Of a DNA stretch of 64,000 nt, positions 1-64,000 are shown in pieces. Source of the DNA: Chrysogorgia sp. JL179-B06. Lineage: Eukaryota > Cnidaria > Anthozoa > Scleralcyonacea > Chrysogorgiidae. Positions within the stretch are counted from its first letter, which is position 1. Every line of letters begins with the position of its first letter. The stretch spans positions 56,001-120,000 of the forward strand of contig JAYKKM010000438.1 of the NCBI GenBank assembly GCA_035772405.1, written 5' to 3'. A program made the position numbers and the translations under genes. The notes below the pieces were generated by a model, which was not told where the DNA came from, ran no database searches, and saw nothing but the letters and a program-made list of their open reading frames with translations.

Positions 1-122
1 AACGCGTGGTTGTGTCTTTTCATCTCAGCTTCATAACCTGAATGATTAAACTTTGAAAACATAAAACCAGCGCCCGCAAAAGCCACTGCATTAAATATCC
101 CTCCAGCCACAACGCTCACCAT
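1..122 (-). CDS. Small membrane-associated protein of the viral element (partial)
   Basis: An open frame starts at the ATG at 122-120 and runs off the left window edge after about 40 codons. The visible N-terminus is a Gly/Ala/Phe-rich hydrophobic stretch (AGGIFNAVAFAGAGFMF) followed by a charged segment ending EMKRHNHA. It lies 4 bp from the next minus-strand gene, as expected in the packed left block. A membrane or virion role is inferred from composition and position only; the C-terminal part is outside the window. Confidence 0.55.
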   Translation of the reverse strand, partial: MVSVVAGGIFNAVAFAGAGFMFSKFNHSGYEAEMKRHNHA

Positions 123-126
123 TAAC

Positions 127-363
127 TTACGTTGATTTGAATGGATCTGTCGGTATCCACTTTTTCGATTGCATCCATTTTACTAACAACGTTCCTGCAC
201 CAACAGCTGCAGCAAGTTTCACTGTGCCTTTCACTGTCTCTGGTGTTCCCAATGGTTCTCCCAAAGCCTTTTTAGAGATCATACTCACTGCCACAGCACC
301 AGTCGTAACAAGTAGCGCATCGTACAATTCGTTCATAAGTTCTTTTCGATCAATCGCAGCCAT
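127..363 (-). CDS. Small hydrophobic protein, 78 aa
   Basis: I prefer the Met at 363 (MAAIDRKELM) to the upstream Met at 390, because the latter overlaps the preceding gene. Two hydrophobic segments (around LLVTTGAVAVSMI and VKLAAAVGAGTLLVKW) flank a Gly/Pro loop, and the tail is basic. This suggests a small membrane-spanning or membrane-associated protein. It belongs to a minus-strand block with the genes at 1-122 and 387-731. I cannot assign a function; a minor virion membrane protein is possible. Confidence 0.55.
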   Translation of the reverse strand: MAAIDRKELMNELYDALLVTTGAVAVSMISKKALGEPLGTPETVKGTVKLAAAVGAGTLLVKWMQSKKWIPTDPFKST

Positions 364-386
364 ATATACATTGTCGTGTGTTTTGT

Positions 387-731
387 TCAAGAATCAAATG
401 TGTCAAGTGTTGGACGACGAGTTCTACAACTTTCTGACACAGCTGGTGTAGTACTCACAGGCTCTAGTCGTGTCTCTTTTTCACTGCTAATTGTGTACCA
501 CAACGAGGCACCAGCAATGATAACACCAAGTGTTCCAACAATATAACCATAGCTCCACTCACCACCCTGCTCTTCGTTGACTATCATTTCACGCATTTTC
601 TTTTCTTTCGCAGCTTTCGATATCTCAGCCAACTTTTTACCAGCAGCGACGCGCTTTGGGTCCTTCACCTTAACACTTTTCACATCAGCCGTAATCTTCG
701 CTTCAACAGCCGTCTGTGAGTCCTCAACCAT
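387..731 (-). CDS. Small basic protein with one transmembrane segment, 114 aa
   Basis: The N-terminal half (residues 20-50) is rich in Lys, Arg and Ala. A single hydrophobic segment at about residues 61-80 is followed by a polar Ser/Thr tail. The likely topology is a tail- or signal-anchored membrane protein with a basic, perhaps nucleic-acid-binding, arm. It is divergently transcribed from the gene starting at 863, and the 130-bp gap between them holds direct repeats that may be a shared promoter. The family was not recognised. Confidence 0.55.
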   Translation of the reverse strand: MVEDSQTAVEAKITADVKSVKVKDPKRVAAGKKLAEISKAAKEKKMREMIVNEEQGGEWSYGYIVGTLGVIIAGASLWYTISSEKETRLEPVSTTPAVSESCRTRRPTLDTFDS

Positions 732-862
732 CTAATACACTATCACGTGTTATCTTACTCACAGTTGATCTCACAGGTGTCTCACAGTTAACCTCACAGG
801 TGTCTCACAGTTCCAGACCAAACGCACTAAAAAATTAGGATTTTTTCTGGGAGTATAACATA
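732..862. promoter_or_regulatory. Divergent intergenic region with direct repeats
   Basis: The gap separates minus-strand and plus-strand gene blocks. Bases 759-814 hold about 2.3 copies of a 23-24-bp direct repeat built on CTCACAGTT and CTCACAGGTGT. A bidirectional promoter or enhancer is inferred from position. An A/T-rich stretch (AAAAAATTAGGATTTTTT) lies just before the start at 863. Confidence 0.4.
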
Positions 863-1633
863 ATGACTCAAGTCCAAGACATCGCAGAAGAGATGACTCA
901 AGACCAAGCCCGCCAAGAAGAGGAGATCGACGCAATGCGGAGAATGTCCTTTATCAATGTGTCTACCCCACAAGGCGCCTCTGGACCCAACATCTTAAAA
1001 GGGTACTCGCAAGTCTTCAAGTTGTGCGACCCCGATTGTAAAAACGAAGAGGTGTCAAGACGATTTAGTACCCAGATTCTCTATACAAAGTTCGCTCACG
1101 AGGCTTGGGTCGGGCTTGATGAAGTTAGAGCCAACAAGATGGTTAACGAACTAGCCAAGATGATCCCTGTGTGGTGCTACTCACCATTCAAACGTCTCAC
1201 GCTAGCGAGTAGCCACTACTTGAGCAACCCTTGCGAGTCCACCGCTACACTACTCGGTAACTACCTCGAAGTGTTCTTGGCGACCCTTCTATGGAAACCA
1301 TGCTCAACCAAAGCCAAAGCGTGGCTACACCTCGCCGCAAACTGTGACGTTAACGTTTGTAGGGTGGGGTGTAATGAAATACTGGGTGTGGACGATATCG
1401 AGGACCACGCGTTCTCAAGCCCCCACCAGCATTTTTCGCGTGACATTGGGGAGTACGAGTGCTACCCATGCGGTGTGTCCACCAATAGCCTAACGTGTCG
1501 CTCAAGACACAATAGCTCGAAGACTCATCTTGAAAACTTAGAGCTTCAGCGGATATTCAACAACGAGCAACAGTTGCCGCAAGAGGGGAGAGCGTTTCTC
1601 TTGAGGTATAGTAATCATGAAGAAAGTCGGTAG
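863..1633 (+). CDS. Unrecognised Cys-rich protein, 256 aa
   Basis: The N-terminus is acidic and Gln/Glu-rich. The C-terminus holds a possible zinc site, C200-x2-C203-x8-C212-x3-H216-x5-H222, which looks like a divergent C2H2-type finger. More Cys residues cluster at C55/C59 and C161/C166/C170. The last 17 bases overlap the thymidine kinase start, so the two genes are probably expressed together. I do not recognise the family; a DNA-binding or regulatory protein is possible. The long open frame and tight packing support a real gene. Confidence 0.65.
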   Translation: MTQVQDIAEEMTQDQARQEEEIDAMRRMSFINVSTPQGASGPNILKGYSQVFKLCDPDCKNEEVSRRFSTQILYTKFAHEAWVGLDEVRANKMVNELAKMIPVWCYSPFKRLTLASSHYLSNPCESTATLLGNYLEVFLATLLWKPCSTKAKAWLHLAANCDVNVCRVGCNEILGVDDIEDHAFSSPHQHFSRDIGEYECYPCGVSTNSLTCRSRHNSSKTHLENLELQRIFNNEQQLPQEGRAFLLRYSNHEESR

Positions 1634-2189
1634 ACTAGAAATCGTGATTGGTCCCATGTTCGCAGGAAAAACAACTGAGACTCTTCGCAGGTTAGTCACG
1701 TTAAGTAAGTCAGGGCTCAAAGTCCTCTACATGAACAACACAGGTGACACTAGGCGAACTGACCACGTGTTCTCCACACATCGTCAGACCATTGTTGTTG
1801 GATCAGACAGTTTACCTGCGAAGTTAATCACCAACCTCCCAAGTTCTTCCGAGATAGTCGATTATGACGTCATCGGAATTGACGAAGGCCATTGGTACTC
1901 CGGGTTACTCCCAATTATTCGCGAATACATTAAAGCTGGCATTCACGTCATTATTTGTGGTCTCATAACAACGGAGCACTTAAAAAGACTTGGTGAACTC
2001 GACACGTTGTTCCCAATGGCAGACGACATCACATTTCTAAAAGCGTATTGCGCCGTTTGTCGCGACACTTACGGAACAACTGTTGAAGCGCCATTCAATT
2101 GGAGATATAATCCAGGACCATCATTCGTTGGTGGTGCTGAGCAATATCGCGCAGTGTGCAGACGTCACCATCCTTCCACACAAAATTAA
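1617..2189 (+). CDS. tk: Thymidine kinase, TK1-like (type II)
   Basis: This would phosphorylate thymidine to dTMP, supplying nucleotides for viral DNA synthesis. The P-loop GPMFAGKTT is at residues 12-20. The Mg/catalytic motif is D89-E90-G-H-W-Y, where cellular enzymes usually have DEAQF. The C-terminal zinc site is C145-x2-C148 with C181 and H184/H185, and the lasso region with VGGAEQYRAVCRR is intact. At 190 aa it matches the family's usual length. It overlaps the preceding gene by 17 bp. TK genes occur in large DNA viruses but are not core Polinton genes, so this is an accessory acquisition. Confidence 0.92.
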   Translation: MKKVGRLEIVIGPMFAGKTTETLRRLVTLSKSGLKVLYMNNTGDTRRTDHVFSTHRQTIVVGSDSLPAKLITNLPSSSEIVDYDVIGIDEGHWYSGLLPIIREYIKAGIHVIICGLITTEHLKRLGELDTLFPMADDITFLKAYCAVCRDTYGTTVEAPFNWRYNPGPSFVGGAEQYRAVCRRHHPSTQN

Positions 2190-2426
2190 GGGTGTTCTCG
2201 GATACCCCACTTTTTTAAATTTAGACATTGGTCACATGAAGCGTCCAATGTACCGTAGAAACATTTTTTCACACAGTGGTCAGAAGGTTTGTGAAATAAG
2301 TAGAGAAAGTCTCGCAGACATTTTTTACTGAGTTAAAAACGTCTTTAAAAAATGCTAGAGTAGTTGTCACTTCAGACGTCGTCTCAACAACGAGAACGAG
2401 CGCTAATTCGACTCGTCAGTCACTGT
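2190..2426. other. Non-coding convergent gap after thymidine kinase
   Basis: This separates the plus-strand thymidine kinase from the minus-strand nuclease gene. An overlapping open frame continues to 2331 but mostly overlaps the kinase in another frame and has no recognisable domain. The tail at 2332-2426 is A/T-rich then unstructured. Nothing else is seen. Confidence 0.4.
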
Positions 2427-3194
2427 CTAAAAAGTCTCTTTACAATAGCGTCTCTCGTGGTTACTCAACGCTGATTTATTTTTAAATTTACGAAGGCAGT
2501 GAGAGCATTGAAACCCAACGTCAAAGAGATATTTTATCACTGTGGTGATAGCGTCATCGTATGAGTCGCACAACAACGTTAGATACCCAGCGGATTTATA
2601 TCTGAGCAACAGAGACTCCTGCTCTTTGGACGTCCTACCTGTGCCACCTGGGTTCTTGAACTCAATCACAAGCCCGCTGTGCTGTCGGTTCGCATTGGCA
2701 ATAATCAAGTCAGGCGTTCCACGTTGATAACCTTTTTTCCACGAATTTATTCTCTTCGCAGAAGTGTCTTGGTTCTCACCACAAGCGGCTATCAAAATAG
2801 CTTCTGGATAATATCTCCTAAGAAAACCAACAACTTTCGTATGAAGGTCGAACTCAGTGATCATTTTAAATTGATTGTGTTTGAGACCAACGTCAGCTAA
2901 ACTTTTTCTAACGCTTGGCAAGACTTCTGAGTGCACCCACCTTCCAAAGTGTTTCGCACGCTCCAATTTACTCGAGAACACCAATGAGTAGACCCCAAGT
3001 TCGTTGATAAACGAGGCCTGCTCTATCTTCATTTTACAATCAGGTTCGACGTGGTCATTAACTGCATCTTTTGGTCGAGCGTAACCTAGAGCGCTTGCGA
3101 CTTCTCTTGCTTTGAACCATATTTCACCGTTGTCCATGACCGTTGTGATTTGGTGACCATCGAAGTCGAATAATCGAAGCGCTGTGGAAGTCAT
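2427..3194 (-). CDS. BRO-N / VRR-NUC nuclease / zinc-finger fusion protein
   Basis: Counting from an upstream Met at 3233, a BRO-N domain spans residues 15-112 (FKAREVASALGY, then HSEVLPSVRKSL). Residues 125-237 form a VRR-NUC-type PD-(D/E)xK nuclease, with G172-T-P-D175, then E191-x-K193 and Q205. A C2HC finger follows (C243, C246, H259, C264). The Met at 3194 is preferred because it starts just before the BRO-N core; the Met at 3233 would overlap the small gene at 3223-3363 by 11 bp. BRO-N is a DNA-binding domain of many large DNA viruses; VRR-NUC proteins cut branched DNA. A role in resolving or repairing replication intermediates is inferred. Confidence 0.82.
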   Translation of the reverse strand: MTSTALRLFDFDGHQITTVMDNGEIWFKAREVASALGYARPKDAVNDHVEPDCKMKIEQASFINELGVYSLVFSSKLERAKHFGRWVHSEVLPSVRKSLADVGLKHNQFKMITEFDLHTKVVGFLRRYYPEAILIAACGENQDTSAKRINSWKKGYQRGTPDLIIANANRQHSGLVIEFKNPGGTGRTSKEQESLLLRYKSAGYLTLLCDSYDDAITTVIKYLFDVGFQCSHCLRKFKNKSALSNHERRYCKETF

Positions 3195-3222
3195 CACTAT
3201 ATTATAGTCTCCTACAAAAAAA

Positions 3223-3363
3223 CTACTCGACATAGGTGTCAGGTTTTTTATAGATCTGGTTTGTTGTGTACCAATGCATCAGGTGTGTTTTATTAGCCCT
3301 CAGTTTTCTACGTCGTCTGAAAAAGTTTCTAATGTTACGAGCCAGTTTTCTAAGCCAACCCAT
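3223..3363 (-). CDS. Tiny Arg/Lys-rich protein, 46 aa
   Basis: A short open frame starts at the ATG at 3363-3361 and stops at 3225-3223. It begins MGWLRKLARNIRNFFRRRRK, an amphipathic, strongly basic N-terminus, and Gly at position 2 allows N-myristoylation. It fills the gap between the nuclease gene and the gene at 3372-3581, overlapping the upstream Met of the nuclease by 11 bp. A small DNA-condensing or membrane-active virion peptide is plausible. The case rests on composition and packing only. Confidence 0.5.
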   Translation of the reverse strand: MGWLRKLARNIRNFFRRRRKLRANKTHLMHWYTTNQIYKKPDTYVE

Positions 3364-3371
3364 TACATAAC

Positions 3372-3581
3372 TTAAGTCACGTCTCCTACAAGTCCCACAG
3401 TGTCTAATTCTGCGGGTAGCGTAATAGGTTCGCCGTAAGTCTTTTTAGACCTCATGCCAATCTCAGCGTGGAGCTCGAGAGTCACGTCACCGCGACCAAA
3501 TGACCCACCAGCTTTGAACATGTGATCAGTCGTCTTATTTATTTTATATATTTCATGAGGTCTCGAAACACATGCTCCCAT
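3372..3581 (-). CDS. Small protein with possible myristoylated N-terminus, 69 aa
   Basis: The N-terminus MGACVSRP carries Gly2, Cys4 and Ser6, a good N-myristoylation/palmitoylation signal. The remainder is polar without a predicted membrane span. Its ATG directly abuts the stop of the fibre-like gene at 3582, so the two are probably co-expressed. Function unknown; peripheral membrane attachment is inferred. Confidence 0.5.
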   Translation of the reverse strand: MGACVSRPHEIYKINKTTDHMFKAGGSFGRGDVTLELHAEIGMRSKKTYGEPITLPAELDTVGLVGDVT

Positions 3582-4532
3582 TTACTTTATACCATATTCC
3601 TTCATCATTTCTCCACCCATGATTATGATGTCTCGGTTTGTCATGTAGCCACTCACGATTTTCACACCGTAGAATTCTATCAACGATGGGTGTGCATAGG
3701 GTGCGAGTGGTATTCTTGGTCGATGTATTCCAAAAATTGTTCCGTAGGGTGCGCCTATCTTTTTCATATTTGCTATGAAGTCTGAATCGGTTGACTTAAC
3801 GTTGTTGACTCTGACATGTGAATTGTCCATTTGCCAGTGTATCGATATCATATGCATTTTTGTGAGGTCAACACCACTCGGAATAGTGCATACTTTCTCC
3901 ATCGCTGGGATGCTACCACCATACGCGAGCTTGTTGGTCACACCAGTCTTGTACCCTATGAACTTGTCCCAACTACCATCGTCGTTTGATATAATTGTCT
4001 CCCAATTTGACCCAGCGGTTCTCATTGGTAACCTCACCACAACAAAAATGGAGAGATCACACCATTGCATACTTGGACAATTAAAATGGAGACCTGACTC
4101 GAGTGGGATTGGTGTTAACACAGGCGATAGAAAACTTTGACTCACACCGCTGATGCCGACAATAGGACCATAAGCTGGGTTGTTTTGCACTAATTTGCTT
4201 GTTTCACCAATGGCTTTCACTTTGTTTGAACCATTGGTGTGAAATTCCACATTTTTCAAGGCGTGTGTGCTAACGTTGAAGTCGAGCACAAGATTATATG
4301 ACTGACTCTTGAGGAAACCTGATAGCAATTGCTCTAGAGTTCTTTTATTGGTGGCGTCTGAGTCATCGACTGGGTCTGCTACGTTTTTTATCGCTGAGCC
4401 TTGCATGTCTATTATTCCAGACATCCTTCCACCAGTCGCGCTTAGTTTAGGATCTTCGTCCAGATGCCTTTTCGTTCTCTTTAGTATTTTATCATGAGGG
4501 TCATCAGACTCATACCCGTAGTTTAGACTCAT
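3582..4532 (-). CDS. Fibre-like attachment protein with lectin-like C-terminal domain, 316 aa
   Basis: The N-terminal third has a phage-tail-fibre-like motif: GRMSGIIDMQGSAIKNVADP, followed by a D-A-T-N-K-R segment, the trimer-shaft signature that usually reads GDIDMGGN-ITNL-DP-DATNK. Residues of about 130-300 look beta-rich and resemble a LamG/concanavalin-like domain, ending with a hydrophobic segment and GGEMMKEYGIK. A receptor-binding spike is inferred. The first six residues, MSLNYG, are identical to those of the plus-strand protein at 6753, suggesting a shared docking tag. It sits between the frameshifted membrane-anchored gene and the small gene at 3372. Confidence 0.6.
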   Translation of the reverse strand: MSLNYGYESDDPHDKILKRTKRHLDEDPKLSATGGRMSGIIDMQGSAIKNVADPVDDSDATNKRTLEQLLSGFLKSQSYNLVLDFNVSTHALKNVEFHTNGSNKVKAIGETSKLVQNNPAYGPIVGISGVSQSFLSPVLTPIPLESGLHFNCPSMQWCDLSIFVVVRLPMRTAGSNWETIISNDDGSWDKFIGYKTGVTNKLAYGGSIPAMEKVCTIPSGVDLTKMHMISIHWQMDNSHVRVNNVKSTDSDFIANMKKIGAPYGTIFGIHRPRIPLAPYAHPSLIEFYGVKIVSGYMTNRDIIIMGGEMMKEYGIK

Positions 4533-4534
4533 TA

Positions 4535-6026
4535 CTACTTCAAGGTGTATTTGGTTAGCAGATAGCCAGAGACTGCTGAGAACCCCAAGATTATCACCAA
4601 CGTTGTCGTGGTGTCTGACTCGCTTGTGGTGGTGGTCACTGTTTTTTTCACAGGAAGTGGTGTCACATTTTCTTGGTAAACTTTTTTAGCCGCAGTCGAT
4701 GGTACCACCACATTTTCTTGGTGAGCTTTTTTTCTTCACGGTTGTTGGCACTACTAATGAGTGAGTCACCACATTCTCTTGGTGGACTTTTTTAGCCGTA
4801 ATTGTTGGTGTTGTTGCATTCAAGCGAGTGTTCACTCCAAATCTCATGGACTCTGTGGCAATCTTTAATAAGTTGTTGTACCCAGCGATTTTATTCTTGA
4901 GAATTACTACATTGCTCGGCATTAACCACGTACTTGGCGACACTGCAAGATTTTGAACAACGTTGGTGTCTCTAATCGATTTATTCATGTTGAGAATCCA
5001 TGTCGACACGTCATAGTTGACAACACTGTCAGAAAACAACTTGCGGAATTCTTGTTGGGTCTCTAGACTCCCTGCAGAACCACCAACGACTGATACACGT
5101 GTTCTCGCTTGCGCACCAAGTGTGGAGTACACAAAGGATTCTATGCTTTGATTTAGATATTGCAGTCCAATGTTGGTAAAACCATCTGAGAGTCGTGCTA
5201 CGTATCGTTTGTAATCATTCTGAACGTTGTTGAGTGTGAAGACTCTGGATTCGCCTGTTGTACCATCGCTAAGGACTTTATTCTGGTAATAATGTTTTCT
5301 GGGAATCTTAGAAATCTTACCATACAATTCGGAAGCGTTGAATTCTCTACTTATTGATTTCATGGTCTCACCACCCTCCATTCTTCTCAGAAGTCTTCTA
5401 ATGGTGAAGTACACATGAAATCTCATCACACTTGTGACCACGGGGTGGACTTCTTGTGACACTGATAAATGTTGCAGTGACACCCCGCAACAGAAACTCG
5501 CACAATATGTCGCAAACACAACACGATAGTAAGATTCGTTGTCGTCCCACTCTGATTTTGTCTTTGACGTGGTGATTTGTAAGGTTGGTAGCTTTGACAT
5601 GAAGTAGCTATTTTGGTTAACAAAAACTTTGAAGTTATTCACTGGATAATTTAACACATTTTCTGTTGGATAGCCGTCCCAAAGTCCCCAGTGGTTTTTA
5701 TGACCTTTTGGTAGTGGTTGGATAGTTCCACCACCTTGCCATATTATTGGGAACTTACTATTGTGTAGCCACTTCCACATGTTTTTATCATTTTTGAAGG
5801 TTGTGCTGGTTATGTCCGTGCTGAGGATGTCATTGTTTCTGAAATACACATCGACACTCATAATTTTACCGTCTTGTAAAATATTTGGATAGAACTCGAA
5901 TTTGTCTAGAGTAGCGTGGGGGTACTTTTTGACGAAGTCTGCCTTTGCGTCATGTGCAGCCTTCGATGTGTTCGCCATCGCGAGTTTGTAGTGCTTTCCA
6001 TAGTACTCATGAAGGGCTTTCTGCAT
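4535..6026 (-). CDS. Large membrane-anchored protein of the viral element, one frameshift
   Basis: The likely start is the Met at 6026 (MQKALHEYYGKHYKLA). The frame is open to about 4733, where a run of seven T (4727-4733, A on the coding strand) is followed by an early stop at 4686. A shift there restores a frame to the stop at 4537-4535, adding further copies of a HQENV-type repeat, a Thr-rich linker and a C-terminal hydrophobic segment (LVIILGFSAVSGYLL). The repeat lies roughly at 4660-4800. The body (WWxG-type aromatic patches, CASFCCGV, RRLLRRM) was not recognised. It could be a C-terminally anchored virion protein. The homopolymer shift may be decay, sequencing error or slippage. Confidence 0.6.
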
Positions 6027-6070
6027 ATATAATATACCATATGTTACACATAACACATGCTACATTATAT
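6027..6070. promoter_or_regulatory. 44-bp bidirectional start region
   Basis: Only 44 bp separate the ATG of the minus-strand gene (6026) from that of the plus-strand gene (6071). The gap holds TATATAATATA on one side and ACATTATATATGG on the other, TATA-like in each direction. A divergent promoter is inferred. Confidence 0.4.
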
Positions 6071-6733
6071 ATGGTCAGGGTTGTAGTATTGATTAGAGGC
6101 TCGACGGAGACTGTGGATCTACCAGAGGCACTTTTGACGTTTGGCTCAGATCCTCACTTACTAGTGAAAAAAGCGACCATCTTTTGGGACTACACTAATG
6201 TGGAGACCGGTGTGAATGATGAAATAAGTTACAACAGCAACAAGCACGTTTTTGGGTCTGGGTACCACACTTTTGAAATGATCGCCAACGAATTGAGAGG
6301 ATTAGGGGCTATCGAGTTAGTAGCCAACAAACACAATTCAAAGTGTGAGATAAAAACTGACCAACAATTAGAGCTGTTTAAATTTGGAGAGCTGTTAGGG
6401 TTCAACGATAACACAACGGTGAGTAGTAGTGGTTTGGTCAGCCCTAATGTTGTGAACGTTAACAAAGGGCTGAAGTACGTACAAGTGGGTTGTAGCATTG
6501 TGAACAGACCTGAGAATATTGTTAACGGTAGCAAAAGTGAGGTTATCGTTGAGTTGCCATTGACCACCACTCAACCACTGAAGAGCTCTGTTCAACACTT
6601 CTTCAACATTGAGTCGAAGGTGTCGATAAACAAAGGCGCTTTCACACAGCTGGTGTTTAACGTGACTGACCAAGACGGTAGTGGTGTCAACGTTGGCGAC
6701 ATATTGTTGGATTTGTATGCAACGCTTGAGTAG
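6071..6733 (+). CDS. Virion-type beta-rich protein, paralogue A, 220 aa
   Basis: The start is ATG 6071 (MVRVVVLIRGSTETVDLPEA); an open frame extends upstream but overlaps the divergent gene. It shares an order of motifs with the next gene: KKATIFWDYTNV, then a KFGELLGF segment, LKYVQVGCSIV, and VIVELPLTTTQPL, ending in DILLDLYATLE. The two are clearly paralogous although diverged. Strand-rich composition and position beside the capsid operon suggest a penton, spike or other minor capsid protein, but no named family is certain. A 19-bp gap separates the two copies. Confidence 0.65.
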   Translation: MVRVVVLIRGSTETVDLPEALLTFGSDPHLLVKKATIFWDYTNVETGVNDEISYNSNKHVFGSGYHTFEMIANELRGLGAIELVANKHNSKCEIKTDQQLELFKFGELLGFNDNTTVSSSGLVSPNVVNVNKGLKYVQVGCSIVNRPENIVNGSKSEVIVELPLTTTQPLKSSVQHFFNIESKVSINKGAFTQLVFNVTDQDGSGVNVGDILLDLYATLE

Positions 6734-6752
6734 CTAGACGTGTGCTAATGTA

Positions 6753-7556
6753 ATGAGTCTAAACTATGGGCATGACTCTGGTGGTTACACTGAAAAGCGA
6801 CGTACACACAACGACCCCCAAAAGTTGACGGTGCTCATCGAAGGTGTGGAGAAAGTTGTAACCTTCGACTATAGTGTAGTAGCCACACATGATAACCCAC
6901 ACATCGTAGTCAAGACAGCCACTGTGTTTTGGAACTACAACAATGTGGTGGGCGACGATATTCGATTCTTTTTTACTAGATCAGGAGCACCGTATTCAGG
7001 AGCGCTGTATCCAAAGCTCGTGACAACTCGATTGAGTGGGGGTCGTTACAACTTCGACGCGTTGGTTAGAGCTCTACGACACACGCTCAGGGTGGTTAAT
7101 GTGGGCTTCGTGGTGGAGAGACTGGTGGCCACAGGTAGAAGTAGGGTCAAAGCTCGGTCTATTAGGCATGGCGCCACCGCCCTATTAGAACTTAGGCTAG
7201 GCGACATTGGGCTTTTGCTTGGTTTCGCGAAGGACGCAGGGATTGTGTTAGATGATCAGTGGCACGACAGTCCAAACAAGATCGATATGATCGGAGGTCT
7301 AAAGTATGTAGAAGTCTCGTGCGACGCTGTTGAGATGGAGAGCAATGTGGGCACTGATGGGAAGCGTAGTAATGTGATCACAACGTTGCCAATACCCACC
7401 GAGCAGTCTCTTGATGGAGGGATACAACGTTACGCATACGTTGACTCCAAGGTGAAAATTAAAAAAGGTATTTACTCAAGTATGACGTTTCGTGTCAAAC
7501 CAAACAATGGTGACGCTGACGTTGGCGCGGTGCTATTGGAACTGTATATTGTGTGA
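6753..7556 (+). CDS. Virion-type beta-rich protein, paralogue B, 267 aa
   Basis: This shares with paralogue A the ordered motifs KTATVFWNYNNV, LGDIGLLLGF, LKYVEVSCDAV, VITTLPIPTEQSL and AVLLELYIV. It has an extra N-terminal segment of about 35 residues starting MSLNYGHDSGG, nearly the same as the start of the fibre-like protein (MSLNYGYESDD). The start ATG follows GCTAATGTA, a motif also seen before two other genes. The stop overlaps the beginning of the integrase frame. A minor capsid or vertex role is inferred. Confidence 0.65.
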   Translation: MSLNYGHDSGGYTEKRRTHNDPQKLTVLIEGVEKVVTFDYSVVATHDNPHIVVKTATVFWNYNNVVGDDIRFFFTRSGAPYSGALYPKLVTTRLSGGRYNFDALVRALRHTLRVVNVGFVVERLVATGRSRVKARSIRHGATALLELRLGDIGLLLGFAKDAGIVLDDQWHDSPNKIDMIGGLKYVEVSCDAVEMESNVGTDGKRSNVITTLPIPTEQSLDGGIQRYAYVDSKVKIKKGIYSSMTFRVKPNNGDADVGAVLLELYIV

Positions 7557-7561
7557 GTTAT

Positions 7562-8668
7562 ATGGAGCTTGGCGTGGAAACAGAGCAGGGGTTGAGAGAC
7601 ATCTATTATAATCCCAAGACGGGGTACAGTGGTGTAGAGAAATTGTATCAAAGTGCGTTGGGAGACGGGTTGAAAGTGACTAGAAAAACAGTGAAAGAGT
7701 GGTTGACAGCGCAGGACACTTACACTAGGTACAAACCTATTGTGAGAAGGCATAAGTTCCGTGCGACTTTTGTTGGATTTCTTGGTGAAGAGCTCCAAAT
7801 GGATCTAGTGGACATGAGCAAGTATTCAAAACAGAATGGAGGGTATTATTGGATATTGACAGGTATTGAGATATTGAGTAGATACGCTTTTGGAATTGCA
7901 GTTTACAGAAAAGACACTAAGAACATGACTAAGGCTGTTGGAAAATTGTTGAACGACTTTAAAGATCGGTTTGGAACCACGCCTAAGTTAGCGCAATTTG
8001 ATGATGGACTTGAGTTCTACAATGTTGGTGTTAAAAGTTTGTTGGAAAAACACGGTTGTTGAATACTTCAGCACTAAGAGCGATAAAAAGGCTGCTGTTG
8101 TCGAGCGTTTTAATAGAAGTCTCAAGAGCATTATGTGGAAGTACTTTTACACCCGTGGAACTCACAAATGGATTGACGTCCTTGACCAGTTCGTGAGCAA
8201 TTACAATAGCAACGTGAATCGAAGCATTATGATAAAGCCGAAGGATGTCAATAAGTCAAACGAAGGCGAAGTGTGGACCACTTTGTTTGGTCACCAATTT
8301 GCGGACAATCCATTACCGAAGTTTTAGAGTTGGTGAATCGGTGAGAATTAGTAAATACAAGAGCGTGTTCACAAAAGGTTACGAAGCCAACTTCACCGAA
8401 GAGCTGTTTTAAAGTGGTAAAGGTTATTCGTGGTGACCCAAATGTGTACGAAATTGAGGACGTGAGTGGTGAACAGATTATTGGTAAATTTTACGAGCAG
8501 GAATTATCGCTGGTTAATAAGAAACCTGGTGACGATGTGTACAGAGTTGAAAAGGTGTTGAAAAGAAAGAAAGTTGGAGGGAAGAAGATGGCGCTGGTCA
8601 AGTGGTTGGGTTATGAGAGCAAACATAACTCATGGATACCAGAAAGCGATATTCAAAATGTGAGCTAG
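7562..8668 (+). pseudogene. Retroviral-type integrase with chromodomain (Polinton/Maverick), frameshifted
   Basis: The first ATG is at 7562. The N-terminal part matches Polinton integrases (YYNPKTGYSG, then VKEWLTAQDTY). The catalytic triad is visible: D in LQMDLVDM, D in QFDDGLEF, and E in VVERFNRSLK about 35-40 residues later. A chromodomain follows at about 8530-8660 (YRVEKVLKRKK, then ALVKWLGYESKHNSWIPE). Three single-base shifts break the frame: near 8050-8060, at a TTTT at about 8323-8326, and at a second TTTT at about 8408-8411. It would catalyse integration with a 6-bp target duplication. As written it is inactive unless the shifts are sequencing errors. Confidence 0.88.
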
Positions 8669-8674
8669 TGTAAT

Positions 8675-9683
8675 ATGGCCGAAGGTGGCTTCGACAACCT
8701 CGAGACGGAGGGCTTTGATGAATACAAAGATATGAGTAATGATGAACTAGATCGCAGTCTCGAAAGAGCCACTCAAGATCTTGAGCTAGCTCGGGGCGAT
8801 CTAGGCGTCACAGCCGATGAGGAAACTAGACTAACTAGAGTGGAGAGTGGACTGAAGCGCGAACACGACATAAGACTTCGTCAACACATGGGGGAGACTA
8901 CTAGTGATCTCGTAACGCGGAGTGGTGGAGGGGTGTATCAACATGTGGAGAGGGTTTTTAGTGATCTCGCAAACGCAGACTATTGACAACGTGAGAGATC
9001 GTGAAGACGTCGCGAGGAGTGTGCCATTGTTAGACACCACACACGCAGAGTACGTCAACATACCTGGACTAACACCAGTCGAGAACCGTGAGTTGAGCGC
9101 GCTACTCAATCCAAGTGAGAATGTGTCGCGTGAGTCTAGAATAGGCGACACTGGCGCATTGCAAGTACGAGCGGACCGTTATCAAAACTTGATAAATGAA
9201 GTGAACAAAAGAATAGCGGAGCTCGCAGAAAAAGACCTCACAGCCGCAGAGAACGAAGAGCTCGTCGATCTAGCTGAAAGAGTGATTGGACTTAAAAAAG
9301 CTAGAGACATGCTTATCGAACAGCGGGAAATAGAAGAGGTTAGAGAGCGACAAGAGATCGACATCGACAGGTTTCAGAAGTTCAAGAAATGGGCTAGAGA
9401 AAATATGGTTGGGATGAGTGCTTTAGCGATTTCAGTAGCTGCGATTATAACAACTATTATTATCGCTGGGAGGACTAACGTTATGAAAGGCGCTATGACC
9501 ACGAGGTCATTTGCGCAGGCTGCTAAAAACGCGATAACGAAGATGGGTCCATGGGCTGTTGGATTGGCGAACTTAGTTTATGACGCGCTGGTGACAGGCG
9601 CAAAGGGTCTCGCTTGGTTAGCTCAAAATCTGTGGGTGTTTGCGGTGGCATTCGCGTGGCTTGCGTATAATTATCTAAACTAG
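8675..9683 (+). pseudogene. Hydrophobic-tail virion protein, duplicate copy 1, frameshifted
   Basis: The first part (8675-8986, starting MAEGGFDNLE) is acidic and helical. The second part (frame starting within 8922-8985, to 9683) holds a charged coiled-coil region with QREIEEVRE, then a long C-terminal hydrophobic region with KENMVG-like start, AISVAAIITTIIIAGR and GLAWLAQNLWVFAVAF. The break lies between about 8922 and 8985. It is about as similar to copy 2 as recent tandem paralogues are. The order (acidic head, coiled coil, multiple membrane helices) suggests a membrane-remodelling minor capsid protein; this is inference. Confidence 0.7.
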
Positions 9684-9742
9684 AGAGAAAATGTGATTCG
9701 TGGGAGTCAGAGAGTGATATTCAAAATGTAAGCTAATGTAAT

Positions 9743-11186
9743 ATGGCTGAAGAAGGTTTTGACGATATCGAGATGAAGAACTTCGATAGACTTGATAGGT
9801 ACACCAATAATCAATTAGATGTCGAACTTGAAAAACTCTATCTAGATTATCATTCAATTACCGATGAGTACGCTGATGACGACGACATGCCAGACATTGT
9901 GCGTGTTAAGTATGACAAATTGTATGAGAGACTGAATAAATTACAGTACGAACAGGATAGAAGAGGGGTTCAAGAAAAAGAGACGCCGTTCACCGACACC
10001 AACGATGGTAAAACGGTGACAATAAGGGGGACCAACACAGAAGTCCCAGCGGTAGAGTTTGTTGAACAGGAGTCGTACGGTGACGTTAATGACACAAGCT
10101 ACAGTATGGCTCTTGAAGTGGGGTCAGACGATCTTTACAAAAGATTGGACAAGCTAAACGCAGTCAACAAAGAGGTGGTAAAAAATCAAGTAGAAAGAGT
10201 CAAGGCGATAGGTGAGAAAATACGTAAGTTACACAAAAAAAAAAAGACTCGGTCATGACGACGCGTCAAGGAAAATAGCCGACAGATCATATGTGACGGA
10301 CTCAGGGTCTATTCTTTTCAAACCGATAAACAAAGATGGTAAATATGGAAAACCCAAACGAATTCTAATACCTGTGGAAAACGGCTTGATCTACAGTAAA
10401 GATGCGAGTAGTAAAAACGCGATTAAGCAATTCAAACAGTTAGTTAGTCAAATCCCTGAGAGTACAGAAACAACAGCTGTCACAACAGAAGTGATCCCAG
10501 ACGATTCCCCAGTGATTGAAACAAGAGTGGAGCGCTATAACATAGCTGGGCTATCAGTAAAAGAAAACCGCGAACATAGAGGTATACTCAACCCAAGTGA
10601 TAGTGTGTTGCGTGAGTCGAGAATAGGCGACAATGGCGCATTGCAAATACAAGCAGACTATTATCAGGAAGCGATAAATGAAACGAGTAGGAGAATGACA
10701 GAGCTTGATACAAAAGATAAGCAAAGTGGTCTTACGAGTGACGACCAGCTAGAGTACGACGGTTTGCTTACTAGAGAGGTGGGACTCACGCAAGCCAAAA
10801 GAGAAGTCTTAGAACAGCGAGAAATAGAGGAAGTTAGAGCGCAACAAGAAGTTGACATTGGCAGATTGCAGAAATTTAAGGAATGGGCCAAAGAAAATAT
10901 GGTTGGGTTGAGCGCTGTAGCAATTTCAGTGGCTGGAATTATAACAACTATTATTATCGCTGGGAGATCTGCTGTTATGAAAGGCGCTATGGCCACGAGG
11001 TCGTTTGCACAGGCTGTTAAAAACGCGATAACGAAGATGGGCCCATGGGCTGTTGGGTTGGCTAACTTAGTTTACAACGCGTTGACGTTGGGTGCAAAGG
11101 GTCTCGCATGGTTGGCTCAGAATCTGTGGGTACTTGCGGTGGTACTTGCGTGGTTTGTGTATGATTATTACAAGCTAAAACGGTAG
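9743..11186 (+). pseudogene. Hydrophobic-tail virion protein, duplicate copy 2, frame break at A11 run
   Basis: The frame from 9743 (MAEEGFDDIEMKN) reads to a stop at 10258, just after a run of eleven A at 10235-10245. The next frame overlaps it and continues to 11186. It contains coiled-coil (QREIEEVRAQQEVDIGRLQ), then AISVAGIITTIIIAGRS, a KMGPWAVGLANLVYNAL helix and GLAWLAQNLWVLAVVLAW. The A11 run is an obvious slip site, either a polymerase/sequencing error or transcriptional/ribosomal slippage. It is a tandem duplicate of 8675-9683 and is longer because of an insertion in its middle. Confidence 0.7.
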
Positions 11187-11209
11187 CGATAAAACATATG
11201 TAAAGGTAT

Positions 11210-12448
11210 ATGAACGTCACGTCAGCAGAGTTGAGCCCTGGTTTTAGACGAGCAACTATGGGCGGCATAAAAGGGGTGAGAACGCAACACGTGATCACGT
11301 TGAACCCCAATAAAGTTAGTCCTGGTGAGGAACTTTACGTTGATATACCAAAGCTCAAGGTTAGTAGCTGTTTGGTGCCTGGATCGTTGGGTCTAGTGTT
11401 CGACTTTAAGAATGCAAACGTCAAAAGCTGGTTCTTGAACAATGTGAGCAAGTTGTTGGTTGAGAAACTTGTTGTGAGACTAGCTGGGGAGACTGTGTAT
11501 GACAACAATGGGGAAAATTACACTGGTGTTTATCGCGACCTTTGGGAAAGTGTTACTGCGCGAGACCAAATGATTGACTATGGTATTGGTGGTGAGAACT
11601 TGAGAAAGCTAGTTTCTAAGGATGACAGTGGTGCGACGAGTGGGAACGTTGCTAAAGTTAGTGACGCGTTAATGTTTGGTGTGATTGGAACGAAACTGCG
11701 GATTAAGCTTGGCAAGATCATGAATGACCATGGGTTGTACGCTCCTTTTAGCATGAACAACAACTTGCAGTACGTGATCACACTTCCGAAGGCCACAGAC
11801 ATCATGGTGGCACAATCCGGTAGCGCTGTGGGCGGATACACTCTGGAGAACCTCGAGCTTGAGTATGAGACGATTGATAACCAGGAGCTCGCTGACGAAA
11901 TAGCGTCGGGCTATGCAAGTGGTCGTAGTTTGTCGTATGAGCACGTCACGTTGATGAAAACCACTGAATGGGACAAAGGTACGACCATTGTGAACGAAAA
12001 TGTCAATCTGCCAAGAAAAAGCATGAAGGCAATTGTGTTGCTATTCACGAATAAGGTACGAACAGACAGCGAGGAGTTTCTTTACCCAAATATCGAGAGC
12101 GTTAAGGTCACAATCGAAGGTGTGCCAAATAGTGTGTACTCACAAGGCATCCCAAAGTCGAAGTTCTACGCAGAAGCGAAACGATTGTTTGGGTTGGGTG
12201 AGGAACACGCTCAGTTCATGACCATACAGAAATTCTATAAAAATAGTTTTGCGTTGGTCATTGACTTGAGGAGCGTTCAAGATAATTACAACGTCGCCAC
12301 TGGCAAGAAAATCGTAAACACACAATCCGGCGTGCTTCTTGAAATCACTAAGAAAGCGACGACTGCGAATGTTATGTGTAGGGTGTTTGTGATGAGTGAT
12401 GGGCTGGTCAACTTCATGAACAATGGGTTGCAGTCAATCCAGTATTAA
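11210..12448 (+). CDS. MCP: Major capsid protein, probable double jelly-roll type
   Basis: At 412 aa this is an intact frame with the beta-rich composition of Polinton-like double-jelly-roll capsid proteins. Visible blocks are HVITLNPNKVSPGEELYVDI, LVPGSLGLVFDF, SKLLVEKLVVRLAGETVYD, then LENLELEYETIDNQ about midway and, in the second half, RKSMKAIVLLF and FALVIDLRSVQDN, ending SIQY. It precedes the packaging ATPase by 15 bp, the typical capsid-ATPase pair. It would form the hexameric shell. I am sure of a virion role; the exact fold is inferred from pattern and neighbourhood, not from a search. Confidence 0.75.
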   Translation: MNVTSAELSPGFRRATMGGIKGVRTQHVITLNPNKVSPGEELYVDIPKLKVSSCLVPGSLGLVFDFKNANVKSWFLNNVSKLLVEKLVVRLAGETVYDNNGENYTGVYRDLWESVTARDQMIDYGIGGENLRKLVSKDDSGATSGNVAKVSDALMFGVIGTKLRIKLGKIMNDHGLYAPFSMNNNLQYVITLPKATDIMVAQSGSAVGGYTLENLELEYETIDNQELADEIASGYASGRSLSYEHVTLMKTTEWDKGTTIVNENVNLPRKSMKAIVLLFTNKVRTDSEEFLYPNIESVKVTIEGVPNSVYSQGIPKSKFYAEAKRLFGLGEEHAQFMTIQKFYKNSFALVIDLRSVQDNYNVATGKKIVNTQSGVLLEITKKATTANVMCRVFVMSDGLVNFMNNGLQSIQY

Positions 12449-12463
12449 ATCAAACGTAATTTA

Positions 12464-13063
12464 ATGGAAACCCCGTTTAATATGTTAATTGTTGGTATGA
12501 CAGCTTGTGGTAAGACGCATTATTTGCTGGAAACATTGGAATCTGAGTACTTTAGTAAATTTGACTACATTGTGTTGATTTGTCCTACTTTCGAGTGGAA
12601 CAAAGCGTACCAAGATTGGAAATATGTGCGTGACCCTGACGTGTTAGCGATAGACTGCACACAGGACAATGTCGACGCTGTTCTCAAGTGTGTAACAAAC
12701 ATTTTTAAAGGCACTAACACTCTGATTGTGTTGGACGACTGTGCGAGTTCTCAAGATGTCAAGAATAGGACTAGTCAGTTGGTCAACTTGGCTTTTAGTG
12801 CGCGACATTTTATGCTGAGCGTTATTGTCATCACACAACAACTGACGTCGATCGCAAAACCGTACAGAGAAAATATTAGTAAGCTCGTTTGCTTCTACTG
12901 CCCAAGTAGGAGTGATATGAAGGTCGTTATCGACGATTACCTTGGAAACATTAGCAGAGAAAAATCGTCGGCGATTACGACTGCATTAAAAAATAATAAG
13001 TACGCTAGACTAGAAATCTCACTGCGCTATCCATACAGTCACGAAGTTGTTATTCCGCAATAA
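12464..13063 (+). CDS. DNA-packaging ATPase (FtsK/HerA, A32-like)
   Basis: The 199-aa protein has Walker A GMTACGKTH at about residues 11-19 and Walker B TLIVLDDC at about 86-93. A sensor-like segment, VIVITQQLTSI, follows, and then a FYCPSRSDMK region. This is the short A32-type packaging ATPase that pumps genomes into icosahedral capsids. It follows the capsid gene by 15 bp and precedes the next gene by 3 bp, so all three are probably one transcription unit. Length is slightly below the usual 200-250 aa. Confidence 0.88.
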   Translation: METPFNMLIVGMTACGKTHYLLETLESEYFSKFDYIVLICPTFEWNKAYQDWKYVRDPDVLAIDCTQDNVDAVLKCVTNIFKGTNTLIVLDDCASSQDVKNRTSQLVNLAFSARHFMLSVIVITQQLTSIAKPYRENISKLVCFYCPSRSDMKVVIDDYLGNISREKSSAITTALKNNKYARLEISLRYPYSHEVVIPQ

Positions 13064-13066
13064 AAT

Positions 13067-13579
13067 ATGGGTATAAGTAATAGCGTGATGGTAAAACGCA
13101 AAAGTGGGGAAAATCCTACGATTGAGGAATTAGTTGAGGAGACCGATGACACTTCGACTGTGGAAGACAACGTTGACGTTAGGAGAGCCGAACTTATTAG
13201 ACTGTCTGGCGATGGTGTGGTAAGTCAGTCCGAAGCGTATATTAAAAAAGCGTCCGCAAAGGTTATCGACAAGATATGGCGCCAACATGAGTTGAAGAGA
13301 ATGGAAATCGCAAACGCCTTTCTCACCGACTTGCTAATCAGCAAATTCGCCAGCTTACTAGATGGGTTGAACGCTATAGAGAATCCTGACGAACTAAATG
13401 ACGAACTACAAAAAGATCCGTTACTAAAGAAAGACGTCGAGAGCATTGTCGCGGTTGTGACACCATACGTGCCTTTCTTAGGCTTGTTGTCTGGAGGAAT
13501 TATAACGTCGAAACACGTGTACGATCACCATTTTAGAAGCGAGGTGGTAAACACTAAGAGTAGTGAACAAACAGACTAA
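13067..13579 (+). CDS. Possible myristoylated virion protein, 170 aa
   Basis: The N-terminus MGISNSVM has Gly2 and Ser6, a good myristoylation signal. An acidic Thr/Glu linker follows, then a helical core and near the C-terminus a hydrophobic stretch (VAVVTPYVPFLGLLSGGIIT). The start lies 3 bp after the ATPase stop. It is the last gene before the non-coding right tail. Function unknown; a membrane-associated accessory virion protein is inferred. Confidence 0.6.
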   Translation: MGISNSVMVKRKSGENPTIEELVEETDDTSTVEDNVDVRRAELIRLSGDGVVSQSEAYIKKASAKVIDKIWRQHELKRMEIANAFLTDLLISKFASLLDGLNAIENPDELNDELQKDPLLKKDVESIVAVVTPYVPFLGLLSGGIITSKHVYDHHFRSEVVNTKSSEQTD

Positions 13580-13994
13580 TTCGTAGAGTAGTTGGCTATT
13601 TGTTAGCTAACGTTGTTAGCCAATCAAAAGAGCGCCATTTCGCTATCCATTTGGATAAACATCACCACTAGAATCAAAATCTGGTGGTTTTTTTTCGCGT
13701 GTGAATTTGTGAGACAGCAGCAGAACGCGTCGGTGGTTTGTTGAACAAAAATGTAAAAATGTTGAAATGACACCTTCTACTTTTTTAAATGTGTGAAAAC
13801 GTTGAAGTGGCACACTATGCCTTTTTTTTAAATACGCGAAAATGTTGAAACGACACTTTCTACTTTTTAAAGACGTGAAAATGATGAAACGACACATTCT
13901 AGCTTTAAATTTAGCGAAAACAGTTATTTTAGTATTTCTTATCAATTGAGTGGGAAACATGGGAGAGGTGTTTAGATTGGCTAATGATTGCCAT
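13580..13994. repeat. Non-coding right tail of the viral element with hairpin and tandem repeats
   Basis: No gene is seen. A hairpin (TTGGCTA at 13592 pairing with TAGCCAA ending at 13623) lies just after the last stop and may act in transcript end formation. Bases 13755-13925 hold about four degenerate units of 40-45 bp built on AAAATGTTGAAACGACAC followed by a T run. Position between the last gene and the terminus suggests a replication or packaging role; that is inference. Confidence 0.55.
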
Positions 13995-14154
13995 AGTAGT
14001 ATAGAGAGTGGCGGTACGAGTTAGTCAACGTCGATTGTAAAACATAAACACCAAAACATTGCTGAGTTGTGGCTCGACACAAATTTGGTGATGTTTTGGT
14101 GTTTATATTACGGTTGACGTTGACTGAGCTCGTACCGCCACTCTCTATACTACT
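13995..14154. repeat. 160-bp palindrome forming the right end of the viral element
   Basis: The arms start AGTAGTATAGAGAGTGGCGG and end with the reverse complement; about 75 bp pair with a few mismatches around a short loop. The 17-bp tip AGTAGTATAGAGAGTGG is identical to both tips of the foldback at 24878-29124. The palindrome has no target duplication of its own (TGCCAT versus TAAATA), so I read 14154 as the right terminus of the larger viral element. A stand-alone MITE is the alternative. Confidence 0.6.
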
Positions 14155-14188
14155 TAAATATGTATATGATGTTTGACTGTTCTGACCG

Positions 14189-14261
14189 TGTCTCAATAGC
14201 TCAGTGGTTAGAGCGCCGATGCGTTGATTCTGAGACCTCGGGTTCGATTCCGGTTGGGGCA
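14189..14261 (+). repeat. tRNA-derived sequence (degenerate)
   Basis: An acceptor-like 7-bp pairing, a good D arm with A-box (TAGCTCAGTGGTTAGAG) and a B-box (GGTTCGATTCC) are visible over 73 nt. The anticodon stem and T stem have mismatches and the anticodon loop is not canonical. It is more likely a SINE head or pseudo-tRNA than a working tRNA gene. Similar tRNA-like heads occur elsewhere in the window. Confidence 0.5.
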
Positions 14262-14361
14262 GTCAAATTTTCATATACATATATTTGACCATTAATAAAT
14301 CCTCTCTTGATCTAAAGAAAATTGTTGTAAAGCCTCCTGTATACAAGAACCGGTAATCTAC

Positions 14362-14687
14362 AGAGTCAAGTAAAGCGTGTTTGTCAGGTTTGCCTATAAC
14401 ACAAACTACAATCGCCTTTAACACAAACTACAAACAGCGACTTACATTAGAAAGTTGGTATACCAACTTGGAACATAAACCACTTAACAGATCACAACAA
14501 TTACCAACACCATACAAAAGACTTCTTCGCACAAACCTACGAACAATAGACCTACCGACAATCAATACACCCAAGCTTAACGCATGACGCAACACCCACT
14601 CACACTAATTATGACACAAACAAACTATGACGTAATGAACCAGACGTATATATAGGCAAACCTGACAAACACGCTTTACTTGACTCT
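14362..14687. repeat. Element with 35-bp terminal inverted repeats
   Basis: AGAGTCAAGTAAAGCGTGTT at 14362 is mirrored at 14653-14687; the arms are 35 bp and essentially perfect. The interior is C/A-rich with no credible gene. It ends directly at a hammerhead-like motif, so it may be part of a Penelope-type or related repeat. Confidence 0.6.
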
Positions 14688-14724
14688 GAAGATGACCGCC
14701 GCTGAGGCCGTCGAAACGTCAGTC
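14686..14724 (+). other. Hammerhead-ribozyme-like core motif
   Basis: CTGAAGA fits the CUGANGA core and GAAAC the GAAA core, with an imperfect stem between them (GACC/GGCCGTC). Penelope-like elements carry such motifs in their terminal repeats. Stems I and III were not convincingly resolved, so activity is doubtful. Confidence 0.35.
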
Positions 14725-14787
14725 ACCAACAATAGTCTTTCTAAGACTACAACAACCTGGACTATCAACTTCACACATCTATAGCGC

Positions 14788-14793
14788 TTTATT
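14788..14793 (-). promoter_or_regulatory. Polyadenylation signal of the host TBC-TLDc gene
   Basis: AATAAA on the minus strand lies 56 bp beyond the stop codon at 14849. It would give a very short 3' UTR and a transcript ending about 0.6 kb from the viral element. Confidence 0.45.
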
Positions 14794-14848
14794 TTATAGT
14801 AATTAGTAAACATTTAGCATTTAATGAGTTTAATAAAATATATTTTTA

Positions 14849-15077
14849 CTATGAATTAAATTCATCTAAAAAAAAGGCTATCTTTGATTCTTCGTGTTTG
14901 TTGAAGCTATCGAAGGATTGTGGCAAGTGACCCAGTTCGCGTAGACACCAAACCTCTACTCTTAGACAAGAAAATTCCCCGTCAGGTCTACTCGATAGCG
15001 GTTCATTCTGAAAGGTGTCACATTTCTCACTTCTGCCGCGAGTAAGGTCTTCTTCGATAGTCAATCCCCATCCATCT
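14849..15077 (-). CDS. TBC1D24-like: TBC-TLDc host gene, last coding exon (TLDc C-terminus)
   Basis: Acceptor TTTATTGTAG lies directly upstream. The exon completes the Gly triplet begun by the exon at 18881 (GG + A) and reads through IEEDLTRGRSEKCDTFQNEP, then a SCLRVEVWCL strand, the end of a TLDc domain, to a stop after DEFNS. TLDc domains typically end with this GRS-x-x-C-x-TF-x-N-x-PL pattern. The tail of about 30 residues after the domain is family-atypical and may be lineage-specific. Confidence 0.85.
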
Positions 15078-15240
15078 CTACAATAAACACATGAAATGCG
15101 TAATTATGCGCAAACTATCCAATAAAAATGCGTAAACTATCCAAAGCACTCGTTGATACTTCTCGACTCTTAGCGTCAAAAATCATATGTGGTGACCGCA
15201 TTAATAGAGAGGCAATGTGGTTATAATTTCTTGTTACGAA

Positions 15241-15365
15241 GAACGATAGATATGTTATGTATTACCTCATTCTTTTAAAAACCCCGCATAACTTACTGAA
15301 CAAAAACAGAAATTTAAAGCGCGTTTTTTAAAGAACGAGGTAATACATAACATATCTATCGTTCT
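15241..15365. repeat. Small inverted-repeat MITE
   Basis: GAACGATAGATATGTTATGT begins a 28-bp perfect arm, repeated in reverse at 15338-15365, around a 70-bp interior. It lies in the last intron of the host gene. No target duplication was confirmed. Confidence 0.6.
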
Positions 15366-15504
15366 GTTGCTAATATATCTATAAGCAAATATATCTATAA
15401 GCTAATATATTTGGAACCTCGTAACATGAAATTATAACCTGCAATGGGAACTTTTTTACGAAGTGATACCGAACAACCCTATTACTACCTTGAACTATAG
15501 CAAA

Positions 15505-15796
<292 letters not shown>

Positions 15797-15959
15797 AAGT
15801 GGTCTTACCTCAAAATGATAAAAGCCGCAACTGTCAGTTTCACGCAAGGCGATCTTCAGGCGATCTTCGCTCTACCTTTATGGTATTGAGCACTTTCAAC
15901 GTTCCGTGAACAACATCACATTCGTTTTAGTATATATATATATATATATATATATATAC

Positions 15960-16860
15960 CATGAGCTCGAGTCGTATATGAGCTCATAGCCAACGAGGCG
16001 CGAAGCGCCGAGTTGGCTATTAGTTCATACACGACGAGAGCGAATGGTAAAATTGTTTTATAATATAGCAAAACATTTTAAGATAATAATCGGTAAAACT
16101 GTTGATATGTCGCAGTGAATAAATTATTTAATTGAAAGCAACGAACTTCCGCCACAGCTATTTCCGTCATGCGTAATGTTGTCACGTACATGTGTGAAAG
16201 GTTTTTCGCTGAGTTGAATACAGCTTCAGAATTTTGTATGAGAGCCAAAAATTCGTTGAGATGGTTCAATAAAGAAAAAAAGATCCTTTGAAAAGCCAAA
16301 AGGTGCGTCAATTTTTAGTTATTGTATCACGGTTGTGAATATTTTGGGCTTTTAAGAGGACGTGAAAGCTAAAAAACATTAGCGAAAATCTCGCTTTGTT
16401 GTTTTTCGATGTGTATGACCTAAAAATAACAAAGTTTTCATTCATAATGCTTTATTACTTCAAAAATTATCTTTACTGAATAATAATCATAATATTTGTA
16501 ATAAATATGTGTTGCTAGCTAACTTTTATCCTTTTTATTTTGTCTGACAAAACAATTCACAATTCAGTCGAGTTTTTCAAAGCCTTAAGACGATTTTTAA
16601 AGTGGATTTTCCATCATAACTTCGTAAATTTTGCACTTGGTTAATGTATTTTCTGTTGAACATTAGCCTTACTCCTCTCAGTTCAGGTTTTTCGCTCTTG
16701 TGGGTTAAAGAAACAACCAGTTTCATCTGCAGTAGCTTGAGAAAATCACGCCGCCATTTTGTTTTTTTCATTACTAGTGATATATGAGCTGATAGCTTGC
16801 TAGTATAAGAACCAATCAGATTGCAGAACAGCTCATATACGGTGGTGAAAAAGTGTGGGG
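15960..16860. other. Intron sequence with partial inverted repeats, no gene seen
   Basis: A palindrome-rich patch at about 15960-16035 (GTATATGAGCTCATAGCC, then GGCGCGAAGCGCC) and a related piece at about 16785-16845 (ACAGCTCATATAC) suggest the ends of one degenerate inverted-repeat element. Open frames in between have no recognisable domain. Confidence 0.4.
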
Positions 16861-16956
16861 GAAGCATAAATCTGAGCGTAAGTTAGTGTCGGATAATCAT
16901 GTTTCAGTTGACAATTTTGATTCATTTAGGGCTGATCATCAGGTCGAGAGATTTTC

Positions 16957-17830
16957 TCAGATCTTCCTGACTCGCTTCTTCCATCCTTCTCTGTCTCTCA
17001 TCGTAGGCGGCAGATCTTCTGGAAGGCATCCAATGTCACCGGCTAGTTGATCATGTACTGTAAGTGCGGGCAGGTCGCCCGACTGTTGTGATACCATGTG
17101 TTGGGCACCACAGCAAAGTATCGCTCGCAAGTTCATCTTTATTCCGCCAGCAATATCCAGCGAAGCGGAGTCGCCTCCCTTATTATGTTCGTAATTCGTG
17201 GAAGGTGTCCATAGAGTAGGATGTTTATTCCAAGAAATGTTCAGCACAGCGCGAAGTATAGGTGCCATCTAGAGAAGCTTCTTGTCGTTTTGTTAGTGTC
17301 CACTGGAGCCATATAGTAGTACGGATACGACTGTAGCTTGAAATAAGTCGCGTTTCAAGTTTGCGGGCAGCGACGACTTCCAGATCGTGTTTAAGCCGTT
17401 GAGTGCTCCCCAGGCCTTCCCTTTACGTATTTGAATGTCTCGCTTTGTGGACTCAAAGTTGCAGCCAAGATAGACGAATTCAGCCACTGATTTTATGTTA
17501 TTACCATCAAGTGACTTGATAGATCCTTCTTGATTGTAGCCGATGTACTCCGTTTTTGTAGTATTGATGTAGAGGCCGACTTCTCGCGCGGCACCTTCGA
17601 CGCAGTGGAGTAGTATTGTTGCCTCGGCGATGTTGTCAGCCGCAGAGGCAATGTCGACAGCGTAATCGATATCTGTAATTGCTTCAGCTGGATAACGCCG
17701 GCTTCTCGACTTTGCAAGTCTAAGATCGAGTTCTTTGTTCAGGACGGTAGAAGGTTCGTAGAACATAGTCGAGGCACAGAATAAAAAGGTATGGTGCTAG
17801 TGTGTCACCCTAGAGGACACCTACATGTAC
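16957..17830 (-). pseudogene. LINE reverse-transcriptase fragment, C-terminal half
   Basis: Reading on the minus strand, a GDTLAPYLFILCLDY segment near 17810-17770 is followed by the palm motif DIDYAVDIA, where active enzymes have (Y/F)ADD, then GLYINTTKTEYI and FVYLGCNF. Further on, LNISWNKHPT and a C-terminal DREGW block lie in a second frame at 16957-17268. This is the order of RTE-type or similar non-LTR retrotransposons. Frameshifts and the lost catalytic Asp show it is dead. It lies in the same orientation as the host gene, in its last intron. Confidence 0.8.
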
Positions 17831-18567
17831 GTGATCGAACCATAGCGCGAGTGTCCTTGTATAGCATCTTAATTGCAGAGGAACAGCTGTGATAGTGAGA
17901 GTGTAAACCAGGGTTCAAGGCTAGTTTATCAAAGTATATAGTTTGATCAAAGTTTTGACTTTGATAGCGTCAACATCTTTCAAAGACTGCGGTTCCTTTG
18001 AAGTTCATTGATCAAATTATAACATGCAGCCCGAACACACTAGATGATCAGAAGAGTAAGTTGTCGCGAAAATATTTCGGGCACTTAAATGAATAATTAG
18101 CACACTGTTCCCAGTTGACGCGGTAGCTCAACTGGTAGAATTCCGATGGTACAACAATTTTCCGTCGACTCAGTAGTGTAGTTTAATCATATCGATAAAA
18201 GCAATCAAGCATGGTTCGTTCCATTTTACTACGAATATAAGATCTGTTTACAAGAATACGAGATTTAGTATACACATTTAACATTAGCTGGACATCAAAC
18301 CAATACCACTTTCTCGTCTTATTGAGCAAGTAAATGCTTGTGTTTGACTAATAGCTCTAGCGTATGAATGCATGTGATCCACGTTAATAGAACTGATACA
18401 GATGTCTATTTTAATAGTCGTTAGATATCATTAAATAGTTTAAAAAGAGGCCTATAGCCAGGAATGTTTTGTATACTATACCATGTGTTAATATATACAC
18501 TGCTGTAGTGAATGTCTTAGAGACGATATGGACAATCGTCAAGCTCATATCCTCAGAAAAATTATTC

Positions 18568-18645
18568 CGAGTCCCGGACAGGCATCCAACCTGTAACTTT
18601 CTGATTGCCAGTGAGACGCTCTAACCATCGAGCTACCGAGACTCA
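18568..18645 (-). repeat. tRNA-derived SINE head
   Basis: On the minus strand: GAGTCTCGGTAGCTCGATGG (A-box region), then a TTAGAGCGTCTCAC segment and a degraded B-box. Related copies are at 21577-21657, 21913-21990 and 29385-29456. The flanks share a TATATCAGTAATG-type sequence, so this is a dispersed SINE family. Confidence 0.65.
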
Positions 18646-18880
18646 GATGGAGAGCGAAGGTTACAATGATGTACTGGTTCGATTGATACATGTACAGTAC
18701 TGACTATACGGCAGTCACTATATATCAGTAATGCTTGGATGTGTTAATGTATACACTGCTGTAGTAAATGTGGGAGAACTTGGACTAGACAGACGATATA
18801 CATGGACGCCAACGATCATCTGAAATCTCATATCCACAGAAAAAATAAGATATGAGCTATACTGCGTGAACAACACTCAC

Positions 18881-19080
18881 CCTCCACCAACCACAATCCT
18901 CTGTTTATCCGCAAGCATAAAATACGCTGGTGCCTCGCAGTCCGTTGATTTTAAACCACACCAAGTGTATATTTCAAAAGTTGGGATAAAATGAAAGAGG
19001 AATGTCTCTCCACTCCCAAAAAAACATTTTCTGTTTTCAAGACGATCAATCCACGGGGCAGCCAGAAAAGCACCGAGAAT
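18881..19080 (-). CDS. TBC1D24-like: TBC-TLDc host gene, TLDc core exon
   Basis: Acceptor TTTTTTCCAG and donor GTGAGT bound a 200-nt exon. It encodes ILGAFLAAPWIDRLENRKCF, then FGSGETFLFHF, a characteristic TLDc motif, then an IYTWCG strand and QRIVVGGG, matching the conserved glycine loop. The first codon is in phase with the exon at 22483 and the last two bases (GG) with the exon at 14849. In known TLDc proteins this part gives the beta-sandwich linked to oxidation resistance and V-ATPase binding. Confidence 0.9.
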
Positions 19081-19829
19081 CTGGAAAAAATTGAAAAAAG
19101 CACACAAAGAATTTCATTGTAAATTTCAGATTTTATTCAGGCAGGTTCCTATTCTGAACATATAGTTGATTTTGTCAGGATGATTTCGACTACATGGAAT
19201 GCTTTGATCCGGCCGCCAATAAGTTAGTTTTGGCAATAAATAATAGTTCCATTCGGAAAATTAACATTTTTCAGAAAATAGAAAGAAAAGAAAATAGAAA
19301 AGAAAACGCAGTTCTTGGTTTCACAGACGACGTTTTAACCAATGCCAGTGACACTTGACAGCTTAAATGTCAATTTATAAAAGTTGACATAATCAGTACA
19401 GTCGTGTTTACTTTTCCGACTGCCCTGTAGATCGGAAACATCGACTCGTTTTCACTTTCGTACTTCAAAAGCTTGATTACAAAAAGATTGATTCAAAATT
19501 TTTTACAATTTACAAAATCAACTTTAAAACATTTTATTCATCATATATTGGCAAGACGTTGTTCTGGCGACAGATTCGCCGCTTAGAAGGCGTACAAATA
19601 TGAAGACAGTATTTAAACTGAATATGGAACAACTGAACCTACGTACATGTATGGAAAACCTTAATTTATTCAGATCAACCATACTCATGAGATACTACCT
19701 TAAATCCCTACAAACACGTCTAACTGTGATAATCCTAGATCCTTTAAAACTATCTGCTTCAAGTGTAATTCATCTCGTAGCATTACTCGTACTATCACTT
19801 GTTGTTCTTAATATTAGATTAATCAAATA

Positions 19830-20191
19830 CAGAACGACTGTGGACCCGGGGCGGCAATGGTGTGTTTCTGCGCTTGGGCTGGGCTTTGGTTATGTCGATC
19901 CTTACCAGCTGATGGTGAGTTATTGATCATAAGTAATCTTGGCGTGGTGTAGAAATGGAGTATTGCGGCCCTTCTGAGCTACAGTTGTTGTGTATTATTA
20001 TTAAATTAACAGTAATTATTTATTATTATTATTTGTAAATATACTTTTAAGTTCTGGGTCCGCGGTAATTGGCTATGCTGTTGCGGTCACCCTGCCATTG
20101 TTTTATTACTGTGTAGTGTTACCTATGTTAGGTTTCTTTTTGGGGGATTTTTTTGCACAATGGAGAAGCTAATAAAATAAAATAAAATAAA
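19830..20191 (+). repeat. LINE 3' end with AATAA-type tail
   Basis: G-rich 3'-UTR-like sequence ends with CAATGGAGAAGCTAATAAAA and a short (AATAA)n tail at 20171-20191. That is the usual end of CR1/L2-type LINEs. No reverse-transcriptase frame remains upstream. Confidence 0.45.
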
Positions 20192-20292
20192 CAACGTTGC
20201 ATTAAAAGCTCCAATTGTTCCAAGAAAAGCTAATAAAATTTATAATTTAAGAAAAGTCTGTATTACTAAATTTCTATAGACTTCCATGATAT

Positions 20293-21383
20293 CCTCGAAA
20301 ATTATCTTTGTTTTGTTTGAAGGGAGTTGCAAACGATGAAGGTTGCCATTAACCCTTTTTCAATATCGATTTTCGTTCTTGAGTTATTTGGTTCTTTTGT
20401 AATATGCAAGTATCATGGTGGTGATGACGTAAATTACGACCAACAGCATTGCAGCAAGTCTTAAAGTCGGGAAGCGATTTTCCACGGGCGTAGAGGGAGG
20501 CCGAATCCGCGGTTCCACAGCGGTTTAACACAAAAATGTTGAAGAATATTAAATCGCATCATCTAGGAGGTAGTCGTATCAATATTAACTAGCAAATTAA
20601 TACTTATACCCTAATACTACCCCCAATACTATAATTCACTAATATTAACCCTAATACTAACCCTAATACAACCCTATAACTAACCCTCAGAAGTTCTGAT
20701 TGTGGCTAGCCGACAATTTGAAGAAATAAAGGATAAAACTTAACAGAAACCGAAAAATGTCATCTTGCGACTAGATATTCAAGTTTAAAACACGACAAAA
20801 TATATGGGTGGAAATATTTCGACTCTATTCCAAAGTCATTATCTAACCCTAATATTAACCCTTTTCAATTCAAACCCTGGATACAGACCACCAAACTGAA
20901 GAACCTCTTTCAAGTTTTATTGTTACGATAGTAACAGATTAGTTTCCAAACCTCTAAGTTCATATATAAAAAACCTGCGTTTTCTGCCATAGTAGGCTTT
21001 GCACCAATATCAAACATCAGTTTCTAAGTGGTTCAATCAGTGGAAATGAGCCCAATAAGTGCTAACCCGCAAATGTTTGGCACGGAAGAGAAAACAAGTA
21101 ATTTTGTTTTAGAAATTAAGAGGTCTGGAAACCAATCTGTTACTTGAACGATGTTCTTCAGTTTGCTGGTCTGTATCCACATGCAGAGTTTCAAATGATT
21201 TTGTTAGTTAATTTCGAAGATATATATGTACGACTTTAAGACTCGCCCCAATGCTGTTGGTCGTAATTGACACTGCCTTATTTGCATATTACAAAAAAGA
21301 ACGAAAATCGATATTGAAAAACGGTTAGCGTCATCCTTCATCATTTGTAATGCCCTTTCAAACAAAATCAAGATAATTTTTGG
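20293..21383. repeat. 1.1-kb foldback element
   Basis: Outer arms (20293-20470 and 21236-21383) and inner arms (20878-20957 and 21117-21181) pair in order, for example GTAACAGATTAGTTTCCAAA against its mismatched complement. The 43.6-44.0-kb region carries related sequence (GAGGTCTGGAAAC, then TTGCATATTACAAAA). A dispersed MITE family is the simplest reading. The middle holds CCCTAA-like sequence at 20601-20690. Confidence 0.55.
20601..20690. repeat. Degenerate telomere-like CCCTAA repeats
   Basis: Repeated CCCTAATACT/ACCCTAATA units. Similar tracts occur at about 31691-31785 and, singly, in the arms of the foldback at 24878. They are interstitial and imperfect, not a chromosome end. Confidence 0.6.
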
Positions 21384-21576
21384 GGTTAGGTGCACTTTAA
21401 GTCTCAAAAGCCGCAAAATAAAGACATTTTGCCAACCGCCCACCATTTGAATGAAAATTGGAAATTTCCGCCTGTCTGCAGTCTTCTAAAAATTCATTGC
21501 TAGATTTCCTCTTATTTGCTCCGAGGAACCTTTGCAGCTGAGAATGATTTCAATACATTTGGTCGAGCTCAAATCC

Positions 21577-21657
21577 TCGGAGTCCCAAATATGGATCGAA
21601 CCTGTAAACTTCTGATTACCGTGAATACGCTCTAACCATTGAGCTACCCCGAGACGC
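21577..21657 (-). repeat. tRNA-derived SINE head
   Basis: Reverse complement shows GTCTCGGGGTAGCTCAATGG, TTAGAGCG and a partial B-box, as in the copy at 18568-18645. Flanking text (ATATGTACTGCCTATATGCG region) is also shared within the family. Confidence 0.6.
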
Positions 21658-21912
21658 AGATGGAGAGCGAAGGATACGATGATATACTGGATCGATTGAT
21701 ATATGTACTGCCTATATGCGACAGTCACGTCTATATATCAGTAATGATGGAAACTTGGAGTAGACGGACGATACATGGACGACCATTCCTCAAATCCGAA
21801 GAAAATGGGCCTGTAACCTTCTGACATACACAAGTATTACTGATATACAGTGACTGCCGAATAGGCGGTACATATAACAATCGAACCAGGACATCATTGT
21901 AACCATACTATC

Positions 21913-21990
21913 GAGTCTCGGTTTATCTCAATGGTTAGAGCGACTCACCGGCAATCAGAAAGTTACAGATTCGATCCTTTATCGAAACTC
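21913..21990 (+). repeat. tRNA-derived SINE head
   Basis: GAGTCTCGGTTTATCTCAAT, then GGTTAGAGCGACTCACC and CAGATTCGATCC, an A-box and B-box pair. It is a plus-strand copy of the family at 18568 and 21577. Confidence 0.6.
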
Positions 21991-22121
21991 CATGGATTTC
22001 AACTTGACGGTCGATCATGTATCGTTTGTCTACTTCAAGTTACAACATTCATTACAGCAATGTATGTATTGTGACAATGTATGTAACAAACGTAACATTA
22101 GTGACATTTAGCTATCAAACC

Positions 22122-22448
22122 ATAGATAATGGTAGGAGAACTGGATAGCAAACTTAACAAAACTGGAAACAAAGTTTGCACAACTTGCTATGGTAATTAT
22201 ACGATTATAAGCGGTTAATGCACCTAACAGGTGGGCCCATATAGCTACAATTAGACACTGCTGAACTTAAGTAATATTATATACCATTGTTTAAATTCAG
22301 CAATAACTTGTCGTAGCCATGTGGGTCCATCAGTTGCTGCATCAGCCGCTTATGAGCGTATAATTACCATAGCAAGTTGTTCAAACATCGTTTCCGGTTT
22401 TGAAACATCATTTTAAGTTTCCTATCCAGTTCCTCTTCCATTATCTAT
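22122..22448. repeat. MITE with inverted ends, 327 bp
   Basis: ATAGATAATGGTAGGAGAAC at 22122 is mirrored by GTTCCTCTTCCATTATCTAT ending at 22448, and the arms keep pairing inward (AACTTGCTATGGTAATTATA region). It lies 35 bp downstream of the exon end at 22483 in transcript orientation. No coding potential. Confidence 0.65.
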
Positions 22449-22482
22449 GATGAAACGCCATGCATGAATGTTCCAAACTTAC

Positions 22483-22555
22483 CTCGTTGTCGGCAGTTTT
22501 TACCAACAGGACTGTGTGCAACTCATTTTCACACTTGCGATAAAAAGTTTTTAAG
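22483..22555 (-). CDS. TBC1D24-like: TBC-TLDc host gene, 73-nt TLDc exon
   Basis: Acceptor TTTATTTCCAG and donor GTAAGT bound the exon. It encodes LKTFYRKCENELHTVLLVKT followed by ADNE, the early TLDc strand and helix (usual pattern SL-x-x-FY-x-x-C with a following TLLLIKT strand). Its first base completes the Ser codon begun at the exon ending at 24427, and it ends in phase 0 with the exon at 19080. Confidence 0.88.
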
Positions 22556-22634
22556 CTGGAAATAAATAAATTAATAAGTAAATGAAAAACAAACCCTATC
22601 TATATATTTATCATACATGTTCTAAGGATTTCTG

Positions 22635-22920
22635 GTGATAAAGAATATATACATTTTAAGACCAAACCGGGACCAGTTGGAAAAAAGCAACATCAAGGCC
22701 TTCCGGCTGGAATTGTACCCGCCCTGCGAGCGCGTGGATGCGACTCGGCGTTTCTTCCCGCGTGCCTTGTGCGGCAGCAGTGTAGCAAAGCAAAACATGC
22801 ACCTGGGAGGCTCGAGGCCGGCGCCAACAGCCTAATCAAGAGTTTTGTATATATAATGTGGTAATGCCGGGAGAAGAATTGGGTATATTACAAGTAATAT
22901 CAGGCATTTTACTACAGTCT
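22635..22920 (+). repeat. Dispersed repeat (SINE-like, tRNA-related tail)
   Basis: ATACATTTTAAGACCAAACC, then GGCCTTCCGGCTGGAATTG and GTAATGCCGGGAGAAGAA recur at 24781-24877 and, after the foldback, at 29190-29260. It is the same repeat family into which the foldback inserted. The short open frame here is not credible. Confidence 0.55.
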
Positions 22921-23402
22921 ACCTTATTCAGTAGACACGTACTACTACTAATAATAATAATAAAGACGTATTAGGAGCATTATACAATAGTCTCAATGCT
23001 CTTACAACAATATATTCTTAATGCTACTTATAAAACTAATACAGTTTTACTAATACAGTTTTACTAGCAGTCGAACGCAAATGCTTCAATCGAAAGATGA
23101 ATATTTTACATCTGCCGCTCAGTTGAGCTATTTACATCCAGTAAATCGTCGTGAAGGTACTCGTGAAAATAGGACTCCTATACTTAAAGGTCGAGAAATT
23201 CGGTGTTTCACATTAGTTCCCGAAATGATGACACGCAAACTATCCATAATAAGATTCAAATCAACTGTTATTTCTAAAATAAGTATTAATATGAGAGTTT
23301 TTAATAAAGAATTATTGTGAGGTTAGTATGGGTTAGGATTAGCGTAAGGAATTGGGTTATGTTTGGAATTTGGGAAATTTATATAAAACTTCAGCCGAGT
23401 AA

Positions 23403-23880
23403 TTGGACGAATCAAATGATTCGACAATACTTCCCACTTCATCTTATGCCTACAACAGCTATATAGCGTTTGTTGTCATGGACTGTATTTCAACACTCGT
23501 CTCGTCACTGAACATGACATGTTCAAAAACATCTAGCGAATTTCAGAACCATCTGCTTAAGGAGCGAGATGTAAGTGTTTCCAGCGCAACTGTTCGAAAT
23601 GTGCGACGAAAACTGGGGATGGAAACACGAGAGGGCACGATATTGCCAAATTATTCGGGAACCGAACAAAATAATAGCGGCTGTCCTTTTGCTTAAAAGC
23701 ATTAAAAGAGACAAAGACCCTAATTCGTCCTTGTATAGTTTTGATGATTGACACTTAAAATGGAATTCCTTCCATTGCGTTTGGGCATCGTCTATACTAC
23801 CAATTCGCTGGTATCGAGCGATAAACTTTCCTATAGCAAACCGCGATGTTTTGATTCCTTCTTCTTCGTCCACAATTTGC
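23403..23880. pseudogene. Rearranged Tc1/mariner transposase fragments
   Basis: On the plus strand, LLKERDVSVSSATVRNVRRK at about 23550-23610 is a Tc1-type second helix-turn-helix. It is followed in another frame by YCQIIREPNK, the usual continuation of this family. On the minus strand at about 23790-23880, EEEGIKTSRFAIGKFIARYQ looks like the first helix-turn-helix of a similar protein. The two are in opposite orientations and broken by stops, so this is a scrambled remnant. Confidence 0.55.
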
Positions 23881-24078
23881 ACATAATAACACAATTCGAT
23901 TCCTGACGAATTGAGAACATTTTCCCATTCCGATCTGTGTGAACACAAGGTCTTGTCTGATACGCGTTATTCAATTTAATAAGAAAGACAGTACAAGTGA
24001 TAGACATGTTATAACAGAACGACTCGGATAACCTTCGCAATGAAATCGAATCACCGAACACGGTGCGCAGACGTGACG

Positions 24079-24152
24079 CTAGACGGACGCAAGACGGACG
24101 CAAATCAGACTAGACGAACGCAAATCAGACTAGACGAACGCAAATCAGACGC
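24079..24152. repeat. Short tandem repeat
   Basis: About three copies of a 24-bp unit, GACGCAAATCAGACTAGACG-like, lie just upstream of the hAT MITE. Confidence 0.6.
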
Positions 24153-24172
24153 GATTTTTGATAGGTTATTTC

Positions 24173-24346
24173 CAGTGTTTCCACTTTGGAAGGAAATTTC
24201 CTTCTACAGATGTGTCACTAGGGAGGAGAGGTTTCGAGGAATGAGGGACACAAAGAACTTTTGTAAAGAAGGCTAATAATATCTTACCCCTCCCCCACTA
24301 GTGACGCATCTGTAGAAGGAAATTTCCTTCCAAAGTGGAAACACTG
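24173..24346. mobile_element. hAT-type MITE with 8-bp target duplication
   Basis: The ends read CAGTGTTTCCACTTTGGAAG and its complement, matching the CAGTG start of hAT elements. GTTATTTC flanks both sides (24165-24172 and 24347-24354), a perfect 8-bp duplication. Arms pair for about 55 bp. It sits 80 bp from an exon of the host gene. Confidence 0.88.
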
Positions 24347-24426
24347 GTTATTTCTTAGCAGTACATGTAACTCTCACCGATTTTTCATTGCATACATGAC
24401 CATGCATGACCCTCATTTGCTCTTAC

Positions 24427-24515
24427 CTTGTTCCATTTAGCTCAGTAGAGAATATACACGTAAATTTGCACAGAAGTCGGAGACGCCTTGGCAGCGCTGA
24501 GTAAAGGTCTTGTAT
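24427..24515 (-). CDS. TBC1D24-like: TBC-TLDc host gene, exon at start of TLDc domain
   Basis: Acceptor TTGTCGTTTAG and donor GTAAGAG bound 89 nt. It encodes IQDLYSALPRRLRLLCKFTC and IFSTELNGT, the opening of TLDc domains (W/L-x-x-LP-x-R followed by a strand and S-x-x-x-x-G). The last two bases, AG, join C of the next exon to give Ser, continuing the family pattern G-x-S-L-x-x-F-Y. It begins in phase 0, while the exon at 44896 ends in phase 1, so a linker exon is missing. Confidence 0.82.
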
Positions 24516-25322
24516 CTAAACGACAATGAGAAATGAGTGGTTCATTGAAAGCATCCATGTAAATGCTCATTTCCCCTTATGCGGACAACGCCGACGCTAG
24601 TTGCCGTTTCGTGAACAGTCGTTGCCATCATTGACCTCATCCTACACAATTTCCGATAAACAGTGGAATCTAACCCTGAGCTACCGAGACTATATCAGTA
24701 ATGCAAGTAATATTGGGCATTTCACTCGAATAAACAACATGTACTAAGTATTTTTGGTGAAGGAAAATTTAGAGTGTTGGAATATATACATTTTAAGACC
24801 AAACCGGGACCAGTTGCGAAAAATACAACTTCAAGGCCTTCCGGCTGGAATTGAACCGCGACCCTGCGATGCTAGTGAGTAGTATAGAGAGTGGGGGTTC
24901 TCAGACGGGTGGTGCGGGTGGTGCTCTTCGCACCACCGACGTCATGACTTCTCGTGAACCTACACGGCCCCGTAACCATAAGTATTTATTCAGATTACGT
25001 CGTTAAACCTTCAGGATCCCTAACCCTAGCCCGTGTACCAGTAGAACCTGCATATATCAGATTACGTCATGACTTCTCGTCTTCCTGGAGGAGCCTTAAC
25101 CCTAATTAGTATTCATTTTATAACGCCTTATTATTATAGTTACGTCACCCAGTTACAGTCTTCACTAACCCTTGTCCTCTTCCTCCGCCCCCATATTCCG
25201 ACACCTTTCGAACTTAATTTCCGATGGAGTTACGTCATTATCAAAAGGTAGATCTTATTATTTTTTAATAATATAAGAAACGCCTTTGTTTTTATACACT
25301 TCGCCTCCCTACAGCAATGTGA

Positions 25323-25556
25323 ATGTGGGACAGTAACCAACCCGAAAGCAGCGCATGCGCCATGGATATGATTTGGGACGAACTGAGGAGAAATAACGTA
25401 GACATCTATAAAGATACGCTATCGTTCTATATCAATAAATCTCTTAATGAACATAGAGGCTTGTACGACTGTCTTAGCGTTCAACTTAATCCAGAATCTT
25501 TTCATCTTGTTTACGAAGAAATGAAGGTGAATAATTTTGGCTTAAAACTTGTCTAG
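25323..25556 (+). CDS. 77-aa open frame in left arm of the foldback
   Basis: It starts MWDSNQPESSACAMDMIWDE and ends FGLKLV. Composition is normal for a soluble helical protein, with two Cys, and no low complexity. A TATA-like TTTTTATACACTTCG lies about 35 bp upstream. The same frame is open in the opposite arm with one residue changed (S to C). The family was not recognised. Because arms of palindromes are kept alike by gene conversion, identity alone does not prove selection. Confidence 0.45.
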   Translation: MWDSNQPESSACAMDMIWDELRRNNVDIYKDTLSFYINKSLNEHRGLYDCLSVQLNPESFHLVYEEMKVNNFGLKLV

Positions 25557-26214
25557 AAGAACATCGAGTGTTGTTCGACAGCATCAGTGACCAAATATAC
25601 CCAGACTATATGTACCCAGACTAAGAATTTTGATCGAATTATCGCTTATCTATCTCCAGTATATACATATGAAGAATAAATTCGAAAAGCCGTGCGAAGA
25701 GCAAAGACTTGTTAATATACACTAGGCTTTCTGTTAAGAATAAAAAAAAAAAAAAGATTCTCGCACGTGCAGGAGTTATACATCATATGGCCATGAAGAG
25801 ATCGGCCGAATTATCGCTTATCTCGCTTTGGTGTATAGGATTCCTATGAGGAAGAAACACTTTGGGAAACAGTGCGAAGAATTGTTAAGGATTTAAAACG
25901 TGTGGACAACTGCTTTCAAAGCGTTGCTAGGCCAACTTATCCTACGGCTGATATTTGCATATTTCGCATATTAAAGCGTATTAAAAGGTCATTAAAGGAA
26001 TAAAACAAAAGGACATCACAATATAAGGTTTCCTGGCAGAAGAGTATATATCTAAGAGTTTTAAATAGGTTTACTTGATCGGCTTATTTCATATTATAGA
26101 ACGACCGAGCGAGGAGTTCGAACGAAGATATAAAATTTGGGAGAAGAAATGGGCCTGGTTTGACTGATCTTTATGCCAGCGATGTTGACGCAAAACGCTT
26201 TAATATCAGCGTTG

Positions 26215-26704
26215 TCTTATCTTTATCTTTATCCTTATCTTTATCCTTATCATTATCTTTATCTTATCCTTATCTTTATCCTTATCTTTATCCTTATCTT
26301 AATCCTTATCCTTATCTTTATCCTTATCTTTATCCTTATCTTTATCCTTATCTTTATCCTAACCTTATCTTTATCCTTATCTTTATCTTTATCTTTATCC
26401 TTATCCTTATACTTATCTTTATCCTTATCCTTATCTTTATCTTTATCCTTATCTTTATCCTTATCCTTATCTTTATCCTTATCTTTATCTTTATATTTAT
26501 CCCTATACTTATACTTATCCTTATATTTATCCTTATCTTTATCCTTATCCTTATCCTTATCTTTATCCTTATCTTTATCTTTATCCTTATACTTATCCTT
26601 ATCCTTATCTTTATCCTTATCCTTATCTTTATCCTTATCCTTATCCTTATCTTTATTCTTATCTTTATCCTTATCTTTATCCTTATATCTTTATCCTTAT
26701 CATC
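26215..26704. repeat. TTATCC/TTATCT satellite in left arm
   Basis: About 490 bp of CTTTATCCTTAT units, mirrored by a shorter tract (27627-27751) in the right arm. Long open frames reading LSLSLS or FILIFI here are repeat artefacts. Next to it, at 26705-27000, are GATCATCCCTGATCAAA-type repeats of about 36 bp, mirrored at 27515-27625. Confidence 0.9.
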
Positions 26705-27626
26705 CCTGATCAAAGATCATCCCTCAGAGATCATCCCTGATCAATGATCATCCCTGAGCAACAATCATCCCTGATCATATAGATCATCCTTCAGAGATCA
26801 TCCCTGATCAGAGATAATCCCTGATCAAAGATCATCCCTCAGAGATCATCCCTGATCAAAGATCATCCCTCAGAGATCATCCCTGATCAAAGATCATCCC
26901 TCAGAGATCATCTATAATCAAAGATCACCCCTCAGAGATCATCCCTGATCAATGATCATCCTTGATCAGAGATCATCCCTGATCAAAGATCATCCCCCAG
27001 TATCCTTATCCTTATATCTACCAAAATAACGTAACGGAATCGGAAAGCCCTCGGTTGGGGATTTAAAGGTATACAGGGGATAATAAGGTCCTGCTGGTAC
27101 ACGAGCTAGGGTTAGGGATTTCTGAAGACTTAATGTAATATGAATAAATAATTAGGGTTAAAGACGAGAACTCATGACGTAACCTCAAAATTCGAAATTA
27201 TGTAATGAATATTTAATGAGGCGGCATCCTTTGGCCGGCATATCGGGGGTTATCACAAAGGATGCCGCCTCATTAAATATTCATTACATAATTTCGAATT
27301 TTGAGGTTACGTCATGAGTTCTCGTCTTCCTTGGAGGAGCATTAACCCTAATTATTTATTCATATTACATCATTAAGCCTTCAGAAATCCCTAACCCTAG
27401 CTCGTGTACCAGTAGGACCTTATTATCCCCTGTATACCTTTAAATCCCCAACCGAGGACTTTCCGATTCCGTTACGTAATTTTGGTAGATATAAGGATAA
27501 GGATACTGGGGGATAATCTTTGATCAGGGATGATCTCTGATCAATGATGATCATTGATCAGGGATGATCTCTGAGGGGCGATCTTTGATTAGAGATGATC
27601 TCTGAGGGATGATCTTTGATCAGGGT

Positions 27627-27751
27627 AAGGATAAGGATAAAGATATAAGGATAAAGATAAGGATAAAGATAAGGATAAGGATAAAGATAAGGATAAGGAT
27701 AAAGATAAGGATAAGGATAAAGATAAGGATAAGGATAAAGATAAGGATAAG
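27627..27751. repeat. GGATAA/AGATAA satellite in right arm
   Basis: Reverse complement of the left-arm satellite, about 125 bp against 490 bp. The length difference accounts for most of the asymmetry between the two arms and shows that satellite copy number changed after the palindrome formed. Confidence 0.88.
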
Positions 27752-28455
27752 ACAACGCTGATATTAAAGCGTTTTGCGTCAACATCGCTGGCATAAAGAT
27801 CAGTCAAACCAGGCCCATTTCTTCTCCCAAGCTTTATATCTTCGTTCGAACTCCTCGCTCGGTCGTTCTATAATATGAAGTAAGCCGATCAAGTAAACCT
27901 ATTTAAAACTCTTAGATATATACTCTTCTGCCAGGAAACCTTATTTTGTGATGTCCTTTTGTTTTATTCCTTTAATGACCTTTTAATCACCCTCCCACAC
28001 GCGTGCTATGAGGCGAAATATGCAAATATCAGCCGTAGGATAAGTTGGCCTAGCAATGCTTTGAAAGCAGTGCCTTGAAACCGTTTTAGTTTATATTTTT
28101 CTATGTCCACACGTTTTAAATCCTTAACAATTCTTCGCACTGTTTCCCAAAGTGTTTCTTCCTCATAGGAATCCTATACACCAAAGCGAGATAAGCGATA
28201 ATTCGGCCGATCTCTTCATGGCCATATGATGTATAACTCCTGCACGTGCGAGAATCTTTTTTTTTTTTTTATTCTTAACAGAAAGCCTAGTGTATATTAA
28301 CAAGTCTTTGCTCTTCGCACGGCTTTTCGAATTTATTCTTCATATGTATATACTGGAGATAGATAAGCGATAATTCGATCAAAATTCTTAGTCTGGGTAC
28401 ATATAGTCTGGGTATATTTGGTCACTGATGCTGTCGAACAACACTCGATGTTCTT

Positions 28456-28689
28456 CTAGACAAGTTTTAAGCCAAAATTATTCACCTTCATTTCTTCGTA
28501 AACAAGATGAAAAGATTCTGGATTAAGTTGAACGCTAAGACAGTCGTACAAGCCTCTATGTTCATTAAGACATTTATTGATATAGAACGATAGCGTATCT
28601 TTATAGATGTCTACGTTATTTCTCCTCAGTTCGTCCCAAATCATATCCATGGCGCATGCGCTGCTTTCGGGTTGGTTACTGTCCCACAT
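28456..28689 (-). CDS. 77-aa open frame in right arm of the foldback
   Basis: Mirror copy of the frame at 25323-25556, with Cys in place of Ser at one position (FYINKCLNEH) and the same TATA-like upstream sequence. Apart from that change the 234 bp appear identical. Function unknown. Confidence 0.45.
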   Translation of the reverse strand: MWDSNQPESSACAMDMIWDELRRNNVDIYKDTLSFYINKCLNEHRGLYDCLSVQLNPESFHLVYEEMKVNNFGLKLV

Positions 28690-29384
28690 TCACATTGCCG
28701 TAGGGAGGCGAAGTGTATAAAAACAAAGGCGTTTCTTATATTATTAAAAATAATAAGAGCTACCTTTTGATAATGACGTAACTCCATCGGAAATTAAGTT
28801 CGAAAGGTGTCGGAATATGGGGGCGGAGGAAGAGGACAAGGGTTAGTGAAGACTGTAACTGGGTGACGTAAGTATAATAATAAGGCGTTATCAAATGAAT
28901 ACTAATTAGGGTTAAGGCTCCTCCAGGAAGACGAGAAGTCATGACGTAATCTGATATATGCAGGTCCCACTGGTACACGAGCTAGGGTTAGAGATCCTGA
29001 AGGTTTAACGACGTAATCTGAATAAATACTTATGGTTACGGGGCCGTGTAGGTTCACGAGAAGTCATGACGTCGGTGGTGCGAAGAGCACCACTCGTCTC
29101 AGAACCCCCACTCTCTATACTACTCTAGTGCAGTGCTCTGACCACTGAGCTACGGAAGCCGTTGCCGAGAGCTTAGTCACGAGTTCGGTATATATAGTGG
29201 TGGTAATGCCGGGATAAGATTCTGGGTGTATTACAAGTAATATTGGGCATTTCACTCGATGGCCCTCGATTAAACAACATGTACTAAGGATTTTTGGTGA
29301 AGGAAAATTTCGAGTGTGCTTGGATGTGTTAATATGCACTGCTGTGTGAATGTGGGAGAGCTTGGAGAAGACAGACGATACATA

Positions 29385-29456
29385 GACGAGCTCAATGGTT
29401 AGAGCGTCTCACCGGAAATCAGAAGGTTATACAAGTTAGATTCCTGTCCGCGATTC
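29385..29456 (+). repeat. tRNA-derived SINE head
   Basis: GAGCTCAATGGTTAGAGCGT, then TCTCACCGGAAATCAGAAGG and a degraded B-box (TTAGATTCCTGTC). The flanks (ACAGACGATACATAGACG) match the copy near 18770 and 21760. Confidence 0.6.
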
Positions 29457-29569
29457 AGAAACATTTTTCTGACGATATGAGCTTGACGATCGTCCATGTA
29501 TCGCCTGTCTACTCCAAGCTCTCCCACATTCACTAAAGTAGACGAAGTACAGTAGTGTATATATTAACA

Positions 29570-30180
29570 CAGTATAGACTATTTTAATAATTGTTTAAAC
29601 ATTTTCTGCACTTGACGTGAAACACAGCCTTATATTCTATTCAATTTCGTTTACTGCAATTTCGTTAAGGCCGAGTTGTGACGTTAGGTGCGAGAATAAT
29701 GCACTCTGTGTTGAAACTAAAACTTGTGTTGAAATTAATTTAATAAATCTGACGAAATTAATTTAATAAATCAGAAATTATAGTCCAATCTAATTCAAGC
29801 TCTTCTGTTTTCTTCTGTTACGGTTGTTCAGCTTATGATCCTATCAAAAATGAGAATTGCAAACGCCTTTCTTTTTCTTTGCTCATGACTTTAATACAGG
29901 TCATCAGGCGAAATCGGTCAAATGAAAATATTCGTTAAACTGATTTTGTCTCAAGTCATTTAGCGAGGTGATTTTTTATCATTTTGGGTCATTAATTTTG
30001 CAATATATTTTTACAAAAAAGTTACCATAACTTCAGTAATATAAATTTGAAATTATTGATTCATTTCTCCCTTTTAATACGTTTTGTGTGAGTTTTCAAA
30101 AGGAACGTGATTGAGAAAAATACAAAAGTTGTGTAGGAGACTGAAACTGGATTGCGTAAGGGACAAAAAGAAACGAGATT
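29570..30180. other. Intron sequence, no gene seen
   Basis: A/T-rich sequence without open frames of note, long repeats or structure. Confidence 0.4.
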
Positions 30181-30184
30181 GTGT

Positions 30185-30420
30185 AAGGTTGTGGTCTAGT
30201 GGTTACCACATGTCTATGAGATGGGATACACAGGTTCAAATCCTGGGTCGGACCTCCACTCAGCGTCTTAAAAATAATTGAGGAGAAAGTGCTGCCTTTG
30301 CAATAATATCATCAAATGGTAAGACTTTCGGGTGTTCTCGGATAACAACCTTAAATGGTAGGGTATTCCGTTCACCTAAAAGAGTGATAAATCTGATAAA
30401 CTAAACTAAACTAAACTAAG
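30185..30420 (+). repeat. SINE with tRNA-derived head and ACTAA-type tail
   Basis: GGTTGTGGTCTAGTGGTTAC (A-box) and CAGGTTCAAATCCTGG (B-box) start the repeat, and (AACTA)n at 30398-30420 ends it. The head differs from the family at 18568, so this is a second SINE family. Confidence 0.72.
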
Positions 30421-31690
30421 GGACTGCCACAGTCGTAGCCGAAAATTGCTTCAATCTCCGCCATGTATGGATTCAATTTTTCGGAATTGGACCTCTAACT
30501 TTACGCGGAGTCATATGGTGTTGCGGAACCCACTTTGATTGGGGAGGTGTCTAGTTCAATTTACCCGAATATTCTATTTTTTATAAAATTACCCAATACG
30601 TTATAGCTACAAATCAGTTGGCATATAGCTCAGCAACTTTTGCTTACGCCCTCTAAATTTTTGTTTACGCCCACTAAATGTTCTTTTTATCGAGTAACTT
30701 GCTCACTTTGATTTTTAAGAGACTGGTTAGAGAATCTATTGTTCTGAAATTGAAGCCGGAATTAGCTCACGACCGCCATATTGGAGAGGTGTATTTCGGT
30801 TGGCGACACCCCATGCGTGGGTCAAATCTAAGACCCTCAAATACCTGAGACATTGAAAGGAGATCTGAACCCTCCACGGGACCTCGAAAAATCATTTCCC
30901 GTTCAATTGTGGGTAATTTCAGGTGTCCAGAGTTTAGGAGGTGAATATTTTTTTGTCTTAACTCGGAAATCGTGTGTCTTGATAGGCCTTGGATCTTGAA
31001 TGCTTTCTAAAAGATATAATTGTATAGAATTGTAAAGTAAAACAGGTTAACAGAAAATATGCGAATAAGGGATGAGATAATGTGTGGAATAAAAATGCGA
31101 CGTTATGGTGCATATGAGTAATGAGAGAGTGAAGCCAAGGTTATACAATTACGTACTTGATTTGATTTTGTGTTATACGTACTGCTGATGAAAGTAGTCA
31201 CTATATATCGTAATGAATGGGCGAGTTTTAGCGTTTATATCACATTCTCAAACTCATTAATAATTTATAAACCAAAAACAATGAAAATCAGTTGCGTAAC
31301 GGAGGGCTTGAAATCCCAATAATATTTTGCCAACATTTAGCCATCTTTCGTACCGATTTGATCTCAAAATACAGGTACATTTGAGAAGTTCAAACACTCA
31401 TGAAGGATTCTTCCTCCGGTTCAAAACACTTGAAAGGTCGCTAAAAAAACTCGGCTTGGTATCTTTTTTTCAACTTGCTTCTCCGTGTTTTGAAATCGCA
31501 GAGGAAGAACTCTTACCAGTATTTGAACTATTACATATATAAACATAAAAACATTTTATATTTCTTTTATAACTGTAATAAGTAGACTTTGATCTGAAAA
31601 AGAACGGGAATACTGCGTGTTTATTAACGAAATCACTACGGCGAAGGCTAAAAGGGATGACTCAAAAGGACCTTCACATTTTCTAGAATT
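30421..31690. other. Intron sequence, no gene seen
   Basis: Short open frames only. One (31327-31542) has no recognisable domain. Part of the 30.6-31.0-kb stretch looks like an old dispersed repeat, but I could not define its limits. Confidence 0.35.
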
Positions 31691-31785
31691 TCTAATCCTA
31701 ACCCTAATCTCAATCTTAATCCAACCCTAACCTTGAATCTAACCTTAAATCTAACCCTAACCGTAGCTAACCCTAACCATGGATA
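31691..31785. repeat. Degenerate telomere-like CTAACC repeats
   Basis: CCTAACCCTAATCTCAATC and related units, about 95 bp. Imperfect and interstitial. Confidence 0.6.
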
Positions 31786-32295
31786 GTAGAAAGACTGGAT
31801 AGGAAACTAATATCACGTGTGACGTTTCCAGCGTGCTGATTGGTTAAGGCACCAGTCATAAAATCTCCATAAATCGCAACTTTTAGCAATAATACAGCTA
31901 AAAATGATAGCCAAACTACCAAAACTATGACAATGCCACTTTACGATGGAATATCCGACTACCATTACTGTTTTAGGCGAAAAGTTCCAACTTAAGAAGG
32001 TGAAAAACGCGTCGCAAATTCCAACTAAAACAACGGTAGTTTTTGCGACGCAAGTTTCTTCACAACAAAACGAAAACAGCTGAAACAAAGACGAACAACA
32101 TTTACCTCGAACACTTAGTCGTGGCTTAGGCAGGTTTGTGAGACGATAAAACTTTTTGCAATCTCAATATAGCTACCTGAATACGAAAATATGGAGAAGT
32201 CAAAGAGAAACTCAGCAAAATCTGCATACTCGTGACATCTTCGTGATATCACGATTTTCAACTGCATGGGTTTTCACGCTGACGTCAGCTAGTTT

Positions 32296-33523
32296 CGGCA
32301 TGTAGTAAAACACTGACTACCGGAATACCGGAACACCGGAATAGCTAAACCAAATTCAAAATGTCGGCTTTATATTTTCAATAATAATATTTTAACAGTG
32401 TTATTAAAAGAATAAATTTATTATTATAATGTATTATAAGAATAATATATTTAAGCTGTGGTTCTGGGTCTTTTTTCAAGGATTCGCGCGAGGTATATAA
32501 GTCTTTGTAAAACACAAATCTAACAGTCTAAAAATTGCCATGGACTATGGAGGGTAGCATTTATTTCTATTACTTTATTTCTAGGGGGCTTGGGGGATCC
32601 TCAGGGCGGAAAAACAAGTTTAATTGTTTCAAAACACATTTCCTAATATAACTACATTCTACTTCAAATAAAAGGAATTACCCTATGAAGAAATCAATTT
32701 AAGAACATCTACTAACATAGATAGATTAACGGCGAAGGAATTGTTAGATAATTTTTAAAATGAAAAATTCTCGGACACCATTTCCGGCATTCTGACAACA
32801 CTTTTTAGAAATAAATTTGCATTATGTAATGCTCAATTACTCAAAATTGTGCGTTCGTTGCTCAGTAAAAGGATTTTATCATATAAGCTGGGTTGATGAA
32901 TCAATTTTGTGCCCCTCAGCAAAACTTAAATGTTCCTTTTACTGAGTAACGAACGCACAATTTTGAGTAATTGAAGCATTACATAATGTAAATTTATTTC
33001 TAAAGAGTGTTGACAGAATGCCGGAAATGCTGTCTGAGAATTTTTCATTTTAAAAATTATCTAACAATTCCTTCGCCGTTAATCTATCTATGTTAGTAGA
33101 TGTTCTTAAATTGATTTCTTCCTTTTATTTGAAGTAGAATGTAGTTATATTAGGAAATGTGTTTTGAAACAATTAAACTTGTTTTTCCGCCCTGAGGATC
33201 CCCCAAGCCCCCTAGAAATAAAGTAATAGAAATAAATACTACCCTCCATAGTCCATGGCAATTTTTAGACTGTTAGATTTGTGTTTTACAAAGACTTATA
33301 TACCTCGCGCGAATCCTTGAAAAAAGACCCAGAACCACAGATTAAATATATTATTCTTATAATACATTATAATAATAAATTTATTCTTTTAATAATACTG
33401 TTAAAATGCGTTATTGAAAATATAAAGCCGCCATTTTGAATTTGGTTTAGCTATTCCGGTGTTCCGGTGTTCCGGTATTCCGGTGTTCCGGTATTCCGGT
33501 AGTCAGTGTTTTACTACATGCCG
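32296..33523. mobile_element. 1.2-kb foldback with 7-8-bp target duplication
   Basis: The arms of about 600 bp pair from CGGCATGTAGTAAAACACTG at the left end to its complement at the right end. CTAGTTT (GCTAGTTT if the shared G is counted) flanks both sides. Near the tips are short tandem CCGGAATA/CCGGTGTT units, present in unequal numbers. The centre is near 32910. No coding frame. Confidence 0.8.
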
Positions 33524-33837
33524 CTAGTTTCCTATCCAGCCTTTTTATTATCCATGCCCTAACCTAACAAAAAATAGGTTCGCGATGCGGAAATGTGGGT
33601 ACCGCATGGAACATTAATGCCTGGGTCAGCCTTGTCAATGAGCAATGATCATGGGGTGTGACCAAAAGGGAGGCCATTTTTATGCAACAAAGATTACGTT
33701 ATCTAAACTGTGGAAAGATGAATCCAAATATGTGTAACTAACTGAAATATTATAAGTAATATTCATTTATACTGGCGCATTTATCCCCACTACGGGATCA
33801 CTGTCATGGAGGCTGTTTATCATTATATTTATGTGGT

Positions 33838-34530
33838 ACCGTTACATGTAAAGTATCTATGAAATTGTATTTTATGATTGTATTTGAGCTGTGATGTCAC
33901 AAGATGCACACAACATTAACATGCAAAACTGAAAATCAGGCACATCCTCAGACTGGTTCGACTAAATAGATTCCGGCAAACGTACCTTGCTGACTTACTC
34001 AGTCAACAAATCTAAACATTGTCATAGATTGATCTCTTCCTTTATAATAATTCTTTGTTTTCAACCACATCTACAGCAACTTATTTACCTATAGGAAGTT
34101 AATTGACATCCTTTTCCCATAATTTCCAATGCAACAATACTGTTTAAAACAATAAAACAGTAACTGCAATGACGAAAAGTAGAACATTTTGTTTCTATAC
34201 AAAGTGGCCTGGGAGCGAATCGTTTACCATGTGAACCTAAATAACAATAATCTCAATGTTGAGTCTTGTTGACTCAGTAAGTCTGCGTGGTTTGAGCCTG
34301 TATAGTCAAAACAATCCAATCCAAAGCAATCCAAATATGCCTGAATTTGAGTTTTGATGTAATGCTGTGTCCATCTTGTGACGTCACAACTCAAGTGTAA
34401 TAACTCAAAAATGGCATACCGGTAAGACACAAAAGTTATGTAAAAGCTACTTTTCATTATTTTACGTGTTCTTTCAAATACAATCATAAAAAGTTGGGGT
34501 GAATTTTCATTTCATAGACACGTACACTGA
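33838..34530. repeat. Inverted-repeat element, about 0.7 kb
   Basis: Sequence around 33855-33910 (TGTATTTGAGCTGTGATGTC) mirrors 34365-34490 (TGTGACGTCACAACTCAAG, then CAAATACAATCATAAAA). A second pair (TGACTTACTCAGTCAACAA and TTGTTGACTCAGTAAGTC) lies inside. Boundaries are approximate. Confidence 0.5.
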
Positions 34531-35355
34531 TAAATTGATCAAGGACACAAATCACAATATTTGTTATTTTGTATATGGTGGATAACTAGACAGTGCTGTT
34601 GGTAATCTAACAGTAGATTAAACTAAATCAGCAGAAAATAAATTTGTAAATGTATTTTTAAGACAAACATAGGTTCCATTATTACATGTCATGGATAATT
34701 CACCGGTTAATAATTCACTATAGGTTAAGGCATAAGTTTTCTCATCTAATAATACCACGTTAGGAACATCTGTCAACAACAAAAAACAATTTTCACAGAA
34801 ACTTTAAAACAATTACTGCAGAGAGGAACTATTCTATAATGCTGAAATAGCGCAGAGTCTGGCTGCTATTAATAGCTCAAAAAGCGGACAAATAAACCAA
34901 ATTTGACTCACAAATGATTGCAAATGAGCTATTTTCTTTTGTTATGGCCGCAATAATTATGGGTAAAAGCGGACAAACATCGATGCTGACGTCATCTCGA
35001 CGGAGCGCTATTGTCTTAATCGTAATCTTGTTTGTAATCTTGGCACAAATTAATATTTGGGAGCTTTTGATCATTGACTTTACTTTTATTATTATCAATA
35101 CCTGTACTGGCCAAAATGACTGAGACACCTTTTATTTCAAATAAAATACAACTTTTATTTATATAATTTAATGCAACCATACAAACAATTCCCATGAAAC
35201 AAAATGTTGTTCAAGCCAGACGTAGTTCAATTATAAATATGTTTTATAGCATAATCATTTAAAAATTATTATTGGTCAATGACATTGCTATACACTGTTT
35301 ACCAGCATTGTCACCAAATTTAGACTGACTTCCTCACCGGAAGCAGATTGAATAC

Positions 35356-35966
35356 ACAGTCGAACCTCTACTAAACGCCACCCTTCGGGAATGACTTTGT
35401 GGCCGCTTAATGGAGGAATGTCAGCAATGAGTCTTGGGTGTGGTCAAATATCCTTTTATTCAATTATAAATCACTGATAACAGTAACAAGTAGACTTTGA
35501 AAAAACTAATTCACATCCGAATGAAATGATCGAGAAGATTTTCAAGTCATTGGACATGTTCCCAAACCAATAGCAATCAACTGACAATGTTTTTGAATTG
35601 GATAACCTGTAAACTTGAGTGAGGTTTCAAATGACATATGTTGAATGAAAAACATATACTGACAACAACCAAGTGTTCTATGGTCTCTAATTTAGCTCAA
35701 GTTTTAGTTTCGCTCCTCTTGCGGTAAAAATTGTGCCTAATAATTACGCTGGCCATTCAATACAAGCAAAACTCAATACGAAACACCAATTGGGACCGCT
35801 CGTAGGTGGCCGTGGCCACTTAATAGAGGTGGCCGTTTAATAGAGGGGTAACTACAGTTAATTATAGGGAATATTTCTGGGACTTTCACACATGGCCGTT
35901 TAACAGAGGGTGGCCGCTTAACAGAGGGCCGTTTAACAGAGGGCAGCTTAATAGAGGTTCGACTGT
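35356..35966. repeat. Inverted-end element with internal GGCCGTTTAACAGAGG repeats
   Basis: ACAGTCGAACCTCT at the left is mirrored by AGAGGTTCGACTGT at the right. Near both ends are copies of a motif GGCCGCTTAATAGAGG, five or more on the right. Probably a non-autonomous DNA transposon. Confidence 0.65.
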
Positions 35967-36974
35967 ACTGTATAACATTTGAATTTGACGAAGAAATTTA
36001 AAACAAAAACAGTCACAGAAAGTCATAACATAGTAGCTGCTCAGAAATATACACTAATAAACTACTGTACTACCACTTTTCAAGCAACACAAACGTTCAC
36101 AAAAATTATAGCAGTCAATGGCATTGTTTACCAGTGCGAACACACAATTTCCAAAATGGTGGGGCCTGGATTTTCTTCGACATCATTTGAGAGTCTCAAA
36201 AGCAATGGCACACACACATATGTAGCACATTATTTTTACGATAACATAATCACCAAAAAAGTTGACACTGACACCCGATTCGTAATCGATACTGTTCTAA
36301 CGTTTAATATGCCCATTTCAACTTCTTTTAAAAAACTATTGCGTATAGCTTCTGTTTGCGCTGGCATTGTACAGTCTCACTTTCGGTTTGTTTAATACGA
36401 TGCGCTTGCTTGTCAGATTGATCGTACAGTCGTCGGAGCGTAGACGTATATTATAGCAGAAGCGCAAATAGACCTGAAAAAAAGCAAAAATACCTCAATT
36501 TACAAAGTATTCTTAATGTTGACGATAGACTGTTTCCTGCTTACCTTACTAATAAACCACATGCAGAAACCTTATTAAAAGATAAGGTTTTTCGAGATTT
36601 TCTGGAGGAATTAGGATGCTTCGATGGTCAATATTATGCCCCCACGATGGAAACGAAATTTTTCCGAATGAGTATCTGAGTTGCGCAGTTGTAATTTCGA
36701 TGTTGAACGCCTAAATACCTAGCCGCCTAACTAACTACCTGGTACCCACAAAAATAAAGACCAGACAAAAACAGAAAGGCCCTTTTGAGTCATCCCTTTT
36801 ATAGCCATCCCCAATCACTAGAGTGGTTAATTGTTGTTTCAGAAACCAACGTCGGAGGTCAATTTGAATGTACCACGTGATATAAAGTTAATGCATCACG
36901 TGATTCAACGATATATTTGTCCTGCACGAATCACAATTTCATAATAAAAAGTAAAAAAGATAAAATAAAAAGAT

Positions 36975-37400
36975 GGAAAGGCGAAACTACAACCAAAATA
37001 TGGCTTCGAAAAATTCATTTTGATGATTTGAGAGGTTTTCGAATCAAATGGTTTTGCCACAGCATGATCTATTCTAGCAATACCAATGGATCCCGATGAC
37101 ATCAATGACAATGTTAATCTACTTCCACACTTCGCACTTTACCTTCTTCGATCAATCTAGGCTAACAGTATCTTTTCAGTCAATATATTCTGCTTTTGAT
37201 TGCAGTAATCTGTGCATTTGTTGATGATTTGAACACCATGCAGCGTTGAAGTGACGGAGTGTTTGGAATCTGATTTACGCGCTGATGTTTAATATCCGGA
37301 TCCAGATGCAGCAGTTACAAATCCATTTGTCTCGAAAACATCGGCCAAATTATCTGAATGAATTTTTCGAAACCATATTTTGGTTGGAGTTTCGCCTGAA
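36975..37400. repeat. Inverted-repeat element, about 0.4 kb
   Basis: GAAACTACAACCAAAATATG, then CGAAAAATTCATTTTGAT at the left pair with ATGAATTTTTCGAAACC and TTTTGGTTGGAGTTTCGCC at the right. No coding role is likely. Confidence 0.5.
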
Positions 37401-37689
37401 GAAACAAGTCTAAGTGAATAAGTTACCGTCACAGATTGATTTTTGTTGTTGTACGGAGAATGACTATCGAGACTTGGGAGCAACTAGGATTGACACAAAC
37501 TTGCTATTTATAACTAGATCCCAAGGCTAGTGCAAAGTTTCATGCAATTAAATTTATTTGCAGTGTCTGAAAGTGGATGAATACCAATATTCTTGTGACA
37601 TCAAAAATAATGGAAAATAACCAACTACATTAATGAAGACTTTGCTTAGGTAACAAATAACTCATGACAACATGTTGTCTTAAAAATAT

Positions 37690-39499
37690 TTTATTTTGTA
37701 GTATTTTGGTACATCAATTATGTGAAGTTCCTGGACAATGAGGGCAGACCGTTAAGTGAGTTATCGATGGGTTTTTTACATGTCAAATTGTAATGCAATT
37801 TTATTTTAGATATCTTGAATATTTCATGTCTCAAATATAAGATGTATCCCCTGTGTTTTTATGTTGACATGCTACTGCACATGCGCGAAATGCAAGCCCA
37901 ACGATCGTTTAGGTAGAGAGGCACCGAAGTTTGGAATACTATTCCTAAAGAAATTAGAAACAGTCAAACACTAATAACTTTCAAAAGTAAGAACTGGTTT
38001 TTACAGCTAAATTCAAATTAGATCTTATAGTGGTAGTTCAGTAAGTATTTCATTTTTTATAATAAAAATATTTGTAAATAGGTAATTTTTCTTTTTTTAC
38101 TTTCACTTATTTTATAACTTGTAATTAGGCCTGAAAAGCCCTGCAGGGAGGATCTAGTAAAGTGTTGTATTGTATTGTATTGTATTGTATTGTATTGTAT
38201 TGCGAGCTGGAAGTTTGATTATATCGAAATACAAACATGGCGGAGCATAGGAATGAGTGATAATATATATCTGCTCAAAACAGGGATTTTGTGGACTTAC
38301 AGTTAAATATGGTTTTGGAGAAAGGATTCGTTGTCTGTTGGGGAAGACAGACAATCACATGGATATAAAATAAAGGTTTGACATTCAGGATATTTCTGCC
38401 ATGTTGTGTCATGAGTCAACCTGTCAGGTAAACACAGCATATTTGTCTTTGTTTAAATACACTGTTATATATGATACTCCGAGTTTCTGTTATAATGCTC
38501 CGTAGTTTCTCATTCTGATTTTCGTCTACGTAGTTTATTTACAGTTTGTTGGTCCGGATAGGTTTCATTTTCATTTTGGCCTTCCTTGTATTCAGACAAG
38601 GTCATTTCGCAGTGATCAAAAATGGCTAGCTTCTGTGGTACTTTAAGTCTTTAACTGTGGTGGTCGACCCGTCAATAATTGGGTCTGTATGGCGATGTAT
38701 TCTAAGACCTCCTCGCCTTTTGAATCTGAAATGCTAACCCGCTATCTCCTCGTCTTTCGCTTCGATTACATAAAGCTCTCTGACGAGTCAAGAGATTGTC
38801 GACGAAGCGTGGGCCGTCCCATGACCATGGCGAGTCAAGAGATCGTTAGTAGTTAAAGTACCACAGAAGCTAGCCATTTTTTATCACTGCGAAACGACCT
38901 TGTCTGCAAGTGCATACAAGCAATTACCTTTTATAATATGGACAAGGAATAGCTTTTACGGCGTAAACAAATAAATCATCGTTATTCGGGGGTAGAATAA
39001 CTTTAGAAACTACATGACGGAAGTCACAGAACGAGAAACTACACAGCATTATAACAAAAGAAAACACGCTGCGCTTAATACCGGCAGAAATATCCTGAAT
39101 ATCAAATCTTTATTTTATATCCAGGCTCGTCTTCCCCTAACAGACAATGATTCCTTTCTCCTACACCATATTTAATACTGTAAGTCCACAAAATCCCTGT
39201 TTCGAAAAGATATATTATCGCTCGCTCCTTGGGTCAGCCATGTTTTGATATTTCGATAAAATCAAAATTCAAGCTCGCGCGTGCGCAGTAGCATGTTAAC
39301 ATAAAAACCCGGGGATACATCATATATTTGAGACATATTATGAAATATTCCAGATATCTAAAATCAAACTGCATCACAATTTGACACGTAAAAAACTCAT
39401 CGATAACTCAATAGACGGTCTGCCCTCACTGTCCAGGAACTTCACATTCACTTTCCCACTTACAAAGTAAATTGAAGAACCAAAATACTACGAAATAAT
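37690..39499. mobile_element. 1.8-kb foldback interrupted by a LINE end
   Basis: The outer arm (from TTATTTTGTAGTATTTTGG) is mirrored at 39480-39499, and further pairing continues through CAGGAACTTCACAT, GTAGCATGTTAACAT and the 38210-38640/38870-39270 arms. The left arm alone carries about 300 bp of extra sequence (37905-38202), a LINE 3' end, so that insertion is younger than the foldback. Confidence 0.7.
37926..38202 (+). pseudogene. LINE 3' end (CR1/L2-like)
   Basis: A short frame reads EVWNTIPKEIRNSQTLITFK and continues SKNWFLQL to a stop at 38021; this is the typical C-terminus of CR1/L2-type reverse transcriptases (WN-x-LP-x-x-IR followed by F-K). A (GTATT)n tail ends it at about 38202. 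It is 5'-truncated. Confidence 0.72.
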
Positions 39500-40300
39500 A
39501 ATGTCGCCACCCCCCGGATGTTAACACTATCGGTCACTGACTCTCTCTATATATATGCATGAATGAATGAATGAATCGTGTGAATTTTCGCCACTCATCA
39601 CAATACTGCAAAGTTTTTTAAAAACTTTGCACTAAAAACTGCTGTCTTTTTTTCAGGCCTAAACGTAAAATATTCAAAGGCATTTGTCCATCTCATCAAC
39701 AGCCATGCTAAGCTTTCAATAATTCAGTTTGTTGTTTACACTATTCTGTTAAATGTTATTCGTTGTTTCGATCGTATCGATCGAAGAGTTTTCGGCTTTT
39801 ATAGCTTTTAAAATTAAGAAAATTCTTATATCTTCCCTCGAAAATGTTTAATTCTATATTTATAGTAGCTTTTTAAGTTTGTTTTGGAATAGTATTTTCT
39901 TTAATTGTGATTTCCAATCCCTATGTTTCTGTTTGATATGCGCGGAGGACTGGGGGCGTCTGGTCTTACGTAATGTAGAAGAGACCGCTGGCCAGGTAAT
40001 ATATAAGCCTAATAAAACAAAAGTTACGTCCAAAAACTTTTTAAGCCAGAGTAAAGTCAAACTATGTCTGGTTCTTTAATCCCCGAGTGAACCCCTAAGC
40101 AGGCGTCTTGTTGAAATGCATTAAAATACCGGTAAATGTATGCGCATAATTAATATTAATAATAAAAGCAACAGAGGTCTTTTAACAGAATAAAAAGTTT
40201 ATCAAGCTTATTAGCAGTAAGACAATACTCTTGGTCTGGGATAAATTTAGGTATTGAATCTTTTCGTATCTGTTTATACTGACAATAAGGAACATATGAT

Positions 40301-40930
40301 ACAGTAAAAACCCGCTGACAAGAACCTACATTTTATAGGTTCTTATTACTGATCTCAAAAATAGGACTGGATTGAGCTTTCTATTGTATCTGATGAGCTG
40401 ATTTTGAAGCTTGCATATTTGCATAATGTAAATTGACGAGAGATCATTAGAAGCTCCGAGTTTGCAAGCAAATCAAACTGTGACGCTCGCGAAATAGGTT
40501 TCGTGTCTGGCCAATAGAGTTTCTTTGTTAACATTAAATGCATAAAATCTTGAACCTAATTTCACGTCTCATATTAGGCTTCTCTCAGCCAACGGCGGCC
40601 ATTACTAAGGGATCAAAGTCGCAGTAAATCTGTTGGTACTGTAGGTCATGAATCGTTTTACCCAGTAATTTGAAAACTATCTTCTGGTCCTCTTTATACT
40701 AAAATTATTTTATTTTGTGCATGGTAAGAGCACATAATCCAACAAAAAATCTCATAGGATCCTCAGTTGGTTCCTTAGTAATGGCGGACTTCCGGCTTCA
40801 TTTTCTGAACTATAGTTGCTCGATCCAGTCTTCTTTCGAGATCAGTGGTTCTTATATTCTTATTATGTTCTTATATAATCAGCGTGCGGTTCTTACTGAT
40901 GGTAGGTTCTTGTTGGCGGGTTTTTACTGT
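40301..40930. repeat. MITE with CAGTAAAAACCCGC ends
   Basis: ACAGTAAAAACCCGCTGACA at 40301 is mirrored by TTGGCGGGTTTTTACTGT at 40913-40930. Inner arms (GACTGGATTGAGC and GCTCGATCCAGTC) also pair. Short frames inside are not credible. Confidence 0.62.
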
Positions 40931-41229
40931 GCATGCAGGTTATACATATTACAGTAGGGTACATGTATGTATATGTGCAATGCCAGTATTGCGATATCAT
41001 TCATTGGTTATTTTTTACAAATTTAAAAAATAATGTCAAATTCATATATTTTTGACAATATTCATGTATTTCTTGTCCAACAAATTGTTTTTGCTCTTAT
41101 GAGTTAATCGTATTGACAGCTGAGAGTGATTTTTACGTTAGAAGAATTTTTCACGATTTTTAACATTTTTCAAGATTTTAATAAATTAACCTTATTCCTA
41201 CGTTTTACTTATTTTCAAAATGTTATTTC

Positions 41230-42060
41230 AGAAAATAAGTAGAAACATTTTTCCCGTGTTCCCATACATCACAGTTGTAGAAACACTCGTGAAAGTTTGG
41301 AAGAACACGAGCCCGTAGGGAGGCGAGTGTCTCCACTACGATTTCTCGAACTTCCACTCGCGTGTTTCTATAAATGTATGGAAATACGGGAAATGTTATC
41401 TATTTCGTAAATCTAAACATTATACGGGCAAATCAGAGCTTGTGTAAAAAGCAACGTATATTATAATTGCTGTATAATAAATGTGGTATGTACAGGCTGT
41501 AGAATTAGCCATGAGATTAATCGAATAAAATCGAGAAGAAGGAAACAAGGGTGCAAAGTAGAGATGCACAAGAAAAAAACAAATAGAAATAAAAGAACTG
41601 TGAGCAAACAACATAACTTACATGAAGAAGTCGCGACGACTCTTTCGCGAACATTGATGTAACTTCACAAAACGTTCTTTCAGCTAATTCCTCGTTTTCA
41701 TTTTTTTCTAAAACAGTTAGACCACCAGTTAGACCTCCACTTAGAGTTCGTTCAAAACATTAGACCCCCTTACCTATTCATATTCCAACCTTTTAGGCCT
41801 ATTTCAAACGTCGAACTTTCATGTGCCGAACTTAATGTTAATTAGCAAAATCGTTGTTCACGCACATGAAAAGTTCGACGTTTGAAATTTTATTCGTATA
41901 TGACTTTGTTTTGATTAAAGAAGTTTTCTTATAGACCGAGCGACGAAGGAGCGAGGTTTGTACAGACCGAGCAAACGAGGTAATTAATAAAGTATAGCTT
42001 TGGTTAATTTTCCTATCTGTTTTCAGTAACACTGTTTTCGTCTTCAACTTCTTCAGATGC
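41230..42060. other. Intron sequence with small inverted repeats
   Basis: Two short inverted repeats are seen, at about 41225-41400 (GTAGAAACACTCGTGA with TTCCACTCGCGTGTTTCTA) and about 41805-41888 (CAAACGTCGAACTTTCATGT with CATGAAAAGTTCGACGTTTG). No gene. Confidence 0.45.
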
Positions 42061-43055
42061 ATGCTGCCCTTTACCTTACCTCTTCACTAGTATATTTCGT
42101 TTCACTTTACATCAGTTAGCCATTTATTTACCGTGCTTTTAGATGATTGAAAACTTTAAAGAAGAGCAATAATGACGTTCCAGCACATTTTATTGCTCGG
42201 TATTTTCAATGAAGATAACGTAGCTCTCTTTTATTTTCATTCAAATCAACTCAAAAATATTCCCGCCAAAACTTGCAGATCCGGAAAAAGTGTATGCCCT
42301 CGCAGCTCATAGGCTGGGAGGGCATTATAGGGCAATATGGTGAGTTATTTGGTGTATAATCCTGAAAACGAGCTCAGTCATATAATGGTTATTATTGGCC
42401 GCAGATAAATACGATATGGCTATTACGTCAATCAAAGAGGACAACAAGAGCAATGGAGTTTATGGAGGTTTTACATTCGGAAAGCTACTAATAGATAACG
42501 TGATTTAAAACAGAAATTTCACATAAGCAATCTTTGTCTGTGTAAGTACTTTTTATAATACTTTTTTATAATACTTTTTATACTTTTACAAGTGATTACA
42601 AATGAAAAATGTACAGCCGGGCCCGTGACCAAGCACTGTGAACTTAAAGGGAAACTGCAGTCAAACACACATAATTACTTTAAAACAAAAGACATTTAAG
42701 TATAATGTTTAGAAATGTTAATTGTTTTATGGTATCTGCATGTTCTTGTACACGAGACAGCGTTTTTATTCTCGTATTTTATTCTTCTGGACGCTGCGAT
42801 TTTACAGTTTACTCGACAGCTCAAATTTGATGAACAGCGGTGGTTTTCTTTTCAATCTTGACGTCATTGAGTGTAGTGAACAAACGACAAGTATTATATC
42901 TCGAGAGAAGATATTGACAAATTATTAATATTTCTAAACATAACACTGGAGGGTCTTTGATTTAAACATTAAGAAATGAAAAGAAATGAATAAGATATGA
43001 AAATTTAAATTTAAATTTGTTAAGATATGCAAATGAGATAACCAATGACGTAAAA

Positions 43056-43545
43056 ACCTTGACACAGCATTTTGATTTGCTTACACAGTTTATCTTCAAA
43101 ATTATTTTACCAAATCAACTGAAACGTTGATAGGAATTATTTAAATGAACAATATAATACCACACATACACAGTCCCCGTGGCTACATATCAGTTTCCAG
43201 AATCTTTTCTTCAAAAATGACATTATAGCTACTAATATTGAACAAAATTTTCAATGTTCAACAATATTCCATGTTAAACACTTAAACTTATGGGTGATAT
43301 AAGAAATTATAGGAAAGCAAATATGCACACCAAAAAAACAAAACAAATGGCAATGGCAATGGCAACGAAATAAATAAATTATTTTTTATGTTTGAGAGGG
43401 TGTGGAAAGTTAAATAAAAATCTTATTAGGCTAGCAATGTTTGTTTCTATCTATGTGCCAAGCTTCACATTATAATTCCGTAAAACAATTTTGAAGATAA
43501 ACTGGATTACACAGTAAATCAAAATGTTGTGTCAAGGTTGTTTTT
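43056..43545. repeat. Inverted-repeat element, about 0.5 kb
   Basis: AAAACCTTGACACAGCATTT at 43052 pairs with AAATGTTGTGTCAAGGTTG near 43525; TTTATCTTCAAAATTATTTT pairs with AAACAATTTTGAAGATAAA. The neighbouring stretch up to 44000 shares sequence with the 20.3-21.4-kb foldback. Confidence 0.5.
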
Positions 43546-44176
43546 TTGTCAAATCTGAATATCTCAGTTGGTAATATTGAAGGAAGATGCTACAAACTTG
43601 ACTAATCTTATACTAAAGTGTGAAGTTGTAGTAAACTCAGCTATGGCAGAAAACAAAGATTTTCTGAGCCTGAATTTAGAGGTCTGGAAACAAATCTGTT
43701 ACCATGACGACTACATATCTTGAACTTTATTTTTTTAGTTTATTTGTCTGTAAATACATACAAAGATTGAGGAAAGTTTGATGAATGGTTTTGAAGATAT
43801 ACTCGAAAATAGATCTTCGACAATTCTGCTTTCCTTATCTTACGTCATCATATGCCTTATTTGCATATTACAAAAACTGGAATAACTTAAGAACAAAAAC
43901 AGCTATCGTCAAAATTTAAAAGAACATCCTTCCTAATTTTAGGAGTGCTTTTATTCTAAACCAAAATAAAATTGGGGTTAAGGGTCACTTTAAATGACAT
44001 TTTCCCTTACTTTAAAAAGTTCATTCCAATAAGACAAACTTAATTTTTATTTCATATGCACTTTAACGGATAACTCAAGCCGATTATTTTCCTTTTCCAT
44101 GCATTAAAGCGCGTATAAATCCAAATATGATTATTAAACATTTGTATTGAAATTTATTTTTCAGAGGTTTTCGAAA

Positions 44177-44546
44177 ATGATTAAGAATGGTAATTTGGAG
44201 TTCTTTCATATCTCACGTCGTTCTCGAGATATTTAGACTTTTGTGATATGCAAATGATAACCTATCACGTCAAGATATTTCTACATTTTTAGAAAATCAA
44301 GTATATCTTTGAGATTATTGAACGAAATCATTTGAAACTTTGCACATTACGATACTTCGTGACACCTAACATCATTACATCGAAATAGCGATGCCAAATG
44401 AATTTACTATTTCTAACTTCTTAATTTTACAAAAAAGAAGAAACATCTTGACGTCATAGGTTACATCATTTGCATATCGCCAAAGTCTAAATATCTCATG
44501 AACGATGCGAGATAGAAAGAACTCTAAATTACCATTCTTAATCATT
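44177..44546. repeat. Inverted-repeat MITE, about 0.37 kb
   Basis: AATGATTAAGAATGGTAATT at the left pairs with AATTACCATTCTTAATCATT at the right, and arms continue through GAGATATTTAGACTTT and the ATATGCAAATGAT region. It lies about 350 bp from the host exon at 44896. Confidence 0.6.
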
Positions 44547-44895
44547 TTGGAGTTCATTTAAATAAGACAAACTTAATTTTCATAGGCACTTTAAATTGTA
44601 ATAAATTTGTTGATCGCAAGCTTGTTGTGCTTTGATGAAATAACAGTTTTTCGTAAACAGAGGAACTCCTACATTGTAAGCAAAAACAGTGTTGCGGAAA
44701 CAGGAAGAATTTTGTTGGTGTTTTCTGAGAGGATCTCCAGTGAAAGACAATAAGGTGTAATAGATTGTCAAGGAGAAAATTTGTATCTTGGTTCCTCTGT
44801 TTACGTCACAGCCCTACTATTCACAGGCTCCCAAATCGACGTTCCCAAATTTGCATGTAAATAGCTCAAAAAGTGAAGTTTGTCTAAAATCAAAC

Positions 44896-44992
44896 CTTTG
44901 TTGTAGCGTTTGTAGGTCTCGTTGAATAACACAAGGCCAATACGGTAGAAAACTTTGTAGCCATCAAGTAAAAAATTGTCAATAATGTGAAC
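44896..44992 (-). CDS. TBC1D24-like: TBC-TLDc host gene, end of TBC domain
   Basis: Acceptor TTGTCTTTCAG is good. The exon encodes VHIIDNFLLDGYKVFYRIGL and VLFNETYKRYNK, the conserved V-x-x-x-D-x-F-L-x-x-G-x-x-x-x-(Y/F)R helices late in TBC domains. The donor is GTTTGA, which is weak, so the 3' boundary may be slightly different. It joins the exon at 46173 in phase 0 and, with this donor, ends in phase 1. Confidence 0.78.
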
Positions 44993-45742
44993 CTGAAAGA
45001 CAAGCGTGCGAGAAAACGGTTATTTAAAAGTTGAAAAACAAGCTAACTCGCTGTAACATTACACTACTACACTTAACATACAATCGTTGCAGAAATTAGT
45101 TGGAACACCTTGCCAAATGTACCCCATGCTTTGGAATATATTAGGAAAAAGTTTTTTAATTTATGTTTATTGGCACCACCTTCCCCCCATTTCAATGTTG
45201 TTTTCCATAAATGACATGTTTACTTTGTCTTGTAGCGCACTCAACAAATCTTTGGTTCACAACAACATTGAAAAGGGGGAAGGAGGTGTCGATGTCGTTG
45301 AAAACGGGTAGGGTTCAAACAATTTCTGCAAAGATTGTAGCTATAGATTTTTACACTGTTAAACTTGATGGAAACACGAAACATATTTTCTATTTATGCG
45401 TAACTAGAAACACAGCTTTTCGCCAATCAGATTACACACCTTTTCAAAATGTTATTTTATAAGAGGTATCGAAAGTCTCCTCGAAAGTCGCGACGAGGAA
45501 AGAGCTAAAATGTTCAACCCAATTGCTTTAAACGCTATCAAAACATGGCTTCTTCACAGTTCCCCCGTATTGCTCATGAAATATAATTGTTTTCAAGTAA
45601 TATAAATTTCTCCATGAAATCAATCCTTTAAACAAATAATTTCCCAACGCAACCAGGTGATAAATCAGACATAGTTTGATGCTACTCTGGCTTAAAAAGT
45701 TTTTTGAAAGTAACTTTAAAATTAAAGTTACTGTCCATGACC

Positions 45743-46030
45743 CAACGTTTCGACACTCCAATCTGGTGTCTTCATATGCGGTGATCGTTGTAAAGTTAGG
45801 ATACCTATTTATACCTTCATAGAACCGATGATGACGTTATCTATTAACAAGATACAAATAAACTTCTGGTAATAGACCACCGTCATAGCGATTCAATGGG
45901 GCTTGGGCGATATGCCAAGTCTCCAGACAACGTCTCTGATGGTACCGCGGATTAGTGGTAATGATTTTGGAATTTCCCCACGCAATCTCGTGGTTGGTTA
46001 CGCACGTGTGCTCCGACAAAGCAGAATTTT
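45743..46030 (-). pseudogene. Penelope-like element 3' end with GIY-YIG C-terminus and hammerhead-like motif
   Basis: On the minus strand, ALSEHTCVTNHEIAWGNSKI, then LETWHIAQAPLNRYDGGLLP at 46030-45837 matches the C-terminal part of Penelope endonucleases (AEH-x-H-x-IDW, then E-x-W-HI and LNRD). About 60 bp further on, GAAGACACC..GGAGTGTCGAAAC (45743-45777) resembles a hammerhead core with a GACAC/GTGTC stem. It is 5'-truncated or decayed. Confidence 0.62.
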
Positions 46031-46172
46031 CCTTTAGAAAACAGCCTTTTGGTGTTCTTTTAAACGCTAGACCGATATACTCCTGATCACATTCGTTTCA
46101 CGGAATGGAATAAAGTCGACAGACAATAAAATAACTAAAACAACAGACCACAATCAAAGCAACAATATTTAC

Positions 46173-46295
46173 CATCGTCCAAAAGTCAACAGCCTTGAAG
46201 ATCCACTGAAGCCAGTTCAGAACGAATATGGGTTTTGGTCCACCGCTGGTGTCCGTTTCTTTAGACAAAGATTTCAGCAAGGTATATGCGGGTTT
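46173..46295 (-). CDS. TBC1D24-like: TBC-TLDc host gene, TBC-domain exon
   Basis: The exon is 123 nt, both ends in phase 0, with acceptor TATATGAATAG and donor GTAAAT. It encodes KPAYTLLKSLSKETDTSGGP and KPIFVLNWLQWIFKAVDFWTM, the W-x-x-x-x-F helix that precedes the VHIID helix in TBC proteins. A nearer AG (exon start 46258) would give an early stop, which is why I chose 46295. Confidence 0.75.
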
Positions 46296-47396
46296 CTATT
46301 CATATAAGACATGACAAATCACACCTGACTCACACTGACAATCTTAAGTAATAAAACAGCGATTTTGTCGCGGTGACAAACTTAAATAGCTTGGAAAATC
46401 GTATTAACACGGGTGAATGGCTATCCTGGAGAGTTCTGCAAAGACTGTTAGAAACTTAGTAGAGGAAGAATAATAAGAGATGGAACTTCGGCCAATTTAA
46501 TAATATTTTTTATTTAATTGTGTGAAGGGTGGGGATGGAGTTGGGGGTACTGAACGGGTGCAATGATAGAAAAATCGTTTCAGTTTATAAATTACTTGGA
46601 AGTTGTAGAAACGGTACAAACAAATTATTTTAACTCCGAAAAAGCTCAATTTGAGCAAGTTAACTTTGATAAAACATTGGTGTAACATTAATCAGCAAGT
46701 TAACTTTGATAAAACATTGATGTTTTATTAATCAATGTTTTATCCTGGGTTAAAGATGCTGATTAAATATAAATTTCTTTTGAATTTTCTTCATGAATTA
46801 TTAATGAATTTTACAAGTAATGCTTAAAAATGTCCGTTATCATAAATATATTTTCTAAATATTTTTCTATTTTAGACTTGTAACATTATTTTGTAATATT
46901 TACTTATTTACTATTATTTTATGCTATTTATGTTATAGTGTCCCCATTTAGTGGTTGTATAACAGCTATTTAAGTTTGACATTTCAGATCACAAACTGGT
47001 TTGTTCCGAATATCCGATCCAGCCAGGCGAATGATCCGATCAAGATGTATTTGATTTGTTTAAAGATTGTTGCATTTCAGATGCAGATCGTCGCAGATTT
47101 GTCAAGTTTCGGTCGAATGTTTTCATTTTCTCATAATCGTCAGATAAAATGCAAACTATACTTCAACCGATAAATTCTGAATCGGTTTATCAGTTTTTCG
47201 GTTTTCCAATATATAAAAATAACCGATAAAAATAACTTAGAGGTACAATATAATATGACAGTACACGAAGTGTTGCACTGTCTCATAAGCCTTACCAGAG
47301 CACATATGCCCTGGATAATGTTGGAGGTCTGACACTTTGTTGTTGCTGTCAGTGATCTGTACTCATAACCTTTCTAATCTTTCTATAATGTAACTA

Positions 47397-47835
47397 GAAA
47401 TACGAATCCGCAATAATCCCCTCGCTCACCTTTTCTACCCCTCCCCACACGCCGTGTATTAATTTGTTGATTTGTTGACATTTATTATTTAATTTTTTAG
47501 TTATCTCGGCCAATATTTAACCGATTTCAATTCTAAAAAAAGATTTGGAATTACCGAGTCTAAATATATAACATACATATATATTATATTATAAGAACAT
47601 GCATATCCTTCGTAAAAACCTGTTATGTACTTATAAATTAATCGGCAATGAGGAGGCCGCTTCGTCGTGTATTATTTTGAACGTTATCTCGGTCAATATT
47701 TGACCGTTTTCAATTCTGAAAACAGATTTGGAATTACCTAGTCAAAGTACATAACATACGTGCCTATTATGTTACGCAAACGTGTATACCCTTCGTAAAA
47801 ACCTGCTTATGTACTTAAAAATTAATCGGCCATGT
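47397..47835 (+). repeat. Two tandem copies of a dispersed repeat
   Basis: Each copy of about 220 bp holds ATCTCGGTCAATATTTGACC, TTTGGAATTACC and CCTTCGTAAAAACCTG. Related copies are at 52612-52990 (reverse) and 53984-54310. The repeats lie between and just upstream of the first coding exons of the host gene. Confidence 0.65.
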
Positions 47836-48107
47836 TTGTGTCCCCAACGAATATTGGCCGATTAAAACGGATTACGCAAAAGGCGTACTCGGAACTTACC
47901 GGTTGGTCTTAGCCAATCATTTGTACAAGATTTGGTCCTACCATGTACGGCATGTATATCAAAATATATACAAACTATTCGTGAGAAATGGATTCCTGCC
48001 GCGGCGAGATTATCACCCCGCTTGCGAGGGGATAATTTTAAAAAAAATACAAAAAAAAATTGTCACCTTGGTATCAGCGGTATAGGGGCAAGTAAAAATC
48101 GACTTAC

Positions 48108-48415
48108 CTTCCACTTCTTGAGTGTGTCTTGAAACGTTTTTGCTGTGATACAGTAGTCAGTTGCACTTTTATCTAAAGAATGTTTCTTTGAAGTGATGAG
48201 TGTTTCCATACAGGCAAAACAATCATGTTTATCCATGAAGTGCATAAACAGACATACAAGAGGCTGTAGGATAGGGCAAAATGTTATATCACAGTGGAGT
48301 TGGGAGAGCACTGCAAGAACTTCCTGAGCTTGTTTCCATCCACTGGGAGTTAAGTAATATTTATTTATATCAGTTGCATTGAAAAAAAGAGTGCCTTCGG
48401 AATAAATGGAATGCT
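48108..48415 (-). CDS. TBC1D24-like: TBC-TLDc host gene, second coding exon (TBC core)
   Basis: Acceptor TTTTTCTTTAG and donor GTAAGT bound 308 nt. Its first two bases complete a Glu codon with the last base of exon 1; it ends in phase 0. It encodes a TBC core: DINKYYLTPSGWKQAQEVLA, CDITFCPILQPLVCLFMHFM and CFACMETL. Active TBC GAPs have a Gln finger in YxQG; here the equivalent segment reads FCPI, so the Gln is lost, as in TBC1D24-type proteins. Confidence 0.85.
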
Positions 48416-48467
48416 CTAAAGAAAAATTAAATAGCTTGAGAAACATAGGATTCAATGTAATTTAAAC

Positions 48468-48851
48468 TTAAAGTGCTTATCCGGGGTTTGGGGATTTTAC
48501 ATATTCGTAATCTTTGGATTCTAGCAAGAAGAAATGAAATATATTCATTTCTTCTTCATGCGTTTTCCCTGCTAAAGTTGATTTACTATTCACATGAAAT
48601 GACGTCAAAGCAGGGACACGCGAATTCATTGCACAATAAATCAACAGTGAAATACAAAGAACGTTTGGCTCTGAACTTTAAATACACCTGTTTAGATAAA
48701 ATTCGCTCAATTCCCAAACTTTCTTTGTATTTCACTGCCGAATCATTCCCTGTGAATAATAAATCACTTTAGCAGGGGTAAAAGGTATGAAAATGAAATT
48801 TTCACAAGACAAGATATTTTACAATTCCCAAACACCGGATAGGCACTTTAA
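48468..48851. mobile_element. TTAA-flanked MITE
   Basis: TTAAAGTGCTTATCCGGGGT at the left and its mirror (ACCGGATAGGCACTTTAA) at the right; TTAA is present at both ends. An inner hairpin (GTGAAATACAAAG with CTTTGTATTTCAC) lies in the middle. piggyBac- or Kolobok-type target preference is inferred from TTAA. Confidence 0.72.
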
Positions 48852-49027
48852 TGGCCCTGCCCTCGAGCCAAATAAAAATGAATGTGTGTCTACCCAACAC
48901 TAAACCTTTTTGACGCTGAGACATGCAATAGTCATTTCACTGAAGAAAAAAAAGAAATTACAGCAAAGTTACGGCTGGAAAAACCAAAGCGTCAACAACC
49001 AACACTTTGCTGTTTTCCATCTGGCAC

Positions 49028-49506
49028 AAAAGGACATTGGTAACAAAAATTAAGTTTATCTAATATGAAAAAACTCGTAAAATGATAGAGTAACACCTTT
49101 TACAACTTTTCCGAATTTTACTTCGTTTCTGAAATATTTCAGTTTGTTTGATATGTAAATGAGATGGTCTCTGACGTCAGGTGCAGGGTAGAGCATTTTC
49201 ACACATTAAAAATGTCTTATATCTCAGTGATTGCTAAGTTTACAACGTTTTATCATGAGGAGTTATTATACGCACATTTTCAAATAAATTTGTGGAACAA
49301 ACTTGAAGATGGAACTAATATTTTTTAATGAGTGAAAATCCGCTACCTTGCACCTGACGTCAGAGACCATGTCATTTACATATCAAACAAACTGAAATAT
49401 TTCAAAAACGAAGAAAAATACGGGAAAGTTGTAAAAGGTGTTACTTATCATTTTACGAGTTCTTTCATATTAGACAAACTTAATTTTTGTTGCCAATGTC
49501 CTTTAA
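49028..49506. mobile_element. MITE with GGACATTGG ends
   Basis: AAAGGACATTGGTAACAAAA at the left is mirrored by TTTTTGTTGCCAATGTCCTTT at the right (one mismatch near the tip), and arms continue through CCTGACGTCAGAGACCAT. The right end shares TTAA (49503-49506) with the next element. Confidence 0.7.
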
Positions 49507-50013
49507 AGGGACACTCCGGCCCAAATCCAAATGCAGTTCATATGAAAGATCTTACTGACTTTAGTTTATTTCCAAAGTTTCAGCATTCCTATCAATTTAG
49601 TTGAGAAGATATTGCTAGTTGAAGTTGAAAATTTGTGGATTTTGACGCCATATTGGTTTTGAAAATATGACGTCATTGAGTGATTCTTTATCGTCAGTGG
49701 AGTTGTTTTGATGGCGATCACATAGTGATAGTTATTGTGAATGGTCTTTGGACGAAAATTAGTCGAAATAAACTATTTAGTTCATCATGCAGGAAAGTAG
49801 AGGAGCTTCTTAGGCATAATACGAGATCACGTCACTCAGTGACGTCATATTTGGGAAACAAAATGGCGTCGAAATTGGACAAACTCTCCAACTTCAACTA
49901 GCCACATCTTCTTAACTAAATTGATAGGAATGCTGAAACTTTGGAAATAATCTAAAGTCAGTAAGATCTTTCATATGAACTACATTTGTATTTGGGCCGG
50001 AGTGTCCCTTTAA
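49503..50013. mobile_element. TTAA-flanked MITE abutting the previous one
   Basis: TTAAAGGGACACTCCGGCCC at the left is mirrored by GGGCCGGAGTGTCCCTTTAA at the right. Arms pair for about 110 bp (GAAAGATCTTACTGAC region). The short frames inside are shadows. Confidence 0.78.
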
Positions 50014-50599
50014 CAATTCAATATTAACAGTTAACAAGTTCAACATTAACAGTTTCCAGAGGCAAGTTTGTTTTTGATTTGGCAACTCCAATTAGCATGT
50101 TATCAGCCTATCGCTAACATAAATAACTCCCTCGCCAGATGCCAACTTTGCAATTGTCACCATTCTACTCAATTACTGACTTACTGTAGCTAGTAATTAC
50201 TGTAGCTCATTTGCAAAGTGAAAAAAAACCAAGATGTTTGCTATTCGAATGGTATTGTCCAAATTAAAGTTTTCTTAAAATGTTATTTGTAATATTATTT
50301 TAGAGACTTGAGTAAACAAAGCACAAATTGATTGAATACGTATGTTTGAATACGTATGTTCACGCGGTTGAATACGAATGTTTATAAGAAAGAAATTTGA
50401 TTTTAATGGCTTCGTTATTTTTCATCAAAGAACATAAATATAAAAGCTCACTGCAACTGGTCCTGGATAAAACACATTTAATGACAAGCGTTTTGCCAAA
50501 AGGCGTTTTTACTTCGTAACATGTTACGCCATAAAGGTGACGTTACACAGGATGATATTAACGCAACGAATGTTGCAGAGACAATTGATGTTGCGCTAA

Positions 50600-51050
50600 A
50601 AGTCGCCGTTAACAATTGTGATATAATATATGCCTCGTCCCCAGCCTCTCGCCTACTGGCGCTCTCAGCCTAGAATAGGCTTTTCCGTGCGCAAACCGCT
50701 GGAAGCCTGTGGGCGCTGGATATTCGCTTCGTGACGTCACGAAAGCTGATTTCGCCCCGCCCCCTTTTAGTCCCCAGGCTCCTGTAGTATAATTCTGCTC
50801 CGAATATCCGGAAAAAACGAAAATCAAAATAGGCCAAGTAATCTAGGCTGTGGCGCTCTATTGCTAGCCTGTGACGCCCCTAGACTGCACACTCGCGATT
50901 TTCCTTCCATCCTGCACGCAGAATTGCTCGGCTCGATCGAGCTGCAAAAGAAGAGCCTGCGAGGAGGCAAATATAATATATCAAACACGAGGAAGATTGT
51001 TTCATTACGAGATCAAACACCGCGAAGTGGGTTAAAAAAGGGGAGATAGC
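50600..51050. repeat. GC-richer dispersed repeat
   Basis: Locally high GC (CTCGTCCCCAGCCTCTCG, then CTGTGGCGCTCTATTGCTAG) stands out from the AT-rich intron. A dispersed repeat is most likely. No convincing exon was found. Confidence 0.35.
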
Positions 51051-51479
51051 TAGGTTTTTCGACCATACTCTTTCGAGTATTTAATATACAGTACCTTCTC
51101 AAACGAATCAGTATTTTAACAGAAATTTGAGGTAAAAGTTGGTTTAGTTTATGCAAGTGTTTGATCATGATATCAAAGCGCGTCTCGGTTATGATTTTCC
51201 TTTGCGTTATCCTCTGGAATTATTAATGAATTTGAGAAATACTACATCCAACATCGAGACAAAGGCATATTACACGACCCATATTACATATTAAGTAACA
51301 TTGAAGATTTGCAAGAACTGTCGACAATCACGTAGCAACTCCCGTTTCAGAGCGTTCCCTCCCAACCCCGGCCAATATGACTGCAGTCTTTGCTCTATTC
51401 ACCTTTGCCACTCCTTCCTAAGCGATTTACCGAACGCTAATTAAAGTGGGCACGTGACCAGCCTCTACCAGAGTGACGT

Positions 51480-51620
51480 CTTTGCGACGATGTTTTTTAT
51501 ATTAAGGTTAGTATTAAGGTTATTATTAGGGTTTTTTGTATTTAATAAGGTTAGTATTAAGGTTAGTATTATATTAGGGTTAGTATTAAGCTAAGTACGG
51601 GAAAGCTCAATAAAATAAGC
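51480..51620. repeat. GGTTAGTATTAA tandem repeat
   Basis: About seven degenerate copies of a 12-bp-type unit, over about 100-140 bp. Confidence 0.6.
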
Positions 51621-51799
51621 GTAACATCGTCCCAAAGAAAACGCACTTAACACGATTTCCTGTGAAGTCAATCAGACGGGGAGGGGGGCGAGTGAGCGAC
51701 GACACAGTACGGTCTGAAAATCAGGCTAGTTCAACTCTCCTTTATTTAGATATTTCATGTATATTCTGTGTTCCTCTTGAATGTTCTTGCTTATGAATG

Positions 51800-52490
51800 T
51801 CTATTTACGTACAGGAACAACTATGTAACTAATATTTACGTAGGGGAATCAACTTTACTTAACTAATTTACATATAGGAAACTATACTTTACTTAACTAT
51901 TTACATATAGAGGTGACAACTTTACTTACTATAATAGGAAACTACTTTTACGTATGGGAGACAATTAACACTTATTTACTAGACTGTCGAGGGATCACAA
52001 AACATACTACTGTAAATAAGTGCTTTATTATCATACCAAGTGTCAAAGAAAAAACAAAACGTAAAGACATGAAATATTTTATTCTTCAAACATTAAATAC
52101 AATTAAAGCGAAAGGAGAGTTCATACAGTTCAAATTGTTAAGTTCAATAAAAAGTCCAAAGGTCGCATTTTCACGTGGTATTTCACGTGATATTTTCATT
52201 ATTGACGGTCAACAATATATTATTGCCCTCAGAGCTATTGCGGTGGAAACAGCTAAATTTCGTCACTTTCACGTGATACACTCTCGACCAATGACATACT
52301 AGAAAAAAGGAACTTTGACACTTGGTATATAATACGTTTACCGCTTACTATTATATGAAACTTCTTTACTTAACTATTTCTGTAGGGGAGACAACTTTAC
52401 TAAACTATTTTACATACAGGAAACTACTTTACTTATGTAACTATTTACGTACGGGAAACAACTGATACACTTAACTAATTTACAATTACA
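51800..52490. repeat. Degenerate tandem array interrupted by an insertion
   Basis: Units of about 30-35 bp (TTACATATAGGAAACTACTT with TTACTTAAC) occupy 51800-51970 and 52355-52490. Between them is an inverted-end insertion with ACCAAGTGTCAAAG at about 52040 and CTTTGACACTTGGTAT at about 52310. The 129-aa frame across it is not credible. Confidence 0.5.
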
Positions 52491-52652
52491 CTCAAGTTGA
52501 TTCTCTTCATCATCCTCGGAGAAATACTCTAAAGGCTTCAATGCTATGCAGCAATTTGGTTTGCTAGAGTTTCGTCCACGCTCGAAAGGAGCTCGGCCGA
52601 GCGGGAGGACTAGAAATACGTATCCGCAATAACCCCTCGCCCGCCTTTTCTT

Positions 52653-52702
52653 CCCCCGAAACGTTGAGTTTCATCCTGAAGAAGGGGCTAGTCCCCGAAA
52701 CG
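52653..52702 (+). other. Hammerhead-ribozyme-like motif, tandem cores
   Basis: CCCCCGAAACGTTGAG is followed 12 bp later by CTGAAGA, a GGGG-CTAGT-CCCC stem-loop, and GAAACG. This fits the hammerhead cores CUGANGA and GAAA with a clean stem II, and the partial core in front suggests tandem copies, as in Penelope-type terminal repeats. Confidence 0.5.
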
Positions 52703-53283
52703 TTGTTAATAAAAAGTTTTTAATACAATTCCAAATGAAGTATGTGTATAATATCGTAGGACCAAATCTCATAACCATGATTGGCTTGGACCAACCGGTA
52801 TGTTTACGCTTTTGGGGGGAGACAAACGGCACAAATACTAAGTAGTAAGTACATAAACAGGTTTTTACGAAGGGTATGCATGTTCTCGTAATATCATCGA
52901 CACGTATGTTATGTAGACTCGGTAATTCAAAATCTTTTTTAAGAATTGAAATCGGTTAAATATTGACTGAGATAATGTTCAAAATTTATTTCTGATCAGT
53001 ACAAATACACGGTGTGCGAGGTCTGGGCCATAGATGGGGGAAACCCGCAGGGGGGTTACGATGAAACTCTGGGGGTGGATAGAACAGACGGGCGAGGAGT
53101 TATTGCGGATATATACGAGATTTTCATCGACAAATACAAAAACTGCAGGAGGAACCCGCAAGAACATTTCAGATTTGGATTCAGCATGATTTACTCTATC
53201 AGAATATCTAAAAACATTTAGTTAAAAGAGGTGAATCTTATCGGGATTCATCACTCTACCATAACACAATAAAAGAAACTCAC

Positions 53284-53611
53284 CTAAATCCTCCTGAACA
53301 TCCTTAAAAAGACTTGGCGAGAGTTCCTTAACTCTGCTCCCTCCACCAAGAACTTTCCATGCGTTAGGTCGAAGGACTGGGCAGATGCCCAAGCGAATAT
53401 AACGTCGTAATTTCTTGTAGCTCGAAGACTTATTTTTGAAAAAAGACTCTTCACAACTCAACACCTCTTCGACGACGCTAACCATTGAAATCTTGTGATC
53501 CTGTTCGGCATACCCATCAACTGGTAATTCGTTCTCAACCCAAGCAAGAGGAGTAAAACCAGCCATATTTGTTATCACCTTGCCCGATTTCGTAGTATTT
53601 TTACTGGACAT
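53284..53611 (-). CDS. TBC1D24-like: TBC-TLDc host gene, first coding exon
   Basis: It starts with MSSKNTTKSGKVITNM. After about 65 residues of polar leader it reads YKKLRRYIRLGICPVLRPNA and WKVLGG, the opening of a TBC domain ((L/I)RR-x-(V/I)R-x-G-(I/V)P-x-x-LR-x-x-x-W). Donor AG|GTGAGT ends it after 328 nt, phase 1, in agreement with the exon at 48415. The region where active GAPs have IxxDxxR reads VQEDLEH across the splice junction, so the Arg finger is replaced. Confidence 0.82.
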
Positions 53612-53983
53612 TCAATTTTCACATTCCAAATCAATTCCAACTAGAAAAGAGTTTTCCCTGCCTTTTTCACTCCTCGACTTTATTGATCAACATTCCTAAA
53701 GCTAATGATGGAAATAGAAAGCGTATATCATGATCTCGTACGTGTAGTTGTAGTAAACGGGAAGTAACAGACCGAGACGTAAAGATTATATATGTAAATC
53801 GTCTGGTGGTGCCACCGGAAGCTCGTGGGTTGCACGGAAGAACGTGCGGGAATACAGCAGTATCTTTTGTGATAATAAATATAGTACAAATCGTATTGTC
53901 CAGTGTCCTTCTTTTATCTTGTGTGGCAGTTACACAGGCGTTGCATACTGCTGGGCAACAATACATATTAACTGGAAATATGT
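53612..53983. promoter_or_regulatory. Upstream flank of host gene, candidate promoter
   Basis: This lies directly 5' of the first coding exon on the minus strand. I see no clear TATA box or CpG-rich block. Short open frames on both strands lack recognisable domains. Promoter function is inferred only from position. Confidence 0.3.
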
Positions 53984-54494
53984 ATCCGCAATAACACCTT
54001 CTACGTAAAAAACTGTTTATGTTCTCAGGAATTAATCGGTAATCAAGCGGCCGCTTCGTCGTATATTATTTTGAACGTTATTTCGGTCAATATTTAACCG
54101 TTTTCAATTCTAAAAACAGATTTGGAATTACCAGTCCATGTACATAACACACGTGCCTATTATGTCACGCAAACGTGCATACCCTTCGAAAAACCCTGTT
54201 TATGTAGTTCGTTAGATCACAAATCGCCATTGACCGCTTCGCGTAGTCTGCCAAGGCTCAAATATTGTCCGATTCAAAGGATCACCCAAAACGATCGACT
54301 TTTTACTTCCTTATAAGGAGTTGGTCCTATCATTTTACACCTGCCGCGGCGACATTATGATCAGGGGATCATGGAGCTGTCAGTTGAAGAAAAGATCACT
54401 AACTGAACCCGAGTTGGATAGTGAATACAAATATCGGTACAAAAGCGCGATTAAATCCTTCGAAGGAGAATTTACGAGTTTGGAGGCGTCCCTG

Positions 54495-54925
54495 GTGAAA
54501 TTCCTTGCAAGGATCCTCAAGGATCCTCACAGGATCCTTGCCAGGATCCTCAAGGATCCTGCACCAGGATCCTTGAGGATCCTTAAGGATACTGAAATCC
54601 TGAAGGATCCTTAAGGAATTCCTAAAATCCTTAAGGATCCTCAGGAAGGTTCATTGAAATCCTGAAGGATCCTTAAGGAATTCGTGAAATCCTGAAGGAT
54701 CCTTAAGGAATTCGTGAAATCCTCAAGGATCCTTAAGGAATTCGTGAAATCCTCAAGGATCCTTAAGGAATTCGTGAAATCCTCAAGGATCCTTAAGGAA
54801 TCCCTGAAATCCTCAAGGATCCTTAAGGAATTCCTGAAATCCTCAAGGATCCTGGGAAGGTTTACTGCAATCCTCAAGGATCCTTAAGGAATTCCTGAAA
54901 TCCTTAAGGATCCTAGGAAGGTTTA
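54495..54925. repeat. 30-bp GGATCC minisatellite
   Basis: Around ten copies of a unit built on CTCAAGGATCCTTAAGGAAT followed by TCCTGAAATC, with a 30-bp period that is clearest from 54590 to 54900. The core AAGGATCCTT is itself palindromic. It reads as a 10-residue protein repeat on the minus strand, which is an artefact. Confidence 0.85.
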
Positions 54926-55559
54926 TTGGAAACCTCAGGCAATTTCCTATAAAGACGTCAGACATGGTTAATAAGAAATCAATATTTATTAAGAGTTAAG
55001 TCAAGTTACATTTGTGACAGTGACACTAATTACTTCATGACTTTCACACTCTTCGCAATCGATTTTCCAGGTGGCAAGCATAATCGTATGATGAACACAA
55101 GAACCCAGCTGAAAATTATAAATAGCACTATAATAAGGGACATGTCTAAATGTAATTATAGCCTAGGTCTAAATGTAATTATAGCCTAGTATATACTGTA
55201 GATAGTATTTCAAAAGCTTTGTTAATTAATACTCTGAACTCTGAAGATGTTGCACGTTATCAACAAAACTATATGTTTTGACTTGTCTCTTATTATTGCG
55301 CTATTAAGAATTTTGAGCTGGGCTCTTATATTCACCATGTACGACTTTCACACTAGTACAATTAAAACAATAAAAAGTTCAAAATGACGATAATAGCTTA
55401 TTTTCCCTTTTTTCCAGCTTAATCTTCTTTTTTAGCAAACACAATAATTCTCATTTCAGCTAGTTTTTCTATTTGCAGTGGTTTATCACCATATTTCCTC
55501 GTGTCAAAGCGACTGTAAACAATGTCAACGGGAAATACTCCGTCTCCAGATGTGCGTCT

Positions 55560-56300
55560 CCAACAGTAAATCATCCTTCTGCCTCCCAGCCACTCCATAT
55601 GGTTCCATATGTTTTTTTTGGTTTTGGTGAAGTCGATTACCGTATGTGGCGATTTGAAGTGAACTCTGCTATTCATGGTGGATTCTACACAAACCAAGTT
55701 ATAGCCGATCAGATTCGCCGCTCGCTACAAAGCGAAGCAAAGACCAAACTAGTGGGTTTGGGCACCGAGTCAGAGTCACAAACGATTCTAGAGAGATTAG
55801 ACCAGTTCTATAGTGATGTTGCATGAGGCGAAATACTCGCTGAAGCGTACCTGTTTCAACAGCGGGGGAAACATAGAGGTCGCTGTTGGATAACCACGTT
55901 CGAATAGCAAAGTCCAGAGGAACTGAACTTCCGCCGTCGACGTTTTGGCAAGGAATTAGTGAACCGATCAAGGATAAAGCCAGACATCGAAAGGATAACT
56001 GCAACACGTTCGCTAAATTGATTATGGCGGCTAGATATGGCGAAATCGGAGGCCGTTGTGCAACACTGGGTGACGGAAGTGTACTCGTTGGCCAGATATG
56101 TCGGGAGCTTATGAAAGAACGAAGATTTCCGACAATGTCCAACGAAAGCAAAATAGAGGGGAAGAGTGTGGCATCAGAAGTGCCTATTACCTGCTCTAAC
56201 AGGCCATATACAAGTTGGGTGACGAAATCCTCCAAAACCAGGATATATAAATGGCTGGGAAACGACCAGGGGCCCTTGCCATGGGGCAACCAGAGGTCTT
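55560..56300 (+). pseudogene. Ty3/gypsy gag remnant
   Basis: Two frames hold a gag-like order: YRMWRFEVNSAIHGGFY, then VIADQIRRSLQSEAKTKLVG and ILERLDQFYSDV, and after a stop, ELPPSTFWQGISEPIKDKA and TFAKLIMAARYGEIGG. This resembles the PNMA-type gag of animal Ty3/gypsy elements. Stops and shifts show decay. Confidence 0.65.
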
Positions 56301-56379
56301 GAAAACTCCACCAATTGGCATCGGTATTGAAGGAACTTATTGGTGAGCCAAACGAAGCGGTGGCAATTTGTTAACGGAC

Positions 56380-56430
56380 ACGCTTGCATAGGGCTGTTAG
56401 ACACTGGCAGTCAGATAACATCAATAGCCG
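56380..56430 (+). pseudogene. Retroviral-type protease active-site remnant
   Basis: CIGLLDTGSQITSIAES contains the aspartic protease DTGS motif (Asp codon at 56400-56402), between gag and reverse-transcriptase remnants where a Ty3 protease is expected. Later sequence is frameshifted. Confidence 0.6.
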
Positions 56431-56815
56431 AGTCTTCCAAAATAAGCACCAATTGAACCGTCAAACCGTTACATGACATGGTTCGTGTAGTTGGTGCAGG
56501 TGGCCAGAACGTCCCGTTTCTTGGTTATACAACCATCCAGTTTCCATTTGAAAATGTCGGCATCGATACCTCGTTCGACACGCTTGTGTTGGAGACAACG
56601 AGTACAACCAGCATGTGACATTAATTGTTGGTACAATTTCCGATAATGCAAGCAACGTTGCGAATTAGAAGACGGGAAAGGTTCCTTCAAACCAAACAGA
56701 CGTATTCTGCGTGGCAAAGAGCTTTCTGAAAGAAAGGTTCGTCAGAAATTAAATACAGTCAACAAACAAACATCGATATCATATCACGATTGGATCGTGT
56801 CAAACGAGAACTGCC

Positions 56816-57710
56816 ATGTGCTTGGTGAATGCTACCCTGGAAACACCAACTGATCTGGAAACACCAACTGATGTACTGTTGGAAACTAGAATGCAAAGTC
56901 AACCAGGACTGGTTGTTACCCCAGGACTCGTCGGCCTGCCCTCAGGCGTCGTTAAATTCAGAATTCCTGTGGAGATTACCAATAACAACAACAAACCTGC
57001 CACCATCTGCCCAAAGTCTGTAATAACTTGGCTTGGGCTCAGTTAGCCAACGAAGTCAATAATTTGGCTCGAACCGAAAGTAAAGCGACAAATGAGTGTG
57101 GAACACTGAATAGTATATGTTCAATCTGGATAAGACACACTTAACAGAAGCACAAAAAGAACAGGCACGAAAACACCTCGCAAAGATGTCGTATGTATTC
57201 GCTAAAGACGATAAAGACCTAGGCCAAACCGAAGCCGTGCGCCAGGAAATACACGATGAAAGACGATGAAAGAAATGGAATGAAATACGATGAAAGAAAT
57301 GAAAGACGCTGTCCCACCAGAGAACCATACCGCAGGACACCCCCCGTCCAGCTGCCTTGAAGGACCTTTAGGAAGCAGGGGTCCTTAAAGAATCCAAAAG
57401 TCCTAAAAAGATAGCAGTTTGAGAATCTGTGTCGAACAAAAGAAAATTAACGCAAAGACAAATCAGAGACTCCTACCCTATTCCTAGGATAACAGAGACC
57501 CTGGAAGCTTTACAAGGTGCCCGATGTTTCTGTTCCCTCGACCTGCAGAGTGAACGCTATCTTCAAGTGAAAGTTGCCAACGAGATAGATACAAACCATT
57601 AATGGTAATACCACCATTTGGGTTGTATGAGTACAACCGGATACGCCCCGGCAACTTTCCAGCGGTTGATGGAACAGTGTCTGCATGGTCTGAACCTAAA
57701 AGACAAGTTT
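56816..57710 (+). pseudogene. Ty3/gypsy reverse-transcriptase region, decayed
   Basis: A frame at 56816-57046 has VKFRIPVEITNNNNKPATIC, the usual pre-RT strand. Beyond it, in several frames, are EAQKEQARKHLAKM-like and SYPIPRITETLEALQGARCF segments, then CSLDLQS and an FGLYEYN segment followed by ATFQRLMEQCLHGL, the fingers and palm of a Ty3 RT. The frame is broken many times. The region 57713-58300 has no clear RT homology and may be an insertion. Confidence 0.65.
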
Positions 57711-58319
57711 TAAGAGGTATCTACTAGTAAAGGTTATAAATCACACAATTTCACAACTGCACAGTTATGTTTGTACCTTATGTTTCACAAAATGTAAATG
57801 TCAGTTAAAAATATCAACAAAAATGTGTAGGATTACTATGATATCATTCTTTTCTAATCTTAATGAAAGATACCAAAAAACTCTGTCAGGCTACGCTGCT
57901 TTCGTTTCATAATTTCCACTTTAATAAAATACTAATGGCAGTTGCCAGAGAGGCTATGTCGGTCAAACTGGTTCCCAGTTTTCCTCAATAGTAATTCTGC
58001 AGTCCACACAGCCGAAATTCCTTCAAGACTTTTGTACCGTACATTTGACATGAAGTCTGCACGACGAGACCTTGTAGTTTCGTGGACTGTGGAGCAGCAG
58101 TTGCACGTTTTGGCTTGCATGTACGCTTCTGTTTTATTGCCGCCCCTGGTTCATTATAAGATCAATGATAAGCAGGGCTGCAAACGTATTTGCGGCCCGA
58201 CTAGTTTGTCATCGGCCTGCCGCTTTGAGTGTTTTGGAGAGGGCGGTTTGACATTTGGCCTTGTGTATTGGTGATAATGGAGATTAACAAAACAATCGTT
58301 GGTAAATCCTATCTTAATT

Positions 58320-58680
58320 GGCTTTTCAGAACTTCATCATCCCATTCATCCTTCATACTACGTACTCGGTGGTGTACTGTACAAAGTACAAGACGGCAAA
58401 AAAGTGATAGTGTGGAAGTCGCTCCCTCAGTGTCGCGGAGGGATGTTACTCGGCTTACCGACGGGAATCCCTCGCCTTGAAGTGGTAAATGACTGAGAAA
58501 TTCAAACAGTATCTCTACGGGAATAAGTTCCACATCGTGACGGACAGTAATCCCCTCACTTACCTTTTTATCAGCCACTAAGCTTTTATAGTGCAACCGA
58601 TCCTCGCTGGCTCTCTGATTTATCTGCTTATGACCTAACTATAAGGTATCGAAAGTAAGCTGTGGTGCTGATGGCCTGTC
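58320..58680 (+). pseudogene. Ty3/gypsy RNase H remnant
   Basis: GGVLYKVQDGKKVIVW matches the first RNase H strand after a lost catalytic Asp. DPRWLSDLSAYDLTIRYRK, typical of the last helix and strand, follows in another frame, then an ADGLS-like (VLMACRGRH) end. Confidence 0.6.
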
Positions 58681-58919
58681 GAGGACGGCATCTTGACTGT
58701 ATCAAACCTCTCCTATAGAAAAGCTCTACAAGTTTGGAACAGACTTGATAGCTTTCTGTTCCGATAAGGAATTTCGAGCAATCTGCGACTACCACTCGGT
58801 TGATAAACCCTTCGAAAGCAAGATGTCCATTCCGTTATTGAAGCAGTCTCGATGTATGCAAATGCCGTGCCCGAATATCTGTCCCAGCCTCCACTGTCAA
58901 GCACATAAAACAAACCTTT

Positions 58920-59535
58920 CAACAATGACGTCGAGTGACTGGGCAAAGCTGCAACGAGATAATCCTGTTATTGGACAAGTGTTTGAGCTGTTGGAGTCGG
59001 GCAGCAATAAAGTACAGGTAAAGGATGAAGATCGCCCAGCACGAAGACTACATCAGGAAAAAGAACGACTTCGCATAGAGCAAGAAGTATACTGTTCCGG
59101 CGGCGAGTGATAGACGAAGAAACCTCCAGTTAGTGTTGCCAAAATCGTTACATCAAACAGTCTTAAAAGATCTACATGACGATGTAGGCCACCTCGGAAA
59201 AGATAATACGGTGGAATTTGTGTCGCAGCTTTTCTATTGGCCTGGTTTATCTTCTACAGTAGCAGACATCAAGAATTGCGATAGGTGCATCAAGCGAATG
59301 TCTCCAGATCCACTGCGTTCGCCATTGGTACACATCGTAGCCTGCACGGAGCCTATATGTAACTCCTTGCTATCGATTATCTAACACTCGAGAGGTACAT
59401 GTACATTGTGCTTCGCCGAGCGGGAAACCTTCCTGTATACGTGCTCCAGCAAGGTGGTGGTGATAAACGACGCACACTTCATCGAAACCTCCTCCTACCT
59501 TATAGTCTTCCTGCCAAACAACATCAAAGCCTGGA
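58920..59535 (+). pseudogene. Ty3/gypsy integrase remnant lacking its catalytic core
   Basis: TSSDWAKLQRDNPVIGQVFE precedes the zinc-binding domain (LHDDVGHLGKDN, FYWPGL, CDRCIKR: HHCC present). After SIDYLTLE-like sequence at about 59380 the frame passes directly to VYVLQQGGGDKRRTLHRNLL, the usual C-terminus. The roughly 150-residue DDE core is missing. A purine tract with AAGGGGGCATACTGTA at about 59928-59944 may be the polypurine tract and start of a 3' LTR. Confidence 0.65.
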
Positions 59536-59939
59536 TTTTTCTTCCACATCATTTGACAATCTCAAAAGCAATGATAGACGGGAAGATCTATGGGGGGATA
59601 GATCGGTTGAATCGACTAACAAAAATAATTGGACTAGATTGATACAACTTCTTCGAGAATTGGTCTGTAGACATACGGTTTACCAGGGTTTATGAGCACA
59701 CACGCTTTGTACATTTTAGTAAGGGTGTACCGAACTTCGTTCCTTCTTCGATACAACTCACGTTTCCTATTTTGAATTTATCTTTATTTTGAATTTATCT
59801 TTATTTTGAATGTTATGTATTCTTCTTCATTGGCATTGCGTTGTGTACCTGCGTTCTTTTTTGTCCGACACGTGATGTGTCAAAAATGATCTATGGGTAG
59901 TAGGGTAAGTCGCATTCTCCCGCTCAAGGGGGCATACTG

Positions 59940-60816
59940 TACTGTTTACATGAGGTTAAAATTTAAAGAGTTTTACTTGTATGAATATCAGCAGGAATCA
60001 CAATATTAACATGAATATTTATTCTTGATAACGGTCATATTTGAAACTAACCAAGACTGATTGTGAGGCCACCTTTTGTAAACAGAGCTGAAATGAACAA
60101 ATGCTGGTCTGAGGTTAGGCCAGCATCACGTGCTCGCAATAACAGGGGATCAGTGGTCACTGACTGCTGATTTTCATGATTTGATCAACAGAAATCAGTC
60201 ACAGCAGGTCAGCATGACAAGTCCAATTATTTTGGTCAAATTATTTCTACTCATTTTCTTTTACCTTGTAAATGTTGTTTATATCATTAATTTATGCAAT
60301 AAAGTCAGCAAATGGCTTTAACAGGTGGTGCCTTAAAAAGGTTTTAAAAGGCCGCTTAGTTTTATTGGTTAAACAAGGAAATACCGGTAAGAACCTGAAA
60401 ATTATATTTCATTTGATGGCCTTGTGTACTGATACAAAGTTATAGAAGGAATGAAGATTGTTGTTTTTAATGCACAAATTAAAGAAAAAATAGTTGACCA
60501 TCCAAATTTAAAATCTTAACCACCTGAATTCATGTCTGACTGGTCATGCTGACTGCCAACTTTGCCAACATTATTTCGAGCACTGCATGTAAACACCCCC
60601 TAACTACCCTATCTCAAATCAAACAAAATCAACAAACTTTCAGGCAGTTTTATTTTTATTATAGCAATATACTTCGCAATCTCAACAGTGATTCTCAAAC
60701 AGTTTTAATAGCAATCTCAAAAGTGATTGTTTCAACAAATGATTTCAACAATAAATTAAAATTCAATAATAGATTCAGCAATAGTTTTCAGTCAACGGAA
60801 CGAATCTGGTATTAAA
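59940..60816. other. Possible 3' LTR and flank, no gene seen
   Basis: Starts after the candidate polypurine tract. No matching 5' LTR was located by eye. Short frames only. Confidence 0.3.
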
Positions 60817-60825
60817 GACTTATCT

Positions 60826-63530
60826 CAGAGGAGGTGCGAAGGTCGTCCCGGCATGCATTGCGCTTTGTTTTCTTCGTATTTGCTCTGGCGTAAAGTTGGC
60901 GGACAAAATATATAGTTTTTCAGTGGTGCTTTTTTGTTTCAAAACCTATGTTTTAAAAGGTAAGCTTTCTATATGATGTTTTTAGTTTAATCCAACAGAT
61001 GTTACTCTGGGTTTTTTTGTCGTAGCGTACTTGTTTCGGATCAATAAACAATTTTTTTGTTGATGCCTTCACGGGTCACAAAATTTTGCTGTAAAGTGAT
61101 AAGCGAATATATGTACTTATTTAACGAAATACGAACGCAAACACAACACTGGATATGTTATTATAACAAGCTGAAAATTCTCTTTCAGTTAATAGTAAAA
61201 AATGTCTTGTTGCTCCATGAACTTAATTACAGTTAGACGTTGAAAAACCACTATTTTTCAATTTGCGAGAAAATCGTACTCGCATAACACATCTCTGTTC
61301 CGCCATAAAAAGTAGGCTTTGGAACTTGAATTTTGTGCAGATTATAGTTTAAGCCTTTTACTCTGTCGTCAGTAACTTTTTAGATATCCGAGAAGAATAT
61401 TTGCGATGAAATATCGGTTTCTTCACGAGGACTATTTCTTGTTGGTGGTTATATTGCATTTAGTTGCCTTGAATTATTCAAATATATTTACCGTAATATT
61501 TGATGAAATCTTTAAAAAATTTGTTCGGTGTGGATATGGAAGAATTTGCTTTCTTTTAGTGCAAATTTTTTTCTTGTTGCTCCACAATTTAAATGAGAAA
61601 GAGGTCTGTGAAATTCCGCATCTTCTCAATTATACTTCGCCATTCGTCAGATTGACAGCAAAACGTGCCTATGACGTACTGTTGTTTTGGTTTACGTTTC
61701 CCCGCTCTCTTACTTTTATTTGGCGCTCGAAATTCTTTGCCGGTTGTCAGAACTACTAACTAAGTAATTCGTCTATTGGTATTTGATCCTTTCAGGAAAC
61801 ATAACAAAACGAAATGTTGAAGAGACTAAGGGCAAATTATGTTGTGCCATTGTAAGCTCAAACGTTTGTACTTTGCTATCCTTCAACAATGGTTATATGT
61901 GCATACTGTCCGTATATCTATGCGAGAGTTGAGTTCATCCTCTCCCCATTGTCCGTGTTTAATAACAATAATCCAAGTTGTTTTGTGCATGCCTCCTTTA
62001 AGATTTATTTACTTCTTTACTCCATAGTATCCCATATGACATTGACATACCATTTGTTGTTGTAAAATACAGAGAATTTAATGGAATTGGTATCTTTTAT
62101 GTTTTCAGGTTCATGCTCAATTTTTATTTCCACAGAAAGTTTCCTCAGAGGCCTTCTCCATGAAAAAAGAGCCTTTTGGTAAAATGTTTTAGGCCGGGTC
62201 TCAAGCACAGGCTGGGGAATTCAGAATAATAAAGTTGCATAGCAGAATTGCCTCTATTGCTTGATTTGTACTTCTGAGATCTTTTAAATTAAATAATTAA
62301 TACATTTTTAAAGCTGTGTATTACATTTGAAATAAAATTACAATGATATTACAGCCACAAGTCTACATAACAAGTTGGGGCCCGGGGAGAACGTGCCCCC
62401 AGTTCATACGCCTGTGGAAATTTAATTTCTAAGTAGTCAGACAATTTTCCTGACCCTTTTACAAAGGCAAGAAACTGTAGGTTATACCAACAGTGATTTT
62501 TCAAAACAGTTAAGTGCTATTAAGAGTCCAAATACACACAATACTAGAGATGTACAATGATGTACAATTTGAGGTTTATTGTCAATGCCTTTATATATGG
62601 AGCTTTTCCAAAAGGTCTCCATTGCCATCTACAACAAAGGTCTAGATGTTTGGAGTGGTCTAATAATAAACTGCTGAATAGGTAATTGTATCATATTAAA
62701 TACCTGTATGAACTCACTCTGAAAATTCCATACAAAAATGTCAAATATATCCCATATTACAATTTACAAAGAAAGCATGATTTTATAAAGTTTGATTTTA
62801 ATAGTCTATTGAATAGTTAATATTGAAATTTTATTAAATTGAGAGGGGGCTTATAAAGGAAATAACTTTGAAATCTAAAAACAAGCACATTTAAAATTTG
62901 AAATGTAAAATCAAGAATGTTAATACTCGACTATAAAAGCTATAAAAATCGTTATTGATATATCTCAATCCTAACATTAAGTCGTATAAATAATAAAAAG
63001 TAAGGATAACTATATAAGATTTTTAAACTTGGTTAGTTTGAGCACCAAAAAGCTATCTCTGTCAGTTGACTCAGATGTACTGTTACAATGTTACAACTAT
63101 TACTACAATTATATTCGGCCAATACATTCAGTTTAACTACAGTTGCTGGTTCCTGCAAAAAGATAATCCATTTCGAATCCGTTCACATTGCGAATCGGCA
63201 CAAACAGGGCAATATATTTACAAATATCAAACTTAGAAATCTGATGTGGGTATAGCGGTATCTTTAAAATAGTATACATGACAAACCAGACGGAATATTA
63301 AACGTTAAAGTGTTGCTTGGGAATACAATGAATATAAAGAAGTTCGTGTGAGCCAAAAACTGCAGTGTTCTTGCCATGAACAGTCTTATACCACGACCGG
63401 TTTTCAAACCGCCATTTTAAAACCATGTTCGCTTCCCGAAGGTTCGTTGAACAATGAAGAATTTCCGGTGGGGAATCGATAATATGTATCAAGCGCAATG
63501 CATTTTGGGAAGACCTTCGTACCTCCTCTG
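60826..63530. mobile_element. 2.7-kb element with inverted ends and 9-bp target duplication
   Basis: CAGAGGAGGTGCGAAGGTCG at the left and its near-complement at the right pair for about 45 bp, including ATGCATTGCGCTT. GACTTATCT flanks both sides exactly (60817-60825 and 63531-63539). A 9-bp duplication is typical of Mutator-like elements. No transposase was recognised. A minus-strand fragment resembling a HIRAN domain lies inside. Confidence 0.8.
62017..62208 (-). pseudogene. HIRAN-like domain fragment
   Basis: The minus-strand frame has LSVEIKIEHEPENIKDTNSI, then KFSVFYNNKWYVNVIWDT. HIRAN domains typically show a REP-x-N-x-x-D-x-N-A-x-x-V signature followed by a strand with a GY(I/V) turn. 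Only part is present before a stop. It may be a captured gene piece in the 2.7-kb element. Confidence 0.4.
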
Positions 63531-63539
63531 GACTTATCT

Positions 63540-64000
63540 ACTGATAGCCTGATACATGCAGCAGATATACCTGAAAAGAAAGAGAAAACAAATAACTCAA
63601 TTTACGAAATATTATTACCGAGATTATTACAGTCAACCGAACGATAAGCTCCTTGACAAACGTTCTTTGTGTCCCACTGTATCTACACTGAATTGACTGT
63701 CCATCGCCTGAACAACAACATGATCGAAACACATTCATGGTCGAACAAACATGGTGTCAACTGAGAATATACAACAAAATAAACCTCTCTCACTTAATAA
63801 AAATATGTAAAACGAGAAAGAAACAGCTTACCTTTAAAATAAACTGCAGAAAGATTGTCAAAAATTGGATCTCTTGGCGAAATTAACCAGAGCCATCGGT
63901 GCTTTTGGCCAGCGGCAATCCCAGAAAAGGACTACTTACGGACTTACGGACTTACACACTCGATAGCATAGTGGCTACTCTCTTCTAAGAAGAGGAGTAG
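63540..64000. other. Flank, no gene seen
   Basis: A candidate splice-bounded stretch on the minus strand (about 63630-63715) has only a 24-residue open frame and no domain. A short tandem GGACTTAC repeat is at 63937-63955. Confidence 0.3.

Follow-up and report, generated by a model that had tools for sequence, protein, structure and literature searches.

A palindromic Polinton derivative in Chrysogorgia that probably behaves like a satellite or defective-interfering genome

Polinton/Maverick elements are adintovirus-like viruses of animals, and one of them ends at position 14154 of the window, the 64,000-nucleotide stretch of Chrysogorgia sp. JL179-B06 DNA analysed here. A second element at 24878-29124 carries the same tip, is 4247 bp long, folds back on itself and is palindromic almost throughout, which raises the question of where such a structure comes from and how it moves. 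We favour, with a probability of about 0.72, a non-autonomous palindromic Polinton/Maverick derivative working like a satellite or defective-interfering genome. The features are listed with strand and basis.

1..14154, plus strand: right part of the neighbouring class-A Polinton (ends, TAAATA duplication, gene matches)
13995..14154, minus strand: right end of the neighbouring Polinton, a palindrome of 160 bp bearing the tip at either side (sequence)
24872..24877, no strand: target duplication CTAGTG, left copy (flank comparison)
24878..24894, plus strand: left tip AGTAGTATAGAGAGTGG ((AGT)2 end motif, exact genome sites against control)
24878..26215, plus strand: left outer arm with tip, class-B-Polinton-like terminal region and Bcl-2-like gene remnant (inverted repeats, blastn)
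25350..25661, plus strand: left copy of a degraded Bcl-2-like reading frame (L019 protein as tblastn query, 5e-19)
26216..26704, plus strand: left array of CTTATCTTTATC-type repeats (repeat analysis)
26705..27001, plus strand: left array of GATCATCCCTGATCAAA-type repeats (repeat analysis)
26881..27135, plus strand: left inner arm (97% pairing with 27371-27625)
27220..27269, no strand: centre hairpin, a class-B Polinton terminus minus its last 4 nt, self-folded (alignment against shuffles)
27371..27625, minus strand: right inner arm (inverted repeat of 26881..27135)
27627..27750, minus strand: right-hand repeat array, shorter than that on the left (inverted-repeat search, half-to-half alignment)
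27751..29124, minus strand: right outer arm (inverted-repeat search, half-to-half alignment)
28351..28662, minus strand: degraded Bcl-2-like reading frame, right copy (tblastn, 5.6e-19)
29108..29124, minus strand: right tip, inverted copy of AGTAGTATAGAGAGTGG (sequence match)
29125..29130, no strand: target duplication CTAGTG, right copy (flank comparison)

The viral tip that ends at 14154 recurs without a mismatch in the 17 bp at either end of the element, as the original prediction had claimed, and 20 of 21 bp align; like a satellite, the element bears the cis ends of a virus in the same genome. Its termini carry the (AGT)2//(ACT)2 motif, terminal inverted repeats are present and the flanks agree over exactly 6 bp (CTAGTG), all of them features of Polinton/Maverick elements. 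Passages of a paper on vertebrate Mavericks report (AGT)2//(ACT)2 ends together with 6-bp duplications and tie the motif to jumping-back in protein-primed replication (PMC8097293). In the arm-to-arm alignment 1770 of 1818 bp are identical (97.4%), in agreement with the predicted near-identical arms of more than 1.8 kb. The left half (2367 bp) exceeds the right (1880 bp), chiefly through two simple-repeat stretches that have 364 and 175 bp more in the left half. When the flanks are joined with a single copy of CTAGTG, an unbroken tRNA-like sequence results, and neither flank alone gives one. The 781-Mb genome holds 1619 exact AGTAGTATAGAGAGTGG sites (804 + 815) as against none for the reversed control, and this, together with the tRNA-like target restored by joining the flanks, means that the ends of the element are not due to chance. 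tRNA targeting as a general rule was rejected: of the 17 sites joined in this way, one gave a tRNA-like empty site at default stringency and three did so at relaxed stringency.

The genome-wide count of the tip also bore out the proposed check for paired copies. The first 100 of the 1619 sites gave 27 pairs, 26 of which are virus-sized (at least 17.3 kb), and every virus end pair read (10/10) has an exact 6-bp duplication, compared with 0 of 90 mismatched end combinations. On C5, where one virus is nested in another, pairing each tip with its neighbour mixed up the ends of the two, and their duplications were used to assign the nested pairs. Class-A Polintons are an abundant family by their tip. 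The 17-bp tip had no match in a set of viral contigs that may not include records of this genome.

The neighbouring class-A Polinton spans from C438:50817 (L030:4817) to window position 14154, beginning outside the window, with TAAATA at both outer sides and matches to thymidine kinase, BRO and an A32-type ATPase. Its integrase core gives a weak profile match below cut-off and is 35% identical to the integrase of class B (6e-25); the match is confined to a frame of 169 aa, which suggests that the copy in this virus may be broken. Both ends of this Polinton are palindromes of about 160 bp, hence the tip is also found inverted at 13995. After the tip, the next-best match between the foldback and this virus is 16 bp long with an E value of 0.069, and as the tip is all that they have in common at E<0.05, derivation of the body from the neighbouring virus is ruled out. 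The virus is a candidate helper through a single shared feature, the 17-21-bp tip match.

For the body of the element, the match is to the end of another Polinton lineage (class B), which has a Bcl-2-like gene (blastn, tblastn), and the class-B loci matched by the arms carry Polinton integrase and polymerase genes. Of the predicted satellite relationship to the neighbouring virus, the shared tip stands, whereas the body matches the class-B lineage. The left Bcl-2-like remnant shows 40% identity over 114 aa to the L019 protein, with a 77-aa open frame ending at 25556; the L019 protein itself has a weak Pfam match (E 0.0076, below cut-off). Outside the repeat arrays the element has no ORF of at least 120 aa, and tblastn with the class-B integrase, ATPase-like protein and polymerase and the class-A ATPase and integrase core found no match in it. 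The foldback is therefore without polymerase, integrase or ATPase machinery of its own. It shares (AGT)2//(ACT)2 tips and 6-bp duplications with Polinton/Maverick elements, and a terminal region and a Bcl-2-like gene with one Polinton lineage of this genome; it differs from a Polinton in being palindromic, in lacking a large open frame and in measuring 4247 bp against about 17 kb.

The centre of the foldback aligns with the class-B terminus minus 4 nt at a score of 121 (best of 200 shuffles, 38), and the centre sequence occurs at 33 sites in the genome and at none for the control. A head-to-head duplication at a viral end is a feature of copy-back (snap-back) genomes. In copy-back or symmetric defective adenovirus genomes, the end of a linear, protein-primed-type virus is duplicated head to head, with viral ends at both termini. 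The foldback resembles these in being a head-to-head viral end with viral termini, and is unlike them in being integrated with target duplications, in forming a family in the genome and in bearing the tips of another virus. MITEs are short non-coding inverted-repeat elements of under about 600 bp. Like MITE-like derivatives of DNA transposons, the foldback is apparently mobilised in trans through its end sequences only; unlike them, it is long (4247 bp) and palindromic, has relatives with an open gene, carried in each arm of some larger members, and is proposed to use a virus-like helper. With virophages and satellite viruses it would share dependence on a larger DNA virus, although no capsid gene was seen in the window copy. 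Since the body matches a class-B end and the centre is a class-B terminus, the element has more in common with a copy-back defective viral genome than with a MITE, and of the virophage/MITE hybrid that had been suggested we retain the non-autonomous passenger. Judged by its sequence, the element appears to be a snap-back defective Polinton genome with the tip of a different Polinton.

The foldback is a member of a small family of mirror-image elements of its own. Our list has 20 elements with paired tips, of which 19 measure 3.9-13 kb and one (C142) 24.5 kb; two tip pairs 1.3 kb apart on C445 are not in it. Duplications were read in 17 elements, a set without L014 (decayed right tip), L010 and L013 (one end), L017 (class-B tips) and C142, C144 and C224 (ends unread). 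They are exactly 6 bp in 10 and match at five of six positions in six, and the remaining element sits in a TA repeat where the duplication is indefinite; mismatched end combinations agree exactly in 2 of 272 cases and with at most one mismatch in 8 of 272. C397 and C501 have flanks that mirror each other, so the two are probably one insertion, counted separately in both the 17 and the 20. At the sites read, neither unpaired tips nor duplications of another length overturned the prediction, and these paired-end relatives uphold its non-autonomous passenger with Polinton-type ends. The left and right arms are mutually closest in all eight foldback-tip elements aligned, and L011 has nearly the same extra segment at its two ends. 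In L017, with its class-B tips, each arm is nearer to L014 than to the other by raw identity, and no matching 6-bp flanks were found by eye. The exact centre lies inside 14 of the 20 elements and is absent from six, and 19 of its 33 sites fall outside the 20. It is at most 7 bp from the exact midpoint in five elements, of which L009 and L012 have repeat arrays in both arms, and far from the middle in four; in the window copy it is 244 bp off. In some of the larger members a zinc-finger gene is present in each arm. Across the loci of this gene, 47 of 74 have it on one strand only. A reading of selection on the gene was set aside, as four copies, partly broken, gave dN/dS values of 0.42-0.89 over six comparisons.

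Taken together, these observations suggest how such an element may arise and spread. An internally deleted class-B Polinton would first have been shortened by 4 nt at one end. The 3' end of its displaced single strand would then have looped onto the strand itself and served as the primer for copying it, and the product would have been a head-to-head dimer centred on the former end. The foldback lineage would later have acquired tips matching the abundant class-A family. An active helper Polinton would then copy the foldback with its protein-primed polymerase, starting at the tips, and its integrase would insert the product with 6-bp duplications. Displaced foldback strands would snap into hairpins, a step in which the two arms could correct each other. 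The family probably moves with machinery borrowed from Polinton-like viruses, and packaging in helper capsids is conceivable. This satellite reading is supported by the abundance and virus-sized pairing of the tip, the 6-bp duplications, the class-B-like body and the recurrent centre, as well as by the arm-to-arm closeness, the doubled end segment of L011 and the lack of machinery in the window copy. It is weakened by the helper match of only 17-21 bp, the possibly broken integrase of the neighbouring virus, the missing or off-middle centres, the exceptions in L017 and the one-strand zinc-finger loci.

The family could also be an ordinary non-autonomous Polinton family, with an autonomous ancestor of the same tip lost or unsampled, an accidental palindrome and no change of helper. 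The foldback-type tip (GGGGGTTCTGAG) departs from class-A tips beyond about 21 bp, related variants are widespread in the genome and an autonomous Polinton with exactly this tip may be unsampled or extinct, all of which would fit. We nevertheless find this account rather doubtful, given that no length of 17-20 kb occurs among the 20 tip-paired elements and that the sole long one, C142 (interior unread), has its centre 5.5 kb from the left end, where a foldback plus an insertion would place it. Of lesser weight, none of the 150 class-B integrase matches scored out of 5412 candidates, compared by eye, lies in a foldback-tip interval.

A second, similarly tentative alternative is that the arms were made alike by gene conversion after insertion rather than by hairpin replication before it. 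Long palindromes undergo gene conversion in chromosomes, and arm identity in the window copy is uneven (100% across 647 bp, 92-98% in other stretches). The midpoint centres in five elements, two with arrays in both arms, and the extra segment at each end of L011 speak for hairpin replication, although they are compatible with conversion too.

A transposon of the Foldback/Galileo type (P superfamily) is very improbable. Target duplications are 7 bp in Galileo and 9 bp in FB, and membership was rejected on the 6-bp duplication; the Maverick-type tips and the match of the arms to loci with Polinton integrase and polymerase also stand against it. The likeness lies in the long inverted arms with internal tandem repeats, which the element shares with Galileo and Foldback as described for both (PMC3573991). 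A host inverted duplication or an assembly artefact, suggested by the apparent duplicate haplotype contigs behind the mirrored flanks, has a negligible probability, as it is refuted by paired ends with differing 6-bp duplications at many sites and by a tRNA-like target split by the insertion.

The original observation is thus confirmed and its interpretation partly supported. It is tempting to speculate further, although we consider this rather unlikely as a whole, that the foldbacks form a self-complementary Polinton-satellite lineage with one founding snap-back, hairpin replication, its own zinc-finger gene in both arms of larger members, helper change via tip takeover and a virophage-like spread on a virus-like transposon, perhaps inside helper particles. 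Among the titles and abstracts covered by our literature search we found no palindromic Polinton satellite, from which we do not claim its absence from print. Polintons are thought to be viruses living as transposons, and to our knowledge their particles and replication have hardly been observed. A genome housing palindromic parasites that retain viral ends, 6-bp scars and mirrored arms would preserve a record of snap-back synthesis, of integration in trans and of protein-primed replication; such parasites suggest that Polintons have satellites of their own and that a change of helper may take no more than about 20 bp of tip.

The foldback shares a 17-bp tip with the neighbouring virus, a Polinton/Maverick of the family that we call class A.

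Window 24878-29124: foldback, with tip AGTAGTATAGAGAGTGG at each end and CTAGTG on either side
Window 13995-14154: end of the class-A virus with the tip in both orientations
L030:4817-4978 (locus holding the left end of the same virus): end with the tip in both orientations

The two arms of the foldback are identical at 1770 of 1818 aligned bases. When the flanks were joined with a single CTAGTG, ARAGORN recognized a tRNA (Ala) that neither flank yielded alone; because the tRNA-like sequence is restored only on joining, the foldback is a clean insertion. Across the family, a tRNA was recovered at 1 of 17 reconstructed empty sites with default settings and at 3 of 17 with relaxed stringency, and tRNA-like targets were therefore rejected as a rule. 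Beyond the duplications, a direct repeat flanks the foldback (window 24698-24777 and 29228-29317; 94%, in two pieces); it is perhaps part of a host repeat adjoining the tRNA-like sequence. Another tRNA-like (Asn) sequence, detected by ARAGORN at relaxed stringency only, is located at window 14189-14262, adjacent to the class-A Polinton's right end.

The window occupies C438:56001-120000 in an assembly of 781 Mb and 522 contigs, and the Polinton/Maverick-type virus extends from C438:50817 to window 14154, with TAAATA flanking each outer side. It carries genes for thymidine kinase, a BRO/VRR-NUC protein and an A32-type ATPase (935 relatives at E<=0.001), as well as a 1235-aa frame with a 2-cysteine adaptor domain. 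Its integrase-core match scored 27.3 bits, below the Pfam cut-off of 32.6, and the core is 35% identical (6e-25) to the integrase of class B, a second Polinton lineage of the same genome.

The exact 17-mer tip occurs at 804 forward and 815 reverse sites genome-wide, and the reversed pattern at 0 and 0. Tip pairing used the 100 sites at the head of the list, and facing tips no more than 250 bp apart were counted as one end. The resulting 74 ends comprised 27 pairs and 20 ends without a partner; 19 pairs spanned 17-20 kb, seven 20-29 kb and one 4.1 kb, counts that duplicate haplotype contigs may inflate. The genes of virus-sized pairs were read for the window's virus alone. All ten virus end pairs readable on both sides (nine from 30 extracted loci, plus the window's virus) carried exact 6-bp duplications, compared with 0 of 90 mismatched pairings. 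The paired ends and 6-bp duplications on which the original prediction of a viral satellite depended were thus both present at the sites seen. A report on vertebrate Mavericks describes end motifs 5'-(AGT)2//(ACT)2-3', said to be suited to jumping-back, with 6-bp duplications and a length of ~17 kb (PMC8097293). In 26 of the 74 ends the tip is present in both orientations, 117-174 bp apart, and the three such ends that were folded all gave near-perfect hairpins; hairpin-like ends look unusual for Polintons. Two tips, at L030:4817 (AGTGTAGTATAG) and L022:6489 (AGTCGTAGTATAG, the right tip of a foldback, placed by hand), have an extra, slightly altered AGT triplet, which is consistent with slippage of protein-primed initiation.

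The foldback-type tip TATAGAGAGTGGGGGTTCTGAG, which departs from the class-A tip beyond ~21 bp, was found with <=2 mismatches at 36+59 genome sites (control, 0). Of these 95 sites, 23 form a same-strand array at C402:1135252-1627574, many ~6.2 kb apart and accompanied by five foldback centres, possibly a tandem amplification. Nineteen elements were paired by eye from the tip list, and L011 (on C475), with its more strongly diverged outer tips, was added; 19 of the 20 measure 3.9-13 kb and one 24.5 kb, with none at 17-20 kb. For most longer members the sequence covered was that of the ends, and the 8-kb L028 (on C403) was read save for its last 1.2 kb. Duplications in the 17 elements with readable flanks were exactly 6 bp in ten and matched at 5/6 positions in six, and C170 sits within a TA repeat; mismatched flank pairings gave 2/272 exact and 8/272 with <=1 mismatch. 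The flanks of C397 and C501 are mirrored, and the two are probably a single insertion on two contigs. L014 is a decayed member of ~1.9 kb. When the initial 73 bp served as query, two pairs of foldback-like tips 1.3 kb apart were located (C445:628918-630252 and 640519-641841), possibly miniature members.

An origin of the foldback body from the neighbouring class-A virus was rejected, the tip (20/21 bp) being the sole similarity at E<0.05. The arm matches terminal regions of class-B Polintons, whose loci encode an integrase core (L019; PF00665, 7.9e-16), a B-family polymerase (L023; PF03175, 1.3e-46) and, in L019, a Bcl-2-like protein. Both arms of the window foldback contain matches to this protein (5e-19, 40% of 114 aa), in frames interrupted by stops; Pfam gives the Bcl-2 assignment a weak score (0.0076, below cut-off), and it is otherwise presumed from a motif. 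Class-B tips (AGTAGTGATACCCCC and variants) are unlike those of the foldback and class A past the common AGTAGT. Class-B integrase matches also occur as inverted pairs ~6.7 kb apart (C34, C61, C264, C289, C309, C319, C498, C442, C143, C520, C278 and C437), often with one in a ~360-aa frame and the other in a shorter frame; such pairs may be additional palindromic elements carrying integrase. Polinton ATPase-like frames lie in both orientations at L015:2657-4485, within an inverted repeat of another kind.

The centre of the foldback (27220-27269) is an inverted repeat around a 30-base loop. Followed inward from the old end, it corresponds to a class-B terminus (that of L017) minus the last 4 nt, scoring 121 versus 38 for the best of 200 shuffles. 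The pattern recurs at 33 genome places (control, 0), 19 of them outside the 20 tip-paired elements; it lies within 14 of the 20, with no exact match in the other six. Its offset from the exact midpoint is <=7 bp in five elements and 50-527 bp in five, and the centre is far from it in four (C397, C501, C295, C142). In the 10.08-kb member (C397, C501) the centre sits at one quarter of the length, the position it would have if two 5.04-kb foldbacks were joined as a dimer; no second centre was detected. The readable loops are variants of a single asymmetric sequence, which points to a single founding event, in which a displaced 3' end may have primed itself and left the centre structure.

For nine elements (the window foldback, L009, L011, L012, L014, L022, L024, L026 and L017), both arms were aligned over the initial 1030 bp (560 bp in L014), the remaining loci being without an end or unused. 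In all eight with foldback tips, an element's own two arms are closest relatives by identity and by tree, the support being weak for L024 and L026, which differ little from one another; arm-to-arm identity is 95.5% in L014 and 98-100% in the other seven. L017, which has class-B tips, is grouped by element on the tree, and by raw identity it is closer to L014 (83-86%) than its own arms are to each other (76.6%). At 99.6-99.7% identity and with different duplications at their insertion sites, L024 and L026 seem to have moved recently. Both ends of L011 are extended by a nearly identical segment that finishes in a second tip. Hairpin intermediates of strand-displacement replication are the proposed source of the mirror arms, with gene conversion in the chromosome as a rival explanation.

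Larger members can carry a gene of their own. In L028 one arm contains a 209-aa C2H2 zinc-finger/acidic frame, and the other a copy divided between two frames. A genome search gave at least 158 matches (150 of 536 candidates scored), of which 126 were placed at 74 loci: both strands are represented at 27 and a single strand at 47. As C95 is one place read on both strands, the 27 become 26, and in 25 of these the gene is on the minus strand at left and the plus strand at right, as in mirror arms. Inverted pairs occur in the tip-paired elements on C309, C80, C170, C295 and C403 and a single copy in C224; none of the 126 placed matches fell in other tip-paired elements, and tblastn did not find the gene in the window. 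Six comparisons among four partly broken copies gave dN/dS values of 0.42-0.89, and a database search found 39 relatives of the protein.

At the level of sequence, the foldbacks have Polinton-type ends and scars, a body and centre like class B, and mirror arms, and they form a separate family. Such elements would have been founded by snap-back, replicated and integrated in trans, with the tip exchanged toward the abundant class-A family and the arms corrected via a hairpin. In general terms a satellite is the likely reading; its details are tentative, and helper activity and packaging hypothetical. Altogether, the foldbacks, palindromic and non-autonomous derivatives of Polintons, constitute a family that is real and well supported.
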